IMG/VR virus record: IMGVR_UViG_3300030328_001943
Location: 1 to 54,256 of that record
DNA from: a virus
Length of the DNA: 54,256 bases
Reading direction: 5' to 3' (one strand)
Part shown: in pieces, positions 1 to 54,256 of the stretch
How positions within the stretch are numbered: position 1 is the first letter of the stretch
Layout: each line of letters starts with the position of its first letter
Notes under the pieces: model-generated
Database searches by the model: none
The model's input: only the letters and a program-made list of their open reading frames with translations
Told to the model about the DNA's origin: nothing
Translations under genes and position numbers: made by a program

Positions 1-102
1 TCTGGCTCCCAATACTGATATTCTTGATAAGCTAACTTTTTAAGTTCTGGAAAATCTAATCTAGTTCTTTGACAGTCAAGTAAAATAATTGAATCAGGGG
101 CA
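1..102. repeat. Terminal direct overlap, left copy (matches 54155-54256)
   Basis: These 102 bases recur at the right end of the window with one difference: G at position 99 against C at 54253. The repeat lies inside the large terminase gene, and the difference is a synonymous Ala codon (GCC against GCG). The simplest reading is an assembly overlap of a circular or circularly permuted molecule. A 102-bp physical terminal repeat is possible but would be an odd position, inside a gene. Confidence 0.95.
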
Positions 103-1118
103 TCCTCACTAGGTCTAAAAACACCCCAAGTTGATATGGCTGAATAGTCTGCTGTTTCTTTTTTTGAAAAAGCCGTATCGTAACTTTGAATAATGTATTG
201 AACTGCGGGCAAATTTTCGGACTCCCACTCTTGCCACCACTCACGTTTAATTATAGATCCTTCTTCAGCAGTTGGAGTTTGCAACCATTGTGCGTTCCAT
301 TTTATTAACGGCAAAGACGCTCTTACTCTTTCTAGCTCATCAAAAGACCAAAACTCAGGCCATAAAGGATTATCTGTTTCTGGAAAAACAGCAGGAAACT
401 CTATAACTTCCCATTGATCAGCTTTTAGTTCTTGTTGTGCGGTCAATAATTTAGCTGTTAAATCTGTATTACTCCAACGGGTCATAACTAAAACTATGGC
501 TCCTCCAGGTTGTAGCCTTTGTCTTGGTCCAGATGTGTACCATTCATAACAGGCTTCCATAGCAGTTTTAGATAATGAATCTTGTTCTGAGTGTGGATCA
601 TCTATAATTAATAGATCTGCGCCTCGACCTGTAATAGCTCCTCCTACACCTGCTGCAAAATATTCGCCACCTTTATTGGTTTCCCAACGTCCTGCTGATT
701 TAGAGTCTGCTTGTAATTCTACGTTTGGAAACAGTTTGCTAAATTCTTCTGTGTCCATCATGTTTCTTACTTTTCTACCAAACCTAACGGCTAACTCACC
801 TGTGTGTGTTGTCTGCATAATTTTACGATTTGGTTGTTTGCCCATAATCCAAGCTGGAAAGTAAGTAGATGCAAACTCTGATTTAGTATGACGAGGAGGC
901 ATATTAACAATTAATCGGTTAATTTTACCTTCTGCTATTTGTTGTAATTTATCCGCAAAAATTTCATGATGCCGACCACAAATAAATTCAGGCCACATTT
1001 GTTTTACAAACTCTAAAAAATTTTGTTGACAGTTATCTTGGTTTTTAAGATTATCTAGACGTTCTTTTAACAACAGAGCTTCTTTCATCTCTGTATCGGA
1101 TAAATGTGCTAGGCTCAT
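1..1118 (-). CDS. terL: Terminase large subunit, N-terminal part (continues at 54256)
   Basis: This is the ATPase and packaging motor subunit. The frame is open from an ATG at 1118 to the window edge and continues in frame at the right end, giving a 487-aa protein once joined. Visible motifs are a Walker-A-like PPRHTKSE near residues 74-81, Walker B LLIIDDP near residue 170, a TRW coupling motif near residue 213, and the first nuclease Asp in QSYDTAFS near residue 312. The PPRHxKSE form is typical of headful-packaging terminases (TIGR01630/Terminase_6 type). The start overlaps the stop of the 983-aa gene as ATGA, so the two are translationally coupled. The small subunit is about 9 kb away. 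Confidence 0.95.
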   Translation of the reverse strand, partial: MSLAHLSDTEMKEALLLKERLDNLKNQDNCQQNFLEFVKQMWPEFICGRHHEIFADKLQQIAEGKINRLIVNMPPRHTKSEFASTYFPAWIMGKQPNRKIMQTTHTGELAVRFGRKVRNMMDTEEFSKLFPNVELQADSKSAGRWETNKGGEYFAAGVGGAITGRGADLLIIDDPHSEQDSLSKTAMEACYEWYTSGPRQRLQPGGAIVLVMTRWSNTDLTAKLLTAQQELKADQWEVIEFPAVFPETDNPLWPEFWSFDELERVRASLPLIKWNAQWLQTPTAEEGSIIKREWWQEWESENLPAVQYIIQSYDTAFSKKETADYSAISTWGVFRPSEDAPDSIILLDCQRTRLDFPELKKLAYQEYQYWEP

Positions 1119-4066
1119 AAGGCAGCTAGCATACTATCTATACTAACAAGGCCACCTGTGTTTAAACCTTTTGCCTCACCTTTTATATATTCTTTTAATT
1201 GGTCTGGTCTTAATGCTACTGTCGGTATTTCTCTACCTGACTTTTTATAAAGAGCTGCTACTTCTGGATGTTGTTTTATTACTTTTCTAGCAGAATTACC
1301 ACCTTCTTCTAATGTTTTAAATAAATAACTTAACCTATCCCCAGCTTTACTGTATGCAATATCATCTATCTCTTTAGCAGTATATGGTTTTCCTGTCCTA
1401 AGATTATTGAGTCTTATTGCATAGGGAGTATCTTTAGGCACTCTCATTTTTACACCACCAAATTTAGCTGCCCCTAGATCATAATAAGCACCTAATCTAT
1501 TTTTTATGGGCATGACCTCAAATTCTTTAAACAATTTTAAATCATCAGAATCTATTAATTCTTTTGCAGCAGCTTGTCTGCCCCGTTGTTTCAAGCTAAG
1601 AACTTTATCTATCAATTTTCTAGTTTTATTAGCAGATAAAGCAAATTTACCTAATGGCCCAGCACCAAGGATTGCATAATCTACTGGGTCTGTTGGATCA
1701 AAAATAATATCAGTTACATCTTTAGCTGAAATGGATTCTTCTACAGGCTGAATAGAACCTACGTCTGAAGAAATATCTATAGGCAATATAACTTTGTTCA
1801 ATTCGTTTAAGGATTCTTGTATACTTACAGGACCACCATTTTTGAAAGCATTAATGCCTTTCTTTTTGACTGCGTTTATAAACTCATCAGTAAAAATATA
1901 ATGTGCTCCAGATATAGTCTTTGGCAAGTTATCATCAACATTCCTTATATCGTAAATAAATTTAACATCATCTGAATTACCGCCCATTTCTCTTACTATC
2001 TTTTTTAATTCGTTTGCAGCTTCAACATATTGTGATTGAACAATAAAGTTTGCATCCCTACCACCACCTTCTCTAGATACAACTTTTTGTGGTCCATCAA
2101 TATAAATACCACCATAATTTCTACGGACTGCATCATTAACTCTGGCACGAGTTACGATTTTTGTTACCACTGGCCTATTTCGAACAGCAAAATCATCTAC
2201 ATCAAATAAGTAAGGTGGATATTCAAAACTAGAAAGTGGTTTAACAAAAACATCATCACCAACTTGCAAATGTTTATTTTTTGCTAAGTCAGATGATTTT
2301 TTTATGTATTTTAAAAAAGATCCTTTAACTCTGCCTTGGTAAAAGTCATCTGCGTACTTTTGATAAGATTCTTTCAAAAAATCTGTTAATGTGCCTTTAA
2401 TTTTTGCAGCATTAGGTATGCCGTAAGTAATGTTATAACCATCTTTAATAAAAGGATCTATTTTATTTTTAGCTTTTATTACAAATTCAGGCTCATCAAA
2501 CAACCTATCATTAACATCATCATATCTAAAAATACTTCTAGGTTTTTTATTAAACTCTGTAACTTCTTTGTTAAATTCATTAAAAGTATCGCCTAATTCT
2601 TTTGCTGCTTTTGGGTCTTTGTAAGCAGTATCTATGTCTTTTCTTTTGCGAACTTTTGCTATACCTTCGGCGTAATCTGATTGAATCCTGTTTAGGTTTT
2701 TAACAACTAAATCTTTATCACTTAATTCTTCTACTGTTCTACCAGGAGCTACTAAACTTTCTTTTATACCTCTAATACTGTCATTTAAATCTCTAGATTC
2801 TGCTTTCATCATTTTTAAAAAATTTTCACTGTCTAAATTTGGCAATATTTCTTTTAAACCTCTGACGTAATCATGATGCGTTTCTCCCAAATCGTGTTGT
2901 TCTAAAGGGTTTTTGAATATAACTCTAAAGCCACCATCTGCTTTGCGATCTGGAACTTTGAAAGGTTTGCCTGGGACAACGGCATCAAAATGTTTAGCAA
3001 GTTCTTTGTCCAAATCAGCAACTTTGTAATCCTTAACCTTGCGACGCATTTTATTTGTGACATCGCTTTTTATTAGTCGAGTTGGATCGCCATAAAAATT
3101 ATATTTCACATAGTCTCTTGATTGGGCTAAGGTATCTGCTAAAGCGTCTCTCATATTTGATTCTAAAGTTAAAAAATCAATATCTGTCGAACCATCAAAA
3201 ACTAATACATCATCATAATATTGATTAAAATGCGCATCACCCATTTCTTTTTTTGCATCTAAGCCTTTGACGCGGTAAGAAGCTTCTTGCTTATTGCCCA
3301 AACCATAACCACTTAAAGTTCCTTGATCTACTGATTTATTTGGATCTATTTCAAATTTGAAATAATCTAATTGTTTTTCTTCTAGATAATTATCCAAACC
3401 CTTAACATTTATTTTATTTTCTATAGAACCAAATCTTTTGACAAAATCTTTGTGTAGGGTTCCATCAGGATTTAAAACATCCAAAGCTCTTAGTTCATTA
3501 TTGGGGACTTTGTTTTTAAGTTTGTTCAACAAAGAGTTCATTTTCATCTGGTCAGGATAGTTGCCTGTATAAAGTTCTTTACGAACGGTTGAAACTAAGC
3601 CTGTGGCATCATCTATTGGATCGCCGATTGTAAAATTACCAGTATTGGGATAGGTAAGTTCTGTTAAGGGCCTGTCCTTGTCTAGCTTAGGTACTTCTAT
3701 TTTTTTCGGTTTAGGTAAGTCGGCTGGTTGAGCAACTGGGGCTTGAATAGTATCTTTAGGTATAGCTTTAGTTGTAGGACGAACGCCTCTTAACAATCTA
3801 AACAAAGGAATCAAAGATGCAGCAGTCAAACCTGTTAAGGCTCCATAACCAGCTCCACCCAAAATATCACCTTCTTTAATTTTTTCTTTGGCTCTGGTAG
3901 AAAACTCATAGGTTTCATAGGCTGCTAAAGCGTCACCTACGCCTGGGGATATTGATATGCCTACTTGGTCTAGAAGCGGTAGTTCTTCAAACTTAGAGTA
4001 AGCGTCGCGAACTTTGCCTTCTTGAACTAAATCTGCTATTTCTGCACTAATGTCTGCTCTAGACAT
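1115..4066 (-). CDS. Large putative virion protein (983 aa)
   Basis: No family is recognised with confidence. The protein is long and mostly hydrophilic, with one glycine-zipper-like hydrophobic segment near residues 65-95 (GGAGYGALTGLTAASLIPLF). It has GG tags inside (FKNGGPVSI) and at the very C terminus (NTGGLVSIDSMLAAL), like the FREGGLVSL tail of the terminase here. Such tags are frequent in marine phage virion proteins. The central HYIFTDEFINAVKKKGINAF stretch also looks familiar from marine phages. It is coupled by overlaps to the 397-aa gene upstream and terL downstream. A large internal or ejected virion protein is the best guess. Confidence 0.6.
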   Translation of the reverse strand: MSRADISAEIADLVQEGKVRDAYSKFEELPLLDQVGISISPGVGDALAAYETYEFSTRAKEKIKEGDILGGAGYGALTGLTAASLIPLFRLLRGVRPTTKAIPKDTIQAPVAQPADLPKPKKIEVPKLDKDRPLTELTYPNTGNFTIGDPIDDATGLVSTVRKELYTGNYPDQMKMNSLLNKLKNKVPNNELRALDVLNPDGTLHKDFVKRFGSIENKINVKGLDNYLEEKQLDYFKFEIDPNKSVDQGTLSGYGLGNKQEASYRVKGLDAKKEMGDAHFNQYYDDVLVFDGSTDIDFLTLESNMRDALADTLAQSRDYVKYNFYGDPTRLIKSDVTNKMRRKVKDYKVADLDKELAKHFDAVVPGKPFKVPDRKADGGFRVIFKNPLEQHDLGETHHDYVRGLKEILPNLDSENFLKMMKAESRDLNDSIRGIKESLVAPGRTVEELSDKDLVVKNLNRIQSDYAEGIAKVRKRKDIDTAYKDPKAAKELGDTFNEFNKEVTEFNKKPRSIFRYDDVNDRLFDEPEFVIKAKNKIDPFIKDGYNITYGIPNAAKIKGTLTDFLKESYQKYADDFYQGRVKGSFLKYIKKSSDLAKNKHLQVGDDVFVKPLSSFEYPPYLFDVDDFAVRNRPVVTKIVTRARVNDAVRRNYGGIYIDGPQKVVSREGGGRDANFIVQSQYVEAANELKKIVREMGGNSDDVKFIYDIRNVDDNLPKTISGAHYIFTDEFINAVKKKGINAFKNGGPVSIQESLNELNKVILPIDISSDVGSIQPVEESISAKDVTDIIFDPTDPVDYAILGAGPLGKFALSANKTRKLIDKVLSLKQRGRQAAAKELIDSDDLKLFKEFEVMPIKNRLGAYYDLGAAKFGGVKMRVPKDTPYAIRLNNLRTGKPYTAKEIDDIAYSKAGDRLSYLFKTLEEGGNSARKVIKQHPEVAALYKKSGREIPTVALRPDQLKEYIKGEAKGLNTGGLVSIDSMLAAL

Positions 4067-5259
4067 TAGCTTAATCCTTTAGATCTTCCTAGTATGTCGC
4101 TAATTGATGCAAGATCTATATTACTCATGGTTCTACCACCAGATATACTGTCAATAAGTTCTTGAATTTTTAATTTACTAGACAAAGAATCTAAAATGTC
4201 TTGCTGGTCTTTATCTACTAAACTACTATCTAATTTAGCAGTTATAGTCTCAACCGTTTTTACAAAATTAGGTTTATCTTTATCAATTTTTTTGGCAGTT
4301 ACAATTGTTTCTCCACCTGCATTAAATTTCGGTAAGGCTTCTCTTCGTTCATCAACAGCTTCTTGTAAAGATTTTTGCATAGCTTTATTTTGTTTTGAAC
4401 TGAAGCTTTTGCGTACTTCATCTCCAAATCTGCCTTTTTTTAACCTATCGCGTAACGATTCTTGAAAGCCTCTTAACATAAAATTAGGTATTCCGCCTAT
4501 CCCTTCTGCACCCATATCTTCACCAGGATTTATTTGTCTTAGTAAATCAGGCCTATTTCTAAAGTTTTCAACGGTTGCCCTAAAACTATCTTCATCTCGA
4601 TCTAAGTCGCCAGGCATATTACTTAGTCTTATTTTGGCTGCCATCAAATTATTCATTTGCTCGCCTATCATATTGACCATATTTTGATCGTTATTCATTT
4701 GAGCCTCATTTAAGTCTAATTCCAATCTATCTAACTCAACATCAATACCAAATATTTGTTGTTCTGGACTTGCATTTAAGAAATCAACGATACTGCCACT
4801 CATATCTTGTGGTGGATTTAAAACAGATCCTAATCCTGATGCTAATGCTCTATCTTGTCTAGATAAAGGAGTATCTTTATCAGCCATTAATCCATCTTGA
4901 AACATAGGTACTCGCATGCCAAATTCTGGTGAAAATTTTTCTGGCCTAGGAATCATTCTGTTTTCCATACCCATAATTGGTTGGGGGGGAGTCATAGGCA
5001 TACTTGGCAGCATATTATTTGGCTGGGCTAGGGTACCTGATATACCTCTAAGATTACGCATGATATTTTGTTTAACACTATCGGGCAATCCTCCCATAGG
5101 AGATATTTTAGGCATTTGACTAAAATCCATATCGCCAATAGGTTGACCAAAGATTGTTGGGTTGAAAGAAGGCATTCTACCTCTAAAACGCATATCTCCA
5201 ATATTAGGCTTCATAGGAGAAACTGCCATTTTGTTTCTTAGTCTACTAAAAAAACCCAT
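4066..5259 (-). CDS. Met/Pro-rich putative virion protein (397 aa)
   Basis: Function unknown. The N-terminal third (about residues 1-135) is rich in Met, Pro, Gly and Phe and likely disordered. Residues about 165-215 are acidic and helical (LDRLELDLNEAQ), and the C-terminal part is charged and helical. An internal FNAGGETIV segment resembles the GG tags of neighbouring virion proteins. The stop codon shares one base with the start of the 983-aa gene, and its own start abuts the 99-aa gene. Position directly upstream of terL in the same operon suggests a role in the virion or its assembly. Confidence 0.6.
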   Translation of the reverse strand: MGFFSRLRNKMAVSPMKPNIGDMRFRGRMPSFNPTIFGQPIGDMDFSQMPKISPMGGLPDSVKQNIMRNLRGISGTLAQPNNMLPSMPMTPPQPIMGMENRMIPRPEKFSPEFGMRVPMFQDGLMADKDTPLSRQDRALASGLGSVLNPPQDMSGSIVDFLNASPEQQIFGIDVELDRLELDLNEAQMNNDQNMVNMIGEQMNNLMAAKIRLSNMPGDLDRDEDSFRATVENFRNRPDLLRQINPGEDMGAEGIGGIPNFMLRGFQESLRDRLKKGRFGDEVRKSFSSKQNKAMQKSLQEAVDERREALPKFNAGGETIVTAKKIDKDKPNFVKTVETITAKLDSSLVDKDQQDILDSLSSKLKIQELIDSISGGRTMSNIDLASISDILGRSKGLS

Positions 5260-5558
5260 TACATCATGCCCATATTCATCTCAGGCTGACTTTCTCCCAT
5301 CAATAATTTCTCAACCATTTCTAATTCTTCAATAGTTAAGCCTATTTCAGCCAAAAATTGTGCTATTTCTTCCTCTGTAGCTCCATTTGCCTCTAATTGG
5401 GCAACAATATTTATGATCTCTTGTAAAGATTGTAAGGCTTCTTGCTTTTCTTCGGGGGAAATTTGAGATAATTCTTGCATGAGCATATTTTCAGGCGACA
5501 TATCCATACTTTGATTGCCTTGATTTAGACTCTGTTCTATTTGATCTAGTTCGTCCAT
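5259..5558 (-). CDS. Small acidic Met/Gln-rich protein (99 aa), first gene of the late operon
   Basis: Unknown function. The protein is acidic and predicted almost wholly helical, with a middle segment like EEKQEALQSLQEIINIVAQL and a repeated Glu-Glu-Ile pattern (ATEEEIAQFLAEIGLTIEEL). It ends in a Met-rich tail (NMGMM). The start has a good ribosome-binding site (AGGAG, about 6 nt before ATG) and sits just after a long inverted repeat. It is the first gene of the leftward late operon. A scaffold-like or chaperone-like assembly role is possible but unproven. Confidence 0.6.
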   Translation of the reverse strand: MDELDQIEQSLNQGNQSMDMSPENMLMQELSQISPEEKQEALQSLQEIINIVAQLEANGATEEEIAQFLAEIGLTIEELEMVEKLLMGESQPEMNMGMM

Positions 5559-5571
5559 ATTTTTCTCCTGT

Positions 5572-5642
5572 AAAAAGGGTACGAAATATATATAAGGAAG
5601 GAGAAAGACCGTAATCGGGGTTGTTCCACTCGTACCCTTTTT
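5572..5642. promoter_or_regulatory. 13-bp perfect inverted repeat in the late-operon leader
   Basis: AAAAAGGGTACGA (5572-5584) is the exact reverse complement of bases 5630-5642, with a 45-nt loop. The loop contains a smaller CCG-TAAT-CGG hairpin and an AT-rich stretch. On the minus strand the 3' arm ends in TTTTT only a few bases before the AGGAG ribosome-binding site of the 99-aa gene. The stem could therefore work as an attenuator, a translation-control element or an RNA-stabilising leader. Confidence 0.6.
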
Positions 5643-5702
5643 AACTTACCAAAGATTGTAACACTAGGTTTATAAAAAAAGATAGGGTTGTGCTACAAAT
5701 CA

Positions 5703-5730
5703 TTATTATTTGAGAGAGATGTTGTGTAAA
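5703..5730 (-). promoter_or_regulatory. Candidate sigma70-type promoter for the late operon
   Basis: On the minus strand TTTACA (5725-5730) and TAATAA (5703-5708) are 16 bp apart, upstream of the leader hairpin and the 99-aa gene. A second weaker option closer to the gene pairs TTGTAG with TATAAA. The placement fits a start of leftward late transcription, but AT-rich DNA yields such matches by chance. Confidence 0.4.
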
Positions 5731-5835
5731 GCTTGTGTTATATGCCTTGCATTTTTTTTAGCGATGGGGGGGTTTTCCATCCCAGCGCGCTCCCTCCGAT
5801 CACCTGCCCAAAAGAATCCTGCTCTTTTGAGTGGA

Positions 5836-5862
5836 CAAAAAAAAGGACACCTAAGTGTCCTT
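5836..5862 (-). terminator. Rho-independent terminator of the leftward small-gene unit
   Basis: AAGGACAC (5843-5850), loop CTAA, then GTGTCCTT (5855-5862) form an 8-bp perfect stem. On the minus strand it is followed by an unbroken T run (complement of 5836-5842). It lies 35 bp past the stop of the 50-aa gene and separates this unit from the late operon. Confidence 0.9.
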
Positions 5863-5896
5863 AATAATTTGACATCAAAGTATGATGTCGATTTAA

Positions 5897-6049
5897 CTAC
5901 TTCATAATCTCCCTCCTATGTAGTTGTGCTTTTTTATTTTGTTTCCACAAAGTCTTAACTTTGTGAACAGCTTGTATTTCATTCCGATATACATACGGAG
6001 TTATAAAATAGTTTGTATTACCCGTAGGAAAAATCCTAACCTCATACAT
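5897..6049 (-). CDS. Small hypothetical protein (50 aa)
   Basis: This unbroken frame begins MYEVRIFPTG and ends HRREIMK. It starts 10 bp after the stop of the 71-aa gene, with AAGG about 10 nt before the ATG, and is followed by a strong terminator. The N-terminal half looks beta-like with aromatics (YFITPYVYRN). The C-terminal half is basic (KVKTLWKQNKKAQLHRR), so nucleic-acid contact is possible. No family recognised. Confidence 0.55.
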   Translation of the reverse strand: MYEVRIFPTGNTNYFITPYVYRNEIQAVHKVKTLWKQNKKAQLHRREIMK

Positions 6050-6059
6050 GATGTCAACC

Positions 6060-6275
6060 TTAGTTGACATCATCACGAATAGGTAAAAGGTTATTAGGTT
6101 GATTATTGCCTAATGCCTGAGTTTCTTGATTACTAAACAAAGCCATATATTCCTCATAACATATCTGACCATTACGAATTACTGTAATGCCATTTATTAC
6201 AAGTTCCTGACAATTCTCTTCTAAAGCAAGACCAACAACCTGTTCACCTTGCATTATTTGTATATTCAATTTCAT
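6060..6275 (-). CDS. Small hypothetical protein (71 aa)
   Basis: Unknown. The N-terminal half is predicted beta-stranded (KLNIQIMQGEQVVGLALEEN). The C-terminal half is Asn/Gln-rich and likely flexible. The ribosome-binding site is TTGGAGAAAAACT before the ATG. It is preceded by a candidate promoter carrying the TTTAC-N5-GTAAT dyad and by the repeated leader module. It is probably an early host-takeover or regulatory protein by position only. Confidence 0.6.
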   Translation of the reverse strand: MKLNIQIMQGEQVVGLALEENCQELVINGITVIRNGQICYEEYMALFSNQETQALGNNQPNNLLPIRDDVN

Positions 6276-6302
6276 AGTTTTTCTCCAAATGTTTATTGTT
6301 CT

Positions 6303-6333
6303 AATATAACACGATTTGATTACTATGTGTAAA
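6303..6333 (-). promoter_or_regulatory. Candidate promoter with overlapping operator dyad, 71-aa gene
   Basis: On the minus strand TTTACA (6328-6333) is followed by TATATT (6303-6308). The spacing is 19 bp, or 18 bp if the -10 is taken as TTATAT, and either is longer than ideal. The -35 lies inside TTTAC-ACATA-GTAAT (6319-6333), one of six copies of the TTTAC-N5-GTAAA dyad in the window. Confidence 0.5.
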
Positions 6334-6533
6334 TTAATTTAATTTTATTTTTTAGACCTAAATCTAGCTTGACGACACCCTGGAGTGCGTTTTTTTTGTG
6401 TTAGGTGTGGTTTAGCTTTGCTAACCTAAAGAAAGAAACAACTACATTTGAAATCCCGATCCCGATATTACTCTATTAATAAATAGACTAAAAAGAACAA
6501 AAGTATTAATAGGAGTATATCCACGAGCAGACG

Positions 6534-6552
6534 CCAGCGCGCGCGCTAACTT
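6534..6552. repeat. 19-bp repeat with GCGCGCGC palindrome, copy 1
   Basis: CCAGCGCGCGCGCTAACTT is identical to bases 7879-7897 and contains the 12-bp palindrome AGCGCGCGCGCT. It sits about 75 bp past the end of the 121-aa gene. Such a GC-only block stands out strongly in this AT-rich genome. Confidence 0.9.
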
Positions 6553-6624
6553 TTGTTATGTGTGTGACAAAGGGCCAGGCATCTGGGGCAACTATGAAAC
6601 CCAGAGCCCGACCCGACCCGAGAC

Positions 6625-6990
6625 TTATCTATCACAAAAAATGACATCAAAGCCATAGTATGTTTCAAGATACCAGTCCTGGATTCCCTGAGGAAAGCTA
6701 TAACTATCTGGACAGGATCCCAAAGAATAGCCGACACCCCAGTCATGCGGTCCAGCCTCATATGTAACCCAAATATCTCCCTTATCCACTTCTGAGAATT
6801 TTGAACTATCATCTGACATGCTTACTTCCCATTTAGGATCGTGCCCAGTTCTCCTGGCTTGTTCCTTTAGGGCTATATACAATTGCTTTGCTGCCTCTGC
6901 TTTTGGCACTTTCTGCGTGACAAAATCAGGCAACAGACTTGGATCTAGCTCAAAATAATAATTGAACCCTTTCTCTTTTACATTTGACAT
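6625..6990 (-). CDS. Hypothetical protein (121 aa)
   Basis: Unknown. It is a soluble, acidic, aromatic-rich protein with several Trp residues in the C-terminal half (WVTYEAGPHDWGVGYSLG, IQDWYLETYYGFDVIFCDR), suggesting a compact alpha/beta fold. A strong ribosome-binding site (AAAGGAGAAGTAAT) precedes the ATG, and a candidate promoter with a perfect TTTAC-N5-GTAAA dyad lies 30 bp further upstream. It is transcribed as a single-gene unit. Confidence 0.65.
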   Translation of the reverse strand: MSNVKEKGFNYYFELDPSLLPDFVTQKVPKAEAAKQLYIALKEQARRTGHDPKWEVSMSDDSSKFSEVDKGDIWVTYEAGPHDWGVGYSLGSCPDSYSFPQGIQDWYLETYYGFDVIFCDR

Positions 6991-7019
6991 ATTACTTCTC
7001 CTTTTTTATATGTAAGCTC

Positions 7020-7048
7020 AATATACAGATTATTTTACTGATTGTAAA
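7020..7048 (-). promoter_or_regulatory. Candidate promoter with perfect operator dyad, 121-aa gene
   Basis: On the minus strand TTTACA (7043-7048), a 17-bp spacer and TATATT (7020-7025) form a good sigma70-type promoter. The dyad TTTAC-TGATT-GTAAA (7034-7048, as written on the plus strand) is perfect and covers the -35 box, so a bound repressor would block it. Confidence 0.6.
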
Positions 7049-7290
7049 CCCTTCTTTTAATATTAATTAACGCTGCATTTTTGGCATCTAACGCAGCCGA
7101 AGGGCCTGGATGGAAGCTCAGGTGTTAGGTGTTAACCAAAAAAAATTCAAATCCCAGTCCAGATCCTGAATTTAGATCCCGATTCCCGATTGTTTTTGAT
7201 TTATAGATCTCTTTTAGGCAACAAGAAACTTTCCCCCTGGAAAGAGGGCCAATTTTTTGTGTGAGGTGTTATTTAAAAAATTAGATGACC

Positions 7291-7320
7291 AAAAAAAACG
7301 GGATTGAATATCAATCCCGT
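7291..7320 (-). terminator. Rho-independent terminator after the 78-aa gene
   Basis: ACGGGATTGA (7298-7307), loop ATA, then TCAATCCCGT (7311-7320) give a perfect 10-bp stem. It is followed on the minus strand by seven or eight T residues. It lies 57 bp past the stop of the 78-aa gene. Its stem reuses the CGGGAT word of the repeated intergenic motif. Confidence 0.92.
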
Positions 7321-7376
7321 TTCCCGTTTATTCTATTAGTATGATTAGGACTAACAGTAGTAATATTAAAAACCAT

Positions 7377-7613
7377 TCAAGCATTCATTTTATCTTCCTT
7401 TTTTAGTGGATTTTTTGGAAGTAAAAAATCAGACTTGACTAATTCTTTTAACATTTCTTTTGGTAGATGACTTAATATGTCTAATGCTACATCAATCATA
7501 AATCTATATTCTTCGTAGCTTTTATCCATTCTGCTATATCTACCCATAACTCTATAACCAAGTACGCTAAAATCATCTAGCTTGATTGAAGTTAATTTTT
7601 TATTTTTAGACAT
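7377..7613 (-). CDS. Small hypothetical protein (78 aa)
   Basis: Unknown. It is a Lys-rich, helical protein with a middle segment of alternating aromatic and charged residues (RMDKSYEEYRFMIDVAL) and the hydrophobic helix DILSHLPKEMLKELV. It overlaps the end of the 60-aa gene by 8 bases, so the two are coupled. A strong terminator follows. By position it belongs to the early leftward small-gene set. Confidence 0.6.
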   Translation of the reverse strand: MSKNKKLTSIKLDDFSVLGYRVMGRYSRMDKSYEEYRFMIDVALDILSHLPKEMLKELVKSDFLLPKNPLKKEDKMNA

Positions 7614-7788
7614 ACTTTACTCCTCTATTAAATGAACAATAAAGTCGCCAAGCCTTAACAAGCATTTCTGCTTCTTCTTTAGGTAATTGGAACGCTTCGA
7701 CCAAAGATTGAGAATAACTCAATACAGTATTTTTTTTAGACGCTTGAAGTTCGTCTAAGAACTCAAAATACACAGTTTCATTTTTCAT
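7606..7788 (-). CDS. Small hypothetical protein (60 aa)
   Basis: Unknown. It is a mainly helical protein (FQLPKEEAEMLVKAWRLY) with a good ribosome-binding site (AAAGGAGAAGTAT before ATG). It is the first gene of a two-gene unit with the 78-aa gene. It is driven by a near-consensus promoter with an overlapping operator dyad, and the R3 copy of the repeated leader module lies upstream. Confidence 0.6.
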   Translation of the reverse strand: MKNETVYFEFLDELQASKKNTVLSYSQSLVEAFQLPKEEAEMLVKAWRLYCSFNRGVKYV

Positions 7789-7817
7789 ATACTTCTCCTT
7801 TATTAATATGAACCTTG

Positions 7818-7845
7818 ATTATAACAAATGAATACTAAGTGTAAA
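7818..7845 (-). promoter_or_regulatory. Strong sigma70-type promoter with operator, 60-aa/78-aa unit
   Basis: On the minus strand TTTACA (7840-7845), a 16-bp spacer and a consensus TATAAT (7818-7823) lie 30 bp before the start codon. The operator-like dyad (7831-7845) is degenerate in one arm (GTATT). Confidence 0.7.
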
Positions 7846-7878
7846 CCTTTTTTTTATAGTTGACACAACGCAGTTTTA

Positions 7879-7897
7879 CCAGCGCGCGCGCTAACTT
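7879..7897. repeat. 19-bp repeat with GCGCGCGC palindrome, copy 2
   Basis: Identical to 6534-6552. This copy lies just upstream of the leftward promoter of the 60-aa gene. Shorter relatives of the palindrome are at 8002-8011 and 5784-5791, and a GCGCGCG run overlaps the -35 of the terS promoter near 10804-10809. Confidence 0.9.
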
Positions 7898-8180
7898 GGT
7901 CTTAGGTGTAAATTTCTACCAGAAACCTAGCTTCTAAATAATAAATAATACAAACCCCGATCCCGTTTTACTCTTGACATACTTGACAGGCAGGAGATCC
8001 CAGCGCGCGCTCCATCCAGCTCTATAGTGTTATAAAAAAATTTTTAACCACCTGGTTTTTTACTATAAACAGTCCCGTTCCCGTCCCGATTACCTGAAGT
8101 GCCAGGAGGGCCCTCTGGATCTCCTGAGTGATGTGTATGTGTTAAAGTATACATATGGTTCAAAATAGCAAAAAAGCTAT

Positions 8181-8195
8181 CCCGTCCCGTCCCGT
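8181..8195. repeat. Triple tandem CCCGT repeat
   Basis: Three perfect tandem copies of a five-base unit lie 90 bp from a related triple array (8073-8090). Both are in the divergent control region. They may be protein-binding iterons or part of the wider CCCGAT motif family. Confidence 0.7.
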
Positions 8196-8317
8196 TTGAA
8201 TTTATATTGGCAGACCGACCGAGGGACAAAGAAAATGCTAATAATCTCACCCCCCTATGAAAATAATATTATTTACAATATTTTATAGATACTAATAGTA
8301 ATCTCCATAAAAGTATG

Positions 8318-8337
8318 TATAATTTACATATAGTAAT
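8318..8337 (+). promoter_or_regulatory. Candidate -10 box and operator of the rightward small-gene operon
   Basis: TATAAT (8318-8323) has no clear -35. It is followed at once by TTTAC-ATATA-GTAAT (8323-8337), which differs by one base from the copy at 6319-6333. A repressor bound here would sit on the transcription start. Confidence 0.5.
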
Positions 8338-8354
8338 CATTAACAGGAGAAATA

Positions 8355-8771
8355 ATGAAATACAAATTGAAAGAAAATAATAAATTTACGCATATCAGGA
8401 AGAACACTTTTGATATACCAACAGGGCCGTTAGATAGTCCTATAACGAACGGACATGAACTCTACGAGTTTCTTATGAGTATAGCTAACAAAGAACGCTA
8501 TCAGTTCAAAGGAAGAGGTAGAGGTAGCCGTAAGAAATACGGAACTGTTAGAGATCTACCAATAGAATACGCTGAAAAAATAGCACTCTATCACTCTACT
8601 AGAGATCATATTGCTTACAAAGAAATACAAGAATTAGAAAGATCTAACTCAGCTTGGAAGATTAGCTGTCAGTTAGAAAATGTTATGTCAGCGATTGAAG
8701 ATCATAACGCAGAGTTTAATAACGATTTAGAAGTAGAATTTAGCAACAAGGAGGAGTTATGCCAAGAGTAA
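8355..8771 (+). CDS. Hypothetical protein (138 aa), first gene of rightward operon
   Basis: Unknown. It is a charged soluble protein with a basic Gly/Arg patch near residues 50-60 (RYQFKGRGRGSRKKYG) that could bind nucleic acid or be flexible, followed by helical segments with an acidic end. A good ribosome-binding site (CAGGAGAAATA) precedes the ATG. The stop overlaps the next gene by 13 bases. It heads an operon of small unknown genes, likely early expressed. Confidence 0.65.
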   Translation: MKYKLKENNKFTHIRKNTFDIPTGPLDSPITNGHELYEFLMSIANKERYQFKGRGRGSRKKYGTVRDLPIEYAEKIALYHSTRDHIAYKEIQELERSNSAWKISCQLENVMSAIEDHNAEFNNDLEVEFSNKEELCQE

Positions 8772-8995
8772 AACATCTAACCAGAGGAACGACTATAGAA
8801 CTTACAGCAGAGGAATCTCATAAGTTTATAGATCTAATTAATGAACTTGATAATACTTTATTTACAGTTTATGAAATACAAGATTTATATTTATCAGACA
8901 TACAAAAATTAAATGATTTAAAGCTTCATTTAATTAGGTTGTTTAATTTAGATTATGACAGGGACGACCGCAGATATATTAAGGAGAAAAAATAA
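8759..8995 (+). CDS. Small hypothetical protein (78 aa)
   Basis: Unknown. It is helical with a Leu/Asp-rich middle (HKFIDLINELDNTLFTVYEI) and a charged tail (DYDRDDRRYIKEKK). A strong ribosome-binding site (AAGGAGGAGTT) lies inside the upstream gene. Its stop shares a base with the next start. Confidence 0.6.
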   Translation: MPRVKHLTRGTTIELTAEESHKFIDLINELDNTLFTVYEIQDLYLSDIQKLNDLKLHLIRLFNLDYDRDDRRYIKEKK

Positions 8996-9384
8996 TGTCT
9001 ACATATTACAGACCAAGCACACCAATACCATTAGATGATATTAAGAACAACAAGAGTCTTAAACTACAAGGCTTTAAAGTGGTTCAAGAAGATGGAGAAC
9101 AATATTTTTATTGTGATTCATATTTACATTTTAGTACAGACAACAAAAATAATGTGATAGATCTATACAGATACAACAGCAATAATGCTGATGATGTATT
9201 AGAGCCGTTGTCTATAGAGTTTGGAGTAGATTTCATTAGTGAGTATGAGGACGAATACCAGGATCTAGCAAGTCCAGATACACCTGTAATGACTTTTAGT
9301 TGGGAGAGCCTAGCAGAGCAAGGCCATTCACCTAAGATGATTGAAAGTACTTTAGCAGAACAAGGAAATGAAAATGAAATATGA
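8995..9384 (+). CDS. Hypothetical acidic protein (129 aa)
   Basis: Unknown. It is acidic, with many Asp, Glu, Asn and Tyr residues (EYEDEYQDLASPD), and probably an alpha/beta soluble protein. The ribosome-binding site AAGGAG is 8 nt from the ATG. Such acidic early phage proteins are sometimes DNA mimics or host inhibitors, but nothing in the sequence proves it here. Confidence 0.6.
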   Translation: MSTYYRPSTPIPLDDIKNNKSLKLQGFKVVQEDGEQYFYCDSYLHFSTDNKNNVIDLYRYNSNNADDVLEPLSIEFGVDFISEYEDEYQDLASPDTPVMTFSWESLAEQGHSPKMIESTLAEQGNENEI

Positions 9385-9559
9385 AGTTAAGACCGACCCC
9401 AGATATTGGGATTGTGATTGCGATAATAAATACATACATCTTAAAACAGACAAATTGTCTTGTTCTATATGTGGAATGACTGAAGATGAGTGTTCGGATT
9501 CAAGACCGAATGAAATTAAATTGTATTATACAAATTATAAGGAAAACCAAGATGGATAA
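9374..9559 (+). CDS. Small zinc-finger-like protein (61 aa)
   Basis: It has the Cys pattern C-D-C (DCDCDNKYIH) followed about 15 residues on by CSICG, with further Cys and His nearby, suggesting a small zinc ribbon. I prefer the second of two in-frame ATGs because AAGGA lies about 7 nt before it, while the first ATG (9368) touches the ribosome-binding site. It overlaps its upstream neighbour by 11 bases. Target unknown. Confidence 0.55.
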   Translation: MKYEVKTDPRYWDCDCDNKYIHLKTDKLSCSICGMTEDECSDSRPNEIKLYYTNYKENQDG

Positions 9560-9776
9560 AGATAAACAGAAAAGGTTAAAAAAACTTTGGTGGTCCTTGT
9601 TTGAACTAACAAGCGAACTAGGAGATTTAAATTCTAGGGACGTGGTTCATTTAGGTATCTCATTCTTTGGAACAGTAGGAATTGATTGTGCACCTACAGA
9701 ACAAGAAGGCAAAGAATACATGATAGACATAATTAATAATTTGGAATTTAAAAAAAGGAGTGCAGATGAAAGTTGA
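9552..9776 (+). CDS. Small hypothetical protein (74 aa)
   Basis: Unknown. It begins MDKDKQKRLKKLWW, a basic amphipathic helix, followed by helical and Gly-containing segments. The frame is open further upstream, but the ATG at 9552 has AAGGA about 10 nt before it and overlaps the previous stop by 8 bases, the usual arrangement in this operon. Confidence 0.55.
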   Translation: MDKDKQKRLKKLWWSLFELTSELGDLNSRDVVHLGISFFGTVGIDCAPTEQEGKEYMIDIINNLEFKKRSADES

Positions 9777-9921
9777 AAAACTTATAAAAATTCTACAAAA
9801 GTTTAATCCTAAAGATGAAGTAATTTTCTATCACTTAAAAAACTACAATCTAAAAGGTTGTCAGTTAGAAACTGTTATAGAAACTGAGTTAGGTGTTGAA
9901 CTAACAGTAGAGGATAACTAA
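9766..9921 (+). CDS. Small hypothetical protein (51 aa)
   Basis: The frame starts MKVEKLIKILQKFNPKDEV. That opening (hydrophobic helix, then NPKDEV before a beta strand) matches a common class of tiny phage proteins with an L-x-x-L...DP-x-x-EV pattern. The ribosome-binding site is AAAGGAGTGCAG directly before the ATG, and the start overlaps the previous gene by 11 bases. Function unknown. Confidence 0.65.
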   Translation: MKVEKLIKILQKFNPKDEVIFYHLKNYNLKGCQLETVIETELGVELTVEDN

Positions 9922-9922
9922 G

Positions 9923-9982
9923 ATGCTTGAAGTATTAGTTGCTATAATTGTCTTATCAGCTTTAGCTTCATTTAGAGATTAG
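9923..9982 (+). CDS. Possible 19-aa membrane peptide
   Basis: The frame MLEVLVAIIVLSALASFRD starts 2 bases after the previous stop and encodes one short hydrophobic helix. There is no clear ribosome-binding site apart from weak purines in the preceding gene. It may be a real membrane micropeptide or chance. Confidence 0.25.
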   Translation: MLEVLVAIIVLSALASFRD

Positions 9983-9989
9983 TTTTTGC

Positions 9990-10170
9990 TGGGTGGAGGT
10001 ATGTATATTTATACTTCTCCAAAACTCTGCTTGGCAAGTGACTCTTTGATAGTTTGAGTCGTTAATCCAAAACTATCACTTAAACAAAGTGGTGCTGACG
10101 AGATTCACGAGGTCAGTTAAATGATGACTTGTTAAATACTCCAGCCACACCTTTTACTGGAGTTATTTAT
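9990..10170 (+). ncRNA. Candidate structured non-coding RNA or structured 3' end
   Basis: Between the last rightward gene and the convergent terS lies a stretch with no frame but several hairpins. They are GGAGGTAT/ATACTTCTCC (9995-10020), GATAGTTT/AAACTATC (10048-10055 with 10070-10077), CTGAC/GTCAG (10095-10099 with 10112-10116) and ACTCCAG/CTGGAGT (10138-10144 with 10157-10163). A competing GACTC/GAGTC pair spans part of the second stem, so two folds are possible. The last hairpin has only a weak T tract. It matches no RNA class I know. Confidence 0.4.
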
Positions 10171-10180
10171 GGAATGGTTT

Positions 10181-10732
10181 TTATTTTTCTGCGTTATCGC
10201 TTTGTTGATTGTCGAGTAAAGGATCTTCTGGCTTTACTTCAATAGTTTGTCCTAATAACTGTGCTAACCTTTTCTCTACTTCTTCCCTAGACATTTGATC
10301 TATTGTCCCGTATTTAACTTCTTTGCGATCCACAACCAGGCCTCCAACCTTCAAGAGCATACCCTGGGCTGCAACAGCAGCGTTATAACTGCCGTTCTCT
10401 AAGGCTTTATCCCGTATGGTATACAAATCTTGGACAGCCCGATCATAATTGAGTTCATACTTCTTTTTAACTTCATTCATTAAATGATGATATTCAGATC
10501 TAACGAGTGGATTCATCATTAACTTATTAGCTTGTTGGCGTGGATCTTTGTACCCAGCCTTACTTGCAGCTTCAATCAAGCTTTCGCGTGGATTATTAAC
10601 TGCGTTCCAGATAAACAAGTGTTGCCTACGATTCAGGCGTTTATCAAGTGTAAAATATTCTATTGGGGGATCATCAGTATCTTTGATGATGGGATTATAT
10701 ACTAGCTTTTCGTCAGCGACTCTTGGTTTCAT
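10181..10732 (-). CDS. terS: Terminase small subunit
   Basis: This is the DNA-recognition subunit of the packaging machine. The N-terminal part has the family pattern: RRQHLFIWNAVNN, then EAASKAGYK, QANKLMMNP and a following helix. This is the helix-turn-helix region of Terminase_2-type small subunits, which have tandem-repeat-like winged elements. A long charged helix and an acidic tail follow. At 183 aa the size is normal. It is unusual in lying about 9 kb from terL, in another transcription unit, with its own promoter (TTGACG/TATCAT) upstream. Confidence 0.85.
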   Translation of the reverse strand: MKPRVADEKLVYNPIIKDTDDPPIEYFTLDKRLNRRQHLFIWNAVNNPRESLIEAASKAGYKDPRQQANKLMMNPLVRSEYHHLMNEVKKKYELNYDRAVQDLYTIRDKALENGSYNAAVAAQGMLLKVGGLVVDRKEVKYGTIDQMSREEVEKRLAQLLGQTIEVKPEDPLLDNQQSDNAEK

Positions 10733-10956
10733 AAGTACTTATAAATATTACCTTACCCTACCAATCCTTATAGTATTACCGAGATGATAGCATCTGAGCT
10801 GAGCGCGCGTCAATATATTTTTTATAAATATATGTATGTTTTATTTATTACTCTGACAAAAATGACAAAAATAAAAAAATCCCGAAACCCCCGTGTTTAT
10901 AAGGTTTTCTTGCGTCATGACACTTATGACAATAATACGACAATAATAATTTATGT
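10733..10956. other. Non-coding leader and promoter region of terS
   Basis: This AT-rich gap has no gene. On the minus strand it contains CCCGAAACCCCCGT (10881-10894, relative of the CCCGAT motifs), a GCGCGCG run (about 10804-10809) and a good promoter. A hydrophobic plus-strand frame crossing this gap has no ribosome-binding site and is not credible. Confidence 0.55.
10784..10813 (-). promoter_or_regulatory. Sigma70-type promoter of terS
   Basis: On the minus strand TTGACG (10808-10813), an 18-bp spacer and TATCAT (10784-10789) lie about 50 bp before the terS ATG. The -35 is fused to a GCGCGC block, like the GC palindromes found near other promoters here. Confidence 0.55.
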
Positions 10957-11229
10957 TTATTTTGTTTTAACTTTGCCATTTTTATGAACATCATAAACTC
11001 TTTTATGAAAATATTTTATAAACTCACAAACTTCATTAGCTTTATAGCAAGCTTCTTTGTGTTCAAGTTCTAAACTAAAATAAACTGTTAATGCTGTGTG
11101 TCCAATGTCTTTTAAAGGCAGATTATATGAATCAAGTCTATTCATCATTTGTTTTAAAGATTCTTTTTTAATATCATCTTTACTCTTCATTCTCCCTTTT
11201 AAAATATCTATACCTTTTTTATGTGCCAT
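10957..11229 (-). CDS. Small hypothetical protein (90 aa)
   Basis: Unknown. It is Lys-rich and helical, with a central hydrophobic part (LPLKDIGHTALTVYFSLELE) and a Cys/Tyr-containing region (EACYKANEVCEFIKYFHKRVYD). GGAG lies 10 nt before the start codon, and the gene begins 4 bases after the stop of the SET-domain gene. Last gene of its leftward unit. Confidence 0.6.
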   Translation of the reverse strand: MAHKKGIDILKGRMKSKDDIKKESLKQMMNRLDSYNLPLKDIGHTALTVYFSLELEHKEACYKANEVCEFIKYFHKRVYDVHKNGKVKTK

Positions 11230-11233
11230 GTTC

Positions 11234-11563
11234 TCAAGACTCCGTAAGACTATATTTTAGCGTTAATTCTTCACCTGATTTAACTTTTACAGTAGTAACT
11301 AAATCGTACATATCCATCTCTAAGAATGTATTAACTTTTTTCACTAAAACACAATTTGGTTTATCCGAGTGGTTGATAAAACCGCCTAATGGCATACGGA
11401 TTAAATTAAGGTGAGTTTTTGCTCTATTAGATCTTATATGCGATATACCTAAATTAGTGTTGCCTGTTATATCTTCAACTGCAAATAGACCCAAACCCTC
11501 TATATCACTAGGCTGTATTGTTAAACAGTCTGGTAAGGGCCTATAACTAAATTTATCACTCAT
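11234..11563 (-). CDS. SET-domain protein (putative lysine methyltransferase)
   Basis: SET enzymes move a methyl group from S-adenosylmethionine to lysine side chains. This 109-aa protein shows the SET order: N-terminal IEGLGLFAVEDI (G-x-G-L-F-A), then GGFINHSDKPNC (the NHS-x-x-PN cofactor and knot motif) and GEELTLKY (the G-E-E-L-x-x-x-Y catalytic end). I chose the ATG at 11563 because it overlaps the previous stop as ATGAGTGA; an upstream frame extension adds 13 unlikely residues. It is short for the family but holds all core motifs. The substrate could be a host or phage protein. Confidence 0.8.
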   Translation of the reverse strand: MSDKFSYRPLPDCLTIQPSDIEGLGLFAVEDITGNTNLGISHIRSNRAKTHLNLIRMPLGGFINHSDKPNCVLVKKVNTFLEMDMYDLVTTVKVKSGEELTLKYSLTES

Positions 11564-11747
11564 ATTTACCGCTAATGCCATGAAACTCGTCCCACATATC
11601 ATTTAGGTTGTCTAAATAGAATGATGATTCATATTGCGAACTTATCTTTATTAGATTGTTCTTGAACTCATTAACAGTCTCGGCACCCTCTATAGCTATC
11701 TCACAATCACTTTCAAACTGAATTAATAGATCTTTTAGTCTTGACAT
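11556..11747 (-). CDS. Small hypothetical protein (63 aa)
   Basis: Unknown. It is an acidic helical protein (MSRLKDLLIQFESDCEIAIE and a C-terminal NLNDMWDEFHG). The ribosome-binding site AAAAGGAGTATTT lies before the ATG. It overlaps both the 62-aa gene upstream and the SET gene downstream, so translation of all three is likely coupled. Confidence 0.6.
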   Translation of the reverse strand: MSRLKDLLIQFESDCEIAIEGAETVNEFKNNLIKISSQYESSFYLDNLNDMWDEFHGISGKYE

Positions 11748-11923
11748 AAATACTCCTTTTTCTTTTTTTTGTAATCTTTAATTATCCATTCAATTTGTAT
11801 GGCTAGAGATCTCATACCTAAAGCATGATCGCTTTCTCTATCGTCCTCATGATCGGTGTCAATAAGAACAGTGTTAGTTAACTGTTTGATCTCTTCAATG
11901 CACTCAGTTTCCAAATCCCTCAT
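11735..11923 (-). CDS. Small hypothetical protein (62 aa)
   Basis: Unknown. The pattern resembles small phage proteins of the form ECIEEIKQL...DHALGMRSLAIQIEWIIKDY, with an acidic His/Asp loop (DTDHEDDRESDHALG) that could bind metal, and a Lys-rich tail. A good ribosome-binding site (AAAAGGAGTATAAC) precedes the start. Confidence 0.6.
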   Translation of the reverse strand: MRDLETECIEEIKQLTNTVLIDTDHEDDRESDHALGMRSLAIQIEWIIKDYKKKKKEYLCQD

Positions 11924-11940
11924 GTTATACTCCTTTTAAG

Positions 11941-11967
11941 CAAGGGAGTTCTAGCCAGGCCCCCTTG
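11941..11967. promoter_or_regulatory. Hairpin in the leader of the 62-aa gene
   Basis: CAAGGG (11941-11946) pairs with CCCTTG (11962-11967), with GC-rich sequence inside the 15-nt loop. It sits between the 73-aa and 62-aa genes, about 10 nt before the ribosome-binding site. It may moderate read-through or translation. Confidence 0.4.
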
Positions 11968-11980
11968 ATCCTGATAGATG

Positions 11981-12202
11981 TCAATATGTACGGAGAGCAG
12001 TACTAACATCACTAGATAAGCCAAGATCATGTAAAAACATCAGAACATCAGTTCTGGGATCCTCACACTCTACTCCCACAAAACTTTTGTAATACTTTCT
12101 GTAATTATAAGTCAGCTCATCTAGATCTCCAAACCCGTCCATACACGCATTTTTAAAGGCATTATTAATATTTAATCTAAATTGTTCTTCCTTATCATAC
12201 AT
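11981..12202 (-). CDS. Small hypothetical protein (73 aa)
   Basis: Unknown. It is an acidic, helical protein with aromatic pairs (NYRKYYKSFVG) and a hydrophobic C-terminal helix (RTDVLMFLHDLGLSSDVSTALRTY). Its ribosome-binding site is weak (GAGAT). First gene of the leftward unit that ends with the 90-aa gene, divergent from the exonuclease operon. Confidence 0.55.
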   Translation of the reverse strand: MYDKEEQFRLNINNAFKNACMDGFGDLDELTYNYRKYYKSFVGVECEDPRTDVLMFLHDLGLSSDVSTALRTY

Positions 12203-12277
12203 AATTTAATCTCGTTGTAGTAGACATATTATATGAAACTCTTTACAATTACAAACTATATATATAAGGAGTAGTTT

Positions 12278-12424
12278 ATGTCTGAAGAAAAATCAGATTT
12301 CGACTGGGAAAAAGAGCAGAAAAAAGATTATAACTTTATAGTCATATCTGAATTTATCTCTATCGTCGAAGAAATTAGTAAAATAATTAATCGTAAAAAC
12401 GAGGAGAAAAAAGATGGAAAATAA
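12278..12424 (+). CDS. Small hypothetical protein (48 aa)
   Basis: The frame runs from MSEEKSDFDWEKEQKK to NRKNEEKKDGK, with a hydrophobic middle (YNFIVISEFISIVEEISKII) that looks like an amphipathic helix. The ribosome-binding site TAAGGAGTAGTTT precedes the ATG. Its end overlaps the exonuclease start by 11 bases, which supports it as a real first gene of the rightward replication operon. Function unknown. Confidence 0.6.
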   Translation: MSEEKSDFDWEKEQKKDYNFIVISEFISIVEEISKIINRKNEEKKDGK

Positions 12425-13301
12425 AGAGCTACCACAAGATCTAGCAGAACAACGCCAAATAATTATGGGTGATGCTTTCTACCTGCCTGGTATAAGTAAT
12501 AATGATTATCATGCTTCATCAGGCGTATCATCATCAATTATCAGAAAGTTTGGCAGAAGTCAGCTTCATGCTTTGCGAGAAGAAGTAGAAAAAACACCAG
12601 CTTTACGCTTTGGATCCGCAGCCCACTCTTATATTGTTGAGGGAGAAAATGTATTTAACAATGAAGTGGCTTGCATCAGTGGATCTCCCTATACCAACGC
12701 TAACAAACAATTGCGCGCTGACTATGAGGCTAGAGGCTTAACAGTAATAACCGTTGAAGAAAGAGATAGGATTATTGATATGAGTAATTCTCTTTTACCA
12801 GAGGCATATAAGATGTTGAACCCTGACGAGGGTGATTATCCAGGTGCATTTGAATCACCATATGAGCAAGCAATATATTGGTATGAAAAAGGATTATTGT
12901 TAAAAGTCAAATCTGATGTCATACGCAAGCCTTTGAATCATCCGCACGCATCTAACTCAGTTATCTTAATTGATTATAAAACTACGGCTGATTGTTCTCC
13001 TAAGGGGTTTACCAGTTCAATTTATAAGTTTGACTATCACCTGCAAGCTGCTTGGTATAAGAGAGCTTACGAGAGAGCTGGTCTTAAAGTTGAAGGTTTT
13101 GCTTTTGTTGCTCAAGAAAAGAAAATACCTTACGCATCTAAAATATTTTGGATTAGTAATGCAGATATGGATAAAGGTTGGGTTTATTTGGATAGATTGA
13201 TTACTGAATACAAATCAGTAGTAAATGGAGCAAGTCCAACAATCTACAACACGCCACATCAAGTCAATATAGATATAGTATGGAGAAAAGAAAATGGATA
13301 A
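12414..13301 (+). CDS. PD-(D/E)XK exonuclease, Exo VIII/DUF3799 type
   Basis: This is probably a 5'-3' exonuclease that makes single strands for recombination. The N terminus has the family opening YHASSGVSSSIIRKFG, then the conserved ALRFGSAAHSYIVEG near residues 63-77. The catalytic core follows as KVKSDVIRK (Asp), ILIDYKTTA (Asp-x-Lys) and a YHLQAAWYKRAYE helix. The 295-aa length is normal for this family. A ribosome-binding site (GAGGAGAAAA) lies in the preceding small gene. Its likely partners, a Sak4-like ATPase and a DUF669 protein, are on the opposite strand 2 kb away. Confidence 0.85.
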   Translation: MENKELPQDLAEQRQIIMGDAFYLPGISNNDYHASSGVSSSIIRKFGRSQLHALREEVEKTPALRFGSAAHSYIVEGENVFNNEVACISGSPYTNANKQLRADYEARGLTVITVEERDRIIDMSNSLLPEAYKMLNPDEGDYPGAFESPYEQAIYWYEKGLLLKVKSDVIRKPLNHPHASNSVILIDYKTTADCSPKGFTSSIYKFDYHLQAAWYKRAYERAGLKVEGFAFVAQEKKIPYASKIFWISNADMDKGWVYLDRLITEYKSVVNGASPTIYNTPHQVNIDIVWRKENG

Positions 13302-13518
13302 AGATAACGCTGTTTATACGCCACCACACTATACTCAAGGTGAGATAGAGTTTATACAAGCTATGAGATCTATGCTTACGCCAGAAGAGTTTAAAGGTTT
13401 TTGCAAAGGTAATGCCGTTAAATATATCTGGCGTGAAGCACATAAGGGTAAAAGCAAGCAAGATTTAGAAAAGGCCGTTGTATATCTTAACTGGGCTATT
13501 AATCAAATGGAGTATTAG
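13294..13518 (+). CDS. DUF3310 (SaV-like) protein
   Basis: This 74-aa protein has the whole family pattern: PPHYTQGEIEFIQAM, then EEFKGFCKGNAVKYIWR, then KSKQDLEKAVVYLNWAI. DUF3310 proteins are common in tailed phages near nucleotide and replication genes; some appear fused to nucleotide-metabolism domains. Their biochemical role is not settled. It overlaps the exonuclease by 8 bases, with GGAGAAAAGAAA as the ribosome-binding site. Confidence 0.9.
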   Translation: MDKDNAVYTPPHYTQGEIEFIQAMRSMLTPEEFKGFCKGNAVKYIWREAHKGKSKQDLEKAVVYLNWAINQMEY

Positions 13519-13519
13519 A

Positions 13520-13768
13520 ATGAAAGAGATTGAACAAATTAAAATGCGTAAAGATATTGAGGTTTTAAAAGATAAATACAATATAAGAATACTTAGTCTT
13601 GCAAAAAAAATGGGTTTACGTGAAGTTAATCTTAGAAATTTTATGGATGGTAGAAAACTTATTGACAGAAATCATGAGATAGTAAAACAAGGATTACTGG
13701 ATGTTATGCAAGAAATTAAAGAAGCTAAAGAATATAAAGGCTTTGACCAAGGAGAAAATAATGTCTGA
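13520..13768 (+). CDS. Small HTH-like protein (82 aa)
   Basis: The middle part, RILSLAKKMGLREVNLRNF followed by MDGRKLI, has the spacing of a Cro-type helix-turn-helix, so it may bind DNA as a small regulator. The N- and C-terminal helices are Lys/Glu-rich. I chose the ATG at 13520 because GGAG lies 7 nt before it and it starts directly after the DUF3310 stop; the frame is open a little further upstream. Confidence 0.55.
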   Translation: MKEIEQIKMRKDIEVLKDKYNIRILSLAKKMGLREVNLRNFMDGRKLIDRNHEIVKQGLLDVMQEIKEAKEYKGFDQGENNV

Positions 13769-13916
13769 AAAAGAAGATAACAACATACCAACAATACAGA
13801 GGAACTTTGCAGATGATTTTATAACTATATCTTATCCAAATGGTAAGGTGATAAAATCTTATATTGATGGTAGAAAAAAAGATGTAATTATATTTGAGGG
13901 AGAAAATGATGATTGA
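13761..13916 (+). CDS. Small hypothetical protein (51 aa)
   Basis: Unknown. It begins MSEKEDNNIPTIQRNF and has a beta-like core (DFITISYPNGKVIKSYIDG) with an acidic end. The ribosome-binding site is AAGGAGAAAATA. It overlaps both neighbours by a few bases in the usual coupled way. The frame upstream of this ATG overlaps another gene and lacks a ribosome-binding site. Confidence 0.6.
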   Translation: MSEKEDNNIPTIQRNFADDFITISYPNGKVIKSYIDGRKKDVIIFEGENDD

Positions 13917-14040
13917 TGTTTTAATATGGTTATTTGTAATCTTTTTAGTCTGGAATGTGCTGGCAATGTCTTTAGTTTATACTCGTAGATGGGTAGATAG
14001 AAATAAACAAGATATAGTTAAGTGCAAATGGACAAAGTAA
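13906..14040 (+). CDS. Small single-span membrane protein (44 aa)
   Basis: The frame starts MMIDVLIWLFVIFLVWNVLA and gives one clear transmembrane helix, followed by a basic tail (RRWVDRNKQDIVKCKWTK) that would be cytoplasmic. The ribosome-binding site is GAGGGAGAAA. It overlaps the 51-aa gene upstream by 11 bases and the PAPS-reductase-like gene downstream by 13, so it is well embedded in the operon. Role unknown. Confidence 0.6.
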   Translation: MMIDVLIWLFVIFLVWNVLAMSLVYTRRWVDRNKQDIVKCKWTK

Positions 14041-14903
14041 ATCCATACTTCCTAAAAAATCCCTCTTTAATTAGCTTTTCAGGTGGTCGCACATCTGGAT
14101 ATATGCTGTATCAAATACTAAAAGCACATGACGGCAAGTTGCCAGATGATGTCTTTGTTGTGTTTGCTAATACAGGTAAAGAGATGCCTGAAACATTAGA
14201 CTTTATTCAAGAAGTTGGTGATAAGTGGGGCATAGATATTCGCTGGTTAGAATTAGATATACATGATGAAAGGCCTATATTTAGATCTAAAGAAGTAAAT
14301 TATGAAACTGCAAGCAGAAATGGAGAGCCGTTTGAAGCATTAATAGACAGGAAAATGATGCTGCCAAATACAGTTATGCGGATCTGCACAGTTGAAATGA
14401 AAATTAAAGTCCTGGCAAGGTTCATGAGATCTAACGGTTTTAAAGAATGGGATAATGTTGTTGGCCTTAGATATGACGAACCTCATAGGGTAGCAAGAAT
14501 GAAAGCAAACAATGACAAAGATTTAGAGTCTTGGTTTTCATTAGCACCATTATATGATGCCAAAGTGGTTGTTGAAGATGTTTCAGAATTTTGGAACAAA
14601 AGTAATTTTGATTTACAGCTTACAAACTTTAACGGTAAAACCCCTGCAGGCAATTGTGATCTATGTTATTTAAAAGGTGTTGGAACTCTTACAAGAGTTA
14701 TTAAAGAAAAGCCAGAGCTAGCAGATTGGTGGATAGCACAAGAAGAAAAGATAAGAAAACACAAAGAAAAAATGGGCAGTAAATACAACGCCCAATTTAA
14801 AAATAATATTTCTTTTATAGAATTAAAAGAACAAGCTACAGCGCCCAACGTAATGCCAGAACTTTTTCCTGATGATGGAACGAGTTGTTTTTGTACGGAT
14901 TAA
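14028..14903 (+). CDS. PAPS-reductase-like PP-loop enzyme (adenine nucleotide alpha hydrolase)
   Basis: Members activate substrates by adenylation, using a PP-loop ATP site. The SFSGGRTSGYM motif near residues 17-27 is that PP-loop, followed by FANTGKEMPETLDFI, a family hallmark. Cys residues occur as RIC, NCDLCYLKG and CFC, allowing a metal or Fe-S site in the C-terminal half. At 291 aa it fits the phage branch, which is distinct from bacterial sulfate-assimilation CysH and nearer to DndC-like or nucleic-acid-modifying relatives. A GTG two codons upstream is an alternative start. Sulfur metabolism, DNA or RNA thiolation are all possible. Confidence 0.75.
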   Translation: MDKVNPYFLKNPSLISFSGGRTSGYMLYQILKAHDGKLPDDVFVVFANTGKEMPETLDFIQEVGDKWGIDIRWLELDIHDERPIFRSKEVNYETASRNGEPFEALIDRKMMLPNTVMRICTVEMKIKVLARFMRSNGFKEWDNVVGLRYDEPHRVARMKANNDKDLESWFSLAPLYDAKVVVEDVSEFWNKSNFDLQLTNFNGKTPAGNCDLCYLKGVGTLTRVIKEKPELADWWIAQEEKIRKHKEKMGSKYNAQFKNNISFIELKEQATAPNVMPELFPDDGTSCFCTD

Positions 14904-14928
14904 AAAGAGTGGGGCCTTTCAGCCCCAC
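14902..14928 (-). terminator. Terminator of the leftward ATPase/DUF669 unit
   Basis: GTGGGGC (14909-14915) and GCCCCAC (14922-14928) form a 7-bp GC-rich stem. On the minus strand TCTTTTTAA follows. It lies 12 bp past the DUF669 stop. It may also stabilise the end of the convergent rightward transcript. Confidence 0.88.
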
Positions 14929-14939
14929 CAAGGACACTC

Positions 14940-15425
14940 TTAAAACGATGGCTTATTGCCAACCTTTGGCTTTTCAAGAGCTTTGTAAGTAGGTTCTGCA
15001 GCTGAACTAATTTTAGTTCTATTCTGCTCATCCTTAACAGTCTCACCCAAATTATTAACCCAATCGTTAGGTGCAACATATAAATTAATCATAAGTTCTT
15101 TACCTACAAATTGATTGTATGTAGTTGGAAAACTTGTCATACCTAAAGCTTGAGTAATCATAGTTAAAAAACCATTATTAAGTTTTTTAGTTTCTAGATT
15201 TGGATGCCAAACACTTAAATATTCTCTATAGTTTTTGTATTTACCATTTTCTAGCTCATACACAAACTTTAAGCTTTTGTTTCCATTCTCTTCTTTAATA
15301 TGCTCACTACATTCAATAATTTTAGCTTTAACATATCCATCTGGAGCAACAGTTTTTTTTGGCTCTTGCTCCGCCTCAGGCATATCTTTTGGATCTACCC
15401 AATCTATTCCTTCAAAATCAGACAC
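14940..15425 (-). CDS. DUF669 family protein (putative single-strand-binding partner)
   Basis: The sequence begins VSDFEGIDWVDPKDMPEAEQ, the typical start of DUF669 proteins, and continues with a beta-rich core (GYVKAKIIECSEHI, KSLKFVYELENGKYKNYREY, then WHPNLETKKLNNGFL). DUF669 proteins sit beside phage recombinases and probably act in single-strand DNA metabolism. I take the GTG at 15425 as the start: AGGAGG lies 6 nt before it, inside the end of the ATPase gene, while the upstream ATG gives 13 non-family residues. The resulting 161 aa is normal. Confidence 0.8.
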   Translation of the reverse strand: MSDFEGIDWVDPKDMPEAEQEPKKTVAPDGYVKAKIIECSEHIKEENGNKSLKFVYELENGKYKNYREYLSVWHPNLETKKLNNGFLTMITQALGMTSFPTTYNQFVGKELMINLYVAPNDWVNNLGETVKDEQNRTKISSAAEPTYKALEKPKVGNKPSF

Positions 15426-16164
15426 TATGCACCTCCTGTTCATTATCTGACTGTTCAACAACATTTAACGTATTATCGTTAAATCCCAATTTAGCTATGA
15501 TGTCTGTAGCATTAGTTGGTTCATAAGTCTCCAACTTGCCACTTCTATCTTTCGCAGTAAAACCATCATGTGTACTGGTCTGCAGCCACCTAGTGTAAAC
15601 AGGCTCATCATTCTCACCTTGTTCTTCAGCAACTCTTAAAACCAAGACTTCATCAAATAAATACATGATTTCTTGACCGAGTTTGGTCCCTACCATGAGT
15701 GGTTCATAAATCATAGTATTGTCTACATTTTGTTTGCTCATTTTTGCAAGGAACAAAACGTGCATATGCAGATCTCTGTAAGATCTCATAACATTTACTA
15801 CAGATGATTTAACTAAACCATATGCTTTTCTAGGATCTTTATGTCTTGCAAGCTCAGCTTCTAGCATTACTTCACTAATCTCTGATATTGAATCAAGACA
15901 TACAGTATCATATTCTAAGCTACCATTCTTAAGTTGATCATGAATTTCCATAACTTCATGAGCTTCCTTAACTTCGATAGCATCAACATTTTTGCTGTCT
16001 TTAATGGAAAGCAGTCCAGCCTCTGCACTAATCATTAAGATTTTACCAGGAGCGGTAGAACATAGTGTTGTTTTACCAGATCCTGCCTCCCCATATACTA
16101 AAATCTTAGCGCCCTGATTATCAACTAATTCGCTAGGGCTAACGATACGGTTTTTTATATTCAT
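15418..16164 (-). CDS. AAA ATPase, Sak4-like recombination protein
   Basis: This RecA-like P-loop protein of 248 aa has Walker A VYGEAGSGKTTLCSTAPG near residues 24-41, a following ISAEAGLLSI strand and Walker B YDTVCLDSISEISE near residues 80-95. This matches AAA_24-type phage ATPases, several of which are single-strand annealing or recombination proteins (Sak4 group). The ribosome-binding site AAGGAGTAAAT precedes the ATG. Its promoter carries two operator dyads shared with the divergent HTH gene. It acts with DUF669 and the DUF3799 exonuclease in recombination-dependent replication. Confidence 0.8.
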   Translation of the reverse strand: MNIKNRIVSPSELVDNQGAKILVYGEAGSGKTTLCSTAPGKILMISAEAGLLSIKDSKNVDAIEVKEAHEVMEIHDQLKNGSLEYDTVCLDSISEISEVMLEAELARHKDPRKAYGLVKSSVVNVMRSYRDLHMHVLFLAKMSKQNVDNTMIYEPLMVGTKLGQEIMYLFDEVLVLRVAEEQGENDEPVYTRWLQTSTHDGFTAKDRSGKLETYEPTNATDIIAKLGFNDNTLNVVEQSDNEQEVHSV

Positions 16165-16190
16165 ATTTACTCCTTAAATATATTTGATTT

Positions 16191-16241
16191 ATCCTAACAT
16201 ATCATTTACTATGTGTAAAACATTTATTTAGAATGTGTAAA
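16191..16241. promoter_or_regulatory. Divergent promoters with tandem operator dyads (switch region)
   Basis: Two dyads, TTTAC-TATGT-GTAAA (16205-16219) and TTTAG-AATGT-GTAAA (16227-16241), start exactly 22 bp apart. On the minus strand TTTACA (16214-16219), a 17-bp spacer and TAGGAT (16191-16196) would drive the ATPase. On the plus strand TTTACT (16205-16210), an 18-bp spacer and TAGAAT (16229-16234) would drive the HTH gene. Both promoters lie under the dyads, so one bound protein could control both directions. Confidence 0.6.
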
Positions 16242-16265
16242 ACACAAAAAGTATCGGGATTGTAT

Positions 16266-16625
16266 ATGACAAAAAAAACAAGTTGGATTGACGAAATGCA
16301 GAACAAAAATTATTGGATGGCTGATTATTTCCATATCCAAAAAGTATTGGCAAGCAAACAAATTAAATTGCTTGATGCAATCAACATTAAACCAACATTA
16401 AAGGAAAGACAAGTGAAAAGAATAACATTAAAAGATTGGATTGAATTTCTTGGTATGCCAAAAGCTGCTAAGGAATGTAATGTATCAGAGGCCACTATAA
16501 AAGCCTGGCGATATGGTTACAGACAACCTTCAATTGAAAAAGCAAAAGAAATTATCGTGGCTTCAGAGGGGAGACTGGATTACGAATCTATCTTCGGTGA
16601 AATAAAAGATTTTGTTGAAATTTAA
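16266..16625 (+). CDS. HTH DNA-binding regulator (119 aa)
   Basis: The C-terminal half carries a helix-turn-helix, AAKECNVSEATIKAWRYG followed by RQPSIEKAKEIIVAS, of the YdaS/Cro-like type. This makes it the best candidate for binding the operator dyads next to its own promoter. I chose the ATG at 16266 because the earlier in-frame ATG (16233) overlaps the proposed -10 box. The ribosome-binding site is weak. The N-terminal 60 residues are helical and unknown. It precedes the primase gene by 3 bases, so repression would also tune replication. Confidence 0.7.
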   Translation: MTKKTSWIDEMQNKNYWMADYFHIQKVLASKQIKLLDAINIKPTLKERQVKRITLKDWIEFLGMPKAAKECNVSEATIKAWRYGYRQPSIEKAKEIIVASEGRLDYESIFGEIKDFVEI

Positions 16626-16628
16626 TAA

Positions 16629-18749
16629 ATGTTTCAGCTTAATGTTGATGAACATGATTCATCACACGACTTAGCGCTTGCATATTTTGATAACGGTTAT
16701 AACGTAGTACCTCTTCAAAGGTCCGATAAAAAACCACCGTCTTTTTTTAAAGGTTGGGAACAATATAAAACTACGCGGCCTGAAAGAAGTGAAGTATCTA
16801 GCTGGTTTCAAAATAGAGACAATCTTTCAGTTGCTATAGTTTGTGGTTCATTTTTAGTTGTAGATGCTGACAGCCCAGAGTCAATGACTTGGGTTGAAGA
16901 AAACTTACCTATTACTCCTGTTAAAGTTTTAACAGGTAAAGGTATGCACTTTTATTACAATAATCCACAAAACTATACAACATTTGCCACTAGACGTACT
17001 GACGAGACACCTAGCGAGCGCTTAATAGATATTAGGGGCGTAGGTGGTCTTATTATTGCACCTTTCAATAGACACGCTAATGGACAGATCTATAAGTTAA
17101 AAACCATTCCTGAATGGGATGTTATGGACCATAACGATTTACCTGATTTTACAGAGGTAGAATGGAAAAAAGTAACAGGCGTTTCAAATACTATTTCAAA
17201 TAACTCTACAGCGCCATTTGCATTAGACGGCGTTAATGAAGGTAGCCGTAATGATAGTGCAGCAAGACTAGCAGGCTATCTTATATCTAAAAATGTTAAC
17301 CAAGATTTTATTAAGTTTTTTATGCACTCTTGGAATGATCAAAATAAACCCCCTTTACCTCAAAAAGAAGTTGAAAGTGTTGTAGATAATGTAAAGAAAA
17401 CTCATGATAGAAAAAATGCAGTTGCTCCATTATTTGTTAAAGAACAAGACAACATAAGCCGTCCTAAAAACTTATTTAATCCACCAGGATTACTTAAAGA
17501 TATGTTTGATTTCTGTGAGTCTTTAGCTCAGGTTCCACAACCAGAACTATCCGTTGTTGCAGCTTTGTCATTAGCTAGTGTTAGTTGTGGCAGATTATAT
17601 AGAACTGAAATGAATAATTATTCAAGTTTATATTTTATGTGTGTAGCTAAATCAGGCCAAGGTAAAGAAAACATAAAAACATTTGTTGAGACAGTTTTAA
17701 ACGAAAGCAAACATAAAGATCTTGTCGTAGGAGATGGCTATACATCTAGTGGTGCTGTTCATTCGGTTTTACAAGTAAGACCAACGCAGATCACCATTAT
17801 GGATGAGTTTGGTAAAAGATTAGAGTCGATTAGCCATCAATCAAACTCTAACAGAGAAGATGGCATACAAACTCTTATGGAAGCTTGGGGAAGATGTCAC
17901 GGTGTTTTAAGAGCAGACAACTATTCTTTAATGGGTGTGCCAGATGATGTAAAAGAAAAGATGATGAACAGACAAACTTTAAAACCAGCTATTACCCTGG
18001 TTGGCTTATCAGTTCCAAAGAACTTCTACAAAGCTTTACATAGTGGCCGTATAGCAGACGGTTTCTTAAATAGGTTTATGGTTATTGAATCAAAAGAACC
18101 CAGACGAGTAGCAGGCTTAAAGAAGTGGACAAAGCCACCAGTCACAATAGTCAATTGGATAAACATGATACGTTCATCTCGTTTTCAAACTGACGAATTG
18201 GGACAAAATAATTCTCAATTAAATCCTGCTCAAAATGTTTTAACTTTTGATAATCATGCTAAAGACATGTTGCAAGAGTTTGCAAAAGAAATAGTTCAAA
18301 GACAAGACATACTTGAAAAAGAAAATTTAGAACCGTTGCTTTCAAGATCTAGAGAAAAAGCTATGCGTCTATCTCTAATTTGTGCATTAGCGACAGATGT
18401 AAAAGCTAAGGTCATTAATGGAGATGCTATGCGGTGGGCAATAGACTACGTTAAATACTACGATCTTATGTTTATAGAAGCTTGTAGAGACAAGGTTGCT
18501 AGTTCTGCAACTGAATCAAGAATCAAACAAGTTTTATCATTTATTAGATCTAGAGGTGGCGAGGGTATATCTAAACGAGAAGTTGATCGACATGAATTAT
18601 TTAGAAGTATGAAGTCTTATGAAGTCAAAGAGATTATTGAAAGGCTTACTAATGCAAGAGAGATACAAGAGATTGATGTCAAAGTAGGTGGTAAAGGTAG
18701 ACCAACCAAAAGATATGTAGCAATAGATCCAACATTTTACGAGGAGTAA
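16629..18749 (+). CDS. PrimPol-helicase fusion (bifunctional primase/polymerase with DUF3987-like ATPase)
   Basis: This probably makes primers and unwinds the template. Residues about 10-175 form a Prim-Pol domain: YNVVPLQRSDKKPP, the catalytic VVDADS, TGKGMHFYY with the catalytic His, and DIRGVGGLIIAPF. Residues about 205-260 (NEGSRNDSAARLAGYLI and following helices) match a PriCT domain. From about residue 290 a DUF3987-like ATPase follows, with Walker A AKSGQGKEN near 340 and Walker B TIMDEFG near 388. No separate DNA polymerase is found, so a host polymerase, or the PrimPol itself, must extend. Confidence 0.85.
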   Translation: MFQLNVDEHDSSHDLALAYFDNGYNVVPLQRSDKKPPSFFKGWEQYKTTRPERSEVSSWFQNRDNLSVAIVCGSFLVVDADSPESMTWVEENLPITPVKVLTGKGMHFYYNNPQNYTTFATRRTDETPSERLIDIRGVGGLIIAPFNRHANGQIYKLKTIPEWDVMDHNDLPDFTEVEWKKVTGVSNTISNNSTAPFALDGVNEGSRNDSAARLAGYLISKNVNQDFIKFFMHSWNDQNKPPLPQKEVESVVDNVKKTHDRKNAVAPLFVKEQDNISRPKNLFNPPGLLKDMFDFCESLAQVPQPELSVVAALSLASVSCGRLYRTEMNNYSSLYFMCVAKSGQGKENIKTFVETVLNESKHKDLVVGDGYTSSGAVHSVLQVRPTQITIMDEFGKRLESISHQSNSNREDGIQTLMEAWGRCHGVLRADNYSLMGVPDDVKEKMMNRQTLKPAITLVGLSVPKNFYKALHSGRIADGFLNRFMVIESKEPRRVAGLKKWTKPPVTIVNWINMIRSSRFQTDELGQNNSQLNPAQNVLTFDNHAKDMLQEFAKEIVQRQDILEKENLEPLLSRSREKAMRLSLICALATDVKAKVINGDAMRWAIDYVKYYDLMFIEACRDKVASSATESRIKQVLSFIRSRGGEGISKREVDRHELFRSMKSYEVKEIIERLTNAREIQEIDVKVGGKGRPTKRYVAIDPTFYEE

Positions 18750-18751
18750 GT

Positions 18752-19216
18752 ATGAAAACACCATCATTTGAAACACATTTAGATCAAAAAAGAGAAGAAC
18801 GTATAGCTGGTTTTTTAGAGTCAGAATGGGATGTTTCCTGTCATAAATTACCAATTAGCTATGGCTTAGATTATTGGATTGAATCAAAAGAAAAATGTTA
18901 TTGGTGTGAGGTTAAGTGTAGATCTATACCATATGATAAATACGATACTTTAATATTAAGTGCAAATAAACTTACTAAAGGATCTATGCACTCTATGGCT
19001 ACTGGTTATCCTTTTATTATAGTATTTGGTATGACTGATGGTGTTTACATGCACACTTGGAGATCTGAACAGCGCTATGAGATTATGATGAACATCAGCC
19101 AAAATCCAACATATGCCGAAGATAATGAACCTTATGTGCATATACCTAAGGGCCAAATAGAAATATTGAGAGAAAGTCCACTTGGCTATTTAAGTTCAGA
19201 TATTGGTTATTCATGA
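18752..19216 (+). CDS. PD-(D/E)XK nuclease-like protein (154 aa)
   Basis: The core YGLDYWIESKEKCYWCEVKCRS near residues 30-52 holds the D...E-x-K catalytic set of PD-(D/E)XK nucleases; the string here is the spacing I read, with Asp in GLDYW and Glu-Val-Lys in CEVKCR. Flanking helices suit a small Holliday-junction-resolvase-like or VRR-NUC-like enzyme. It starts 2 bases after the primase stop with an in-gene ribosome-binding site (GAGGAG). It would resolve branched DNA from recombination-dependent replication. Confidence 0.65.
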   Translation: MKTPSFETHLDQKREERIAGFLESEWDVSCHKLPISYGLDYWIESKEKCYWCEVKCRSIPYDKYDTLILSANKLTKGSMHSMATGYPFIIVFGMTDGVYMHTWRSEQRYEIMMNISQNPTYAEDNEPYVHIPKGQIEILRESPLGYLSSDIGYS

Positions 19217-19386
19217 AAAAAAATACCAAGTCTACTAAACTTACGGATGCTCAAACTGCGTGGCTTCAAAGACAGCAATTGTTTGAATCACACCCTATCT
19301 ACAAAAGTAATTTAGTTAGACAGATATGCGTTTTGTTTGATGGCGTTGTTGAAGAAGTAGATGGTAAAAAAATATCTAAACTATAG
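19213..19386 (+). CDS. Small hypothetical protein (57 aa)
   Basis: The frame MKKNTKSTKLTDAQTAWLQR to VDGKKISKL starts in an ATGA overlap with the nuclease stop. It has a basic N terminus, a helix with Gln/Leu, and a hydrophobic strand (NLVRQICVLFDGVVEEV). It ends 11 bases inside the 3' end of the convergent 1068-aa gene. Function unknown; last gene of the rightward replication unit. Confidence 0.65.
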   Translation: MKKNTKSTKLTDAQTAWLQRQQLFESHPIYKSNLVRQICVLFDGVVEEVDGKKISKL

Positions 19387-22300
19387 GTCTGCCAGCTATT
19401 TGCTCGGCAAAATCAATCCTATCAGCATCTAGTCCTCTATTAATATCTATAGATCCAATCTCTGGAAACTGTATCGGTGTAGTTTGTGTAATTTGTCTCT
19501 GACGTGATATTTGATCATCAAAGTCTGCTGCTTGATCAATTGTAGTATCTATGACTTCAGATGCTTGGTCAGAAATCTGATCAATAATGCCTGTTTGTTG
19601 AATATCTTCTGATAGAGCATCAAATTCTTCTTGTGTAAGTTTTGAGAAGTCGTTGAAACCTCTACCTACTAATCTTATACCTTCTTGTCTTGCAGCTTGT
19701 TCAAAAGCTTCTACGACTCTTATTACTGAACCTTTATCTGTTTTAGTCATTAACTTTAAAAATCCAGGCCTAGAGAATAAATTTCTAAACAAAGCAAGAC
19801 TTGCAATAGTAGGCAACATGCTAATGTTGAATGCGTTTACAGCAATACCAGCAGCAATAAGTGTTCCTGCTGCACCACCTCTGCCTACTTCTCCAGGTGT
19901 TAAATCATCTATAGTATCAGCCAAATCTCTCAAACCTCGTCTAGTTTCTCTGCCGAACATAGCATCAAGAGTCTCATCACCATAACTATCCAAACTATTT
20001 TTTAGATTATTTGCTTTGAAAATATCTGTTATGTTTCCTTTGCCATTTAGATCTATAGAATTTTTAATTAATTTATTCATGCTGGCTCTTTGAATTTGTC
20101 CAAAGACTTCTGGTGAAACCGTATCTTTTAAAATCTGTATGTTATTGCCTGCGTTTGGTCTAAATATTTTTTTAGTGGCCTCGTCCACTCCAATTCTAGG
20201 CAACTCTGAGATAGCTGCATTCGCTTCAAAGTCAGCTAATTTTTGTGAATCTTCTGCTAGATCTCTTAATTTATCAACAAATTTTTTACCTGCATTTGGT
20301 TTATACAAACCTCTTTCAGTAGCCGTTATATCATCTGCTAACTTTAAAATATCTTTTGGCTTAAGATTAGGTCTGATTCTGCTTATTTGTTCTATGGTAT
20401 CTGTTATTTGTTGTGCTTGACCATCAAATAACATATCTAATTTTTTTGGATATTGTCCTTGAAATCTTCTAATGTATCTTGCAAAGTCATTAAAATTAAT
20501 TGGATCTAAACCAAAAGATGTGGAATCTTCCAAAGCATCTCTAAACAATCTTCTTTGTAACATAGTTTTTATTTCAAGTTCTTTTGTAGATTTAATTCCA
20601 ACATCTGCTTGATAGCCGTCAAACTCTTTGATAGCTCTAAAAAACATGCCTAAATCTTTATCAGAACCTTTTTTGACTAAAGTTTGAAAAACATCATAAT
20701 CATCAAAAGCACCAGTATTTTCAGCATTTGCTATGGCTCTTTTTATTTTTATATTATCAAAAGCTTCACGTCTGGTTCTATATGTTAAATTAGCGTCTTG
20801 TAATTCTTTGACTACCCCAACTAACTCCTTTTGTTGGTCTTTTGTCATTTTGGGTTCCAGTCTTTCTAAACCTTCAGCATCAAACTTTCTCATAAATATT
20901 TTAGGATCCTGAAAATCATCTAATGTGTTTTCAAATTCTTTCAAAACTTTGCCTAAAAAATTAGAGTCTTGACCCTTGATAATTTCCTGAGCCTCTACTT
21001 TTTTTAATTTACTAATAATGTTTCGCATCTGTGTCAGATTTAAAAGTTCATCTGCTGCGCCACTTGAACTAGATATTTCGTCTAAATATTCAACTAATTG
21101 TTCTACAGCTTTTGCAACACCTGTAACATCTTCTGTTCTTGCTACATTAAAGTTGAACGCTGGATTATTGATTTTGTATTCTTCTGTCATTTTCTTGATC
21201 TTTGGCAATAACCTATGTTTGATGTTGTCAGAAAAGACTCTTTGAGCATTTATTGGTAAAGCAGCAAAAGCGTTATCTAATGCGTTATATCTTTCAAATG
21301 CCTGTTTTAAAACCAAATCATCTGCTTGAGTTAGTGCATCTTTCATAATTCCACCAATCTCATCTTGTGTATAAGCAACATTATAAAGATCGAAATTATT
21401 TGTTTCTTCAACTATATCGTTGAAAAAAGATTCTAATTGTTTTGTAGTGTCAGCCTCTGCTTGTTGTAATTTTCTTAAACGAGCAGTCACTTGTTCATCT
21501 AAAGATCCTTTTGTTGATTCATCTATGTATTTAATCAAAGAAGCTTTTTCGGTATTAATATTTTTAAGAGTCGTATCTAATTCATTAAAGATAAAATCTT
21601 TTAGATCTTCGCCTCTTTTGCCTGGACCAAATATTTGTTCTCCTACGGCCTGCGTTCTACCTACTAACTTTCTACCTAAGGTTTGTTGTGCAACAGCTGC
21701 ACCTGCTTTATAAAGACTTACTTTGCCGTCTTTTATAGCTTTTTGTATTTCTTTCTCAGTTGCTTCTCTGCGTAAGCTTCTATCCAATTTTTTGACATCA
21801 CCTATAGATATTTTTCTAGCAGCTAAGTTATATAATCTCAACTTATCGGTTGCTACATTTTTGCCAAGTAGTAATTTATACCCAGTACCAATTAATTCGC
21901 CAATTGTTTGTCCACCAAAACCTAAAACAAATTCACTACCAAGATTCATAGCTTGTTCATTCCTGTCTTTAAGGTTAAAGCCTTCTTGGGCATCAAGTAC
22001 TTCCTCTGCTGCCTCACCAGCTACAGATCCTAAACCAGCACGAAAAGCTCTTTCTAGCCTAGGTCTACCTACCAGTAAATTGAAGATACCTTTAAATACT
22101 TGTCTTTGTGGAGATAAAGCCGCTATGGCACCTAACACAGGACCTACGGTTCCAGATAGATCTGCTAGATCTCCCCCTTTAAGATTTAAAGTTCTTTCAT
22201 CAATAATAGTGTTGATAGGTTCTTCTGAGCCATCACTTAACGTAACGGTTTTGTAATCTAGACCTAATTGTTTCATGCCCATAGGTGTAACTGCTAACTG

Positions 22301-22582
22301 GCCTTTACTGTTTCTTGTAAAACCATCAGAGCCTAACAAATTAGTCATCAAAGCGTCTTGTTCTGCAAACATTTTAGGTCCTATTTCTATACGGCCTAGT
22401 TTAGATCTCAAACCTTTTATATTGGGGACACCAGTTTCATAATCAAAAAAAACATTATCTAACGACTCACTACCTTGATTGAAAGCAATATCTGCTTTTA
22501 CTAATTTAATAGCCTCATCAATATTATTAGCTTCTTTAGTAACATAATTACCTGGGCTAATTTGTATAGTAAATTCTTGCAT
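19376..22582 (-). CDS. Large putative internal/ejection virion protein (1068 aa)
   Basis: No specific family is recognised. The N-terminal 60 residues form a small alpha/beta part (FTIQISPGNYVTKEANNIDE). Residues about 250-880 are long charged helices with coiled-coil character. A hydrophobic segment near 895-935 (TLIAAGIAVNAFNISMLP, then ASLALF) could cross a membrane, and the tail is Gln/Asp-rich. As the last of four large genes after the gp10-like tail gene, it fits an ejected internal protein that helps DNA cross the host envelope. No lysozyme or transglycosylase motif is visible. Confidence 0.6.
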   Translation of the reverse strand: MQEFTIQISPGNYVTKEANNIDEAIKLVKADIAFNQGSESLDNVFFDYETGVPNIKGLRSKLGRIEIGPKMFAEQDALMTNLLGSDGFTRNSKGQLAVTPMGMKQLGLDYKTVTLSDGSEEPINTIIDERTLNLKGGDLADLSGTVGPVLGAIAALSPQRQVFKGIFNLLVGRPRLERAFRAGLGSVAGEAAEEVLDAQEGFNLKDRNEQAMNLGSEFVLGFGGQTIGELIGTGYKLLLGKNVATDKLRLYNLAARKISIGDVKKLDRSLRREATEKEIQKAIKDGKVSLYKAGAAVAQQTLGRKLVGRTQAVGEQIFGPGKRGEDLKDFIFNELDTTLKNINTEKASLIKYIDESTKGSLDEQVTARLRKLQQAEADTTKQLESFFNDIVEETNNFDLYNVAYTQDEIGGIMKDALTQADDLVLKQAFERYNALDNAFAALPINAQRVFSDNIKHRLLPKIKKMTEEYKINNPAFNFNVARTEDVTGVAKAVEQLVEYLDEISSSSGAADELLNLTQMRNIISKLKKVEAQEIIKGQDSNFLGKVLKEFENTLDDFQDPKIFMRKFDAEGLERLEPKMTKDQQKELVGVVKELQDANLTYRTRREAFDNIKIKRAIANAENTGAFDDYDVFQTLVKKGSDKDLGMFFRAIKEFDGYQADVGIKSTKELEIKTMLQRRLFRDALEDSTSFGLDPINFNDFARYIRRFQGQYPKKLDMLFDGQAQQITDTIEQISRIRPNLKPKDILKLADDITATERGLYKPNAGKKFVDKLRDLAEDSQKLADFEANAAISELPRIGVDEATKKIFRPNAGNNIQILKDTVSPEVFGQIQRASMNKLIKNSIDLNGKGNITDIFKANNLKNSLDSYGDETLDAMFGRETRRGLRDLADTIDDLTPGEVGRGGAAGTLIAAGIAVNAFNISMLPTIASLALFRNLFSRPGFLKLMTKTDKGSVIRVVEAFEQAARQEGIRLVGRGFNDFSKLTQEEFDALSEDIQQTGIIDQISDQASEVIDTTIDQAADFDDQISRQRQITQTTPIQFPEIGSIDINRGLDADRIDFAEQIAGRPIV

Positions 22583-24702
22583 TAGTTGATTTGTTGGCCA
22601 CTTAAGTTAAACACAGGATTATTGATTGATTGTGCAGTTTGATTAAATTGCAAAAGTGGATTAGAAGGATCTGCCGCTAAAACTCTTTCTAACAAAGTCA
22701 TATTTTCAACGCCAAGAGCTCCTCTGCCTCTAAGCAACGGATCATTTAAAGTTCTATTTATAGATGATATAGTTCTTTTTCTGGTCCGTTGATTTGTTAT
22801 TAAACTATCTCTACTTGCTCTAAGTTTTTCTAATTGTTTTTGTGGCGCCGTTGTAAAATCCAATCCACCAAATATTCTATCAAGAATATCTCTGTCAACA
22901 TTTGATATAGTTTTACCAGACTCATTTAAAATATCTTTAATATTTCTTTGTTTGACTATTTCTATAAAGTTATCTATTTTTGTTGCATCAGACAATTCAG
23001 CTATTGGTATATTAAAAAAAGTTGCTGCTTCATCTTTAAATCTGTTAAATCTTCCCATTAATCCAGTTACTTTTGTACCATTCTTAACTGCATTATCAAA
23101 GAGTTCGATAGCTTGATTCATGAAGCTAATTGCTTGCTCACCACCTTCGTAATAACCTATTTCTTCATTTATTTGGGACTTTGCGTCATTAACTTTAAAC
23201 AAATCAGTAACTCCAAAATCTCCAGAAGATGCTTTTTCTTTAGCAATAATTTTTTTCAATTCTTTAGTTAAGTCTCTTTCTTCTTGTCTAATTTTTTCTG
23301 ATCTAGCTGCTTCAGTAGCTGCAAATGTTGCAGCAGCTCCAGATAAAGCATCAGTTAAATTATTGGCTTTTGATTGTGTTCCTAATGAAGAAAAGAATCT
23401 AGCTAAACCTCTACCATAATCTTTAGTTTCCAATTCTTTTGTTAGCTTATCGGATGACGGAGAAGGACCAGGAGCTGGTGTAATAACTTTTTCTTTGCCG
23501 TCTGCTCCAATAATACCAGCTAATTTTTGTGGATCTTTTGTACCTGCATCTTTTCCTTGAGTGCCAAAGTCTATAAGATCATCTGCTAATTTATTATCAT
23601 CAATATCTTCTTGTGTTACTTTTGTAGGATCTGTAGGCTTATCAACACCAAAATCTATTTTATCAGGATCTATTGGTTCTTCTGGTGGTGTTAAATTTTT
23701 GGCTACGACTACTGTTTCATCAGCTTCAGGTTCGTATTTAGTTGTTATGTCTTTTATTCCCTCTGTAATTTCATCTCTATCAGCTTTACCAACTAATTTT
23801 ATGCCTGGTATGTTTTGAACTTGAAACTCAGCTAAATCTTGCACGTTAAAGTCTTTACCTAAATCAATACCTCTAAAAACAGGATTTTCTTTAAATTCTT
23901 GTACTGCTCTCCCACCTTGAAAACTTTTTCCAAATTCAACTAATTTTCTTATAGCACCTTTACCTAAATCAAATGCACCATAAGCTGCAGTTTGTGCAAA
24001 TGATCCAAAATCTTCAGGTGTTTCTAAAAAACCCTCTTTTCCATATCCAAGTCTTTGCCTAAATTCATCATCTGGTACATCTAATTTACCAAATGGCTCA
24101 TCACCTTTTGCCCAATTTACAAGCACATTATCTATATCTCTAGACATAGTAGTACTAGGATCACTTGAATAAGCCAAATTCAATATTGGATAAATCTGCA
24201 TACCGTCAAGTATGCCTTTGTCTAAAAGTTCTTTGAAATTAGACGGGAGCTCGTAGATATTGCCTTTTACCATAATTCTATTTGAGCCAATATCTGCTTT
24301 GGTTGTTGGTGGTGTAAAGCTAGTGTCTTTACTTACAGGTATGATTGAATCTAGTGGGCCAGCTGGTGATTTAGACATACTTGCAATATCACCACTAAAA
24401 TCAGCCACCTCTGTTGTTGGAGCAACATTTTGACCACCTAATTCCTGTATACGATACAAAGGCACATCCAAACCTTGTTGAGCTAATTCAGATTGTATTT
24501 GACTTGCAGGCAATCCTCTATCAACTTTGCTTTGTATAAGTGGATCATAAATAGGATTACTAATTCTATCTCTAAATATTTGATCAACAGTCATGCCGCT
24601 GTTTAACATTTCTGCTTGTGCAATTGTTTCTGGGTTGGTTAAACCTGTTGGCAAACCACGCCTTTGACGTTCTCTGTTGATTGTTACAATTGCTAGTTCC
24701 AT
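22582..24702 (-). CDS. Large putative virion protein (706 aa)
   Basis: Unknown. The N-terminal 110 residues are helical with a repeated pattern (NRERQRRGLPTGL; SKVDRGLPASQIQSELAQQG). The middle (about residues 320-440) is rich in Asp, Pro and Lys and likely disordered. The C-terminal half is helical and charged. It abuts the 407-aa gene with no gap and shares one base with the 1068-aa gene. Grouped with its neighbours as a likely ejection or internal virion protein. Confidence 0.55.
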   Translation of the reverse strand: MELAIVTINRERQRRGLPTGLTNPETIAQAEMLNSGMTVDQIFRDRISNPIYDPLIQSKVDRGLPASQIQSELAQQGLDVPLYRIQELGGQNVAPTTEVADFSGDIASMSKSPAGPLDSIIPVSKDTSFTPPTTKADIGSNRIMVKGNIYELPSNFKELLDKGILDGMQIYPILNLAYSSDPSTTMSRDIDNVLVNWAKGDEPFGKLDVPDDEFRQRLGYGKEGFLETPEDFGSFAQTAAYGAFDLGKGAIRKLVEFGKSFQGGRAVQEFKENPVFRGIDLGKDFNVQDLAEFQVQNIPGIKLVGKADRDEITEGIKDITTKYEPEADETVVVAKNLTPPEEPIDPDKIDFGVDKPTDPTKVTQEDIDDNKLADDLIDFGTQGKDAGTKDPQKLAGIIGADGKEKVITPAPGPSPSSDKLTKELETKDYGRGLARFFSSLGTQSKANNLTDALSGAAATFAATEAARSEKIRQEERDLTKELKKIIAKEKASSGDFGVTDLFKVNDAKSQINEEIGYYEGGEQAISFMNQAIELFDNAVKNGTKVTGLMGRFNRFKDEAATFFNIPIAELSDATKIDNFIEIVKQRNIKDILNESGKTISNVDRDILDRIFGGLDFTTAPQKQLEKLRASRDSLITNQRTRKRTISSINRTLNDPLLRGRGALGVENMTLLERVLAADPSNPLLQFNQTAQSINNPVFNLSGQQIN

Positions 24703-25917
24703 TTAAGCGCCATATATGTTGGAGTATAAACCGCCATATAGACCTGCGGCACCTTGTAATCCAGCTGTAAGTGGATCTCTTGGTACTCCATATTGGCTTG
24801 AAATGGTAGCTGCAGATGAACGATATTGAGGTAGTAAGCCAGCAATACCTGATAAAGTTTGTAAAGGCCTTTGTTGTTGTCCCATTTGTTGTGCAAACTG
24901 TCTTTGGAATTGTGTTTCTTGAATACCTCTTGGTATCTGACCCAAACTTCTTAATTGATTTTGTTGGCTCTGAGCTAATTGCTGTTGGAAACCGCCAAGC
25001 TGTCCTAATTGTCCACCATACCCAGCTAACTGCGTACCTAAACCTGCAGCAGTTGATCCGCGTTGAGCACCTAAACCTAGCAAATCACCAGCAAACCCTC
25101 GTTGTGCTGATGCTTCAGTTCCACCAAGTCCAGCAATAGAACTGGCCAACTGTCTTTGTGCGTCTAGTTGCCTACCAAATTCACCCATACCTAATTGTTG
25201 GGCTCTTTCAAAGCCTCTACTTCTAATTCCTGATATTGCTTCTCCTAAACCTCTACCTAAGGCTCTTTGTCTTTCTGCTGCGCCAAGCCTTGCTCTAGAA
25301 CCAAAAGCAGATTCTCCACCTCTAGCTATATCTCCTGCTCTTTGTCTAATATCTTGTTGTGCTGAGGTTCTTAAAGCATCATCAATTGTTCTATCAATAA
25401 CTTGTTGCTCAAAAGGATTCATGAATTGTTGTGTGAACCTAGGGTCATAAGATAATCCAGATATATTTCTAAGTATGTCTCTGGATTCTCCTAAGGCTCC
25501 CTGAAGTCCTGTTAGGCCTGTGCCTAATATTTGTTCGGCTCTACCAAAATAAGGCTCCTGTAGACTCTCAGCTCGTCTAGATTGCTCTATTGCTTGGTTT
25601 ATTAAAGCTTGGTTTTGAGATAGAAATGGTGTAAATGATCCTATGCCTGCGCGAGCTTGATCTAATGCTGCTTGTTCTAAATCACTTATTTGTGCAGTTT
25701 GTTGTAAGGGTACATCTTGACTAATTAAATTGCCTGCAGCATCTCTGATTTGTTGTAAAAAACCTGGAGAGTCAGCGGTACCAAAATACAGTTGCGTTAA
25801 TCTAGGATCTCCTAATTGTTCATTAGCGGCTTGACCTTGCAATACTGGCGCAATAGGGGCAGCTCTAGTGTAATCACCACTAAAAGATTTTTTTAATCTA
25901 TCGTAAATATTAACCAT
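24703..25917 (-). CDS. Gln/Gly/Ala-rich putative ejection protein (404 aa)
   Basis: Unknown family. The composition is strikingly rich in Gln, Gly, Ala, Leu and Arg, with long helical stretches (RQRALGRGLGEAISGIRSRG, QQQLAQSQQNQLRSLGQI). This is typical of short-tailed-phage internal proteins that form or line an ejection channel. I prefer the ATG at 25917, which overlaps the upstream stop as ATGGTTAA; a TTG three codons earlier is an alternative. No strong ribosome-binding site, so translation probably depends on coupling. Confidence 0.55.
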   Translation of the reverse strand: MVNIYDRLKKSFSGDYTRAAPIAPVLQGQAANEQLGDPRLTQLYFGTADSPGFLQQIRDAAGNLISQDVPLQQTAQISDLEQAALDQARAGIGSFTPFLSQNQALINQAIEQSRRAESLQEPYFGRAEQILGTGLTGLQGALGESRDILRNISGLSYDPRFTQQFMNPFEQQVIDRTIDDALRTSAQQDIRQRAGDIARGGESAFGSRARLGAAERQRALGRGLGEAISGIRSRGFERAQQLGMGEFGRQLDAQRQLASSIAGLGGTEASAQRGFAGDLLGLGAQRGSTAAGLGTQLAGYGGQLGQLGGFQQQLAQSQQNQLRSLGQIPRGIQETQFQRQFAQQMGQQQRPLQTLSGIAGLLPQYRSSAATISSQYGVPRDPLTAGLQGAAGLYGGLYSNIYGA

Positions 25918-27340
25918 AGTTTTCAAATGTTTTCATTAATTTCATCATGTTATCTGCACCTTTTTCTCTACTTGGTTTGCCAGATACATTCATACTTAAT
26001 TTATCTTTACCAGTCTTAACTGTAAAAGCTCCAATACCTCTAACTGCTTTAGCAGTCATAACAAATTCACCATCACTCAGCATAGCAGGTATATCATCAC
26101 TTGTACCTGTGCCAGGACCTTCAGATTCTCCACCTTGCCTCATATCTAAAACTTTTTCTGCTTGGCCGCCATCTGCAAATCTTCTGACACCAACATCAAA
26201 ACCCATATTGCCACCAAAAGTTTGTGGCTGAGCTAAATCTGGTCTTATGCTTTGTCTTACATCTTGCATACCACCTGATGCTCTTTCTGCAGCCTCTTTA
26301 TTTAATTTGCCATAGCCTATAGCTAATGCTGCTATTGCAGGATCTATTATTGGGCCACGACCATCATCTGGTGTTTGAAAGGGTGACTTTAAGACATCTT
26401 CTATACCTCTAATAAATCCTGGCGTTCTTCTGCCAAAAAAACTGCCCTCTTGCACATTAGGTCCATAAACATCTTCTAGTCCACTTCTTCCACCTAATCC
26501 AATGGCATCTCCTATACCTTTAATAAATCCTGGGGTTTTGCCGCCAAAAAAAGAACCCTGCGATTGACCCATAAGTGCAGCATATTGACTTTTAACTTGA
26601 TCTGCTGGGTACATTTGCCCATCTTTACCTAAAATAAAACCCCTGCCGTTTATTTCTCTATAAGAATTTGGTTGAAATTGATTTAAAAAATCATTAGCAC
26701 TGTCGCCTCCAGATGTTCTTATAAATCCTCCTGTTGGCATCATATTTGGCATCTGTTGGCCTGCAGGCATCCCACCTCGCATTACTTGACTCATTATGCC
26801 TTTAGGCGAAAACATACTTCCTATTCCAGAAGTAATGGCGTCTTTTCCAAATGTTAAAGCACTACCTAATCCACCACCAGACCCTGCAGTTATAGCAGTT
26901 CCTACGTTACCCATACCAGGTATGCTGCCTACAAAACTACCAATACCGCTTGCAACATTACCTAAACCAACTTTACCTAATAATGATCCACCTACAGCGC
27001 CTAATGCTTGCCCTACACCTGGTATTAATACAGCAGCAGGTAATGCTACTTTTGCCACTTTTTTAACGGCATTTTTAACTTTTTTAAATACTTTGGATAA
27101 AAATCCAAATTCTGGTAATCCTGTATTTGGATTTATAATTGCTAGGCTGTTGCCTACTTCATATTCTTGAGGATTTAAACCAACATTTTTCATGTCGGTT
27201 TCGACCATCTGCCTTGTTTCTGGTCTAATGACTGGCGGTACAACCATTTCACCTTTAGCTACATGAACTAGCTGATTATCTTCGTTCCTGCCTAAGGCTG
27301 CTATACCTGTTAATTTTTTCTTCTCTGATGCACTAAGCAT
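25910..27340 (-). CDS. Gly-rich virion protein with tape-measure-like C-terminal motif (476 aa)
   Basis: The C-terminal region carries GPGTGTSDDIPAMLSDGEF followed by VMTAKAVRGIG. I know this motif from the C termini of phage tail tape-measure and other virion proteins; a related form (GEMVVPP) is at the N terminus. Residues about 78-180 are glycine-zipper hydrophobic segments (LPAAVLIPGVGQALGAVGG) that could insert in membrane. An internal duplication, GSFFGGKTPGFIKGIGD and GSFFGRRTPGFIRGIED, is visible in the DNA near 26410-26450 and 26522-26560. An ejection or tail-associated role is likely. Confidence 0.6.
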   Translation of the reverse strand: MLSASEKKKLTGIAALGRNEDNQLVHVAKGEMVVPPVIRPETRQMVETDMKNVGLNPQEYEVGNSLAIINPNTGLPEFGFLSKVFKKVKNAVKKVAKVALPAAVLIPGVGQALGAVGGSLLGKVGLGNVASGIGSFVGSIPGMGNVGTAITAGSGGGLGSALTFGKDAITSGIGSMFSPKGIMSQVMRGGMPAGQQMPNMMPTGGFIRTSGGDSANDFLNQFQPNSYREINGRGFILGKDGQMYPADQVKSQYAALMGQSQGSFFGGKTPGFIKGIGDAIGLGGRSGLEDVYGPNVQEGSFFGRRTPGFIRGIEDVLKSPFQTPDDGRGPIIDPAIAALAIGYGKLNKEAAERASGGMQDVRQSIRPDLAQPQTFGGNMGFDVGVRRFADGGQAEKVLDMRQGGESEGPGTGTSDDIPAMLSDGEFVMTAKAVRGIGAFTVKTGKDKLSMNVSGKPSREKGADNMMKLMKTFENYG

Positions 27341-27355
27341 TTATAACCTCATGTT

Positions 27356-27664
27356 TTATGTAGTTACAGTAACTGATCCTACACTTCCTGTTGCAGATAA
27401 TCCTGTTAAGTAAGTACGGTGGCTGGTTAAATCAATAAATTCAGTACCGTCAAATACTTGCAACACCTCATTAGTGGTATTGAATATAAGCGTACCTCTA
27501 TTAAAATTTAGAGAATCACGTTCAGTAGTTGATAATTGTATTGTATTATCAGGGTCTACTGCTCCCAAGTTTATCTCTAAAATGCGAACAAGTCTATTAA
27601 ATAGTTCAACTGAAACTGTGTCGCCTACAGCTATAGGTAGCTGAGAGGGTAGCAGTTTGCTCAT
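27356..27664 (-). CDS. Small tail-associated protein (102 aa)
   Basis: It is predicted beta-rich after an N-terminal helix (VELFNRLVRILEINLGAV). The middle TLIFNTTNEVLQVFDGTEFI resembles the short beta repeats often found at tail-fiber or knob ends, and the end is Ser/Thr/Val-rich. It overlaps the gp10-like gene by 4 bases and lies between it and the ejection proteins, so a tail tip or plug role is possible. Confidence 0.5.
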   Translation of the reverse strand: MSKLLPSQLPIAVGDTVSVELFNRLVRILEINLGAVDPDNTIQLSTTERDSLNFNRGTLIFNTTNEVLQVFDGTEFIDLTSHRTYLTGLSATGSVGSVTVTT

Positions 27665-29535
27665 CTTCTACCGTCTTGTTTTACATCCATACGGGTTGCG
27701 CCTAAACGCCACCCTACTGATAGATTGCCGTCATTAGTAGCGTCATCATTTGATTCAAGTCGCAAAACTGCCTGTCTGCCTCGGGCTCTAACGTGTAATT
27801 GATTTGTGTCACTTTTTACTTCGCTAGTAGATTTAGTGGTTAAACTTGAACCATTTGCATTTCTAGTTTTTACAATTAAATTTACTGAGCAATTATTGGA
27901 ATCTTCTATAAATCTTACATCAGGCAATATTCTGCGAATAAATTGGAAATTGTTGCCATCTCCTATATCAAAATCTGAGCTTTCAATAAATACACCAGTC
28001 ATAGGCGAACCATCATCATTAAAACCTATTTCATGTTGAAATAAATAACTGTTAGCAGTAGCTTGAGGAAATGATTCAACACCTGAATCCAGCCAAGCAG
28101 TTCTCACTAACTGACCGTAATACCAAACTTTATCTTGATAGTTATAAATCACATATCTATCTATTTCCGTAGAACTTGCAGACGGATAGAACCAACCTAC
28201 TTCATTTTCTTTGGTGTTTGTAAAAGCATGTATCTTAAAAGATTGACTTTCATTTATATCTGAAAAAACATAATTTAATACATTACAAGGTAACTTTTGA
28301 ACCGTACCGTTATAAATATAAAAATTATCGTAAGACATAAAATATATGCCTTGTGGTGCAGTTATAGCACCTTTTGGTGATATTAAACCTGTAGCTTCGT
28401 TAATAAGGTTTACTGCAAATGTAAATGGTGGGCCAACAAAACGCATACTGTAAACTGAAGTATCAGTAAATATAACAATTTCTTGTCTAGCTTTGACAGC
28501 GCCTATAATTAAAGATCCAGAAGAAAGACGTAAAGATCCAGCAGTATTAGTAATTTTTGGCTCAAAATCTAATTCATTTTCTTGATCACTAAAAGCAATC
28601 AACATAGGATCTATAGTTCCTGTTCTTGCAGTACCGCCTGCATTTAGTGGATCTGCTCCCAAAATAATTAAATGTCTATCAATTTCTGATGTTATAACTT
28701 GTAATCCTTTTGTAGGAACAAGATTGGCTCCTGATCTGCCAGATAAAGAAACGGCTCTTGTTGTTAAACCATCACTTTCTATCCACTCAAAAATACCTGC
28801 ACCCCTGGGATTAATAACTAAATTTTCGCCAAAATTATCGTGTGTCCATAATCTGAGCTGATTTACAGATGATATGCTTGTAGAAGATCCCCAAGTCCCA
28901 TCACCCCAAGAACTTACACCCCAACCAGTAGATGCCACAAAAACATCTAAGCCAGTATTAATTTGATATGCACCTACAACAGAACTACCACCATTACCTG
29001 TATCGCTTGAATTAGCAGTAACTGTTACTCCGCTAGTATTTTTAGCTTCTATAGTATAGCTATTAGCATTTACTATAGTTGCTATTTGATATTCTTGATT
29101 GAGAACTGCAGAGTTTATATTACCGCCAAGACTTGATGCTCCAGAAAATGTAACGAAATCATTCTTAACAGCCCCATGTGCTGTATCAGCTACGGTTATG
29201 GTTGCATCTCCATTTGATGCAGAAAATGTTACATCTCCTGCGCCAGTAGTAAGTCTTATAGGCGTTACATCATTAAAATTATTACCTTCTTTGATGTAAT
29301 ATTTTAAGTTAGTGCCAATTCCTAGATACTTGGCACCATCTAAAGCAATCCAATTATGTAATGCTCTAGATGTTCCCAGATATGTATTTGTGCTTAGTTT
29401 TTCCCATCCACCAAATTTTTCAGGTCTGCCACTGCGAAACCTAATTAAATTACAATCAAACCAACCTCCCTCATTATCGTATTGAGTTCCTTCTCTAACG
29501 ATACCTGGTCTAAATGTAATTTTGTTAATAGGCAT
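27661..29535 (-). CDS. P22 gp10-like tail/packaged-DNA stabilisation protein (624 aa)
   Basis: The start, MPINKITFRPGIVREGTQYD followed by GGWFDCNLIRFRSGRPEKFG, and the closing WRLGATRMDVKQDGRR match the tail-accessory propeller proteins of P22-like and many marine short-tailed phages. A DNA-facing hub between portal/adaptor and needle is the usual place. Residues about 90-200 look like an inserted Ig-like beta domain (FSASNGDATITVADTAHG). The rest is beta-propeller-like. Length exceeds P22 gp10 (about 470 aa) because of the insert. Confidence 0.65.
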   Translation of the reverse strand: MPINKITFRPGIVREGTQYDNEGGWFDCNLIRFRSGRPEKFGGWEKLSTNTYLGTSRALHNWIALDGAKYLGIGTNLKYYIKEGNNFNDVTPIRLTTGAGDVTFSASNGDATITVADTAHGAVKNDFVTFSGASSLGGNINSAVLNQEYQIATIVNANSYTIEAKNTSGVTVTANSSDTGNGGSSVVGAYQINTGLDVFVASTGWGVSSWGDGTWGSSTSISSVNQLRLWTHDNFGENLVINPRGAGIFEWIESDGLTTRAVSLSGRSGANLVPTKGLQVITSEIDRHLIILGADPLNAGGTARTGTIDPMLIAFSDQENELDFEPKITNTAGSLRLSSGSLIIGAVKARQEIVIFTDTSVYSMRFVGPPFTFAVNLINEATGLISPKGAITAPQGIYFMSYDNFYIYNGTVQKLPCNVLNYVFSDINESQSFKIHAFTNTKENEVGWFYPSASSTEIDRYVIYNYQDKVWYYGQLVRTAWLDSGVESFPQATANSYLFQHEIGFNDDGSPMTGVFIESSDFDIGDGNNFQFIRRILPDVRFIEDSNNCSVNLIVKTRNANGSSLTTKSTSEVKSDTNQLHVRARGRQAVLRLESNDDATNDGNLSVGWRLGATRMDVKQDGRR

Positions 29536-29979
29536 CTATACTTCTGTCCAATCCTTGCCTTCAAACAATAAAGCTTCTGCTTCTCGTCTACGAATAAGAC
29601 CATCGTTTATAACGCCACTTACTTTGTTCCAACGCTTTAGTTGATTAGGCACTTCTTCGTAATCTTTTTCATTTAAAACTTTTAACATAGTGCTTTCATG
29701 CAGATTGGTTGAGCCTAGATTATATGTCCAAGAAACTAAAGCATCGAACTGACATTGTTCTAAATTCACTTTAATTGCTTTTTCTACATATTCGCAGTAT
29801 TCATCTAATTCATTAAGCAACATATTGTCTGCTTGTTCTTTGGATATAGTCATACCTTCTCTAACATTTTTTGTATGTCCATATCCTATTGTCCAAACTC
29901 CTGCTGGACATTTATAAGCCTCTAATTCGCAACCTTCAAATTTTTTAATTAATGATAAGCCTTCGTTTGATATATTCAT
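29536..29979 (-). CDS. Phage lysozyme, GH24 (endolysin)
   Basis: The enzyme cuts peptidoglycan between N-acetylmuramic acid and N-acetylglucosamine. ISNEGLSLIKKFEGCELEAY, followed by GVWTIGYGHT, is the T4-type active-site region: Glu of KFEG, then Cys where Asp is common, then Thr of WTIGYG, in an E-8aa-C-5aa-T arrangement. NLEQCQFDALVSWTYNLGS and GLIRRREAEALLF complete the fold. I take the ATG at 29979 (GGGGGGAT upstream); the frame extends into the nuclease gene without family similarity. There is no signal peptide, so a holin is needed for export. Confidence 0.9.
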   Translation of the reverse strand: MNISNEGLSLIKKFEGCELEAYKCPAGVWTIGYGHTKNVREGMTISKEQADNMLLNELDEYCEYVEKAIKVNLEQCQFDALVSWTYNLGSTNLHESTMLKVLNEKDYEEVPNQLKRWNKVSGVINDGLIRRREAEALLFEGKDWTEV

Positions 29980-29980
29980 T

Positions 29981-30361
29981 TTAATAATCCCCCCAAACTT
30001 TTGTTTTTTTACCACCCCAGTATTCAACTGCATGGCCTTCGTTAATAAGCATTTGGCAAATGTCATCATTATTTTCTGTGTAAGGAATCGCAAGTATTCT
30101 GCCATATTTACCTTTGCCCAATGATTTAATTGTTATAGATCCTGCACATAACTCAATTAACCTGTCTTTAGCCGCTAACCCAAGTTTTTTTTCTGCTAAA
30201 TCTCGGGTCCTTGACTCAGGGGTGTCTATGCCTGCCAACCTGCAGCGTTGTTTATGCAAACGAACATCAAATCCTAAGTCAAGGGTAACATCAATAGTAT
30301 CGCCATCAACCACTCTTTCAACGGTTGCTTTGTATACATATGGTTCTGGTTTACTGCTCAT
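29981..30361 (-). CDS. Thermonuclease-like (SNase) protein
   Basis: This 126-aa OB-fold nuclease of the staphylococcal nuclease family shows VERVVDGDTIDVTLDLGF, RLAGIDTPESRTRD with the catalytic Arg and Glu, and GKYGRILAIPY with the second Arg. It has no signal peptide. SNase genes recur in marine phages, where host-DNA recycling is a plausible role. It sits inside the lysis cassette, overlapping the putative o-spanin by 11 bases and ending 1 base before the lysozyme start. Confidence 0.88.
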   Translation of the reverse strand: MSSKPEPYVYKATVERVVDGDTIDVTLDLGFDVRLHKQRCRLAGIDTPESRTRDLAEKKLGLAAKDRLIELCAGSITIKSLGKGKYGRILAIPYTENNDDICQMLINEGHAVEYWGGKKTKVWGDY

Positions 30362-30734
30362 CTTTATTAGTAGTTACCTTTCTATAATACACAACCACGT
30401 CTTTTAGTTCTGTAATATATCTTTTTATCTCTTGCATATTGTAAGCCATAACTTCGTAATCAGGAATTGTCATAGCTAGAAAGACCAACTCGCCTTCTTG
30501 TTTTTCTATTCTTTCAAGCTGTTCTTCCCAATTTTCAGGCGTTACTGTAATCCACTGCAATTCTTTAAGATCTATTTCTCTAGGCATAATAGGTTGTACT
30601 ATTTGCCTTTCAATAGGTTTAGCAGAGACTTGTATCTGTTTAGTTGGCAGTAGGCTGCAACTGCAAGCCATTATCAAGACTATCAACAGTGGTGCTGATT
30701 TTCTCAATATCTTCCATAATGTGTTTTGTACCAT
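30351..30734 (-). CDS. Putative outer-membrane spanin lipoprotein (Rz1-like, 127 aa)
   Basis: The N terminus (LRKSAPLLIVLIMACSCSLL) is a lipoprotein signal with an IMAC lipobox and Cys near residue 24. Lipid-anchored in the outer membrane, it would pair with the i-spanin to fuse membranes at lysis. Its start lies inside the i-spanin gene in another frame, with a 95-base overlap, the classic Rz/Rz1 layout. A good ribosome-binding site (AAAGGAAAATAAATA) precedes the ATG. It is longer than most Rz1 proteins, with a charged helical C-terminal half. Confidence 0.65.
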   Translation of the reverse strand: MVQNTLWKILRKSAPLLIVLIMACSCSLLPTKQIQVSAKPIERQIVQPIMPREIDLKELQWITVTPENWEEQLERIEKQEGELVFLAMTIPDYEVMAYNMQEIKRYITELKDVVVYYRKVTTNKDEQ

Positions 30735-31035
30735 TATTTATTTTCCTTTCCATTTCAACTGGGTCAGCCAATATTTTTGAGGCTAACTCATAATTTTGTA
30801 TAAACTGTGTATATCTATTTAATTCTCTTTGGGCTATTTGACTTTTAACACTTAAGTCTTGGAGTTGTTTAGTTTGCAATTCAAAATCTGCCTGCAAGCT
30901 TTTTATGGTTTCTTCTTGCGTAGATACAGCGCCCTCTAAAACAGCATTATTAGTTTGCAGTATTTGGTTTTGGCTATACAAGTAGTAAGAAAGTGCAAGC
31001 AAAACTAAAACTATACCCATTAAAACCTTACTCAT
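30640..31035 (-). CDS. Putative inner-membrane spanin (Rz-like, 131 aa)
   Basis: MSKVLMGIVLVLLALSYYLY is an N-terminal membrane anchor followed by a long periplasmic coiled coil (TQEETIKSLQADFELQTKQL), the defining layout of i-spanins. I chose the ATG at 31035, which overlaps the upstream lipoprotein stop as ATGAGTAA; the upstream frame gives 29 unlikely residues. It would connect to the overlapping o-spanin across the periplasm in the last step of lysis. Confidence 0.7.
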   Translation of the reverse strand: MSKVLMGIVLVLLALSYYLYSQNQILQTNNAVLEGAVSTQEETIKSLQADFELQTKQLQDLSVKSQIAQRELNRYTQFIQNYELASKILADPVEMERKINNGTKHIMEDIEKISTTVDSLDNGLQLQPTAN

Positions 31036-31240
31036 TATCCATACACCAATTCCAAGCATCGTGATCCTGGTATAAAAATGCCTGGCATTTTTTATATTTT
31101 TCTCGCCATTTATCAGAGTCAAACTTATCGTTCCACTCTAGGCTAGAGTTTTCTGCTATGGGTATAAATTTAGATGGAGTTGAACAACTTATTAAAAAGA
31201 TGCTTGTTAATCCTGCAAGCAATACTTTAGACATGCACAT
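31028..31240 (-). CDS. Small lipoprotein (70 aa) of the lysis cassette
   Basis: MCMSKVLLAGLTSIFLISCS has a lipobox (LISC) after a short hydrophobic segment, so the mature part is a lipid-anchored peptide of about 50 residues. That part is acidic and Trp-rich (EWNDKFDSDKWREKY, DHDAWNWCMDNE). The start at 31240 follows the upstream stop directly; an ATG nine codons earlier is possible. It may be an accessory or alternative o-spanin, because it immediately precedes the i-spanin, or an envelope protein with another role. Confidence 0.55.
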   Translation of the reverse strand: MCMSKVLLAGLTSIFLISCSTPSKFIPIAENSSLEWNDKFDSDKWREKYKKCQAFLYQDHDAWNWCMDNE

Positions 31241-31241
31241 G

Positions 31242-31418
31242 TTAATGTAATATTTTTTCTTTTTCATTTTCTGTAATTACTATGTCGGTAAGCTCTCCAA
31301 GAACAATATAACCGTTTACTTCTGCAACTGTTTCAGCTTCCTTTATATTATTTGCATGTATATTCGGGCCTTCGTATTCTTTTTCATCATGTGTAAATTT
31401 AGTAATAAAAATTTTCAC
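31242..31418 (-). CDS. Small protein (58 aa), paralog of the 64-aa gene next to terL
   Basis: This GTG-started frame, beginning KIFITKFTHDEKEYEGPNIH, aligns along its length with the 64-aa protein at 53615-53809. Shared features are an N-terminal strand with FIT, a central GP, an A-x-x-x-x-E-A helix and a closing V-x-L/V-G-E-L/I. AGGG lies 5 nt before the GTG, and the gene starts 2 bases after the 115-aa stop. Function unknown. Confidence 0.6.
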   Translation of the reverse strand: MKIFITKFTHDEKEYEGPNIHANNIKEAETVAEVNGYIVLGELTDIVITENEKEKILH

Positions 31419-31420
31419 TT

Positions 31421-31768
31421 TTACCCTGCTAGTGGATTTTTATTATCATCTTTAATTTCTTCTATTTGCTTATCAAGACTTTCTAAATCAGCTTTGATGG
31501 TTGCTATGTCAGTTTTTATGTCTGTGACATCAGGCACATCAATACCATCTATCTCTTTTTCTAAAAATTGTACTGATGTTTCTATAGATGCAAAGCGTTC
31601 TTCAATAACTTGTACGTTATCTTCTGCTTCGCTTATACCGCCAATCTTAGCCTCCAGGTTTTCTAATCTATTGACATACTCAGCTCCTTGATAACCAAAG
31701 CCAGCAAGTGTGCCAACGATACCTACAAGTGCAATTATTTGTGTTGTTTTATTTTGTAACCAGTCCAT
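31421..31768 (-). CDS. Single-span coiled-coil membrane protein (115 aa)
   Basis: The N terminus has one membrane helix (IIALVGIVGTLAGFGYQGA), followed by a long acidic coiled coil (NRLENLEAKIGGISEAEDNV; IKTDIATIKADLESLDKQI). The layout, a short amphipathic start, one span and a coiled coil, occurs in small phage envelope or lysis proteins. A strong GGAGG ribosome-binding site precedes the ATG. A holin accessory or spanin-like role is possible. Confidence 0.55.
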   Translation of the reverse strand: MDWLQNKTTQIIALVGIVGTLAGFGYQGAEYVNRLENLEAKIGGISEAEDNVQVIEERFASIETSVQFLEKEIDGIDVPDVTDIKTDIATIKADLESLDKQIEEIKDDNKNPLAG

Positions 31769-31769
31769 A

Positions 31770-33995
31770 TTACCTCCATATTTCAGGTTGATTTTGCATC
31801 ATGCTTTGTAAATTATTTATATTTGTACTCGCATAATTATAAAAAGCGTTTATGTTGTCATCTAGTGTAGCAGAGGTGTATATATCTTGAGAAGTGTACC
31901 AACTAGGACTATCAGGAATAGTAGTTTGCGTATATGAGTTAAATTGTGGTACATATCCTATCAAAGCAACCAAACTTGACTCATCACTATACTCACCTGT
32001 GGCTTGTTGTTCCTCTTGCATTTCTTCTTGTTGGGCCTCTATATTTTGGGCGATAATTTTGTCTGCTATTTGATCAGCCTCTGATTGCGTCATTACACCA
32101 CCAATAGCAGTATCTATTTCACCTTGCACGTTTTGAACTTGCACATCAGCCATTACTACCTCTGTACCGCCATCAACAGTATTCATAGGCGTGATACTAA
32201 CCGTTACAGATCCACCAACATCTCCGCTCATAGATAAAACTTGGTTGTTTTGGGCTGTAGCACTAGCATATTGATCTGAAATACTAGGCGAACTAGATGT
32301 GCTGATACCCCCACCAGATCCAGAACTAGATGTTTGATTAGCTACGGTAGAGCTGACATTTGCATTAGAACTTGATTGGGTGCTAGTAGAACCATAGTTC
32401 ACGCTGCTTGAGGCTGCGTTTAAGGCGTTTTTAATAACATTAAGTGCAACAACCCTATTTTTGTTTTTACCTGTAGGCTCATCACTCTCAATAACTTCTA
32501 GATCTTCTATTATTTCTTCTTGCTGTTCTTCTTCAACCTCTGCCAATCTTTCTTGTTCTAGTTCTTCAAAAACTTCTTCTAGTTCTTCAAAGACTTCTTC
32601 AACCGCCTCTTCTTCAAATATCTCTTCTATAAACTCTTCTTCAGGCTCATCTCTTTCAACAATTCTTTCTTCTCTAATCTCTTCTCTTATATCTCTAGTT
32701 TCTTCTTCAAACCAATCATCAAGTTCTTCTATAGTATTGATGGCTAAAAAACTTTCAGGCTCTGTAAAATCTTCTACAAATAAAGTTTCTTGTAGGACAA
32801 ACTGTTCTAACAGCACATCTTCTTGGTGTAGTGGATCTTCATGCCTAGGTCTAAAATCATCTATAAATGGCAAAGGTTCTGGATCAAAAAAAATAATAAA
32901 CTCATCTCCTTCAGGTTCACCAAAAAAATCCTCAAAGTCATCATGACCAAACTCTTCAAAAGGCGGAAACATCTCCTCTTCAAAAATATCTATAACTATA
33001 AACGGCTCCTCTTCATGATGATGCGGGCCATCATCTATAAATATACCTGTGGCAAATTGCTCTTGCTCATCTTCAAAACCAAAGTCAACATTACTGTCAT
33101 CAAAGAAAGCTACTGATTCTTCTTGTCTAAAACCAGGGCAAAAAGACGCGTATTGAGGATCTTCGTCACATTGTTGGTCATCATAAGCAGACCAATAACT
33201 AGGACATGATTCACTATAAAGCTGACTTATATTACATTGTTGTGTTAATAAAGCATCAGCATAACCGCTACAGCTAGAATTATTTAATGGATTGCTACAA
33301 TCAATACCATTACCTGCACCAGATCCATACAAAGAACCACCGTTCTCTAATGTGGTGTTGATAGCTGTATTGTTCCAGTTAGTGTTTACGCAAGTAGAAG
33401 AGTTGGTTGTGCCAGTAGAACACTCATCATGATGATAATAAGTGTATGAATTGCTTTTATTAGAACCTACTTCGCCAATTAACACATCATGGTTAATAAT
33501 ATTTAATTCTCTGTAGCGAATATCAAAAGAATTATTGTTCCAAAGTATGACTTCAAAGCTGTTGTCTGTATTTGAACGATTGTATTCCCTAAGACGATAC
33601 CATCCAAAAATCATCTTTGAACTATCGCCCCAAGACTTCATGCGAGAGTTACTATCTCTTATGAGATCAGTCCAGAAAGGGTAAATGGTATAAGTGTGCT
33701 GTCCGTTAATAGGGTCAGGAGTATAGTCGTTGCAATAGCTGCCGCTATTACCAAAATGTAAACAGCCGTTGGTAGCCATTCTTGCCTGTGAAAACGTAGA
33801 GCCGTAAAAAGTAAAGTTAAAAGAAAGATCAATTGCAGGTGAAATACCGTCATCAACTACCTCGTATGCTAATTCACCTTGAAAATTATTAGCGTTATCA
33901 TGTAAGTCAAATAACGGTTGATTGGCTTCGTATGTGTATTGGCCTGGCAGATTCCAGGATAGAAGGATTAACCCCCATATAATTCTTTTTTGCAT
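31770..33995 (-). CDS. Putative secreted acidic protein with nidogen-like N-terminal domain (741 aa)
   Basis: MQKRIIWGLILLSWNLPGQ is a plausible signal peptide. Residues about 40-190 resemble a nidogen-like extracellular domain (FTFYGSTFSQARMATNGCLH, TIYPFWTDLIRD, VILWNNNSFDIRY), with Cys pairs following. Residues about 285-500 are extremely acidic (long Glu/Asp/Phe runs such as EEEFIEEIFEEEAVEEVF), and the C-terminal third is Ser/Asn-rich. The export signal is odd for a virion protein. It overlaps the N/T-rich gene by 28 bases. It may act in the host envelope or periplasm. Confidence 0.6.
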   Translation of the reverse strand: MQKRIIWGLILLSWNLPGQYTYEANQPLFDLHDNANNFQGELAYEVVDDGISPAIDLSFNFTFYGSTFSQARMATNGCLHFGNSGSYCNDYTPDPINGQHTYTIYPFWTDLIRDSNSRMKSWGDSSKMIFGWYRLREYNRSNTDNSFEVILWNNNSFDIRYRELNIINHDVLIGEVGSNKSNSYTYYHHDECSTGTTNSSTCVNTNWNNTAINTTLENGGSLYGSGAGNGIDCSNPLNNSSCSGYADALLTQQCNISQLYSESCPSYWSAYDDQQCDEDPQYASFCPGFRQEESVAFFDDSNVDFGFEDEQEQFATGIFIDDGPHHHEEEPFIVIDIFEEEMFPPFEEFGHDDFEDFFGEPEGDEFIIFFDPEPLPFIDDFRPRHEDPLHQEDVLLEQFVLQETLFVEDFTEPESFLAINTIEELDDWFEEETRDIREEIREERIVERDEPEEEFIEEIFEEEAVEEVFEELEEVFEELEQERLAEVEEEQQEEIIEDLEVIESDEPTGKNKNRVVALNVIKNALNAASSSVNYGSTSTQSSSNANVSSTVANQTSSSGSGGGISTSSSPSISDQYASATAQNNQVLSMSGDVGGSVTVSITPMNTVDGGTEVVMADVQVQNVQGEIDTAIGGVMTQSEADQIADKIIAQNIEAQQEEMQEEQQATGEYSDESSLVALIGYVPQFNSYTQTTIPDSPSWYTSQDIYTSATLDDNINAFYNYASTNINNLQSMMQNQPEIWR

Positions 33996-35092
33996 TGTTT
34001 TTTAGATTTTGTTTTGCTTACAACCACTCTACTAACTAGACCTGCAACATCATTTTGTATTCTATCTCTTTTAGGGTTATGTTCTTGACTACACTTTGCA
34101 ACAAACTCTTTTTCAATATCTTTTTTATCGGGTCTTTTAGAAGGATTAGCTAACCATAATTTTTTTGCTTCTTCTCCTATCTTGCCTTCATATGGAGCAG
34201 GTGTGCCTGCTTGCCACATAGCTTTAAACACTCTTTCGTCTTGAGCTAACAAAGATATTGCAGCTACTTTCATTCCCATATCATATAAATATTTAGATAA
34301 TTTAAGTCTTTCACAATTCATATCTCTTACAGACTTACCACCAGATAAACCAAATACTTGACCTTGAAAAGCTCCACTTAGCCCAGTAGTACATAAATCC
34401 TGTGAATAACTCATTATAGATGGGGCAATAGCACTAGCTGGTGGTGCTTCAGACTTTACATTTTGATTAATTGTCTGAACTGATTTTGATTCATTAATAT
34501 TTCTATTGGTGTTATCAGATTTAGTGTTGTTGTTATTCTGATTAACATTATTAGTCTGCACGTTTGATTGCGAAGTAGATTCATTAATATTTCTATTTGT
34601 ATTGTCAGACGTGCTAGTTGATGTATTTACATTCGTATTATTGACAGTTTGATTTACTGTTGAATTTACATTACTGGTTGAAGTAGATGTGTTTATATTT
34701 GTATTAGTATTATTTGATGTGCTAGTAGCGGTCGAAGTATTTACATTTGTATTTACATTTGTGTTTTGATTTGTATTTACATTTGTATTGGTCGAAGTAT
34801 TGTTATTAGTCGATACGTTAGTATTTGTTGAAACATTAGTATTGCTTGTAGTCGTATTATTGGTATTAGTGTTTGTGTTAGTGTTCGTATTGGTATTATT
34901 TGTGGTGGTTTGATTTGTTGTATAAACATTAGAATTTTCACAATATTGTGTGCCGTTTACGCAAGCTGTACCAGATTGTTGAGAAGATTGGGCGTTTACT
35001 TTAATAGAAATACCTGCAACTAATGTTATACAAAACATTAATGCTGCCCAAACAAGCATATTATCATGCTTTCTTTGGTCATCATTCTTCAT
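33968..35092 (-). CDS. Putative exported Asn/Thr-rich repeat protein (374 aa)
   Basis: Residues about 12-35 (MLVWAALMFCITLVAGISIK, then VNA) look like a signal peptide or anchor with a VNA cleavage site. Residues about 60-215 are low-complexity Asn/Thr/Ser repeats (NTNTNTN, NVSTNTNVSTN), with SDNTNRNINES present twice. The C-terminal 150 residues form a Cys-containing folded part (DLCTTGLSGAFQGQVFG; RDMNCERLKLSKYLYDMG). It is paired with the secreted 741-aa protein, so the two probably work together outside the cytoplasm. Confidence 0.6.
   Translation of the reverse strand: MKNDDQRKHDNMLVWAALMFCITLVAGISIKVNAQSSQQSGTACVNGTQYCENSNVYTTNQTTTNNTNTNTNTNTNTNNTTTSNTNVSTNTNVSTNNNTSTNTNVNTNQNTNVNTNVNTSTATSTSNNTNTNINTSTSTSNVNSTVNQTVNNTNVNTSTSTSDNTNRNINESTSQSNVQTNNVNQNNNNTKSDNTNRNINESKSVQTINQNVKSEAPPASAIAPSIMSYSQDLCTTGLSGAFQGQVFGLSGGKSVRDMNCERLKLSKYLYDMGMKVAAISLLAQDERVFKAMWQAGTPAPYEGKIGEEAKKLWLANPSKRPDKKDIEKEFVAKCSQEHNPKRDRIQNDVAGLVSRVVVSKTKSKKQCKKELYGG
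34488..34597. repeat. Direct DNA repeat inside the Asn/Thr-rich gene
   Basis: A 20-bp block is present at 34488-34507 and again at 34578-34597. The two copies encode the repeated SDNTNRNINES segment. Together with the dinucleotide-like NT repeats this shows growth of the gene by local duplication. Confidence 0.8.
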
Positions 35093-35475
35093 TAATCTTC
35101 GCCTTTAAATTGTTTACTGCTCCCTGTTGTTCCTGCATATAAACCAAACCAAGCAGCACCAGCTCCCACAACAATAGATATTAGGCCAGACTGCTCAAAT
35201 GTAGGTTCTGGCAGTTCCATAAACCAAATAGTGCATTTATACAATAAAACTATGTAAACGGTAAGAAAGGCTCTTGGAAATATTCTCCAAGAGTCAACTG
35301 CTTTTGCTAGATGAATCCATTTTTGATGGGGGTTTTTGGTTGTATCATCTTCAAGATCTCTAATTTTATCTTTCAATTGAGATATTTCTTCAATCATAGC
35401 CATAAATTTATTGAGATCCATCTCAACTTCATTACGGTCCATATCACCAGAAAATGTGCTTCTATGTTCGTTCAT
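35092..35475 (-). CDS. Putative holin (two transmembrane segments, 127 aa)
   Basis: A charged N-terminal coiled coil (ISQLKDKIRDLEDD) is followed by two membrane helices, IFPRAFLTVYIVLLYKCTIW and SGLISIVVGAGAAWFGLYAG, and a short polar tail. This layout, with RxFPRxFLxxY and GAxAAWFGLYxGT motifs, is common in holin-like proteins of marine phages. It lies upstream of the lysis genes in the same operon. Other small membrane proteins nearby could also be the holin. Confidence 0.55.
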   Translation of the reverse strand: MNEHRSTFSGDMDRNEVEMDLNKFMAMIEEISQLKDKIRDLEDDTTKNPHQKWIHLAKAVDSWRIFPRAFLTVYIVLLYKCTIWFMELPEPTFEQSGLISIVVGAGAAWFGLYAGTTGSSKQFKGED

Positions 35476-35657
35476 TATAAAAATTTAGCTAAAACTACAC
35501 TAATTACGATAAATGGGTAAACGCCCCATATCATATTTTCAAGCTTATCAAATCTTTTAGATCCTGATTCAAGACGTTCCTCTATATTTTTGTATCTTTG
35601 AGCACATTCTTTTTCATGTATCTCAATTTTATGTAAAGGATCGTCATAAATATTCAC
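35475..35657 (-). CDS. XhlA-like small membrane protein (60 aa)
   Basis: Residues such as IEIHEKECAQRYKNIEERL, SKRFDKLENMIW and a C-terminal membrane helix (GVYPFIVISVVLAKFL) match the hemolysin XhlA-like layout: a helical N terminus and a C-terminal anchor, often beside holins. I chose the GTG at 35657, one base after the upstream stop. An ATG 19 codons earlier adds a Lys-rich extension overlapping the upstream gene. No clear ribosome-binding site for either. Confidence 0.5.
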   Translation of the reverse strand: MNIYDDPLHKIEIHEKECAQRYKNIEERLESGSKRFDKLENMIWGVYPFIVISVVLAKFL

Positions 35658-35658
35658 T

Positions 35659-35901
35659 TTATTTTTTACGCTTTTTTTTCTTTTTTTTAACTTTAACAGT
35701 TGTATAAGCTTCATTTATATCTTGAGTAGATGGGTCGTCTGCAACGTATCTACCTTTTTTATTTCTTGCTCTTACTAATTCTGTTTCTTCTACTATTTCT
35801 TTTACTACGGGCTCTGCTTTCTTTACTTCTTTTAGAGGATTAGGAAGCTCGTCTGATGGCAAGGGCTTAAAGAAATTAATTACCTTTTTCCACCAACTCA
35901 T
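35659..35901 (-). CDS. Small Lys-rich conserved phage protein (80 aa)
   Basis: MSWWKKVINFFKPLPSDELP is an amphipathic start. The core RARNKKGRYVADDPSTQDIN followed by EAY is a pattern I know from many marine phage small proteins, and the tail is almost pure Lys/Arg. It overlaps the 55-aa membrane protein start by 4 bases and lies between two small membrane proteins. Function unknown. Confidence 0.6.
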   Translation of the reverse strand: MSWWKKVINFFKPLPSDELPNPLKEVKKAEPVVKEIVEETELVRARNKKGRYVADDPSTQDINEAYTTVKVKKKKKKRKK

Positions 35902-36065
35902 TTGTCTTTTGCTTTGCCTACATTAATTGCACACCAGTCAATAAGCCAATATACCTTTGCAAGCATTTGATTGTCCTTTGGTGTGGGTGTTAAAGCACAA
36001 ATAAGTGAGGCGCCTGATATTACCCAAGGTGCTAACTGTATTAATTTAAAAGTTAAATCTAACAT
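35898..36065 (-). CDS. Small membrane protein (55 aa)
   Basis: The frame starts MLDLTFKLIQLAPWVISGAS, one membrane helix, continues LICALTPTPKDN and ends with AINVGKAKDK. The pairing of the helix with TPTPKDN and a closing NVGKAKD is typical of a conserved tiny phage protein found near tail and lysis genes. The ribosome-binding site AGGAGTAAAAT precedes the ATG. Possible holin-associated role. Confidence 0.65.
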   Translation of the reverse strand: MLDLTFKLIQLAPWVISGASLICALTPTPKDNQMLAKVYWLIDWCAINVGKAKDK

Positions 36066-36074
36066 ATTTTACTC

Positions 36075-36644
36075 CTATGAAGTTGGTTCTGTTGGCCACT
36101 CACCAAGCGGTCTAACTGGTGGGTTGGCATTATTGTAAACATATAGTGCGGCTAGAGCATCTACATCTGAGACTGCATTTATTTTTGTTTTCATGTCAGT
36201 TGCCGCTGTTCTTACTGCTACTCTATAGTCTAACCAATCTGAAGGTATGGCTTTAGAACTTTCTGCATTTCTAACCACCATCCAATCATTAGGTTGTAGT
36301 AAACTATAAGCTTGATTATCTATTGTTTTTAAATGTTGATATTTCAAACCTCTAACTAAAGTATCGCCTGAACCTGAATCATCTAAAGGCATGGCTTTAG
36401 CTGTGCCATAGGTGGCTGTAACTTTATTACTAGCAAATTTAAAACTTTGATCTGTATTATTATAGTATGCTGGGTCTTTATAATTCGTGTTATCTATGAC
36501 CACCTCATAAACACCTATAGCTTCTAGCTCAGAGCTAGTCCACATACTAAAAATATTACTAGGATAATTTACATCTCCTAGTGTTATTGCTTTTGGTCGG
36601 TTATAGACCTTACTTACTTTACTATCTTCTACTAATGCCCACAT
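36075..36644 (-). CDS. Putative tail fiber assembly/short tail protein (189 aa)
   Basis: The N-terminal part (MWALVEDSKVSKVYNRPKAI and VYEVVIDNTNYKDPAYY) and the C-terminal helical part (WMVVRNAESSKAIPSDWLDY, then TAATDMKTKINAVSDVDALA) resemble phage tail-fiber assembly and tail-associated proteins, which end with a DWxxYRxxVR helical domain. It sits directly downstream of the three tail-fiber genes, which fits a chaperone for them. Confidence 0.55.
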   Translation of the reverse strand: MWALVEDSKVSKVYNRPKAITLGDVNYPSNIFSMWTSSELEAIGVYEVVIDNTNYKDPAYYNNTDQSFKFASNKVTATYGTAKAMPLDDSGSGDTLVRGLKYQHLKTIDNQAYSLLQPNDWMVVRNAESSKAIPSDWLDYRVAVRTAATDMKTKINAVSDVDALAALYVYNNANPPVRPLGEWPTEPTS

Positions 36645-36659
36645 ATTATTATCTTACCT

Positions 36660-37703
36660 CTATCTTGCTGTTGTTGGAATACCTTCCGATGTTACGAATG
36701 GGTTTTCTGCAAATGCAGCAAATATATAACTATGCCCATTACCATTTATACCTGTGTTATTTGTTCTAAATCTAAAACCATTAGAAACAAGGTCCATAGG
36801 AAGCGATGATAAATGTTCTTCATCAACATTTAAATTAGGAAAATAATAGTCAGTAACTGGATTCATTGTGCTTCTTTCACTGTCTAATATCCACCAGTTA
36901 TAACCTGCATTAGCATAATTTTTAAGTATTATCATTGCAGGTTTAAATCCTGTGTAAACAAATACCCCACTTGCATTTCCATTTCCTTTATAACTACCAA
37001 ACTTGCTATAACCTTGTATAGATGTAAAACAATAAGATATAAAATTATCAGTAGCTTGAAATTGGCTTGATGTATGAAAAACTGAACTTGTAGGAGCAGT
37101 GCTTCCATAAGGATAATCGCCTGTTGTTTGTGCTGAATCTAAATTTAATCCTACAAAATTTCCACTTGTTAAACCTCTGTGATAAACACACCAGTCTGCT
37201 GTTCCACCTAGTCTTTTAGTTATTATCATATGTGGTACTGCGCCCAAACCATGTCCAATAGTAGTTGTAGTAAGACTTCCTGCGCCAAGCCATTTGGCAA
37301 TAGTAAATCCTGCTGTTTGATTGGCTTGAACAGTGCTGTTTGTTCCGCCGTCTGAATTTGTGCTAGTAGAGCCTGCGCCACATTTCCACTGCCAACTCAT
37401 ACTTACTTCACCATTAACATTGTTGCCACCACCTGCGGGCAAACTAAAACCATCTGTTTGAAAGGCTTGTATTACAGAACTAGCAGTATCCTCTGCTGAT
37501 GATAAATTAGACCTTAGATATTTTGTAACTCCTCTAGTGCTGTCTTGCCACATATGAGAAGAAGCGGTATCAGTTTTTATCCAAACTAAATCGGGTTGTA
37601 AATCACTATTACCTGCATTTGTAACACTTCTATCTGAACCAGTTCCCGTGTACTCTGTTCCTTGAAAGTGTGCTGATGGGTCGTCTATTGTTGTATAAGC
37701 CAT
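36660..37703 (-). CDS. Putative tail fiber/receptor-binding protein with DUF7483-like domain (347 aa)
   Basis: The series YSKFGSYKGNGNASGVFVY, TGFKPAMIILKN and WWILDSERSTMNP is the layout of DUF7483-type adhesive domains found in marine phage tail proteins. The N-terminal part carries DLVWIKTDTASSHMWQDSTR, typical of the same class. No catalytic motif is seen. It follows the lectin-domain fiber gene after 1 base, so the two probably form one receptor-binding apparatus. Confidence 0.7.
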   Translation of the reverse strand: MAYTTIDDPSAHFQGTEYTGTGSDRSVTNAGNSDLQPDLVWIKTDTASSHMWQDSTRGVTKYLRSNLSSAEDTASSVIQAFQTDGFSLPAGGGNNVNGEVSMSWQWKCGAGSTSTNSDGGTNSTVQANQTAGFTIAKWLGAGSLTTTTIGHGLGAVPHMIITKRLGGTADWCVYHRGLTSGNFVGLNLDSAQTTGDYPYGSTAPTSSVFHTSSQFQATDNFISYCFTSIQGYSKFGSYKGNGNASGVFVYTGFKPAMIILKNYANAGYNWWILDSERSTMNPVTDYYFPNLNVDEEHLSSLPMDLVSNGFRFRTNNTGINGNGHSYIFAAFAENPFVTSEGIPTTAR

Positions 37704-37704
37704 A

Positions 37705-39189
37705 TTATCCGAACTCGTTTAAATTTGCAGTATTAAGAGAATAGTATCCAGTTGGTGGAGCATACTCAAAGTTTCCATATCCATTTGCATCTGCGTTTCC
37801 TGAAGATACTGTATTAGCGTGGAACCCACCAAAGTTTGCTTGAATACTATTGTCTGAATCATATTGAGATACACCAAAATAAGTATCACCAGTCCAAGGT
37901 ATAGCATAGCCATTATTACTTGCTGGGTTATCAGAAAGCAACCAGCTTCCATCTTTTGCCCAATATATTTTGTGGTTATCCATATCTAGTGCAACACTTA
38001 TCAAATCCCCTGCATTAAATTTACTAGCAGTTCCACCATCATCTTGTGCAGGATAAGTCGCACCATTTTGACCATACAAAGAAACACTATAACCACTAGA
38101 GCCACTATGTCCTACATAGACACCACCACTTGCTATTACAAGATCAAATCGTTCTGCTTGTGCTGCTCCAATCATGGTATAAACAGGCGTGCCTGAACCA
38201 GTAATATAAAACTCTGCATACCATTTACCTTGTGATACAGCTATAGTTGATAAAGCAGTATCCCAACCTGAAATACCTGCTGCTTCTGTTCCCCCTTGTG
38301 TAATGTTTAAACCACCAGGATAACCATCATTTGCACCAGTAGCACTAAACAAACCATTCCAAGTTGCATAATTCGTAGTTGGAGAATCAGATGATTGATC
38401 TACTGCTGAAATATTATTTAAAGACCAATTATTTGCATTTCCACTATCATCTGCACCAAGACTTGAAGAATCCTCAAAGTCTAAATAAAAACCATTGGTG
38501 CCATAAGAACCTGTATATTTTTTTGGAATCCAAATACCAGTATCACTATCAGTTTCTCCAAAATCTGAGGGAGCTAATGCTTGTCCTTCGACCCAATTTA
38601 TTTCAGTCATATAACCATTAAGTCCTTGAGCAAAACCTGTAGAGGCATTATAGTAACCTCCTATGGTGTGAACAACATCTCCATCAGTACCATCATTCTT
38701 TTTACCCCAAACAGATTTAGCATTTACACTAGGGTTGGTGTCTGTAGAAAAATCAGTTATTTCTGCACCATTAACATACAGCTTCATTCTATCTCCAGCA
38801 GTAGAATTGGCTGTGTCCCATACTGCTACTATGTGATACCACGCACTATAATCTCGAAAAACTGCTGTTGTTCTTAGTTCAGCAACACCATCTTCATCTG
38901 AGTTGTTTCTAAATCCTAAATGTTCTCCTCTAAAACGAATATCAAAATCACTTTGTGCATCTGCTGCTCCAAACATTCTTTCTTTTGGAGCAGTTGATGT
39001 ATCTTCATTTGGAATATGTTTTACCCACATAGAAGCAGTCCATAGAACTCTGTTCCAGTCTGAACCTGAAGTACCTCTAGTATCATATAAATATTCTGTG
39101 CTAGCTGAATTAAACTTTAAAGAGTTATCAATCTGATAAGGGCCAGTAGATATGCTTCCTCTATTTGCTGTACGCTGTAGCGTTTCCAT
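37705..39189 (-). CDS. Putative tail fiber with lectin-like (LamG/SPRY) domains (494 aa)
   Basis: Residues about 20-200 resemble a concanavalin-A/LamG domain (DNSLKFNSASTEYLYDTRG, WTASMWVKHIPNED, WYHIVAVWDTANST, MKLYVNGAEITDF). A linker with the conserved ALAPSDFGETDSDTGIWIPK follows. Residues about 290-460 resemble a SPRY-like beta sandwich (SQGKWYAEFYITGSGTPVYT, ISVALDMDNHKIYWAKDGSW). Both folds bind sugars or proteins, so this is a likely host-recognition fiber. Confidence 0.75.
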   Translation of the reverse strand: METLQRTANRGSISTGPYQIDNSLKFNSASTEYLYDTRGTSGSDWNRVLWTASMWVKHIPNEDTSTAPKERMFGAADAQSDFDIRFRGEHLGFRNNSDEDGVAELRTTAVFRDYSAWYHIVAVWDTANSTAGDRMKLYVNGAEITDFSTDTNPSVNAKSVWGKKNDGTDGDVVHTIGGYYNASTGFAQGLNGYMTEINWVEGQALAPSDFGETDSDTGIWIPKKYTGSYGTNGFYLDFEDSSSLGADDSGNANNWSLNNISAVDQSSDSPTTNYATWNGLFSATGANDGYPGGLNITQGGTEAAGISGWDTALSTIAVSQGKWYAEFYITGSGTPVYTMIGAAQAERFDLVIASGGVYVGHSGSSGYSVSLYGQNGATYPAQDDGGTASKFNAGDLISVALDMDNHKIYWAKDGSWLLSDNPASNNGYAIPWTGDTYFGVSQYDSDNSIQANFGGFHANTVSSGNADANGYGNFEYAPPTGYYSLNTANLNEFG

Positions 39190-39190
39190 A

Positions 39191-40171
39191 TTAGGTTTGT
39201 GCTAGATTTTGAACTCTGCCGATTTCCTGCCAAACTGATCCGTTGTATCTAAAAGATAAAATATCTGTTTTGTTGGCTGTAGCTGTAATCGTGGGAGCTG
39301 TGCTGGCAGCAAATTCAAAGACTGTATTCCAAGCAATTGTTCTAGCTGTACCACCTTGAGCTATTTCTACAGAAATAATCGCACCTTCTACAGCATTACT
39401 GGGAGCTGAAAACGTGGTGTTCTCAGTTGTAACATGATATGCGTTTGCGGCAGCTCTTGCATCCCAAGCTACTGCATTAGAGCTTGAGGTGATAGCTACT
39501 TGGCTAATATTAGCTGAAGTAGAAGCTGTAACTTTTTTAGGCATTGTTACGAACTGATCTTCATCTACTGAAATAGCTGGTGTTGTACCAACTGTTGAGC
39601 CTAGTCCTATAACTAAATCATCAGCACTATCATCTAAGCCAACATAAAAATCTTGTGCATTGCCATCAAACACAATTTTAGTATCTTCAGCAGTAGCATC
39701 ACCTATGGTTAAAGTTGTACCGTTAATTGATAAGCTATCTGTAACAGCTAGATCTGTAAGTGCGTCTAAAACTGCTGCTCCAGAACCTGCTCCATCTAAT
39801 TGTACTACCGCTACTTTGCCTGGAGCGATAGTTACATTAGCTCCAGATCCTTGCGATATAATTATATTTTGGGATCCACTTGTTGCATTTTCAATTATTT
39901 GAACCCTTTTCATAGTATTAGGGCCAATAGTTATTGTGCAAGCTGAATCTAACGTGCCTGTATATTTTAAATAAAAAGCCCTGCCTTCATCAGAACTACC
40001 ATCTGCAACTGTTGTGGTGTGAGTATCTGCGTTAGTAGTAATTGCTTCTGTTCCTACACCTAAAGCCTCTCCTATCAACTCTAAATTGGTATTTGTAGAA
40101 GTACCCCAAGTTCCAGACTCATCACCTGTTGCTATTTCTTTTAACCTTAAATTATTAACGTAAGTTGCCAT
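39191..40171 (-). CDS. Putative tail fiber protein (326 aa)
   Basis: The start MATYVNNLRLKEIATGDESG followed by TWGTSTNTNLELIGEA is a marine-phage tail-fiber opening. The rest is beta-rich (KYTGTLDSACTITIGPNTMK; NIIISQGSGANVTIAPGKVA), with a shared KRVQIIENATSGSQNI type motif, and ends NGSVWQEIGRV, a common fiber end. It is 27 bases downstream of the repeat protein and upstream of the lectin fiber. Confidence 0.7.
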   Translation of the reverse strand: MATYVNNLRLKEIATGDESGTWGTSTNTNLELIGEALGVGTEAITTNADTHTTTVADGSSDEGRAFYLKYTGTLDSACTITIGPNTMKRVQIIENATSGSQNIIISQGSGANVTIAPGKVAVVQLDGAGSGAAVLDALTDLAVTDSLSINGTTLTIGDATAEDTKIVFDGNAQDFYVGLDDSADDLVIGLGSTVGTTPAISVDEDQFVTMPKKVTASTSANISQVAITSSSNAVAWDARAAANAYHVTTENTTFSAPSNAVEGAIISVEIAQGGTARTIAWNTVFEFAASTAPTITATANKTDILSFRYNGSVWQEIGRVQNLAQT

Positions 40172-40198
40172 AGTTTTTTACCTCGTTTCTATATTAAA

Positions 40199-40840
40199 TT
40201 ATGCCGCCACTTCTGTCCAATTAGGAGTTTGATTATCATCTACCTCTTGCCATTTAAACGGAGTACCAAGTTCTCCGCTTGCAGAGACACCTGTAATTGT
40301 AACATTAGCTTTGCAATTAAAACTTGGATTTCCAACTGATCCTATCACCTGATTTACAAGCCCACCAACATTAAACCTATTATCAGTTTGAGTTGTTGCA
40401 GTACCAAGGGCTGAGGTACTCGCTTGTCCTGTTGGTGTTTGATTGGCTTTGGCTGTAATGGTTGGAGTGCCAAGGCCTCCTGTGGCTTCTAAACCTGTAA
40501 TACTTGTGTTAGCCTCTGCATCAATTGTTGCAGTACCAAGTGCTGATGTGCCAGCCAAGCCTGAAATTGTTAGAGTATTATTTGAAATTGTGGTAGCTGT
40601 TCCAAGCGCTGATACACCTGCAAAACCATTAACACCTATTTGACCCTCTGCGTCTACCGCAACCCCACCATTTACTGCTGTTATGCTTAATCCTGTAAGA
40701 GTGACCTTTGCTTCAGCATCTGTTGTTACTGTGCCTAATGCGGATGTGGCTGCAGATGGTGCTGTTAGTGTTACTGGTATAGCTTCGCCCCATGTGAGCT
40801 GACCCCATGTGCCTCGACCCCAGCCGTTTATAATAGCCAT
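40199..40840 (-). CDS. Beta-repeat virion protein (213 aa)
   Basis: After a WGRGTWGQLTWGE opening, about six imperfect repeats of 28-30 residues follow. Each has SALGTATT or GLGTPT then A-E/K-A-N/K and a T-I-T-G-L step. Such repeats probably build a beta-solenoid or fiber shaft. The tail ends KWQEVDDNQTPNWTEVAA, a pattern common in marine phage virion proteins. Neighbouring genes are fibers. Confidence 0.65.
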   Translation of the reverse strand: MAIINGWGRGTWGQLTWGEAIPVTLTAPSAATSALGTVTTDAEAKVTLTGLSITAVNGGVAVDAEGQIGVNGFAGVSALGTATTISNNTLTISGLAGTSALGTATIDAEANTSITGLEATGGLGTPTITAKANQTPTGQASTSALGTATTQTDNRFNVGGLVNQVIGSVGNPSFNCKANVTITGVSASGELGTPFKWQEVDDNQTPNWTEVAA

Positions 40841-40852
40841 ACTAGGCTAAAA

Positions 40853-41278
40853 CTAAGCTATTCTAATAATAGCCGTAGAAGCTGCTGCTGCTGGAAATAC
40901 AATTGTAAAGTCTCCAGCGGTAGATGTTTTGTCTCCACCAAAATCTATGGTAGCAACTGATTTATCGCTATTGGTATCGTTATAAATCATACAACCTCTA
41001 GCTGTAACTGTAGCTGTACTAAAAGTTAAATCAGCAAAATCAGTAAAACCAGTAGTTCCACTTGATGTTGGTGCAACTTTAGTAAGTGCAGATCCACCAG
41101 ATGTATAGTTTGTACCAGATGCTTGACCTGTTGTAGTAAAGGCTGTAGTTGTAGCTCCTAAAGTAGCTGAACTTGTATATAAAGCAAGTTTGAAAGCGTT
41201 TCCGTTTGTCGCAAAGTTATGCGTAGCAGTAAGAAGCTCTTTCTTAAAACTTGTAGTTAATGTTGATGATATTGCCAT
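40853..41278 (-). CDS. Conserved virion protein (141 aa)
   Basis: MAISSTLTTSFKKELLTATH, NAFKLALYTSSATLG and a closing FPAAAASTAIIRIA form a small beta-rich protein that I recognise as a frequent neighbour of tail-fiber genes in marine phages. Its exact place in the particle is not known to me. It is coupled to the 97-aa gene by a one-base overlap. Confidence 0.6.
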   Translation of the reverse strand: MAISSTLTTSFKKELLTATHNFATNGNAFKLALYTSSATLGATTTAFTTTGQASGTNYTSGGSALTKVAPTSSGTTGFTDFADLTFSTATVTARGCMIYNDTNSDKSVATIDFGGDKTSTAGDFTIVFPAAAASTAIIRIA

Positions 41279-41571
41279 TATTTCAACTCCTTAAATATTT
41301 TTGCCAAATCTTCGTGTCCTTGACTAACAAGTAAATTATGTATAGTACATCTTTCACTATTGATAGCCTGTTTTATATAATAAAGTATTGTTTTATAAAT
41401 TGCTAGTTTGTAAGCTTCGGCTTGCTGTCTAACGTGTGGAGCAGCGTTTTCTGAAATACTACAGATCCTATTTGTAAGCTGTTCTGCCCACCACTCAGGA
41501 TCGTGGCCTTTGTTGATTTCTGTTTTTACTGTTATTAAGCCTAAGTTTGAGCTTGCAGAGTCATCTATCAT
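41278..41571 (-). CDS. Conserved small helical phage protein (97 aa)
   Basis: The core GHDPEWWAEQLTNRICSISE, followed by a long helix (RQQAEAYKLAIYKTILYYIK) and SQGHEDLAKIF, is a pattern common in phages near tail and adaptor genes. Proposed roles in relatives are unclear. It lies between the 243-aa and 141-aa virion genes. Confidence 0.6.
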   Translation of the reverse strand: MIDDSASSNLGLITVKTEINKGHDPEWWAEQLTNRICSISENAAPHVRQQAEAYKLAIYKTILYYIKQAINSERCTIHNLLVSQGHEDLAKIFKELK

Positions 41572-41574
41572 TTT

Positions 41575-42306
41575 CTACCATTTGTTAGGTTCAACAGGGC
41601 TTGTTTTATCATCATGCCTACCAATTAACATAGCATCAGGAGTTTTTCTTTTATATTGTAATTCGCTGGCTTTTTTAACAATAAGCTTATCTTCATCAAT
41701 TAAAGGAACCAGGGGATCTGCAAGCCTATGATAACCATATAGCTTTTCTTGTATAGGTATAGATGTATCTAACAAAGTTGATGTTTGTGCTATACCAACC
41801 TCTATACCAGCGTGCATACATTTTGATAACCAAAACTCTACACACGCTCTGCCTGACTCGGCAAAGTGTAAATTGCCTTTGTAAGTAAAATCTACGCCAT
41901 ACATACGAATGGCTCCAACTTTATTCCAGAGTGCAAAAGCTATGGCGTAAGCAACGGTGTTGTTCAAGTAAGTACAACTAAGATCTTTAACTATTTCTTC
42001 AATAGGATATAAAACTAGATTTTTGGCTCTTTCATCTAGCTCGCATGTATAAATAGGTTTTTTGCCGTCTTTAAGAAGTTTATTCATACCATGCGTTTGA
42101 CCGCCAGCATCATCGCTATCAAGAAATCTTGATGGTGGGTCCATCATAAAAGTACGGTCGTGAAATATAACAGAACCAACTGCGTTGATTCCCCATACCT
42201 CATCAAAGTGATCGCCGTGAGATGCGGCTAAATTGTATTCAAACCAGCTTTTGCCAAGACCAACAATAGCAATGGTTTTACCCTCGAGTTTTTTTATTGG
42301 TTTCAT
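41575..42306 (-). CDS. Rossmann-like protein, possibly DUF115/MptE-like (243 aa)
   Basis: The start, KTIAIVGLGKSWFEYNLAA, is a Gly-rich nucleotide-binding-like loop. It is followed by DEVWGINAVG, a conserved AVAYAIAFALW-like helix (LNNTVAYAIAFALWNKVG), MYGVDFTYKG and a C-terminal QTSTLLDTSIPI. The order resembles DUF115/MptE-like enzymes that bind nucleotide-sugars or pterin. Related proteins occur among structural genes of marine phages. No catalytic role is proven. Confidence 0.45.
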   Translation of the reverse strand: MKPIKKLEGKTIAIVGLGKSWFEYNLAASHGDHFDEVWGINAVGSVIFHDRTFMMDPPSRFLDSDDAGGQTHGMNKLLKDGKKPIYTCELDERAKNLVLYPIEEIVKDLSCTYLNNTVAYAIAFALWNKVGAIRMYGVDFTYKGNLHFAESGRACVEFWLSKCMHAGIEVGIAQTSTLLDTSIPIQEKLYGYHRLADPLVPLIDEDKLIVKKASELQYKRKTPDAMLIGRHDDKTSPVEPNKW

Positions 42307-42312
42307 ATATTT

Positions 42313-42984
42313 CTACGATACGTTTGTTCTTAGCGAGTCGTATCGATACTCGTCTCTTCTACCTCTTGCTTCAGCTTTATTTTTTAATCTGTTTATTTCT
42401 TGTAAAAATCTGTTTTCGTACAAAGCTAATAAATCAGGCTCTCCTTTCATAAAAGTGTAAGCTTCAACTAAACAACCGTATATTAAAGCATTTCTAGCAT
42501 GTTCTGCTAACCAAGTTCCAGTTGTATCAGTTACTAAAGAATTAGGCTTATATAAATAATGTAGTTCTACTTCGTAGCTTGAATTTGGAGTAGGAGCAAC
42601 AATAAGTGTTGACTCTTTTGTACCTGTTGCTAAATCCTTGTCATAATCTCCATAATAAAGTGGTAGACCATACTTTGTACTATCGGTTGGATCTGGTGTG
42701 TACTCTTGCATAAAGCTTGTATGTTTTTTTTCTAAAAAATTATACTCGCCATTTGAATCAATTGTTGCCAAAGAAAAACTTAGTTCAAAGTCAGATGGAG
42801 CTGTCAAAAACCTAGAACCTAAAGTAAGTTGTCCTTTAACATTTTTTCTAAAATAATCAAACTGCACTAGCTCAAATATTCTTTCTTCTGCATTTTTTAT
42901 AATATCATCAAGAGTATTTACAAAAGTAGTATCATCATTTTCTACATAGTTTTGAATGATTGTTTTGAGTTCTGTCAGCGTCAT
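42313..42984 (-). CDS. Head-tail adaptor protein (223 aa)
   Basis: The helical start (TLTELKTIIQNYVENDDTTF and EERIFELVQFDYFRKNV) and the conserved end ARNALIYGCLVEAYTFMKGE, then LLALYENRFLQEINRLK, form a pattern I link to head-tail adaptor or connector proteins in short-tailed marine phages. Middle strands carry PSDFELSFSLATI. It overlaps the cupredoxin-domain gene by 4 bases. A second adaptor-like gene lies two genes upstream. Confidence 0.6.
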   Translation of the reverse strand: MTLTELKTIIQNYVENDDTTFVNTLDDIIKNAEERIFELVQFDYFRKNVKGQLTLGSRFLTAPSDFELSFSLATIDSNGEYNFLEKKHTSFMQEYTPDPTDSTKYGLPLYYGDYDKDLATGTKESTLIVAPTPNSSYEVELHYLYKPNSLVTDTTGTWLAEHARNALIYGCLVEAYTFMKGEPDLLALYENRFLQEINRLKNKAEARGRRDEYRYDSLRTNVS

Positions 42985-43676
42985 GTTGTATTTATAGTAC
43001 CGCCCATACCTGAATGATTAGTACAGTAATAATAAAGCGTAGGTGCTCCACTTGCAACTTCTATCTGAGTGTAAGCCCCTGAAGATCCTGGAGTTCCTGA
43101 TGTGGTTACGCCAGTAGTGTACTCAGATCCACCGCTATGAGTTCCATTTGAAGTAGTTGAAAATCTTAATGGGTGCCCAGAATTACTGCTATCAGATTGG
43201 TCAAAACGGTAAGTACTGCCCTCAGTCAAATCTAATGTAGCTTGCCTTGAACCATTAATATAAAAATAATTAGAACCGTAATAACTTGCAACCGTAACAG
43301 TGTAAGTTGTAATTGATGGCGCTGGAGTCGGGGCAGGTGTAGGAGAAGGTGTTGGGCTTGCTGTTGAAACACCGCTAATTGTAACTTCTCCTACGGCACT
43401 ATCAACCCTAAACCCAGCTATTGACCTGCTTATAATATTATCGTTATTAGAGATAACAAAACCTTGACCAACTTCTTTATCGGTATCAGGTCTTGGCTTG
43501 TATAAACTTTGTGCGTCAGCTGGAGAGTTAGAAGTTTCTAGTTGTGGATGTTTTTTTTCAAAACAACTTGGACAAACTTTCAATCCATTCCATTCTTGTT
43601 TAAGTTGTAATAACTTGTATCTGAAACCGCATCTATCACATATAGCTAATGCTTTTTTGCCACTAGCATAAGCCAT
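42981..43676 (-). CDS. Virion protein with zinc ribbon and cupredoxin-like C-terminal domain (231 aa)
   Basis: The N terminus has two Cys pairs (CDRCGF and CPSCF) about 20 residues apart, a zinc ribbon. A Pro/Ser/Thr linker (SPTPSPTPAPTPAP) near residues 107-122 leads to a beta domain. That domain has GSTYRFDQSDSSNSGHPLRF and YYYCTNHSGMGG, giving the His, Cys, His, Met set expected for a type-1 copper site. Such domains occur in marine phage structural proteins. The gene is coupled to both adaptor-like genes, so the domain may be displayed near the neck. Confidence 0.75.
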   Translation of the reverse strand: MAYASGKKALAICDRCGFRYKLLQLKQEWNGLKVCPSCFEKKHPQLETSNSPADAQSLYKPRPDTDKEVGQGFVISNNDNIISRSIAGFRVDSAVGEVTISGVSTASPTPSPTPAPTPAPSITTYTVTVASYYGSNYFYINGSRQATLDLTEGSTYRFDQSDSSNSGHPLRFSTTSNGTHSGGSEYTTGVTTSGTPGSSGAYTQIEVASGAPTLYYYCTNHSGMGGTINTT

Positions 43677-44347
43677 TACAAGCCTCTAAGGTAAGGTCTA
43701 ATTTTAAATGATGCTCTATCTTCGTCTTGTGATTGTGCTCTAGCAAACTCTTCTTCATAAACTTGTTTAAGTAATGGAGTTTTTTCAGGCGCTCTTTTCA
43801 TTGATATGTAATAAGCTAAACCTGCAGAGAAACAAGGATAAAATCTGAATGGCATGTCCATATTGTCTGTTGCTGTATCTGCATCATCCATACGAACAAT
43901 TTTATTGAATACTAAAATATCAGTAGAATTTTCTGGTGTAGGCCAAACATTAATAACTGGTATGCTTTGTTTATCTAAAAAAAATTGTGTTGGCCTTGCT
44001 TTTGTAGTTTTATTAGGAATGTTTATATATTCACTTCTACTTAATCTAGTCATACTTAAATCTGTTTGATTATCACTTACGGTTTTCCTAGAAACCATAT
44101 CTAATATATCTATAACATTTGCATTTAAAGTATATGCAGATGTCCCCTCAGTAACGGTTTGAGTGGTTTGTTCAATAGTCCATTGATTTAAACCACGATT
44201 GGCCCACTCTGCTAGCATAATATTTATAGATCTACGAGCAGTTCTCAAATCATACCCTGTCCTAAGTTCAATACCGCATCTTTCAAAGGCTTCTTCAATA
44301 AACTCAGTTACATTTGGTTCAAAATCTGTACTACCTGAAGTTGCCAT
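43676..44347 (-). CDS. P22 gp4-like head-to-tail adaptor (223 aa)
   Basis: The segment TGYDLRTARRSINIMLAEWA followed by NRGLNQWTIEQ, then TSAYTLNANVIDILDMV, is a strong match to P22 tail accessory factor gp4, which binds below the portal ring and extends it. The C-terminal half has long helices (YYISMKRAPEKTPLLKQVYE). It shares one base with each neighbour. Confidence 0.75.
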   Translation of the reverse strand: MATSGSTDFEPNVTEFIEEAFERCGIELRTGYDLRTARRSINIMLAEWANRGLNQWTIEQTTQTVTEGTSAYTLNANVIDILDMVSRKTVSDNQTDLSMTRLSRSEYINIPNKTTKARPTQFFLDKQSIPVINVWPTPENSTDILVFNKIVRMDDADTATDNMDMPFRFYPCFSAGLAYYISMKRAPEKTPLLKQVYEEEFARAQSQDEDRASFKIRPYLRGL

Positions 44348-45027
44348 TATTCCTCCGTATCGTTGTATAAGTTATCGAATACTCGATTAACATCCAACGT
44401 ATAGTCTAAATCAGATTTTGAATAATGTATATGTGCTGATGGTCTAAAATCTGGCGCACCACTTCCTGTTTCAAACCAAGCAGGATGTGTAACTCTAACT
44501 CTATTGTTGGGTAAACCAACTATATTGCCTGTCCAATTACCAGCATCTAATAGTTCTAAAACATGTGTGCTTTTATGTTGTGCAGGATCATCAGCTATCT
44601 CACTTTCTGCATAATCCACCGTAAAGTAATATTTTGCTGGAAACATCTTGCCGTCTATTTTAGCAAGCCAGGGACAAGGAGTTGCTCTATTGATTACATA
44701 TACAGAATTATGATGTGAAGAACAGTCCCAAGGCTGAGCATCATGAACTGCCATAGGCTCTGGCCATTGATCAAAAGGTGTATCGCCAACTAAAGCTGTT
44801 ATGGGCATACGGGCCCACATAGCGCCACCATGAACCGTATCTTCTGGTTCTCCTTCTGCTTCTATTCCTGTGAATATTATATGAAAACCAAGACATCTAT
44901 TTGGCATGGTAGTAACACCCACAGCCATAGCGTGTAAAAACTCGCCATGATATTTGTCGTGGTTATGAGTGTACTCTCTTCTTACCCAGCATTTAAAATG
45001 CGGGATGTTATTGTAAAGATAAGACAA
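44347..45027 (-). CDS. Conserved hypothetical virion-region protein (226 aa)
   Basis: It is a Trp-, His- and Pro-rich beta protein (CWVRREYTHNHDKYHGEF; WPEPMAVHDAQPWDCSSHHN; SAHIHYSKSDLDYTLDVN). I recognise it as a conserved marine-phage protein near adaptor genes, without known function. Many His residues could bind metal. It lies one base from the 57-aa basic gene and overlaps the gp4-like gene by one base. Confidence 0.55.
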   Translation of the reverse strand: MSYLYNNIPHFKCWVRREYTHNHDKYHGEFLHAMAVGVTTMPNRCLGFHIIFTGIEAEGEPEDTVHGGAMWARMPITALVGDTPFDQWPEPMAVHDAQPWDCSSHHNSVYVINRATPCPWLAKIDGKMFPAKYYFTVDYAESEIADDPAQHKSTHVLELLDAGNWTGNIVGLPNNRVRVTHPAWFETGSGAPDFRPSAHIHYSKSDLDYTLDVNRVFDNLYNDTEE

Positions 45028-45028
45028 T

Positions 45029-45202
45029 TTAAGCTTTTACTAACTTATACCCTTTTTTCTTAGCTTGAGATCTAATTTGTGCAAGCGTCATGCTTTTAGC
45101 TGCGCCACCTTTACGCATACCTTTCATGCCACCTTTTGCGTAACCTTTGGATTTTTTACCCTTAAGACCACCATTACTAAAACCTTTAGTTTTTTTAAAC
45201 AT
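45029..45202 (-). CDS. Small basic Gly/Lys-rich protein (57 aa)
   Basis: The frame MFKKTKGFSNGGLKGKKSKG continues with GGMKGMRKGGAAKS and closes with SQAKKKGYKLVKA. It has no acidic residue in the repeated part, so it should bind DNA or an acidic partner. AGGAGATATT precedes the ATG as ribosome-binding site. One of four basic small proteins in a row, probably packaged in the virion or acting in assembly. Confidence 0.65.
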   Translation of the reverse strand: MFKKTKGFSNGGLKGKKSKGYAKGGMKGMRKGGAAKSMTLAQIRSQAKKKGYKLVKA

Positions 45203-45210
45203 AATATCTC

Positions 45211-45645
45211 CTACGATTTTGTAGTCACTTTTCTTCTATTACCTAAAACAGCTCCACAGCCTTTTGCTATAAAGCCACCTCCTTTAAGTTTAACACGATT
45301 TTGTTTTTTCATGTTTTTTTCAATAACGGATTGCATGTGTTCTTCGTAAGAAGTTTGCACACCATCATCCATTCCAAATTTGTTACTTTTTTTTGGCATA
45401 CCGCCTCCTGATAATTTATTAGAAACATTAATTGGTTTACCTTTTCTTTTTGGATTTGGGTCTTTGCGACGTTTTCTAGCTACTAATTTAGCTCTTTCTT
45501 GTTTAGACATGCCTTCAGCTTTTTTGCGTGGTAAACACTTAGGCTTACCTTCTGCTTCTTTTTTGCTTCCGCATGATCCTAGTATTGTACCGTCAGCTCC
45601 AATCCTAACCCAATCTTCGTCTAGCCATTTTTGCAATTGACCCAT
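45211..45645 (-). CDS. DUF5872-like basic protein (144 aa)
   Basis: KWLDEDWVRIGADGTILGSC, followed by PKCLPRKKAEGMSKQERAKL and a basic stretch, matches the DUF5872 layout seen in marine phages. The C terminus GGGFIAKGCGAVLGNRRK is a tag shared in part with the next protein (GGGIANAGFGAV). It is Lys/Arg-rich overall. A virion or DNA-associated role is likely; the chemistry is unknown. Confidence 0.65.
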   Translation of the reverse strand: MGQLQKWLDEDWVRIGADGTILGSCGSKKEAEGKPKCLPRKKAEGMSKQERAKLVARKRRKDPNPKRKGKPINVSNKLSGGGMPKKSNKFGMDDGVQTSYEEHMQSVIEKNMKKQNRVKLKGGGFIAKGCGAVLGNRRKVTTKS

Positions 45646-45649
45646 AACT

Positions 45650-45880
45650 TTAACCAGATGATCTCATTACAGCACCAAAACCTGCGTTAGCAATACCACC
45701 ACCAGCAAACTTTTTTCTTTTGCTTTTTTTAGCTTTTGATTTTTTTGCATAGTTTGGATCCTTACAATATTTAGATGCTGCTAAATTGGCATATGCACTG
45801 GGATAAACATCAAAAGTTCTTTTAGCCCAAGCTTTACCTTCTGGACATATCTTGCCTTTACTCTTTGTTTTCTTTGCCAT
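45650..45880 (-). CDS. Conserved basic phage protein (76 aa)
   Basis: KICPEGKAWAKRTFDVYPSA followed by YANLAASKYCKDPNYAKK is a highly conserved motif in marine phage small proteins. It has two Cys residues that may bind metal and a Lys-rich linker. The end, AGGGIANAGFGAVMR, resembles the tag of the DUF5872-like protein 4 bases downstream. Function unknown. Confidence 0.65.
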   Translation of the reverse strand: MAKKTKSKGKICPEGKAWAKRTFDVYPSAYANLAASKYCKDPNYAKKSKAKKSKRKKFAGGGIANAGFGAVMRSSG

Positions 45881-45896
45881 TATTTTATTTTATTAA

Positions 45897-46163
45897 TTAA
45901 CAACGCCATTGTCTGCGTGACCAGTAATTTGCTTTAGTTCTATCACTACCTAAACTTTTACTGCGTGCACAGTAAGCTTTTCTTTTTTTAGGATTATTAG
46001 GATGAGCTCCTAGTTTAGGATCCCCAAATGTAACACGCTTTATTTTTCCTGAAGCAGGATCTCTAACGAAAACTTCTCTAGTTTTTTTACCAAATCCAGG
46101 AGAACCTTTAGAGATTCTCCTAGGTTTGTTCAGGGTTACTTTTTTACCCTTATACTCGGCCAT
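45897..46163 (-). CDS. Conserved basic phage protein with Cys/Trp end (88 aa)
   Basis: MAEYKGKKVTLNKPRRISKG, RVTFGDPKLGAHPNNPKKRK and SDRTKANYWSRRQWRC form a well-conserved pattern in marine and other phages. The protein is very basic with a Cys-x-Arg (YCARS) and a final Cys that could bind zinc. It shares one base with the 134-aa gene start. Probable DNA-associated or virion role. Confidence 0.65.
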   Translation of the reverse strand: MAEYKGKKVTLNKPRRISKGSPGFGKKTREVFVRDPASGKIKRVTFGDPKLGAHPNNPKKRKAYCARSKSLGSDRTKANYWSRRQWRC

Positions 46164-46567
46164 TAATCGTATTTCTTAATTAACACCAAGATAATATTGT
46201 AAGTATCGCCACTAGAATGACCGACTGTTGTAAAATCTATGTCTCCAGTCACTCCACTGCCCGCATTGTTAGGGATAGCTGTAAAGTAATCATAATACTC
46301 ATCACCTGTACTATCAGCAGGCAAACCTGCTAATAATACATTTGTAGAAGCATCAAATTCTATATTTACGCCCATACCTCTTGTCATCCAATAAATACGC
46401 GCAACAGAAACTTTGGTACAGGTTTCACCCCTGCCGTTTTTCGCTAACGCAGATACGTCAACCTTTTTAACAGCGCTTTCGCCTGAACCGTCTGAAACAT
46501 TAGTAAATTTAACAACGGCTTGTCTGTCGCCATCCTGTATTGTTTGGGATGTAACTGTATCAGCCAT
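46163..46567 (-). CDS. Conserved virion protein (134 aa)
   Basis: It is a beta-rich protein beginning SQTIQDGDRQAVVKFTNVSD and ending TYNIILVLIKKYD, a pattern frequent downstream of capsid genes in marine phages. A head-surface or decoration role is a reasonable guess. It is 15 bases from the next upstream gene. Confidence 0.6.
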   Translation of the reverse strand: MADTVTSQTIQDGDRQAVVKFTNVSDGSGESAVKKVDVSALAKNGRGETCTKVSVARIYWMTRGMGVNIEFDASTNVLLAGLPADSTGDEYYDYFTAIPNNAGSGVTGDIDFTTVGHSSGDTYNIILVLIKKYD

Positions 46568-46582
46568 ATTTAACTCCTAATA

Positions 46583-47089
46583 TTAAGCGTCAGCAAATGG
46601 AGTTACTATAGTTCCTGAAGCTAATACTATACCTTCGATATTGTATTTAGCAGATGCCATAGCAGTACATCTAATAACAGAGCCTACAAGACCACCTTTG
46701 GTTGTACCGTTAAAAGTAACTACATCGTTTGATGCGCCTGATATGAATACTTTACCACTTGCGTTATCTTTACCAATATAAAGACCACCAACAAACTTGT
46801 CTGTACCATCAGTTAAGATGTCCATATCAGTAGCTGCGGTTTCAATAACAAAAGTAAAACTAGCGCCTAGGTTATTTAATTGATTTGGGTCATCGTCGCT
46901 GCCTGGTGCAGTAGCAACAATACTTGGTAAAGTAAATTTACCATCAGCATCGTTACAAAGTAATATTTTGCCTGCATGAGCATCAACGGTCAAAGTAGTA
47001 TCAGCTGTTAAGCTAACAACACTTGCATTACCCGATGAAATAAAACCAGATAAGGATCTAACTGGTCCTGAAAAAGTTGATTTAGCCAT
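46583..47089 (-). CDS. Putative head decoration/fiber protein (168 aa)
   Basis: The start MAKSTFSGPVRSLSGFISSG and the beta repeats after it (TADTTLTVDAHAGKILLCND; DKFVGGLYIGKDNASGKVFI) suit a small trimeric head-fiber or decoration protein. The first gene after the capsid terminator; expressed by read-through or from its own promoter, which I cannot identify. Confidence 0.6.
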   Translation of the reverse strand: MAKSTFSGPVRSLSGFISSGNASVVSLTADTTLTVDAHAGKILLCNDADGKFTLPSIVATAPGSDDDPNQLNNLGASFTFVIETAATDMDILTDGTDKFVGGLYIGKDNASGKVFISGASNDVVTFNGTTKGGLVGSVIRCTAMASAKYNIEGIVLASGTIVTPFADA

Positions 47090-47192
47090 AATTTCTCCTA
47101 ACTAAATATGTTGCGCCATCTTTGGAGTAAGTCTGCCGAGCCAGTTGGTGCAACGATTAATCTCGGTTTATTTGATTGTAAGTTAAATATTA

Positions 47193-47222
47193 GAAAAAAG
47201 AAAGGGAGCCGAAGCTCCCTTT
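47193..47222 (-). terminator. Strong terminator after the major capsid gene
   Basis: On the minus strand AAAGGGAGC, a TTCG tetraloop and GCTCCCTTT form a 9-bp perfect stem, followed by CTTTTTTC. It lies 24 bp past the capsid stop. It should reduce downstream transcription relative to capsid mRNA. Confidence 0.95.
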
Positions 47223-47246
47223 ACATTAGAGGAGTTAATCTCTGGG

Positions 47247-48155
47247 TTAAGCCCCTTGAGATCCAAACACGCATCTGTAGTTAGAGAAACCAAAAGAATA
47301 TCTTTCTCTAGCTTTGTAGCGCATATTTCCAGTATCAAAGTCACCTTCCAATGAAGTTGTCATTGGAGATCTTTGAAAATGCTTGAAGCCATCTGGACAG
47401 TCAGTTTTCAAGAAGAAAGCATCAGTATCTGTCAGATAGTGGTTTACCACATACCCTTGAGGAATCATGCCTTGATTTCTAATTGAGTTGATGTCGTTGT
47501 CAGATGTTCCAACTCTTCCAGGACTGCTCATAAGTCTATCAGCAACAAATTGCAATGCAGGTGGGATAATTAATTTTTGCCCTTGCAAAGCAATAGTTAA
47601 ATTTCTGTCATCAACAAATGTTGAGATAGATATAAGTGCATCTTCCAAAGAAGTTTCATTCAGATCGGTGAATGAAGAAGGCCTGTTACTTAGTGTGCCA
47701 CCACCACCAAGAGGGTGATCTGTAGCAATAAGTGGTTTGCCGTCTCCACCATTATGGTCTGTTGAAAACGCATTATTTAAAATCGAAGCTGCTTTAATTT
47801 GCTTCGTATTCGCCATAGATCTAGCCAAAGCTTTTGTATACCTTGAACCAAGTCTATCGTAAAGGTTATCCTCGACTGCTTCTTCAGTTAGAGAGAAAGC
47901 AAGCGATATGGTTTCGTGTGTGTAACGAGATGTATAACCCTCAGTTGAGTTATCAAATGATACACCTGCACCTTCAGCTTTTGTTGGTGCACTGCCGAAA
48001 CCAACGATCATTACTTCTTCTTCAAACGCTCTGTCTGAAGTTTCAGTATCGAAGATCTCTTCGTGTTCAGAATCGTAACGGTTGTATTCCATGCCAAAGA
48101 GGGCATTTAATCCTGGTTCCAATTCTTTCGCTAATTGAGCTCTATTAATTGCCAT
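47247..48155 (-). CDS. Major capsid protein, HK97-fold (Mu gpT-like)
   Basis: This 302-aa protein has GLNALFGMEYNRYDSEHEEI near the start, a middle with LTEEAVEDNLYDRLGSRYTK, then LIATDHPLGGGGTLSN, LIIPPALQFVADRLM and AFFLKTDCPDGFKHFQRSPM, closing with RYKARERYSFGFSNYRCVFG. This order is typical of Mu gpT-like/HK97-fold capsid proteins in marine phages. A good ribosome-binding site (GAGGT) precedes the ATG. It lies downstream of the decoration-like gene and before a strong terminator. Confidence 0.88.
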   Translation of the reverse strand: MAINRAQLAKELEPGLNALFGMEYNRYDSEHEEIFDTETSDRAFEEEVMIVGFGSAPTKAEGAGVSFDNSTEGYTSRYTHETISLAFSLTEEAVEDNLYDRLGSRYTKALARSMANTKQIKAASILNNAFSTDHNGGDGKPLIATDHPLGGGGTLSNRPSSFTDLNETSLEDALISISTFVDDRNLTIALQGQKLIIPPALQFVADRLMSSPGRVGTSDNDINSIRNQGMIPQGYVVNHYLTDTDAFFLKTDCPDGFKHFQRSPMTTSLEGDFDTGNMRYKARERYSFGFSNYRCVFGSQGA

Positions 48156-48167
48156 GATTTATACCTC

Positions 48168-48752
48168 TTAAGCTAAGCCAGCGCCTTTAACGCCCATTAT
48201 GTGATTTTGAATTACTACAAGCACATTAGTATTCGCTGAACCAACATCTGAATTATCAGGATCTTCTGATATATCAATTGCTTTCAACGGCAACGTAGTA
48301 GCTGTAGCCCCTGTGGTGACGTCTAATTCTGCGCCTGATTGGCCAGTGATAGTACTTGAACTGTTTGTATAAACAATATCAAAGTTACCGAACAAGTCAG
48401 CAACTGGGAAAGTATCATCAGCTTGGATTTCATACACAACATCAGGATCGTCAATTACAAAAGCGATAATGTCTGAAGCATTAGTGCTCGCTGGATAGTG
48501 AGCGCTAAAGACCTGTTCGCTTGTTGTAGGATCGGTATATTGACACCCTTGAAAAACTCCAACTATAGGAACTGTTCCGCCATCAGCGTGGATTTCTACA
48601 CCCCCACCAGTGACTTGAGCAACCATATCTCCTGTGAAGATACTGGTTCCATAGTTTGCAGCGATTCTATATCTGTTTGTTCCACCAGATAAAGGAGCAC
48701 CACTTAGTTTTTTAACAGGTTTCATACCGAATGAAGCATCTTTATTTGCCAT
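48168..48752 (-). CDS. Putative capsid decoration/head protein (194 aa)
   Basis: The start MANKDASFGMKPVKKLSGAP, TNRYRIAANYGTSIFTGDMV and IVGVFQGCQYTDPTTSEQVF form a beta-rich protein frequently encoded just before the major capsid protein in marine phages. It probably sits on the capsid surface, though no function is proven. The 12-bp gap to the capsid gene holds the capsid ribosome-binding site. Confidence 0.65.
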   Translation of the reverse strand: MANKDASFGMKPVKKLSGAPLSGGTNRYRIAANYGTSIFTGDMVAQVTGGGVEIHADGGTVPIVGVFQGCQYTDPTTSEQVFSAHYPASTNASDIIAFVIDDPDVVYEIQADDTFPVADLFGNFDIVYTNSSSTITGQSGAELDVTTGATATTLPLKAIDISEDPDNSDVGSANTNVLVVIQNHIMGVKGAGLA

Positions 48753-48796
48753 TTTAATTACCTATATTGTTAAAAATATTTTTCAGTAGAAAAAGA

Positions 48797-49270
48797 TTAA
48801 GATCTTTCACCACCACCAAAAGTAACGCTTGAACTTCTCTTCGGATTTAAAATCGGAGAAGATGGGTCAGATTCCTTCATCAAATCATTATCAATTGCAT
48901 CTTGTTGCATTTGGGCGCGGCTAGAAAAATAAGCGTTTCTTTCTTCGCGTATCTCATTTGGAATCTTTGCCAAAAGCAGTCCACCCACAGCAATAACACC
49001 TGCGTGCTTTCCATCGTCCATAGTAGGAAGCTCAAAGTCTCCAATCTCTTCTTTGCGTACGAGTTCAAAACCCTCACGCAATCTAGACATTACATTCTTT
49101 TTATCTTCCTGACCAACGATTTCAGCCCTAATCCACCTGTAAGTATAACCCTCAGGGGCTGGTGGTGTTTCTAACATTGATGGGGGACGCCATCTTTTGC
49201 GAGTCTCACTATCGGCTCGTGTGCTTGCAGAACGAGGAGTTCTGTTGGTTGAATCTGTTTTTTCTACCAT
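48797..49270 (-). CDS. Hypothetical head-region protein (157 aa)
   Basis: The core YTYRWIRAEIVGQEDKKNVM, RLREGFELVRKEEI, and HAGVIAVGGLLLAKIPNEIR is a conserved marine-phage pattern near scaffold and capsid genes. The N terminus is Ser/Thr/Arg-rich (TNRTPRSASTRADS) and the C terminus ends with PKRSSSVTFGGGERS. It is 7 bases from the scaffold gene. Possibly a capsid or assembly protein. Confidence 0.6.
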   Translation of the reverse strand: MVEKTDSTNRTPRSASTRADSETRKRWRPPSMLETPPAPEGYTYRWIRAEIVGQEDKKNVMSRLREGFELVRKEEIGDFELPTMDDGKHAGVIAVGGLLLAKIPNEIREERNAYFSSRAQMQQDAIDNDLMKESDPSSPILNPKRSSSVTFGGGERS

Positions 49271-49277
49271 TTTTTTA

Positions 49278-50246
49278 TTACCTCTTATATTTTGCGTACT
49301 CTGTAAGGGGTACGTCTAATTTTTTAGCCATTTGGACTTCAGATGGCGTTAATCGAACTTGTCTTTTACCGCCAGCTTTTGAATCTGCCCTATTGGCTGA
49401 TGCAACTTTTTGTGTTGCATTTTTTTGTGTTCTTTGTCCATAAATTTCATCTTGGACTCTTTTATCTAACTCTGAATAATAATTTTGTGGATTATAATCA
49501 GGGTGAGTATTTTCATTAGACATTAATTCCATATGAATGTCCATAGCTTTTTCTGTTTCTGGATTTGCTGGAACGTAACCCTCAGGCCCAGTATGACCAT
49601 ACTTTCTTAACTCTGCCTGATTATTAGAATATCTAAGTTGCCAAAAATCTTGTTTAGAAATCCAGTCTTGTGCTTCTTGTGATGGAACAGGAGTTTGTAT
49701 TTGATTTGCAAATACTTGATTAAATTGATCATCTAAATTAACAGGTTCCTGGTTAGAGATGTTGTTTTTTGCTTCTTTAAGTTTATTTTCCTCACCAGTA
49801 ATCCTAGTCAATATATCTAAAGCTTTTGTTTGTTTTGCAGTATCGCCATCTGCAATTGCATCTTCCAAGGCTTTTTGTGTTTGAGCCCTTTGTGATTCTA
49901 GTTTGGATTCAGCCTCTGATAGATAATTTTTTTCATAAGCAGCAGAATTTTGTTGTAAAGATTGATATTTATCTTTTAATTCTTTTGCATAGTTAAATGC
50001 GTATTCTTGACCTCTTTCAGCTTCACGCCATTTTTTTGTTAAATCGTTTATTCTTTTTTGAACACCTTTAGAATAATCTTCTAACTCTTCTTTTGATTCT
50101 GTTGCTTTTTCTTCAACAACATCTTCTGCAGTTTCTTCTACTACTTCTATTTCTTCTTCTTTTTCTACAGGATCTTCCTGTGGAGCATCTAGATCAATAA
50201 TTTGATCTTCTGCTTCTGTATTTTCTACTTTATTTTCTTCTAGCAT
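49278..50246 (-). CDS. Scaffolding protein (322 aa)
   Basis: The first 65 residues are extremely acidic. A long Lys/Glu/Gln coiled coil follows (residues about 65-160). The C terminus, QVRLTPSEVQMAKKLDVPLT then EYAKYKR, is a small helical motif typical of phage scaffold ends that bind capsid protein. Position between the co-chaperonin and capsid genes fits. It should fill the procapsid and leave before DNA packaging. Confidence 0.75.
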   Translation of the reverse strand: MLEENKVENTEAEDQIIDLDAPQEDPVEKEEEIEVVEETAEDVVEEKATESKEELEDYSKGVQKRINDLTKKWREAERGQEYAFNYAKELKDKYQSLQQNSAAYEKNYLSEAESKLESQRAQTQKALEDAIADGDTAKQTKALDILTRITGEENKLKEAKNNISNQEPVNLDDQFNQVFANQIQTPVPSQEAQDWISKQDFWQLRYSNNQAELRKYGHTGPEGYVPANPETEKAMDIHMELMSNENTHPDYNPQNYYSELDKRVQDEIYGQRTQKNATQKVASANRADSKAGGKRQVRLTPSEVQMAKKLDVPLTEYAKYKR

Positions 50247-50258
50247 AATTACCTTATG

Positions 50259-50720
50259 TTACAGCGTGACAATATCATCTGGATCTGCGATCGTAGCGAT
50301 AACCTCATCATCGTTAATAATACGGCACTCAGCATTATCGCCTAGTTTAAAGCGTGCTCCTGCGTACCTCCCAATCAAAACCCATTGTTTTTCTTGACAC
50401 CAAGGTTTTGAACCAAATTTAGTTGTATCTGTATAACAAAGTGGACCCATTTTTACTACATAAGCTACTACCGAGGCCAAGGCTTCTCTATCTACCGTAT
50501 CTTTAACTAACTCTATACCGCCTTTACTTACACCTCTGCCTCTGTAAGGCAATATTAATATTCTCCAACCAGCAGGTTCTGGCATACGGTCTAATAGTGA
50601 TTGTTTTAATAAAGTTGGATCTAAAACTCTATCTTCCGCTGTAACGAAAGCTTTTTGAACTTCTGATTTTTTTTTGTTGTTTTCTGCGGCAATATGGTCA
50701 GGAACTATTACTTTCTTCAT
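50259..50720 (-). CDS. GroES-like co-chaperonin (153 aa)
   Basis: The segment MPEPAGWRILILPYRGRGVS, KGGIELV and later VVAYVVKMGPLCY, then WVLIGRYAGARFKLGDNAEC and RIINDDEVIATI follows the GroES barrel with its mobile loop, as found in phage capsid co-chaperonins. An N-terminal helical extension of about 45 residues makes it longer than host GroES (about 97 aa). Lying between portal and scaffold genes, it probably helps host GroEL fold the capsid protein. Confidence 0.8.
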   Translation of the reverse strand: MKKVIVPDHIAAENNKKKSEVQKAFVTAEDRVLDPTLLKQSLLDRMPEPAGWRILILPYRGRGVSKGGIELVKDTVDREALASVVAYVVKMGPLCYTDTTKFGSKPWCQEKQWVLIGRYAGARFKLGDNAECRIINDDEVIATIADPDDIVTL

Positions 50721-50904
50721 CTTGCATTATTTTCCCTAGCAGCTCTCTATATGTATTTTCTGCGTCAACTAGAGAACTGTAACGTCCACGCAGATATTGA
50801 TACTGATCAAAATCTTTTACACCAGCTAACATGGTATCAGTAATATCTTCTTTTTTTTGTTTTACTTCTTTAAAGAATTTATTACTTACCCACTCTACTG
50901 ACAT
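50698..50904 (-). CDS. Small conserved helical protein (68 aa)
   Basis: EWVSNKFFKEVKQKKEDITD, MLAGVKDFDQYQYLRGRY and SLVDAENTYRELL form a pattern I know from small phage genes near portal and scaffold genes. It overlaps the co-chaperonin gene by 23 bases. Function unknown; helical and likely assembly-related. Confidence 0.6.
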   Translation of the reverse strand: MSVEWVSNKFFKEVKQKKEDITDTMLAGVKDFDQYQYLRGRYSSLVDAENTYRELLGKIMQDEESNSS

Positions 50905-51110
50905 TAATAAATACCAGAGAATTTGCCACCAAATTCAGCAGCGCCCATACCCCTAGCTTTACCTTTACCCATACCTGGTTTTGGATTGGTATCGGCTGAA
51001 AAAGTACTTTCATCAGTCTTAAAAGATACGGAACCTTTGTTACCGTAATCTTGTTTACCTTTCTTAATTTTAGGTTCAGATAAATTTTTAATATTAGTTT
51101 TTTTAATCAT
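50904..51110 (-). CDS. Small basic protein with Gly-rich end (68 aa)
   Basis: The Lys-rich N terminus (KKTNIKNLSEPKIKKGKQDY) is followed by GMGKGKARGMGAAEFGGKF. The KGKARGMGAA tag occurs in small basic virion proteins of marine phages. It begins 40 bases after the portal stop and shares one base with the next gene. Role unknown. Confidence 0.6.
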   Translation of the reverse strand: MIKKTNIKNLSEPKIKKGKQDYGNKGSVSFKTDESTFSADTNPKPGMGKGKARGMGAAEFGGKFSGIY

Positions 51111-51149
51111 TTTGTAATTTTGGATAAATTTTTTTTAATTTGCAACCTT

Positions 51150-53615
51150 TTAACTATTTTTCTTAAACATATTTAACATTTGCATTTCTTTTTGTTGAGC
51201 TAATCTTGCTCTTGCCGTTGCATCTTTTATGTCTGCGATCTCTTCTTGGGTATCTATTCGTTCTCTGTCTACCTGATCTCTACGCAAAGATTCTTCAACT
51301 CGACGTTGTTGATCTACTTGGAATTGTTGTTGTTCTTGAGCCAACTCTTGACCTTTCAAAGCAAGTTCTTGTTTTCTTATTGCGACAAGTGGATCTTCGT
51401 CTTGTGGTGCAGATATTTGATTTGTGTATTCGATCATTAACTCACTTAATATCGGAGCAGAAAATTGTGCTAACAAATCATTTGCTTGTGTTAATAAAGG
51501 TATAGCCTCAGCGTCTGGCAATTGTTCAGATTGTTGAATTAGTTGTTGATACTGATTTAATACCTCAGGAGGCATTTGTTGTTGTGCTAAACCATCAGCT
51601 TTCATTTGTAAATGTTGCATGATGTGCGAATGTATTAAAGCCTGTACTTGTGCGTTCATTTGCACAGGCGGGGTATTTAATAAACTCATATGCACAGAAA
51701 TATGAGCATCGTGATTTTGTTGAGGAAAAGCTTGAGCTGGCGTACCCATAAGCAAACCATTATTTTCAATTCCAGCTTCAGTTGGGCGTGGTTGTGCATC
51801 AGGAGGTGGCATTAATAATTGATCTATATTATCCACACCTATAGCAGCATACATTCGACGATAGGATTCATGAATACCTTGTGGGCCATGAACTGAGGGA
51901 TTTGATTGTACCAACTGCATTAGTTCTTGTGCCATAGCAATCCTTTGTGAGGTGCTAAATATATCAGGATTGCTAACAGGTATAATATCAACCCTATCGT
52001 CAAAATCTGAAACTTTCACATTTAAATTACCGTTAGCTGTCATGTACGGATATTCTGGCGGTAATGAGTCTTTGAATATTTCTGCTAACAGTTTAAATTC
52101 TTTCTTTTGTGCGTTGTGTAATCTTTTGTGTATAGCTGACAAAACTTTTGTAGATCTTTCTAGTAATGCAAGTGTTGTGCCTACTGGAGCATTAGGATTG
52201 CCTTGACCTGTATTTATTTCTGCTATAGACGCAAACTTTTGACCAGAATCAACCAATATACCTAGAAGGTTAAGCAAAGTACCGCTTGGTTCTTTGAAAG
52301 GCAACGGTTGTATAGATTCTCTCAAAGATCCGCCAGGGGCATCTACATCTCTAAACTCTCCAGGCTGTATAGGGGTGTCCTCATCCCTAATTCTAATACC
52401 TCTTGTCTTGAACCCAGCAGGTAGGTTAGCAAGGGTACCTGCATCGATTAATTGCCTTAATATTGACGTAGATGCCTTTGACAATCCTCCGATCATATGT
52501 GTTAGACCGAAACCATAAAATCCTAAACCAGGTAAAAATTTAAAATGAACAAAATATTCAATTTTATTTTTTAATGGATCTTCTTCTTTAAAATTTCTGC
52601 GTATAGATAAAACTTTATCGTTGTAAGAATCTATCGTAACTATGTAAGGTAATTTAACGCCTGTAAATTCTCCATTTTCATTTACATCCTCAAAACCTGG
52701 CAAGTCTAAATTACAGTGAACTTCGTATAAATTTGCTACTTCATCACCGTCGTATTGTGACTGAATACCAGATAGCTCATCTATTTCTTCTTTAACTTGA
52801 GATCCTGCATCTAAATCACCCTGACCTGTATCAAACATTCTGTAGAATCCAATAGCTTGAAGTTTTCTTACTTCATTTTCTGGCATTTTTATAATGTTAG
52901 TAATTCTAGGACATGATTCTAAATCTGTAGTGTAGTAAGGAACTACTAAATCTTCGGGTGCTACAAATTTTGATATGGCTCTACCAAGAGTTTCATCATA
53001 ATAAACTTTTTTAAATGCAGATCCTGCTAAAGGTAAATAAAATAAAAGTTGATCTAATTCTTCGTCAAACTCTTGCATGACATGAACTATTTGATAATTC
53101 ATAAACTCTTGAACTCTTTGAGCTTGTTCTTCAATCACAGAGTTATAATCACCAATTACTTGACTTTTGACTGGTCCTCCACTAGGGAATAATTCTTTGT
53201 AGGCCTGAGCTTGGAAAGTGGTGACAGCTTCTCCTAGTAATGGATGTATTACACCTGAAGCGCCCTCAAATGGTTCGCTTCTTTCATCATCAAACTTCAT
53301 GCCCAAATATTTAAGGCCGTCAGTATATGTATTTTCCCAATCTTCTCGTGCTGCTTTGTCTTTTTCTATTGAGCCTACTAGGTTTGATGCTATCTCTTGC
53401 AAGTCTCTTTCATCTAATAATTCAGCTAAATTATCTTCAAAGTTATTTTCAATAGGCATATCAACTTGACCTAAAATAGCTCCACCATCTTCAGTCATAG
53501 TGACATTTGGATCTTCTTCTTCTAGAACTTCTACAACAGTATTAAGTTCATCTTGTTCTTGGGAAACAGATTTAGTTACGTCTACTGGTATGTCTCTTTG
53601 ATTTTCAATAGCCAT
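51150..53615 (-). CDS. Portal protein, P22-like (821 aa)
   Basis: This is the DNA entry ring at the capsid vertex. The protein has the P22/SU10-like layout: an acidic N terminus, YTDGLKYLGMKFDDERSEPF, KVYYDETLGRAISKFVAPED, FVHFKFLPGLGFYGFGLTHM and IGGLSKASTSILRQLIDAG. After that come the DIIPVSNPDIFSTSQRIAMA stem/clip region and a long Gln-rich helix at the C terminus (residues about 690-815), forming a barrel. It starts in a TAATG overlap with the upstream gene. Two adaptor-like genes lie downstream. Confidence 0.88.
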   Translation of the reverse strand: MAIENQRDIPVDVTKSVSQEQDELNTVVEVLEEEDPNVTMTEDGGAILGQVDMPIENNFEDNLAELLDERDLQEIASNLVGSIEKDKAAREDWENTYTDGLKYLGMKFDDERSEPFEGASGVIHPLLGEAVTTFQAQAYKELFPSGGPVKSQVIGDYNSVIEEQAQRVQEFMNYQIVHVMQEFDEELDQLLFYLPLAGSAFKKVYYDETLGRAISKFVAPEDLVVPYYTTDLESCPRITNIIKMPENEVRKLQAIGFYRMFDTGQGDLDAGSQVKEEIDELSGIQSQYDGDEVANLYEVHCNLDLPGFEDVNENGEFTGVKLPYIVTIDSYNDKVLSIRRNFKEEDPLKNKIEYFVHFKFLPGLGFYGFGLTHMIGGLSKASTSILRQLIDAGTLANLPAGFKTRGIRIRDEDTPIQPGEFRDVDAPGGSLRESIQPLPFKEPSGTLLNLLGILVDSGQKFASIAEINTGQGNPNAPVGTTLALLERSTKVLSAIHKRLHNAQKKEFKLLAEIFKDSLPPEYPYMTANGNLNVKVSDFDDRVDIIPVSNPDIFSTSQRIAMAQELMQLVQSNPSVHGPQGIHESYRRMYAAIGVDNIDQLLMPPPDAQPRPTEAGIENNGLLMGTPAQAFPQQNHDAHISVHMSLLNTPPVQMNAQVQALIHSHIMQHLQMKADGLAQQQMPPEVLNQYQQLIQQSEQLPDAEAIPLLTQANDLLAQFSAPILSELMIEYTNQISAPQDEDPLVAIRKQELALKGQELAQEQQQFQVDQQRRVEESLRRDQVDRERIDTQEEIADIKDATARARLAQQKEMQMLNMFKKNS

Positions 53616-53809
53616 TAGTGTAATACCCTCGGCTCTATTTCATCACCGTGTTCTATACTGTGATAAATTTTATCTTTAATCTCACCTACTAATCTAACAT
53701 TAAAATCTTCAGCTTGATTTATAGCTTCTTCAAAAGTTTTTGCAATCACTATGGGACCATCAATAGTCTGACCATTTTTTACATACTCAGTTATAAAAAA
53801 TCTATACAT
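53615..53809 (-). CDS. Small protein (64 aa), paralog of the 58-aa lysis-region gene
   Basis: MYRFFITEYVKNGQTIDGPI followed by AKTFEEAINQAEDFN and VRLVGEI aligns with the 58-aa protein at 31242-31418. The start is the ATG in a TGATG overlap with the terminase stop; a TTG one codon earlier is an alternative. It lies between terL and portal genes, where small unknown genes are common. Confidence 0.6.
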   Translation of the reverse strand: MYRFFITEYVKNGQTIDGPIVIAKTFEEAINQAEDFNVRLVGEIKDKIYHSIEHGDEIEPRVLH

Positions 53810-54256
53810 CAATAATATTCTCGTTTGATAGGTAAGCGATCTCTATCTTCATAATCATCTGACAATGAAACTAAACCACCTTCCCTAAATCTCATCATAG
53901 CTTGAGTCATAGTATCACATAAATCATCATTTGCTCCAAACGGAAAAGATGCACACTCTTCTATCATTTCTTGAGCAAAGCTTTTGTAACTTGGAGCCCA
54001 AACTAAACCACTTTCAAATATTGGTGCAACAGAGTGCATACGAGAGTGTTTGTCATGGCCGCGAGTAGGAGAATAATTAACCACAGGTATGCCTAATCTT
54101 CTAAGCTCATGCGTTAATGGTGTTCCACTTGCTTTACTTTCAATTAACACCATATCTGGCTCCCAATACTGATATTCTTGATAAGCTAACTTTTTAAGTT
54201 CTGGAAAATCTAATCTAGTTCTTTGACAGTCAAGTAAAATAATTGAATCAGGCGCA
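53809..54256 (-). CDS. terL: Terminase large subunit, C-terminal part (continues from position 1)
   Basis: The nuclease domain carries VLIESKASGTPLTHELRRLG and FPFGANDDLCDTMTQAM. The latter is the catalytic D-D-x-x-D-x-x-x-x-A end of headful terminases, at residue about 450 of the joined protein. An internal Met at 54153 is not the start, because the frame continues past the window end. The tail FREGGLVSL carries the GG tag seen in other virion-region proteins here. The last 102 bases duplicate those at the left end. Confidence 0.95.
   Translation of the reverse strand, partial: APDSIILLDCQRTRLDFPELKKLAYQEYQYWEPDMVLIESKASGTPLTHELRRLGIPVVNYSPTRGHDKHSRMHSVAPIFESGLVWAPSYKSFAQEMIEECASFPFGANDDLCDTMTQAMMRFREGGLVSLSDDYEDRDRLPIKREYY
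54155..54256. repeat. Terminal direct overlap, right copy (matches 1-102)
   Basis: 101 of 102 bases match the left end. The one difference (C at 54253) lies four bases from the edge, which suits either a read-end error or population variation. It is removed when the circle is closed, leaving about 54,154 bp. Confidence 0.95.

Follow-up and report, generated by a model that had tools for sequence, protein, structure and literature searches.

The early region of the phage genome IMGVR_UViG_3300030328_001943 (IMG/VR) carries several copies of a short inverted repeat in its intergenic gaps, which raises the question of whether these are operators read by a single regulator and, if so, which protein reads them. 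We refer to the whole stretch of DNA that was analysed, 54,256 bases, as the window; its ends share a repeat of 102 bases with one mismatch, so that it is probably a complete circular phage assembly. Its structural genes are akin to those of the pelagiphages HTVC023P and HTVC027P and of the roseophages CRP-901/902, and a DNA-level search among cultured phages returned no match. The reading we arrived at, to which we assign a probability of about 0.8 on the basis of sequence, is that a Cro/XRE-like, autoregulated repressor would, as it accumulates, shut down the early, recombination and replication promoters along with its own. The predicted sites are as follows, with ranks taken from the weight matrix described below.

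6319..6333, minus strand: predicted operator at the gene 6060-6275 promoter; reads TTTACACATAGTAAT in promoter sense; matrix rank 2
7034..7048, minus strand: predicted operator at the promoter of 6625-6990; perfect dyad; TTTACA as -35, 17 bp, TATATT
7831..7845, minus strand: predicted operator at the promoter of 7606-7788 and 7377-7613; TTTACA as -35, 16 bp, TATAAT with extended -10
8288..8302, plus strand: predicted operator, the seventh and a weaker one; GATACTAATAGTAAT; precedes the 8323 site by 35 bp
8323..8337, plus strand: predicted operator at the promoter of operon 8355-9921; right after a TATAAT box; matrix rank 3
16205..16219, no strand assigned: predicted operator in the HTH/Sak4 gap; spans the leftward Sak4 -35 and the rightward HTH -10; matrix rank 1
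16227..16241, no strand assigned: predicted second operator of a tandem pair, 22 bp from the 16205 site; matrix rank 4

The genes lying under these sites are the following.

6060..6275, minus strand: early gene under the 6319 site; no PHROG match
6625..6990, minus strand: early gene under the 7034 site; unrelated phages have homologs without the site
7377..7788, minus strand: pair of small early genes under the 7831 site
8355..9921, plus strand: operon of small early genes, read rightward from under the 8288/8323 pair
14940..15464, minus strand: ssDNA-binding protein, second gene of the leftward unit with Sak4; phrog_378, 5e-9
15418..16164, minus strand: Sak4-like recombinase, first gene of the leftward unit; phrog_124, 2e-47
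16266..16625, plus strand: XRE/Cro-like HTH protein of 119 aa, the proposed repressor; phrog_35 transcriptional repressor, 6e-9
16629..18749, plus strand: primase-polymerase/helicase downstream of the HTH gene; Prim-Pol 1.4e-19, phrog_3022 1e-84

The initial annotation had listed six dyads of the form TTTAC-N5-GTAAA, at 6319-6333, 7034-7048, 7831-7845, 8323-8337, 16205-16219 and 16227-16241. All six were found there, both arms were perfect in the two copies described as such (7034-7048 and 16205-16219), and the weaker site at 8288-8302 came in addition to those first listed. As first written, the dyad is weakly informative on its own: with up to two mismatches allowed, the window contained 65 matches versus 62.0 ± 7.9 expected, which is no enrichment. 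With at most one mismatch there were 12 matches versus about 5 expected, and 5 of these 12 fell in non-coding DNA, which makes up 5% of the window (p = 2e-4), a result that is suggestive only.

A search with the HTH protein identified 44 related loci in IMG/VR, and in all relatives with readable upstream DNA (48–95% amino acid identity) a site lay just before the HTH start, with no more than two arm mismatches. We trained a weight matrix only on these HTH-upstream sites of the relatives and then ran it over the window, where the six sites ranked 1, 2, 3, 4, 5 and 8. For a stricter test, we masked the HTH promoter and trained without any member of the subgroup to which the tested genome belongs, with 300 column-permuted matrices serving as the control. 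Under these settings the window gave four gap matches outside the HTH promoter versus 0.30 expected, a count reached by 0/300 permuted matrices, and four coding matches versus 4.2 expected. The distant relatives that we call group G likewise carried 4–5 further sites in early gaps (leave-group-out gap matches: G001, 5 versus 0.37 expected; G002, 4 versus 0.37; G015, 4 versus 0.20). Equal motif density inside coding DNA had been named beforehand as an outcome that would count against an operator family; the scan instead showed an excess in gaps, with coding matches at chance in all genomes tested. Two coding look-alikes, at 10640 and 31383, scored as high as the weaker true sites; the one at 10640 is destroyed in a relative with a 98%-identical terS protein, and we took it to be a chance match.

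Across 31 sites, the motif in promoter sense could be refined to TTTACA-N-ATAGTA-A-W. Positions 1, 4, 5, 12 and 13 were invariant, the AGTA at positions 10–13 was kept in 25–31 of the 31 sites per position, and position 7 alone was free. The five-base spacer, initially written as unconstrained, is therefore constrained, since ATA is conserved at motif positions 8–10.

Where the sites lie also called for some revision. The term "phage-wide" proved too strong, given that the sites are confined to 6.3–8.3 kb and 16.2 kb, and the rightward exonuclease/PAPS-reductase cluster at 12.3–14.9 kb has no site. The late operon, on the other hand, was rightly described as free of sites, the best matrix score in its 5540-6070 gap being 6.0. 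Five transcription units had been proposed; there are indeed five gaps, but six promoters are served once the rightward HTH-primase promoter is included. Rfam matches in the gaps all fell far below gathering scores.

At the level of single promoters, we observed two placements of the motif. In one, TTTACA is the -35 box and the -10 box follows 16–17 bp on, as at 7034, 7831, 16205 and most group G sites. This bore out the earlier statement that four sites use TTTACA as the -35 of a leftward promoter, a candidate -35 being present at 6319, 7034, 7831 and 16205. The promoter at 7034 scored 10 of 12 and that at 7831 scored 11 of 12, while the leftward Sak4 promoter reads TTTACA, 17 bp, TAGGAT. The 6319 site shares this placement with a less regular spacer: its leftward promoter reads TTTACA, spacer 19, TATATT, or alternatively TACACA-17-TATATT with an extended -10, so that the spacer is poor at 19, or 17 if TACACA is taken. 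As a separate observation, the matrix fits the 7034 site better when that site is read in reverse.

In the other placement, the operator directly follows TATAAT and covers the start site, as seen at 8323 and in G001 (47915), G002 (34740) and G015 (7430). This agrees with the single site that had been assigned to a rightward start, 8323 lying directly 3′ of a rightward TATAAT box, with the ATG at 8355 about 18 bases further on. Here a helper site lies 35 bp upstream, at 8288 in the window and at 34705 in G002, where the 35-bp pair 34705/34740 thus recurs; in the window, 8288 and 8323 form a direct repeat, D11, at a spacing of 35. Between the HTH and Sak4 genes, one half of the site covers the leftward -35 and the other half is a rightward -10 of the form TACNAT, and in several relatives TTGAYW lies about 17–18 bp upstream of TACNAT. 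In the window the rightward HTH promoter reads TTGATT, 17 bp, TACTAT. The second site of the tandem, 16227-16241, may hold a rightward TAGAAT -10, and the pair 16205/16227 is conserved in the related loci L003 and L005.

Absence of the motif from the same gaps in relatives had likewise been named as evidence that would speak against the proposal, and the close relative 3300030106_001972 (L119/L082/L131) retains the sites. This contig is collinear with the window at 6–9 kb and carries sites at all four positions, with base changes mostly in the middle of the motif. The 6319 site has the counterpart TTTACATATAGTAGA in L119, the 7034 site is unchanged in every letter in L119/L082, the 8288 site corresponds to GCTACATATAGTAAT in L082, and the 8323 site corresponds to TTTACAATTAGTAAT; at 7831, TTTACACTTAGTATT in the window becomes TTTACAAAAAGTAAT, with the arms kept and the spacer changed. 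The two gaps that we aligned are 88–91% identical overall, which makes this test modest by itself.

We also scanned IMG/VR with two patterns composed of operator plus promoter letters and holding no protein information. Contigs of this phage group made up 10/15 and 32/69 of those recovered, versus 0/4 and 0/22 (0/26 together) with letter-reversed control patterns; ordinary sigma-70 promoters probably account for the leftover matches to the -35-type pattern. The blind scans also caught HTH homologs beyond those listed by the protein search (48–57% identity; for example L152, L176 and L185), again with the site upstream. Conversely, phages without the 16266-type HTH gene lack the sites, both in the HTH/Sak4 gap of CRP-901 and at the homologs of gene 6625-6990, which at 31 other loci have no site in the promoter region, indicating that the site does not travel with that gene. 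Together, the linkage to the HTH gene, the additional early-gap sites and the retention in the same gaps strongly support the proposal of one operator family on early and replication promoters.

The HTH gene beside the tandem pair had been put forward as the candidate binder, and both its invariable accompaniment by the site in readable relatives and its nearly invariant recognition stretch support this. The HTH_3 profile scored 20.6 bits on the protein (cut-off 23; E 4.7e-4), PF09048, the lambda Cro family, scored 16.1 bits, below its curated cut-off of 32.7, and the best PDB sequence match was lambda Cro (E 0.055). An AF2 model (pLDDT 78) has a long N-terminal helix followed by a five-helix HTH domain; the helices at 55–110 reach a block pLDDT of about 87–94 and match XRE-type folds in Foldseek, the closest being YdaS and other XRE/Cro proteins, with none reaching E 0.001. 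Across relatives the stretch SIKAWRYGYR.PSI, which is the recognition helix and following turn of an XRE/Cro-type fold, is nearly invariant while the remainder drifts. Such a pairing of a conserved recognition helix with a conserved operator next to its gene would be expected of an autoregulator. When searched for in bacterial genomes, the protein was found on a single phage-sized contig binned as Gammaproteobacteria TMED104; we judged one binned contig too weak for a host call.

We propose that a dimer of the HTH protein would bind the pseudo-palindrome TTTACA-N-ATAGTAA(A/T) and block host sigma-70 RNA polymerase, either by covering a -35 box that forms one half of the operator (at 6319, 7034, 7831 and 16205) or by sitting on the start site with the help of the site 35 bp upstream (8288/8323). 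The 16205/16227 pair would cover the back-to-back promoters of the Sak4-SSB unit and the HTH-primase unit, and with one pair on both divergent promoters the HTH protein would also limit its own synthesis. On phage entry no repressor would be present, and strong host-type promoters would drive the early genes; accumulating HTH protein would then turn down transcription of its own gene and of the early, recombination and replication genes, as lambda Cro does. For the HTH protein we infer binding, dimerisation, the sign of its action (repression) and timing, repression as such from where the sites are placed. Neither a CI gene nor, in the window or in the four long relatives G001–G004, an integrase (PF00589) was found, and the loop looks like the timing and dosage control of a lytic phage.

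Several other readings of the motif were weighed. Because TTTACA is also a -35 box, some of the motif conservation is promoter conservation, and it is conceivable, if improbable, that the motif is nothing other than a recurring strong sigma-70 -35 with a favourable spacer, that two promoters simply overlap at the HTH gene, and that there is no repressor. TTTACA does serve as the -35 at most sites, with TATAAT-like boxes 16–17 bp on, and the left half at the HTH promoters can act as a rightward -10 (TACNAT). Yet the AGTA at positions 10–13 has no known sigma-70 role at sites with a leftward promoter only, the motif follows the -10 at 8323 and in G001, G002 and G015, where a -35 role is impossible, and it tracks the HTH gene while being missing from the promoter region of the 6625-6990 homologs. 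We rejected promoters of a phage RNA polymerase in view of the early-promoter placement of the sites, the intact sigma-70 boxes and the reported lack of an RNA polymerase in CRP-901-type relatives (PMC10149686); one is present in four related metagenomic genomes (PMC10149686).

If the sites are operators, a protein other than the adjacent HTH gene product might bind them. Host regulators are able to control phage promoters, and the window encodes a second, weak HTH protein at 13520-13768 (HTH_60, E 1.6e-3). We nevertheless rate this as very unlikely, since no homolog of the 13520 protein could be detected in relatives that retain the operator, no second HTH_3 protein was found within the window, and wherever this could be checked the site and the 16266 HTH gene occur together. 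The HTH protein could also bind the sites and act as an activator or dual regulator of the early promoters; the sign of regulation is not readable from sequence, and lambda CI is a single protein that both activates and represses. Activators, however, are usually located upstream of the -35, whereas these sites lie at -35 to -21 or on the start site, positions from which a bound protein obstructs polymerase, and the promoters are already near consensus; we therefore consider it improbable as well. We accordingly retain the autoregulated Cro/XRE-like repressor as our reading.

Early-gene repressors with several operators are classical, as exemplified by lambda Cro and by the dispersed sites of Cluster A phages (PMC9283540). 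The resemblance to lambda Cro and its operators at PL/PR lies in a small HTH protein within the replication module, operators on back-to-back leftward recombination and rightward replication promoters, putative autoregulation and a shared RITLKD...G..K.A motif. In contrast to lambda Cro, the present protein has 119 aa and a long N-terminal helix, its operators are single or double and of 15 bp rather than triplets of 17 bp, further operators lie on accessory early genes 8–10 kb away, and the lack of a detected CI gene or integrase sets the system apart from a lambda-type switch. As in Cluster A mycobacteriophages, one phage repressor would use many short sites spread over the genome. The Cluster A proteins are immunity repressors of temperate phages with asymmetric sites that also stop elongation inside operons (PMC9283540, PMC6550527), whereas the sites here are on promoters and the late region has none. 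We rejected a stoperator reading on these grounds, the sites being confined to early promoters, with coding matches at chance and late gaps without sites.

Among YdaS and P22 Cro-type XRE proteins, the YdaS-type structure 8co2 was the best AF2 fold match (TM 0.70 by target), with only about 24% identity over 68 residues and YdaS residing in a prophage context. CRP-901 (OQ401623; PMC10149686), of a roseophage type reported to lack lysogeny genes, has the same arrangement of an HTH-primase unit divergent from ATP-binding/DUF669 genes (Sak4-like), but its HTH protein is a different one, of 59 aa, and these operators are absent. Early-gene control in this abundant, little-studied marine phage type appears to be undescribed, as we found no description in the open-access literature. 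The circuit is of a known kind; what distinguishes it is a Cro-type loop without a detected lysogeny partner. It would offer an example of a Cro-like repressor retained without lysogeny, a defined regulator and operator that make a testable circuit, and an operator by which early accessory genes can be recognised in fragmentary metagenome contigs.

Hardly any homologs of the window's operator-linked accessory early genes are found in group G, whose early gaps bear operators of their own. This suggests that operator-promoter cassettes may have been added to different accessory genes in each lineage, or kept during gene exchange. Tentatively, at somewhat under even odds, we picture a Cro-only regulon of lytic marine phages in which a self-controlling operator between recombination and replication genes would be ancestral, and cassettes would have spread separately in at least two lineages (the window group and group G) to unrelated accessory early genes. 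If true, this would place new host-takeover genes under a single timing loop. The wide regulon does not extend to all relatives: beyond the HTH-promoter site, no further strong gap matches were seen in subgroups B, C, E and F, group E having a single additional weak site.

The AT-rich early gaps of the window are interspersed, between 5782 and 8190, with G+C-rich repeat islands, many of which are kept in the collinear relative L131 (contig 3300030106_001972). One repeat, CCAGCGCGCGC, is present in four copies in these gaps, CCCGATCCCG and TCCCGTCCCG are further island strings there, and comparison of the islands with Rfam returned no fitting family. The islands and other features of the window are as follows.

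5571-5643: perfect 14-bp inverted repeat, arms TAAAAAGGGTACGA / TCGTACCCTTTTTA separated by 45 bp, upstream of the leftward gene 5259-5558
5782, 6455, 6534, 7879, 7956, 8000, 8074 and 8180: G+C-rich islands in early gaps
5843-5862, leftward: terminator-like hairpin
13520-13768: small protein with a weak HTH_60 match (E 1.6e-3)
14022-14903: PAPS-reductase-like gene within the recombination/replication region
50259-50720: GroES-like co-chaperonin within the structural module

The small protein at 13520-13768, for which no homolog was found among the relatives searched, is a possible second regulator. In roseophage CRP-901 (OQ401623), the gap between the gene for its own, different HTH protein and the divergent gene holds a long inverted repeat, ATCTTTACAG...CTGTAAAGAT (5777-5808 of locus L078), which is a candidate operator for that protein. 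The operator weight matrix also matched three sites in each of two IMG/VR contigs outside the group, L144 and L168; a search of both records for an HTH homolog found none, and these matches are either fortuitous or due to some other system that uses a similar site.

CRP-901-type genomes are likewise reported to carry a GroES-like co-chaperonin (PMC10149686). Finally, positions 1-102 of the window recur at 54155-54256 with one mismatch, and because of this 102-base end repeat the assembly is probably circular or circularly permuted.
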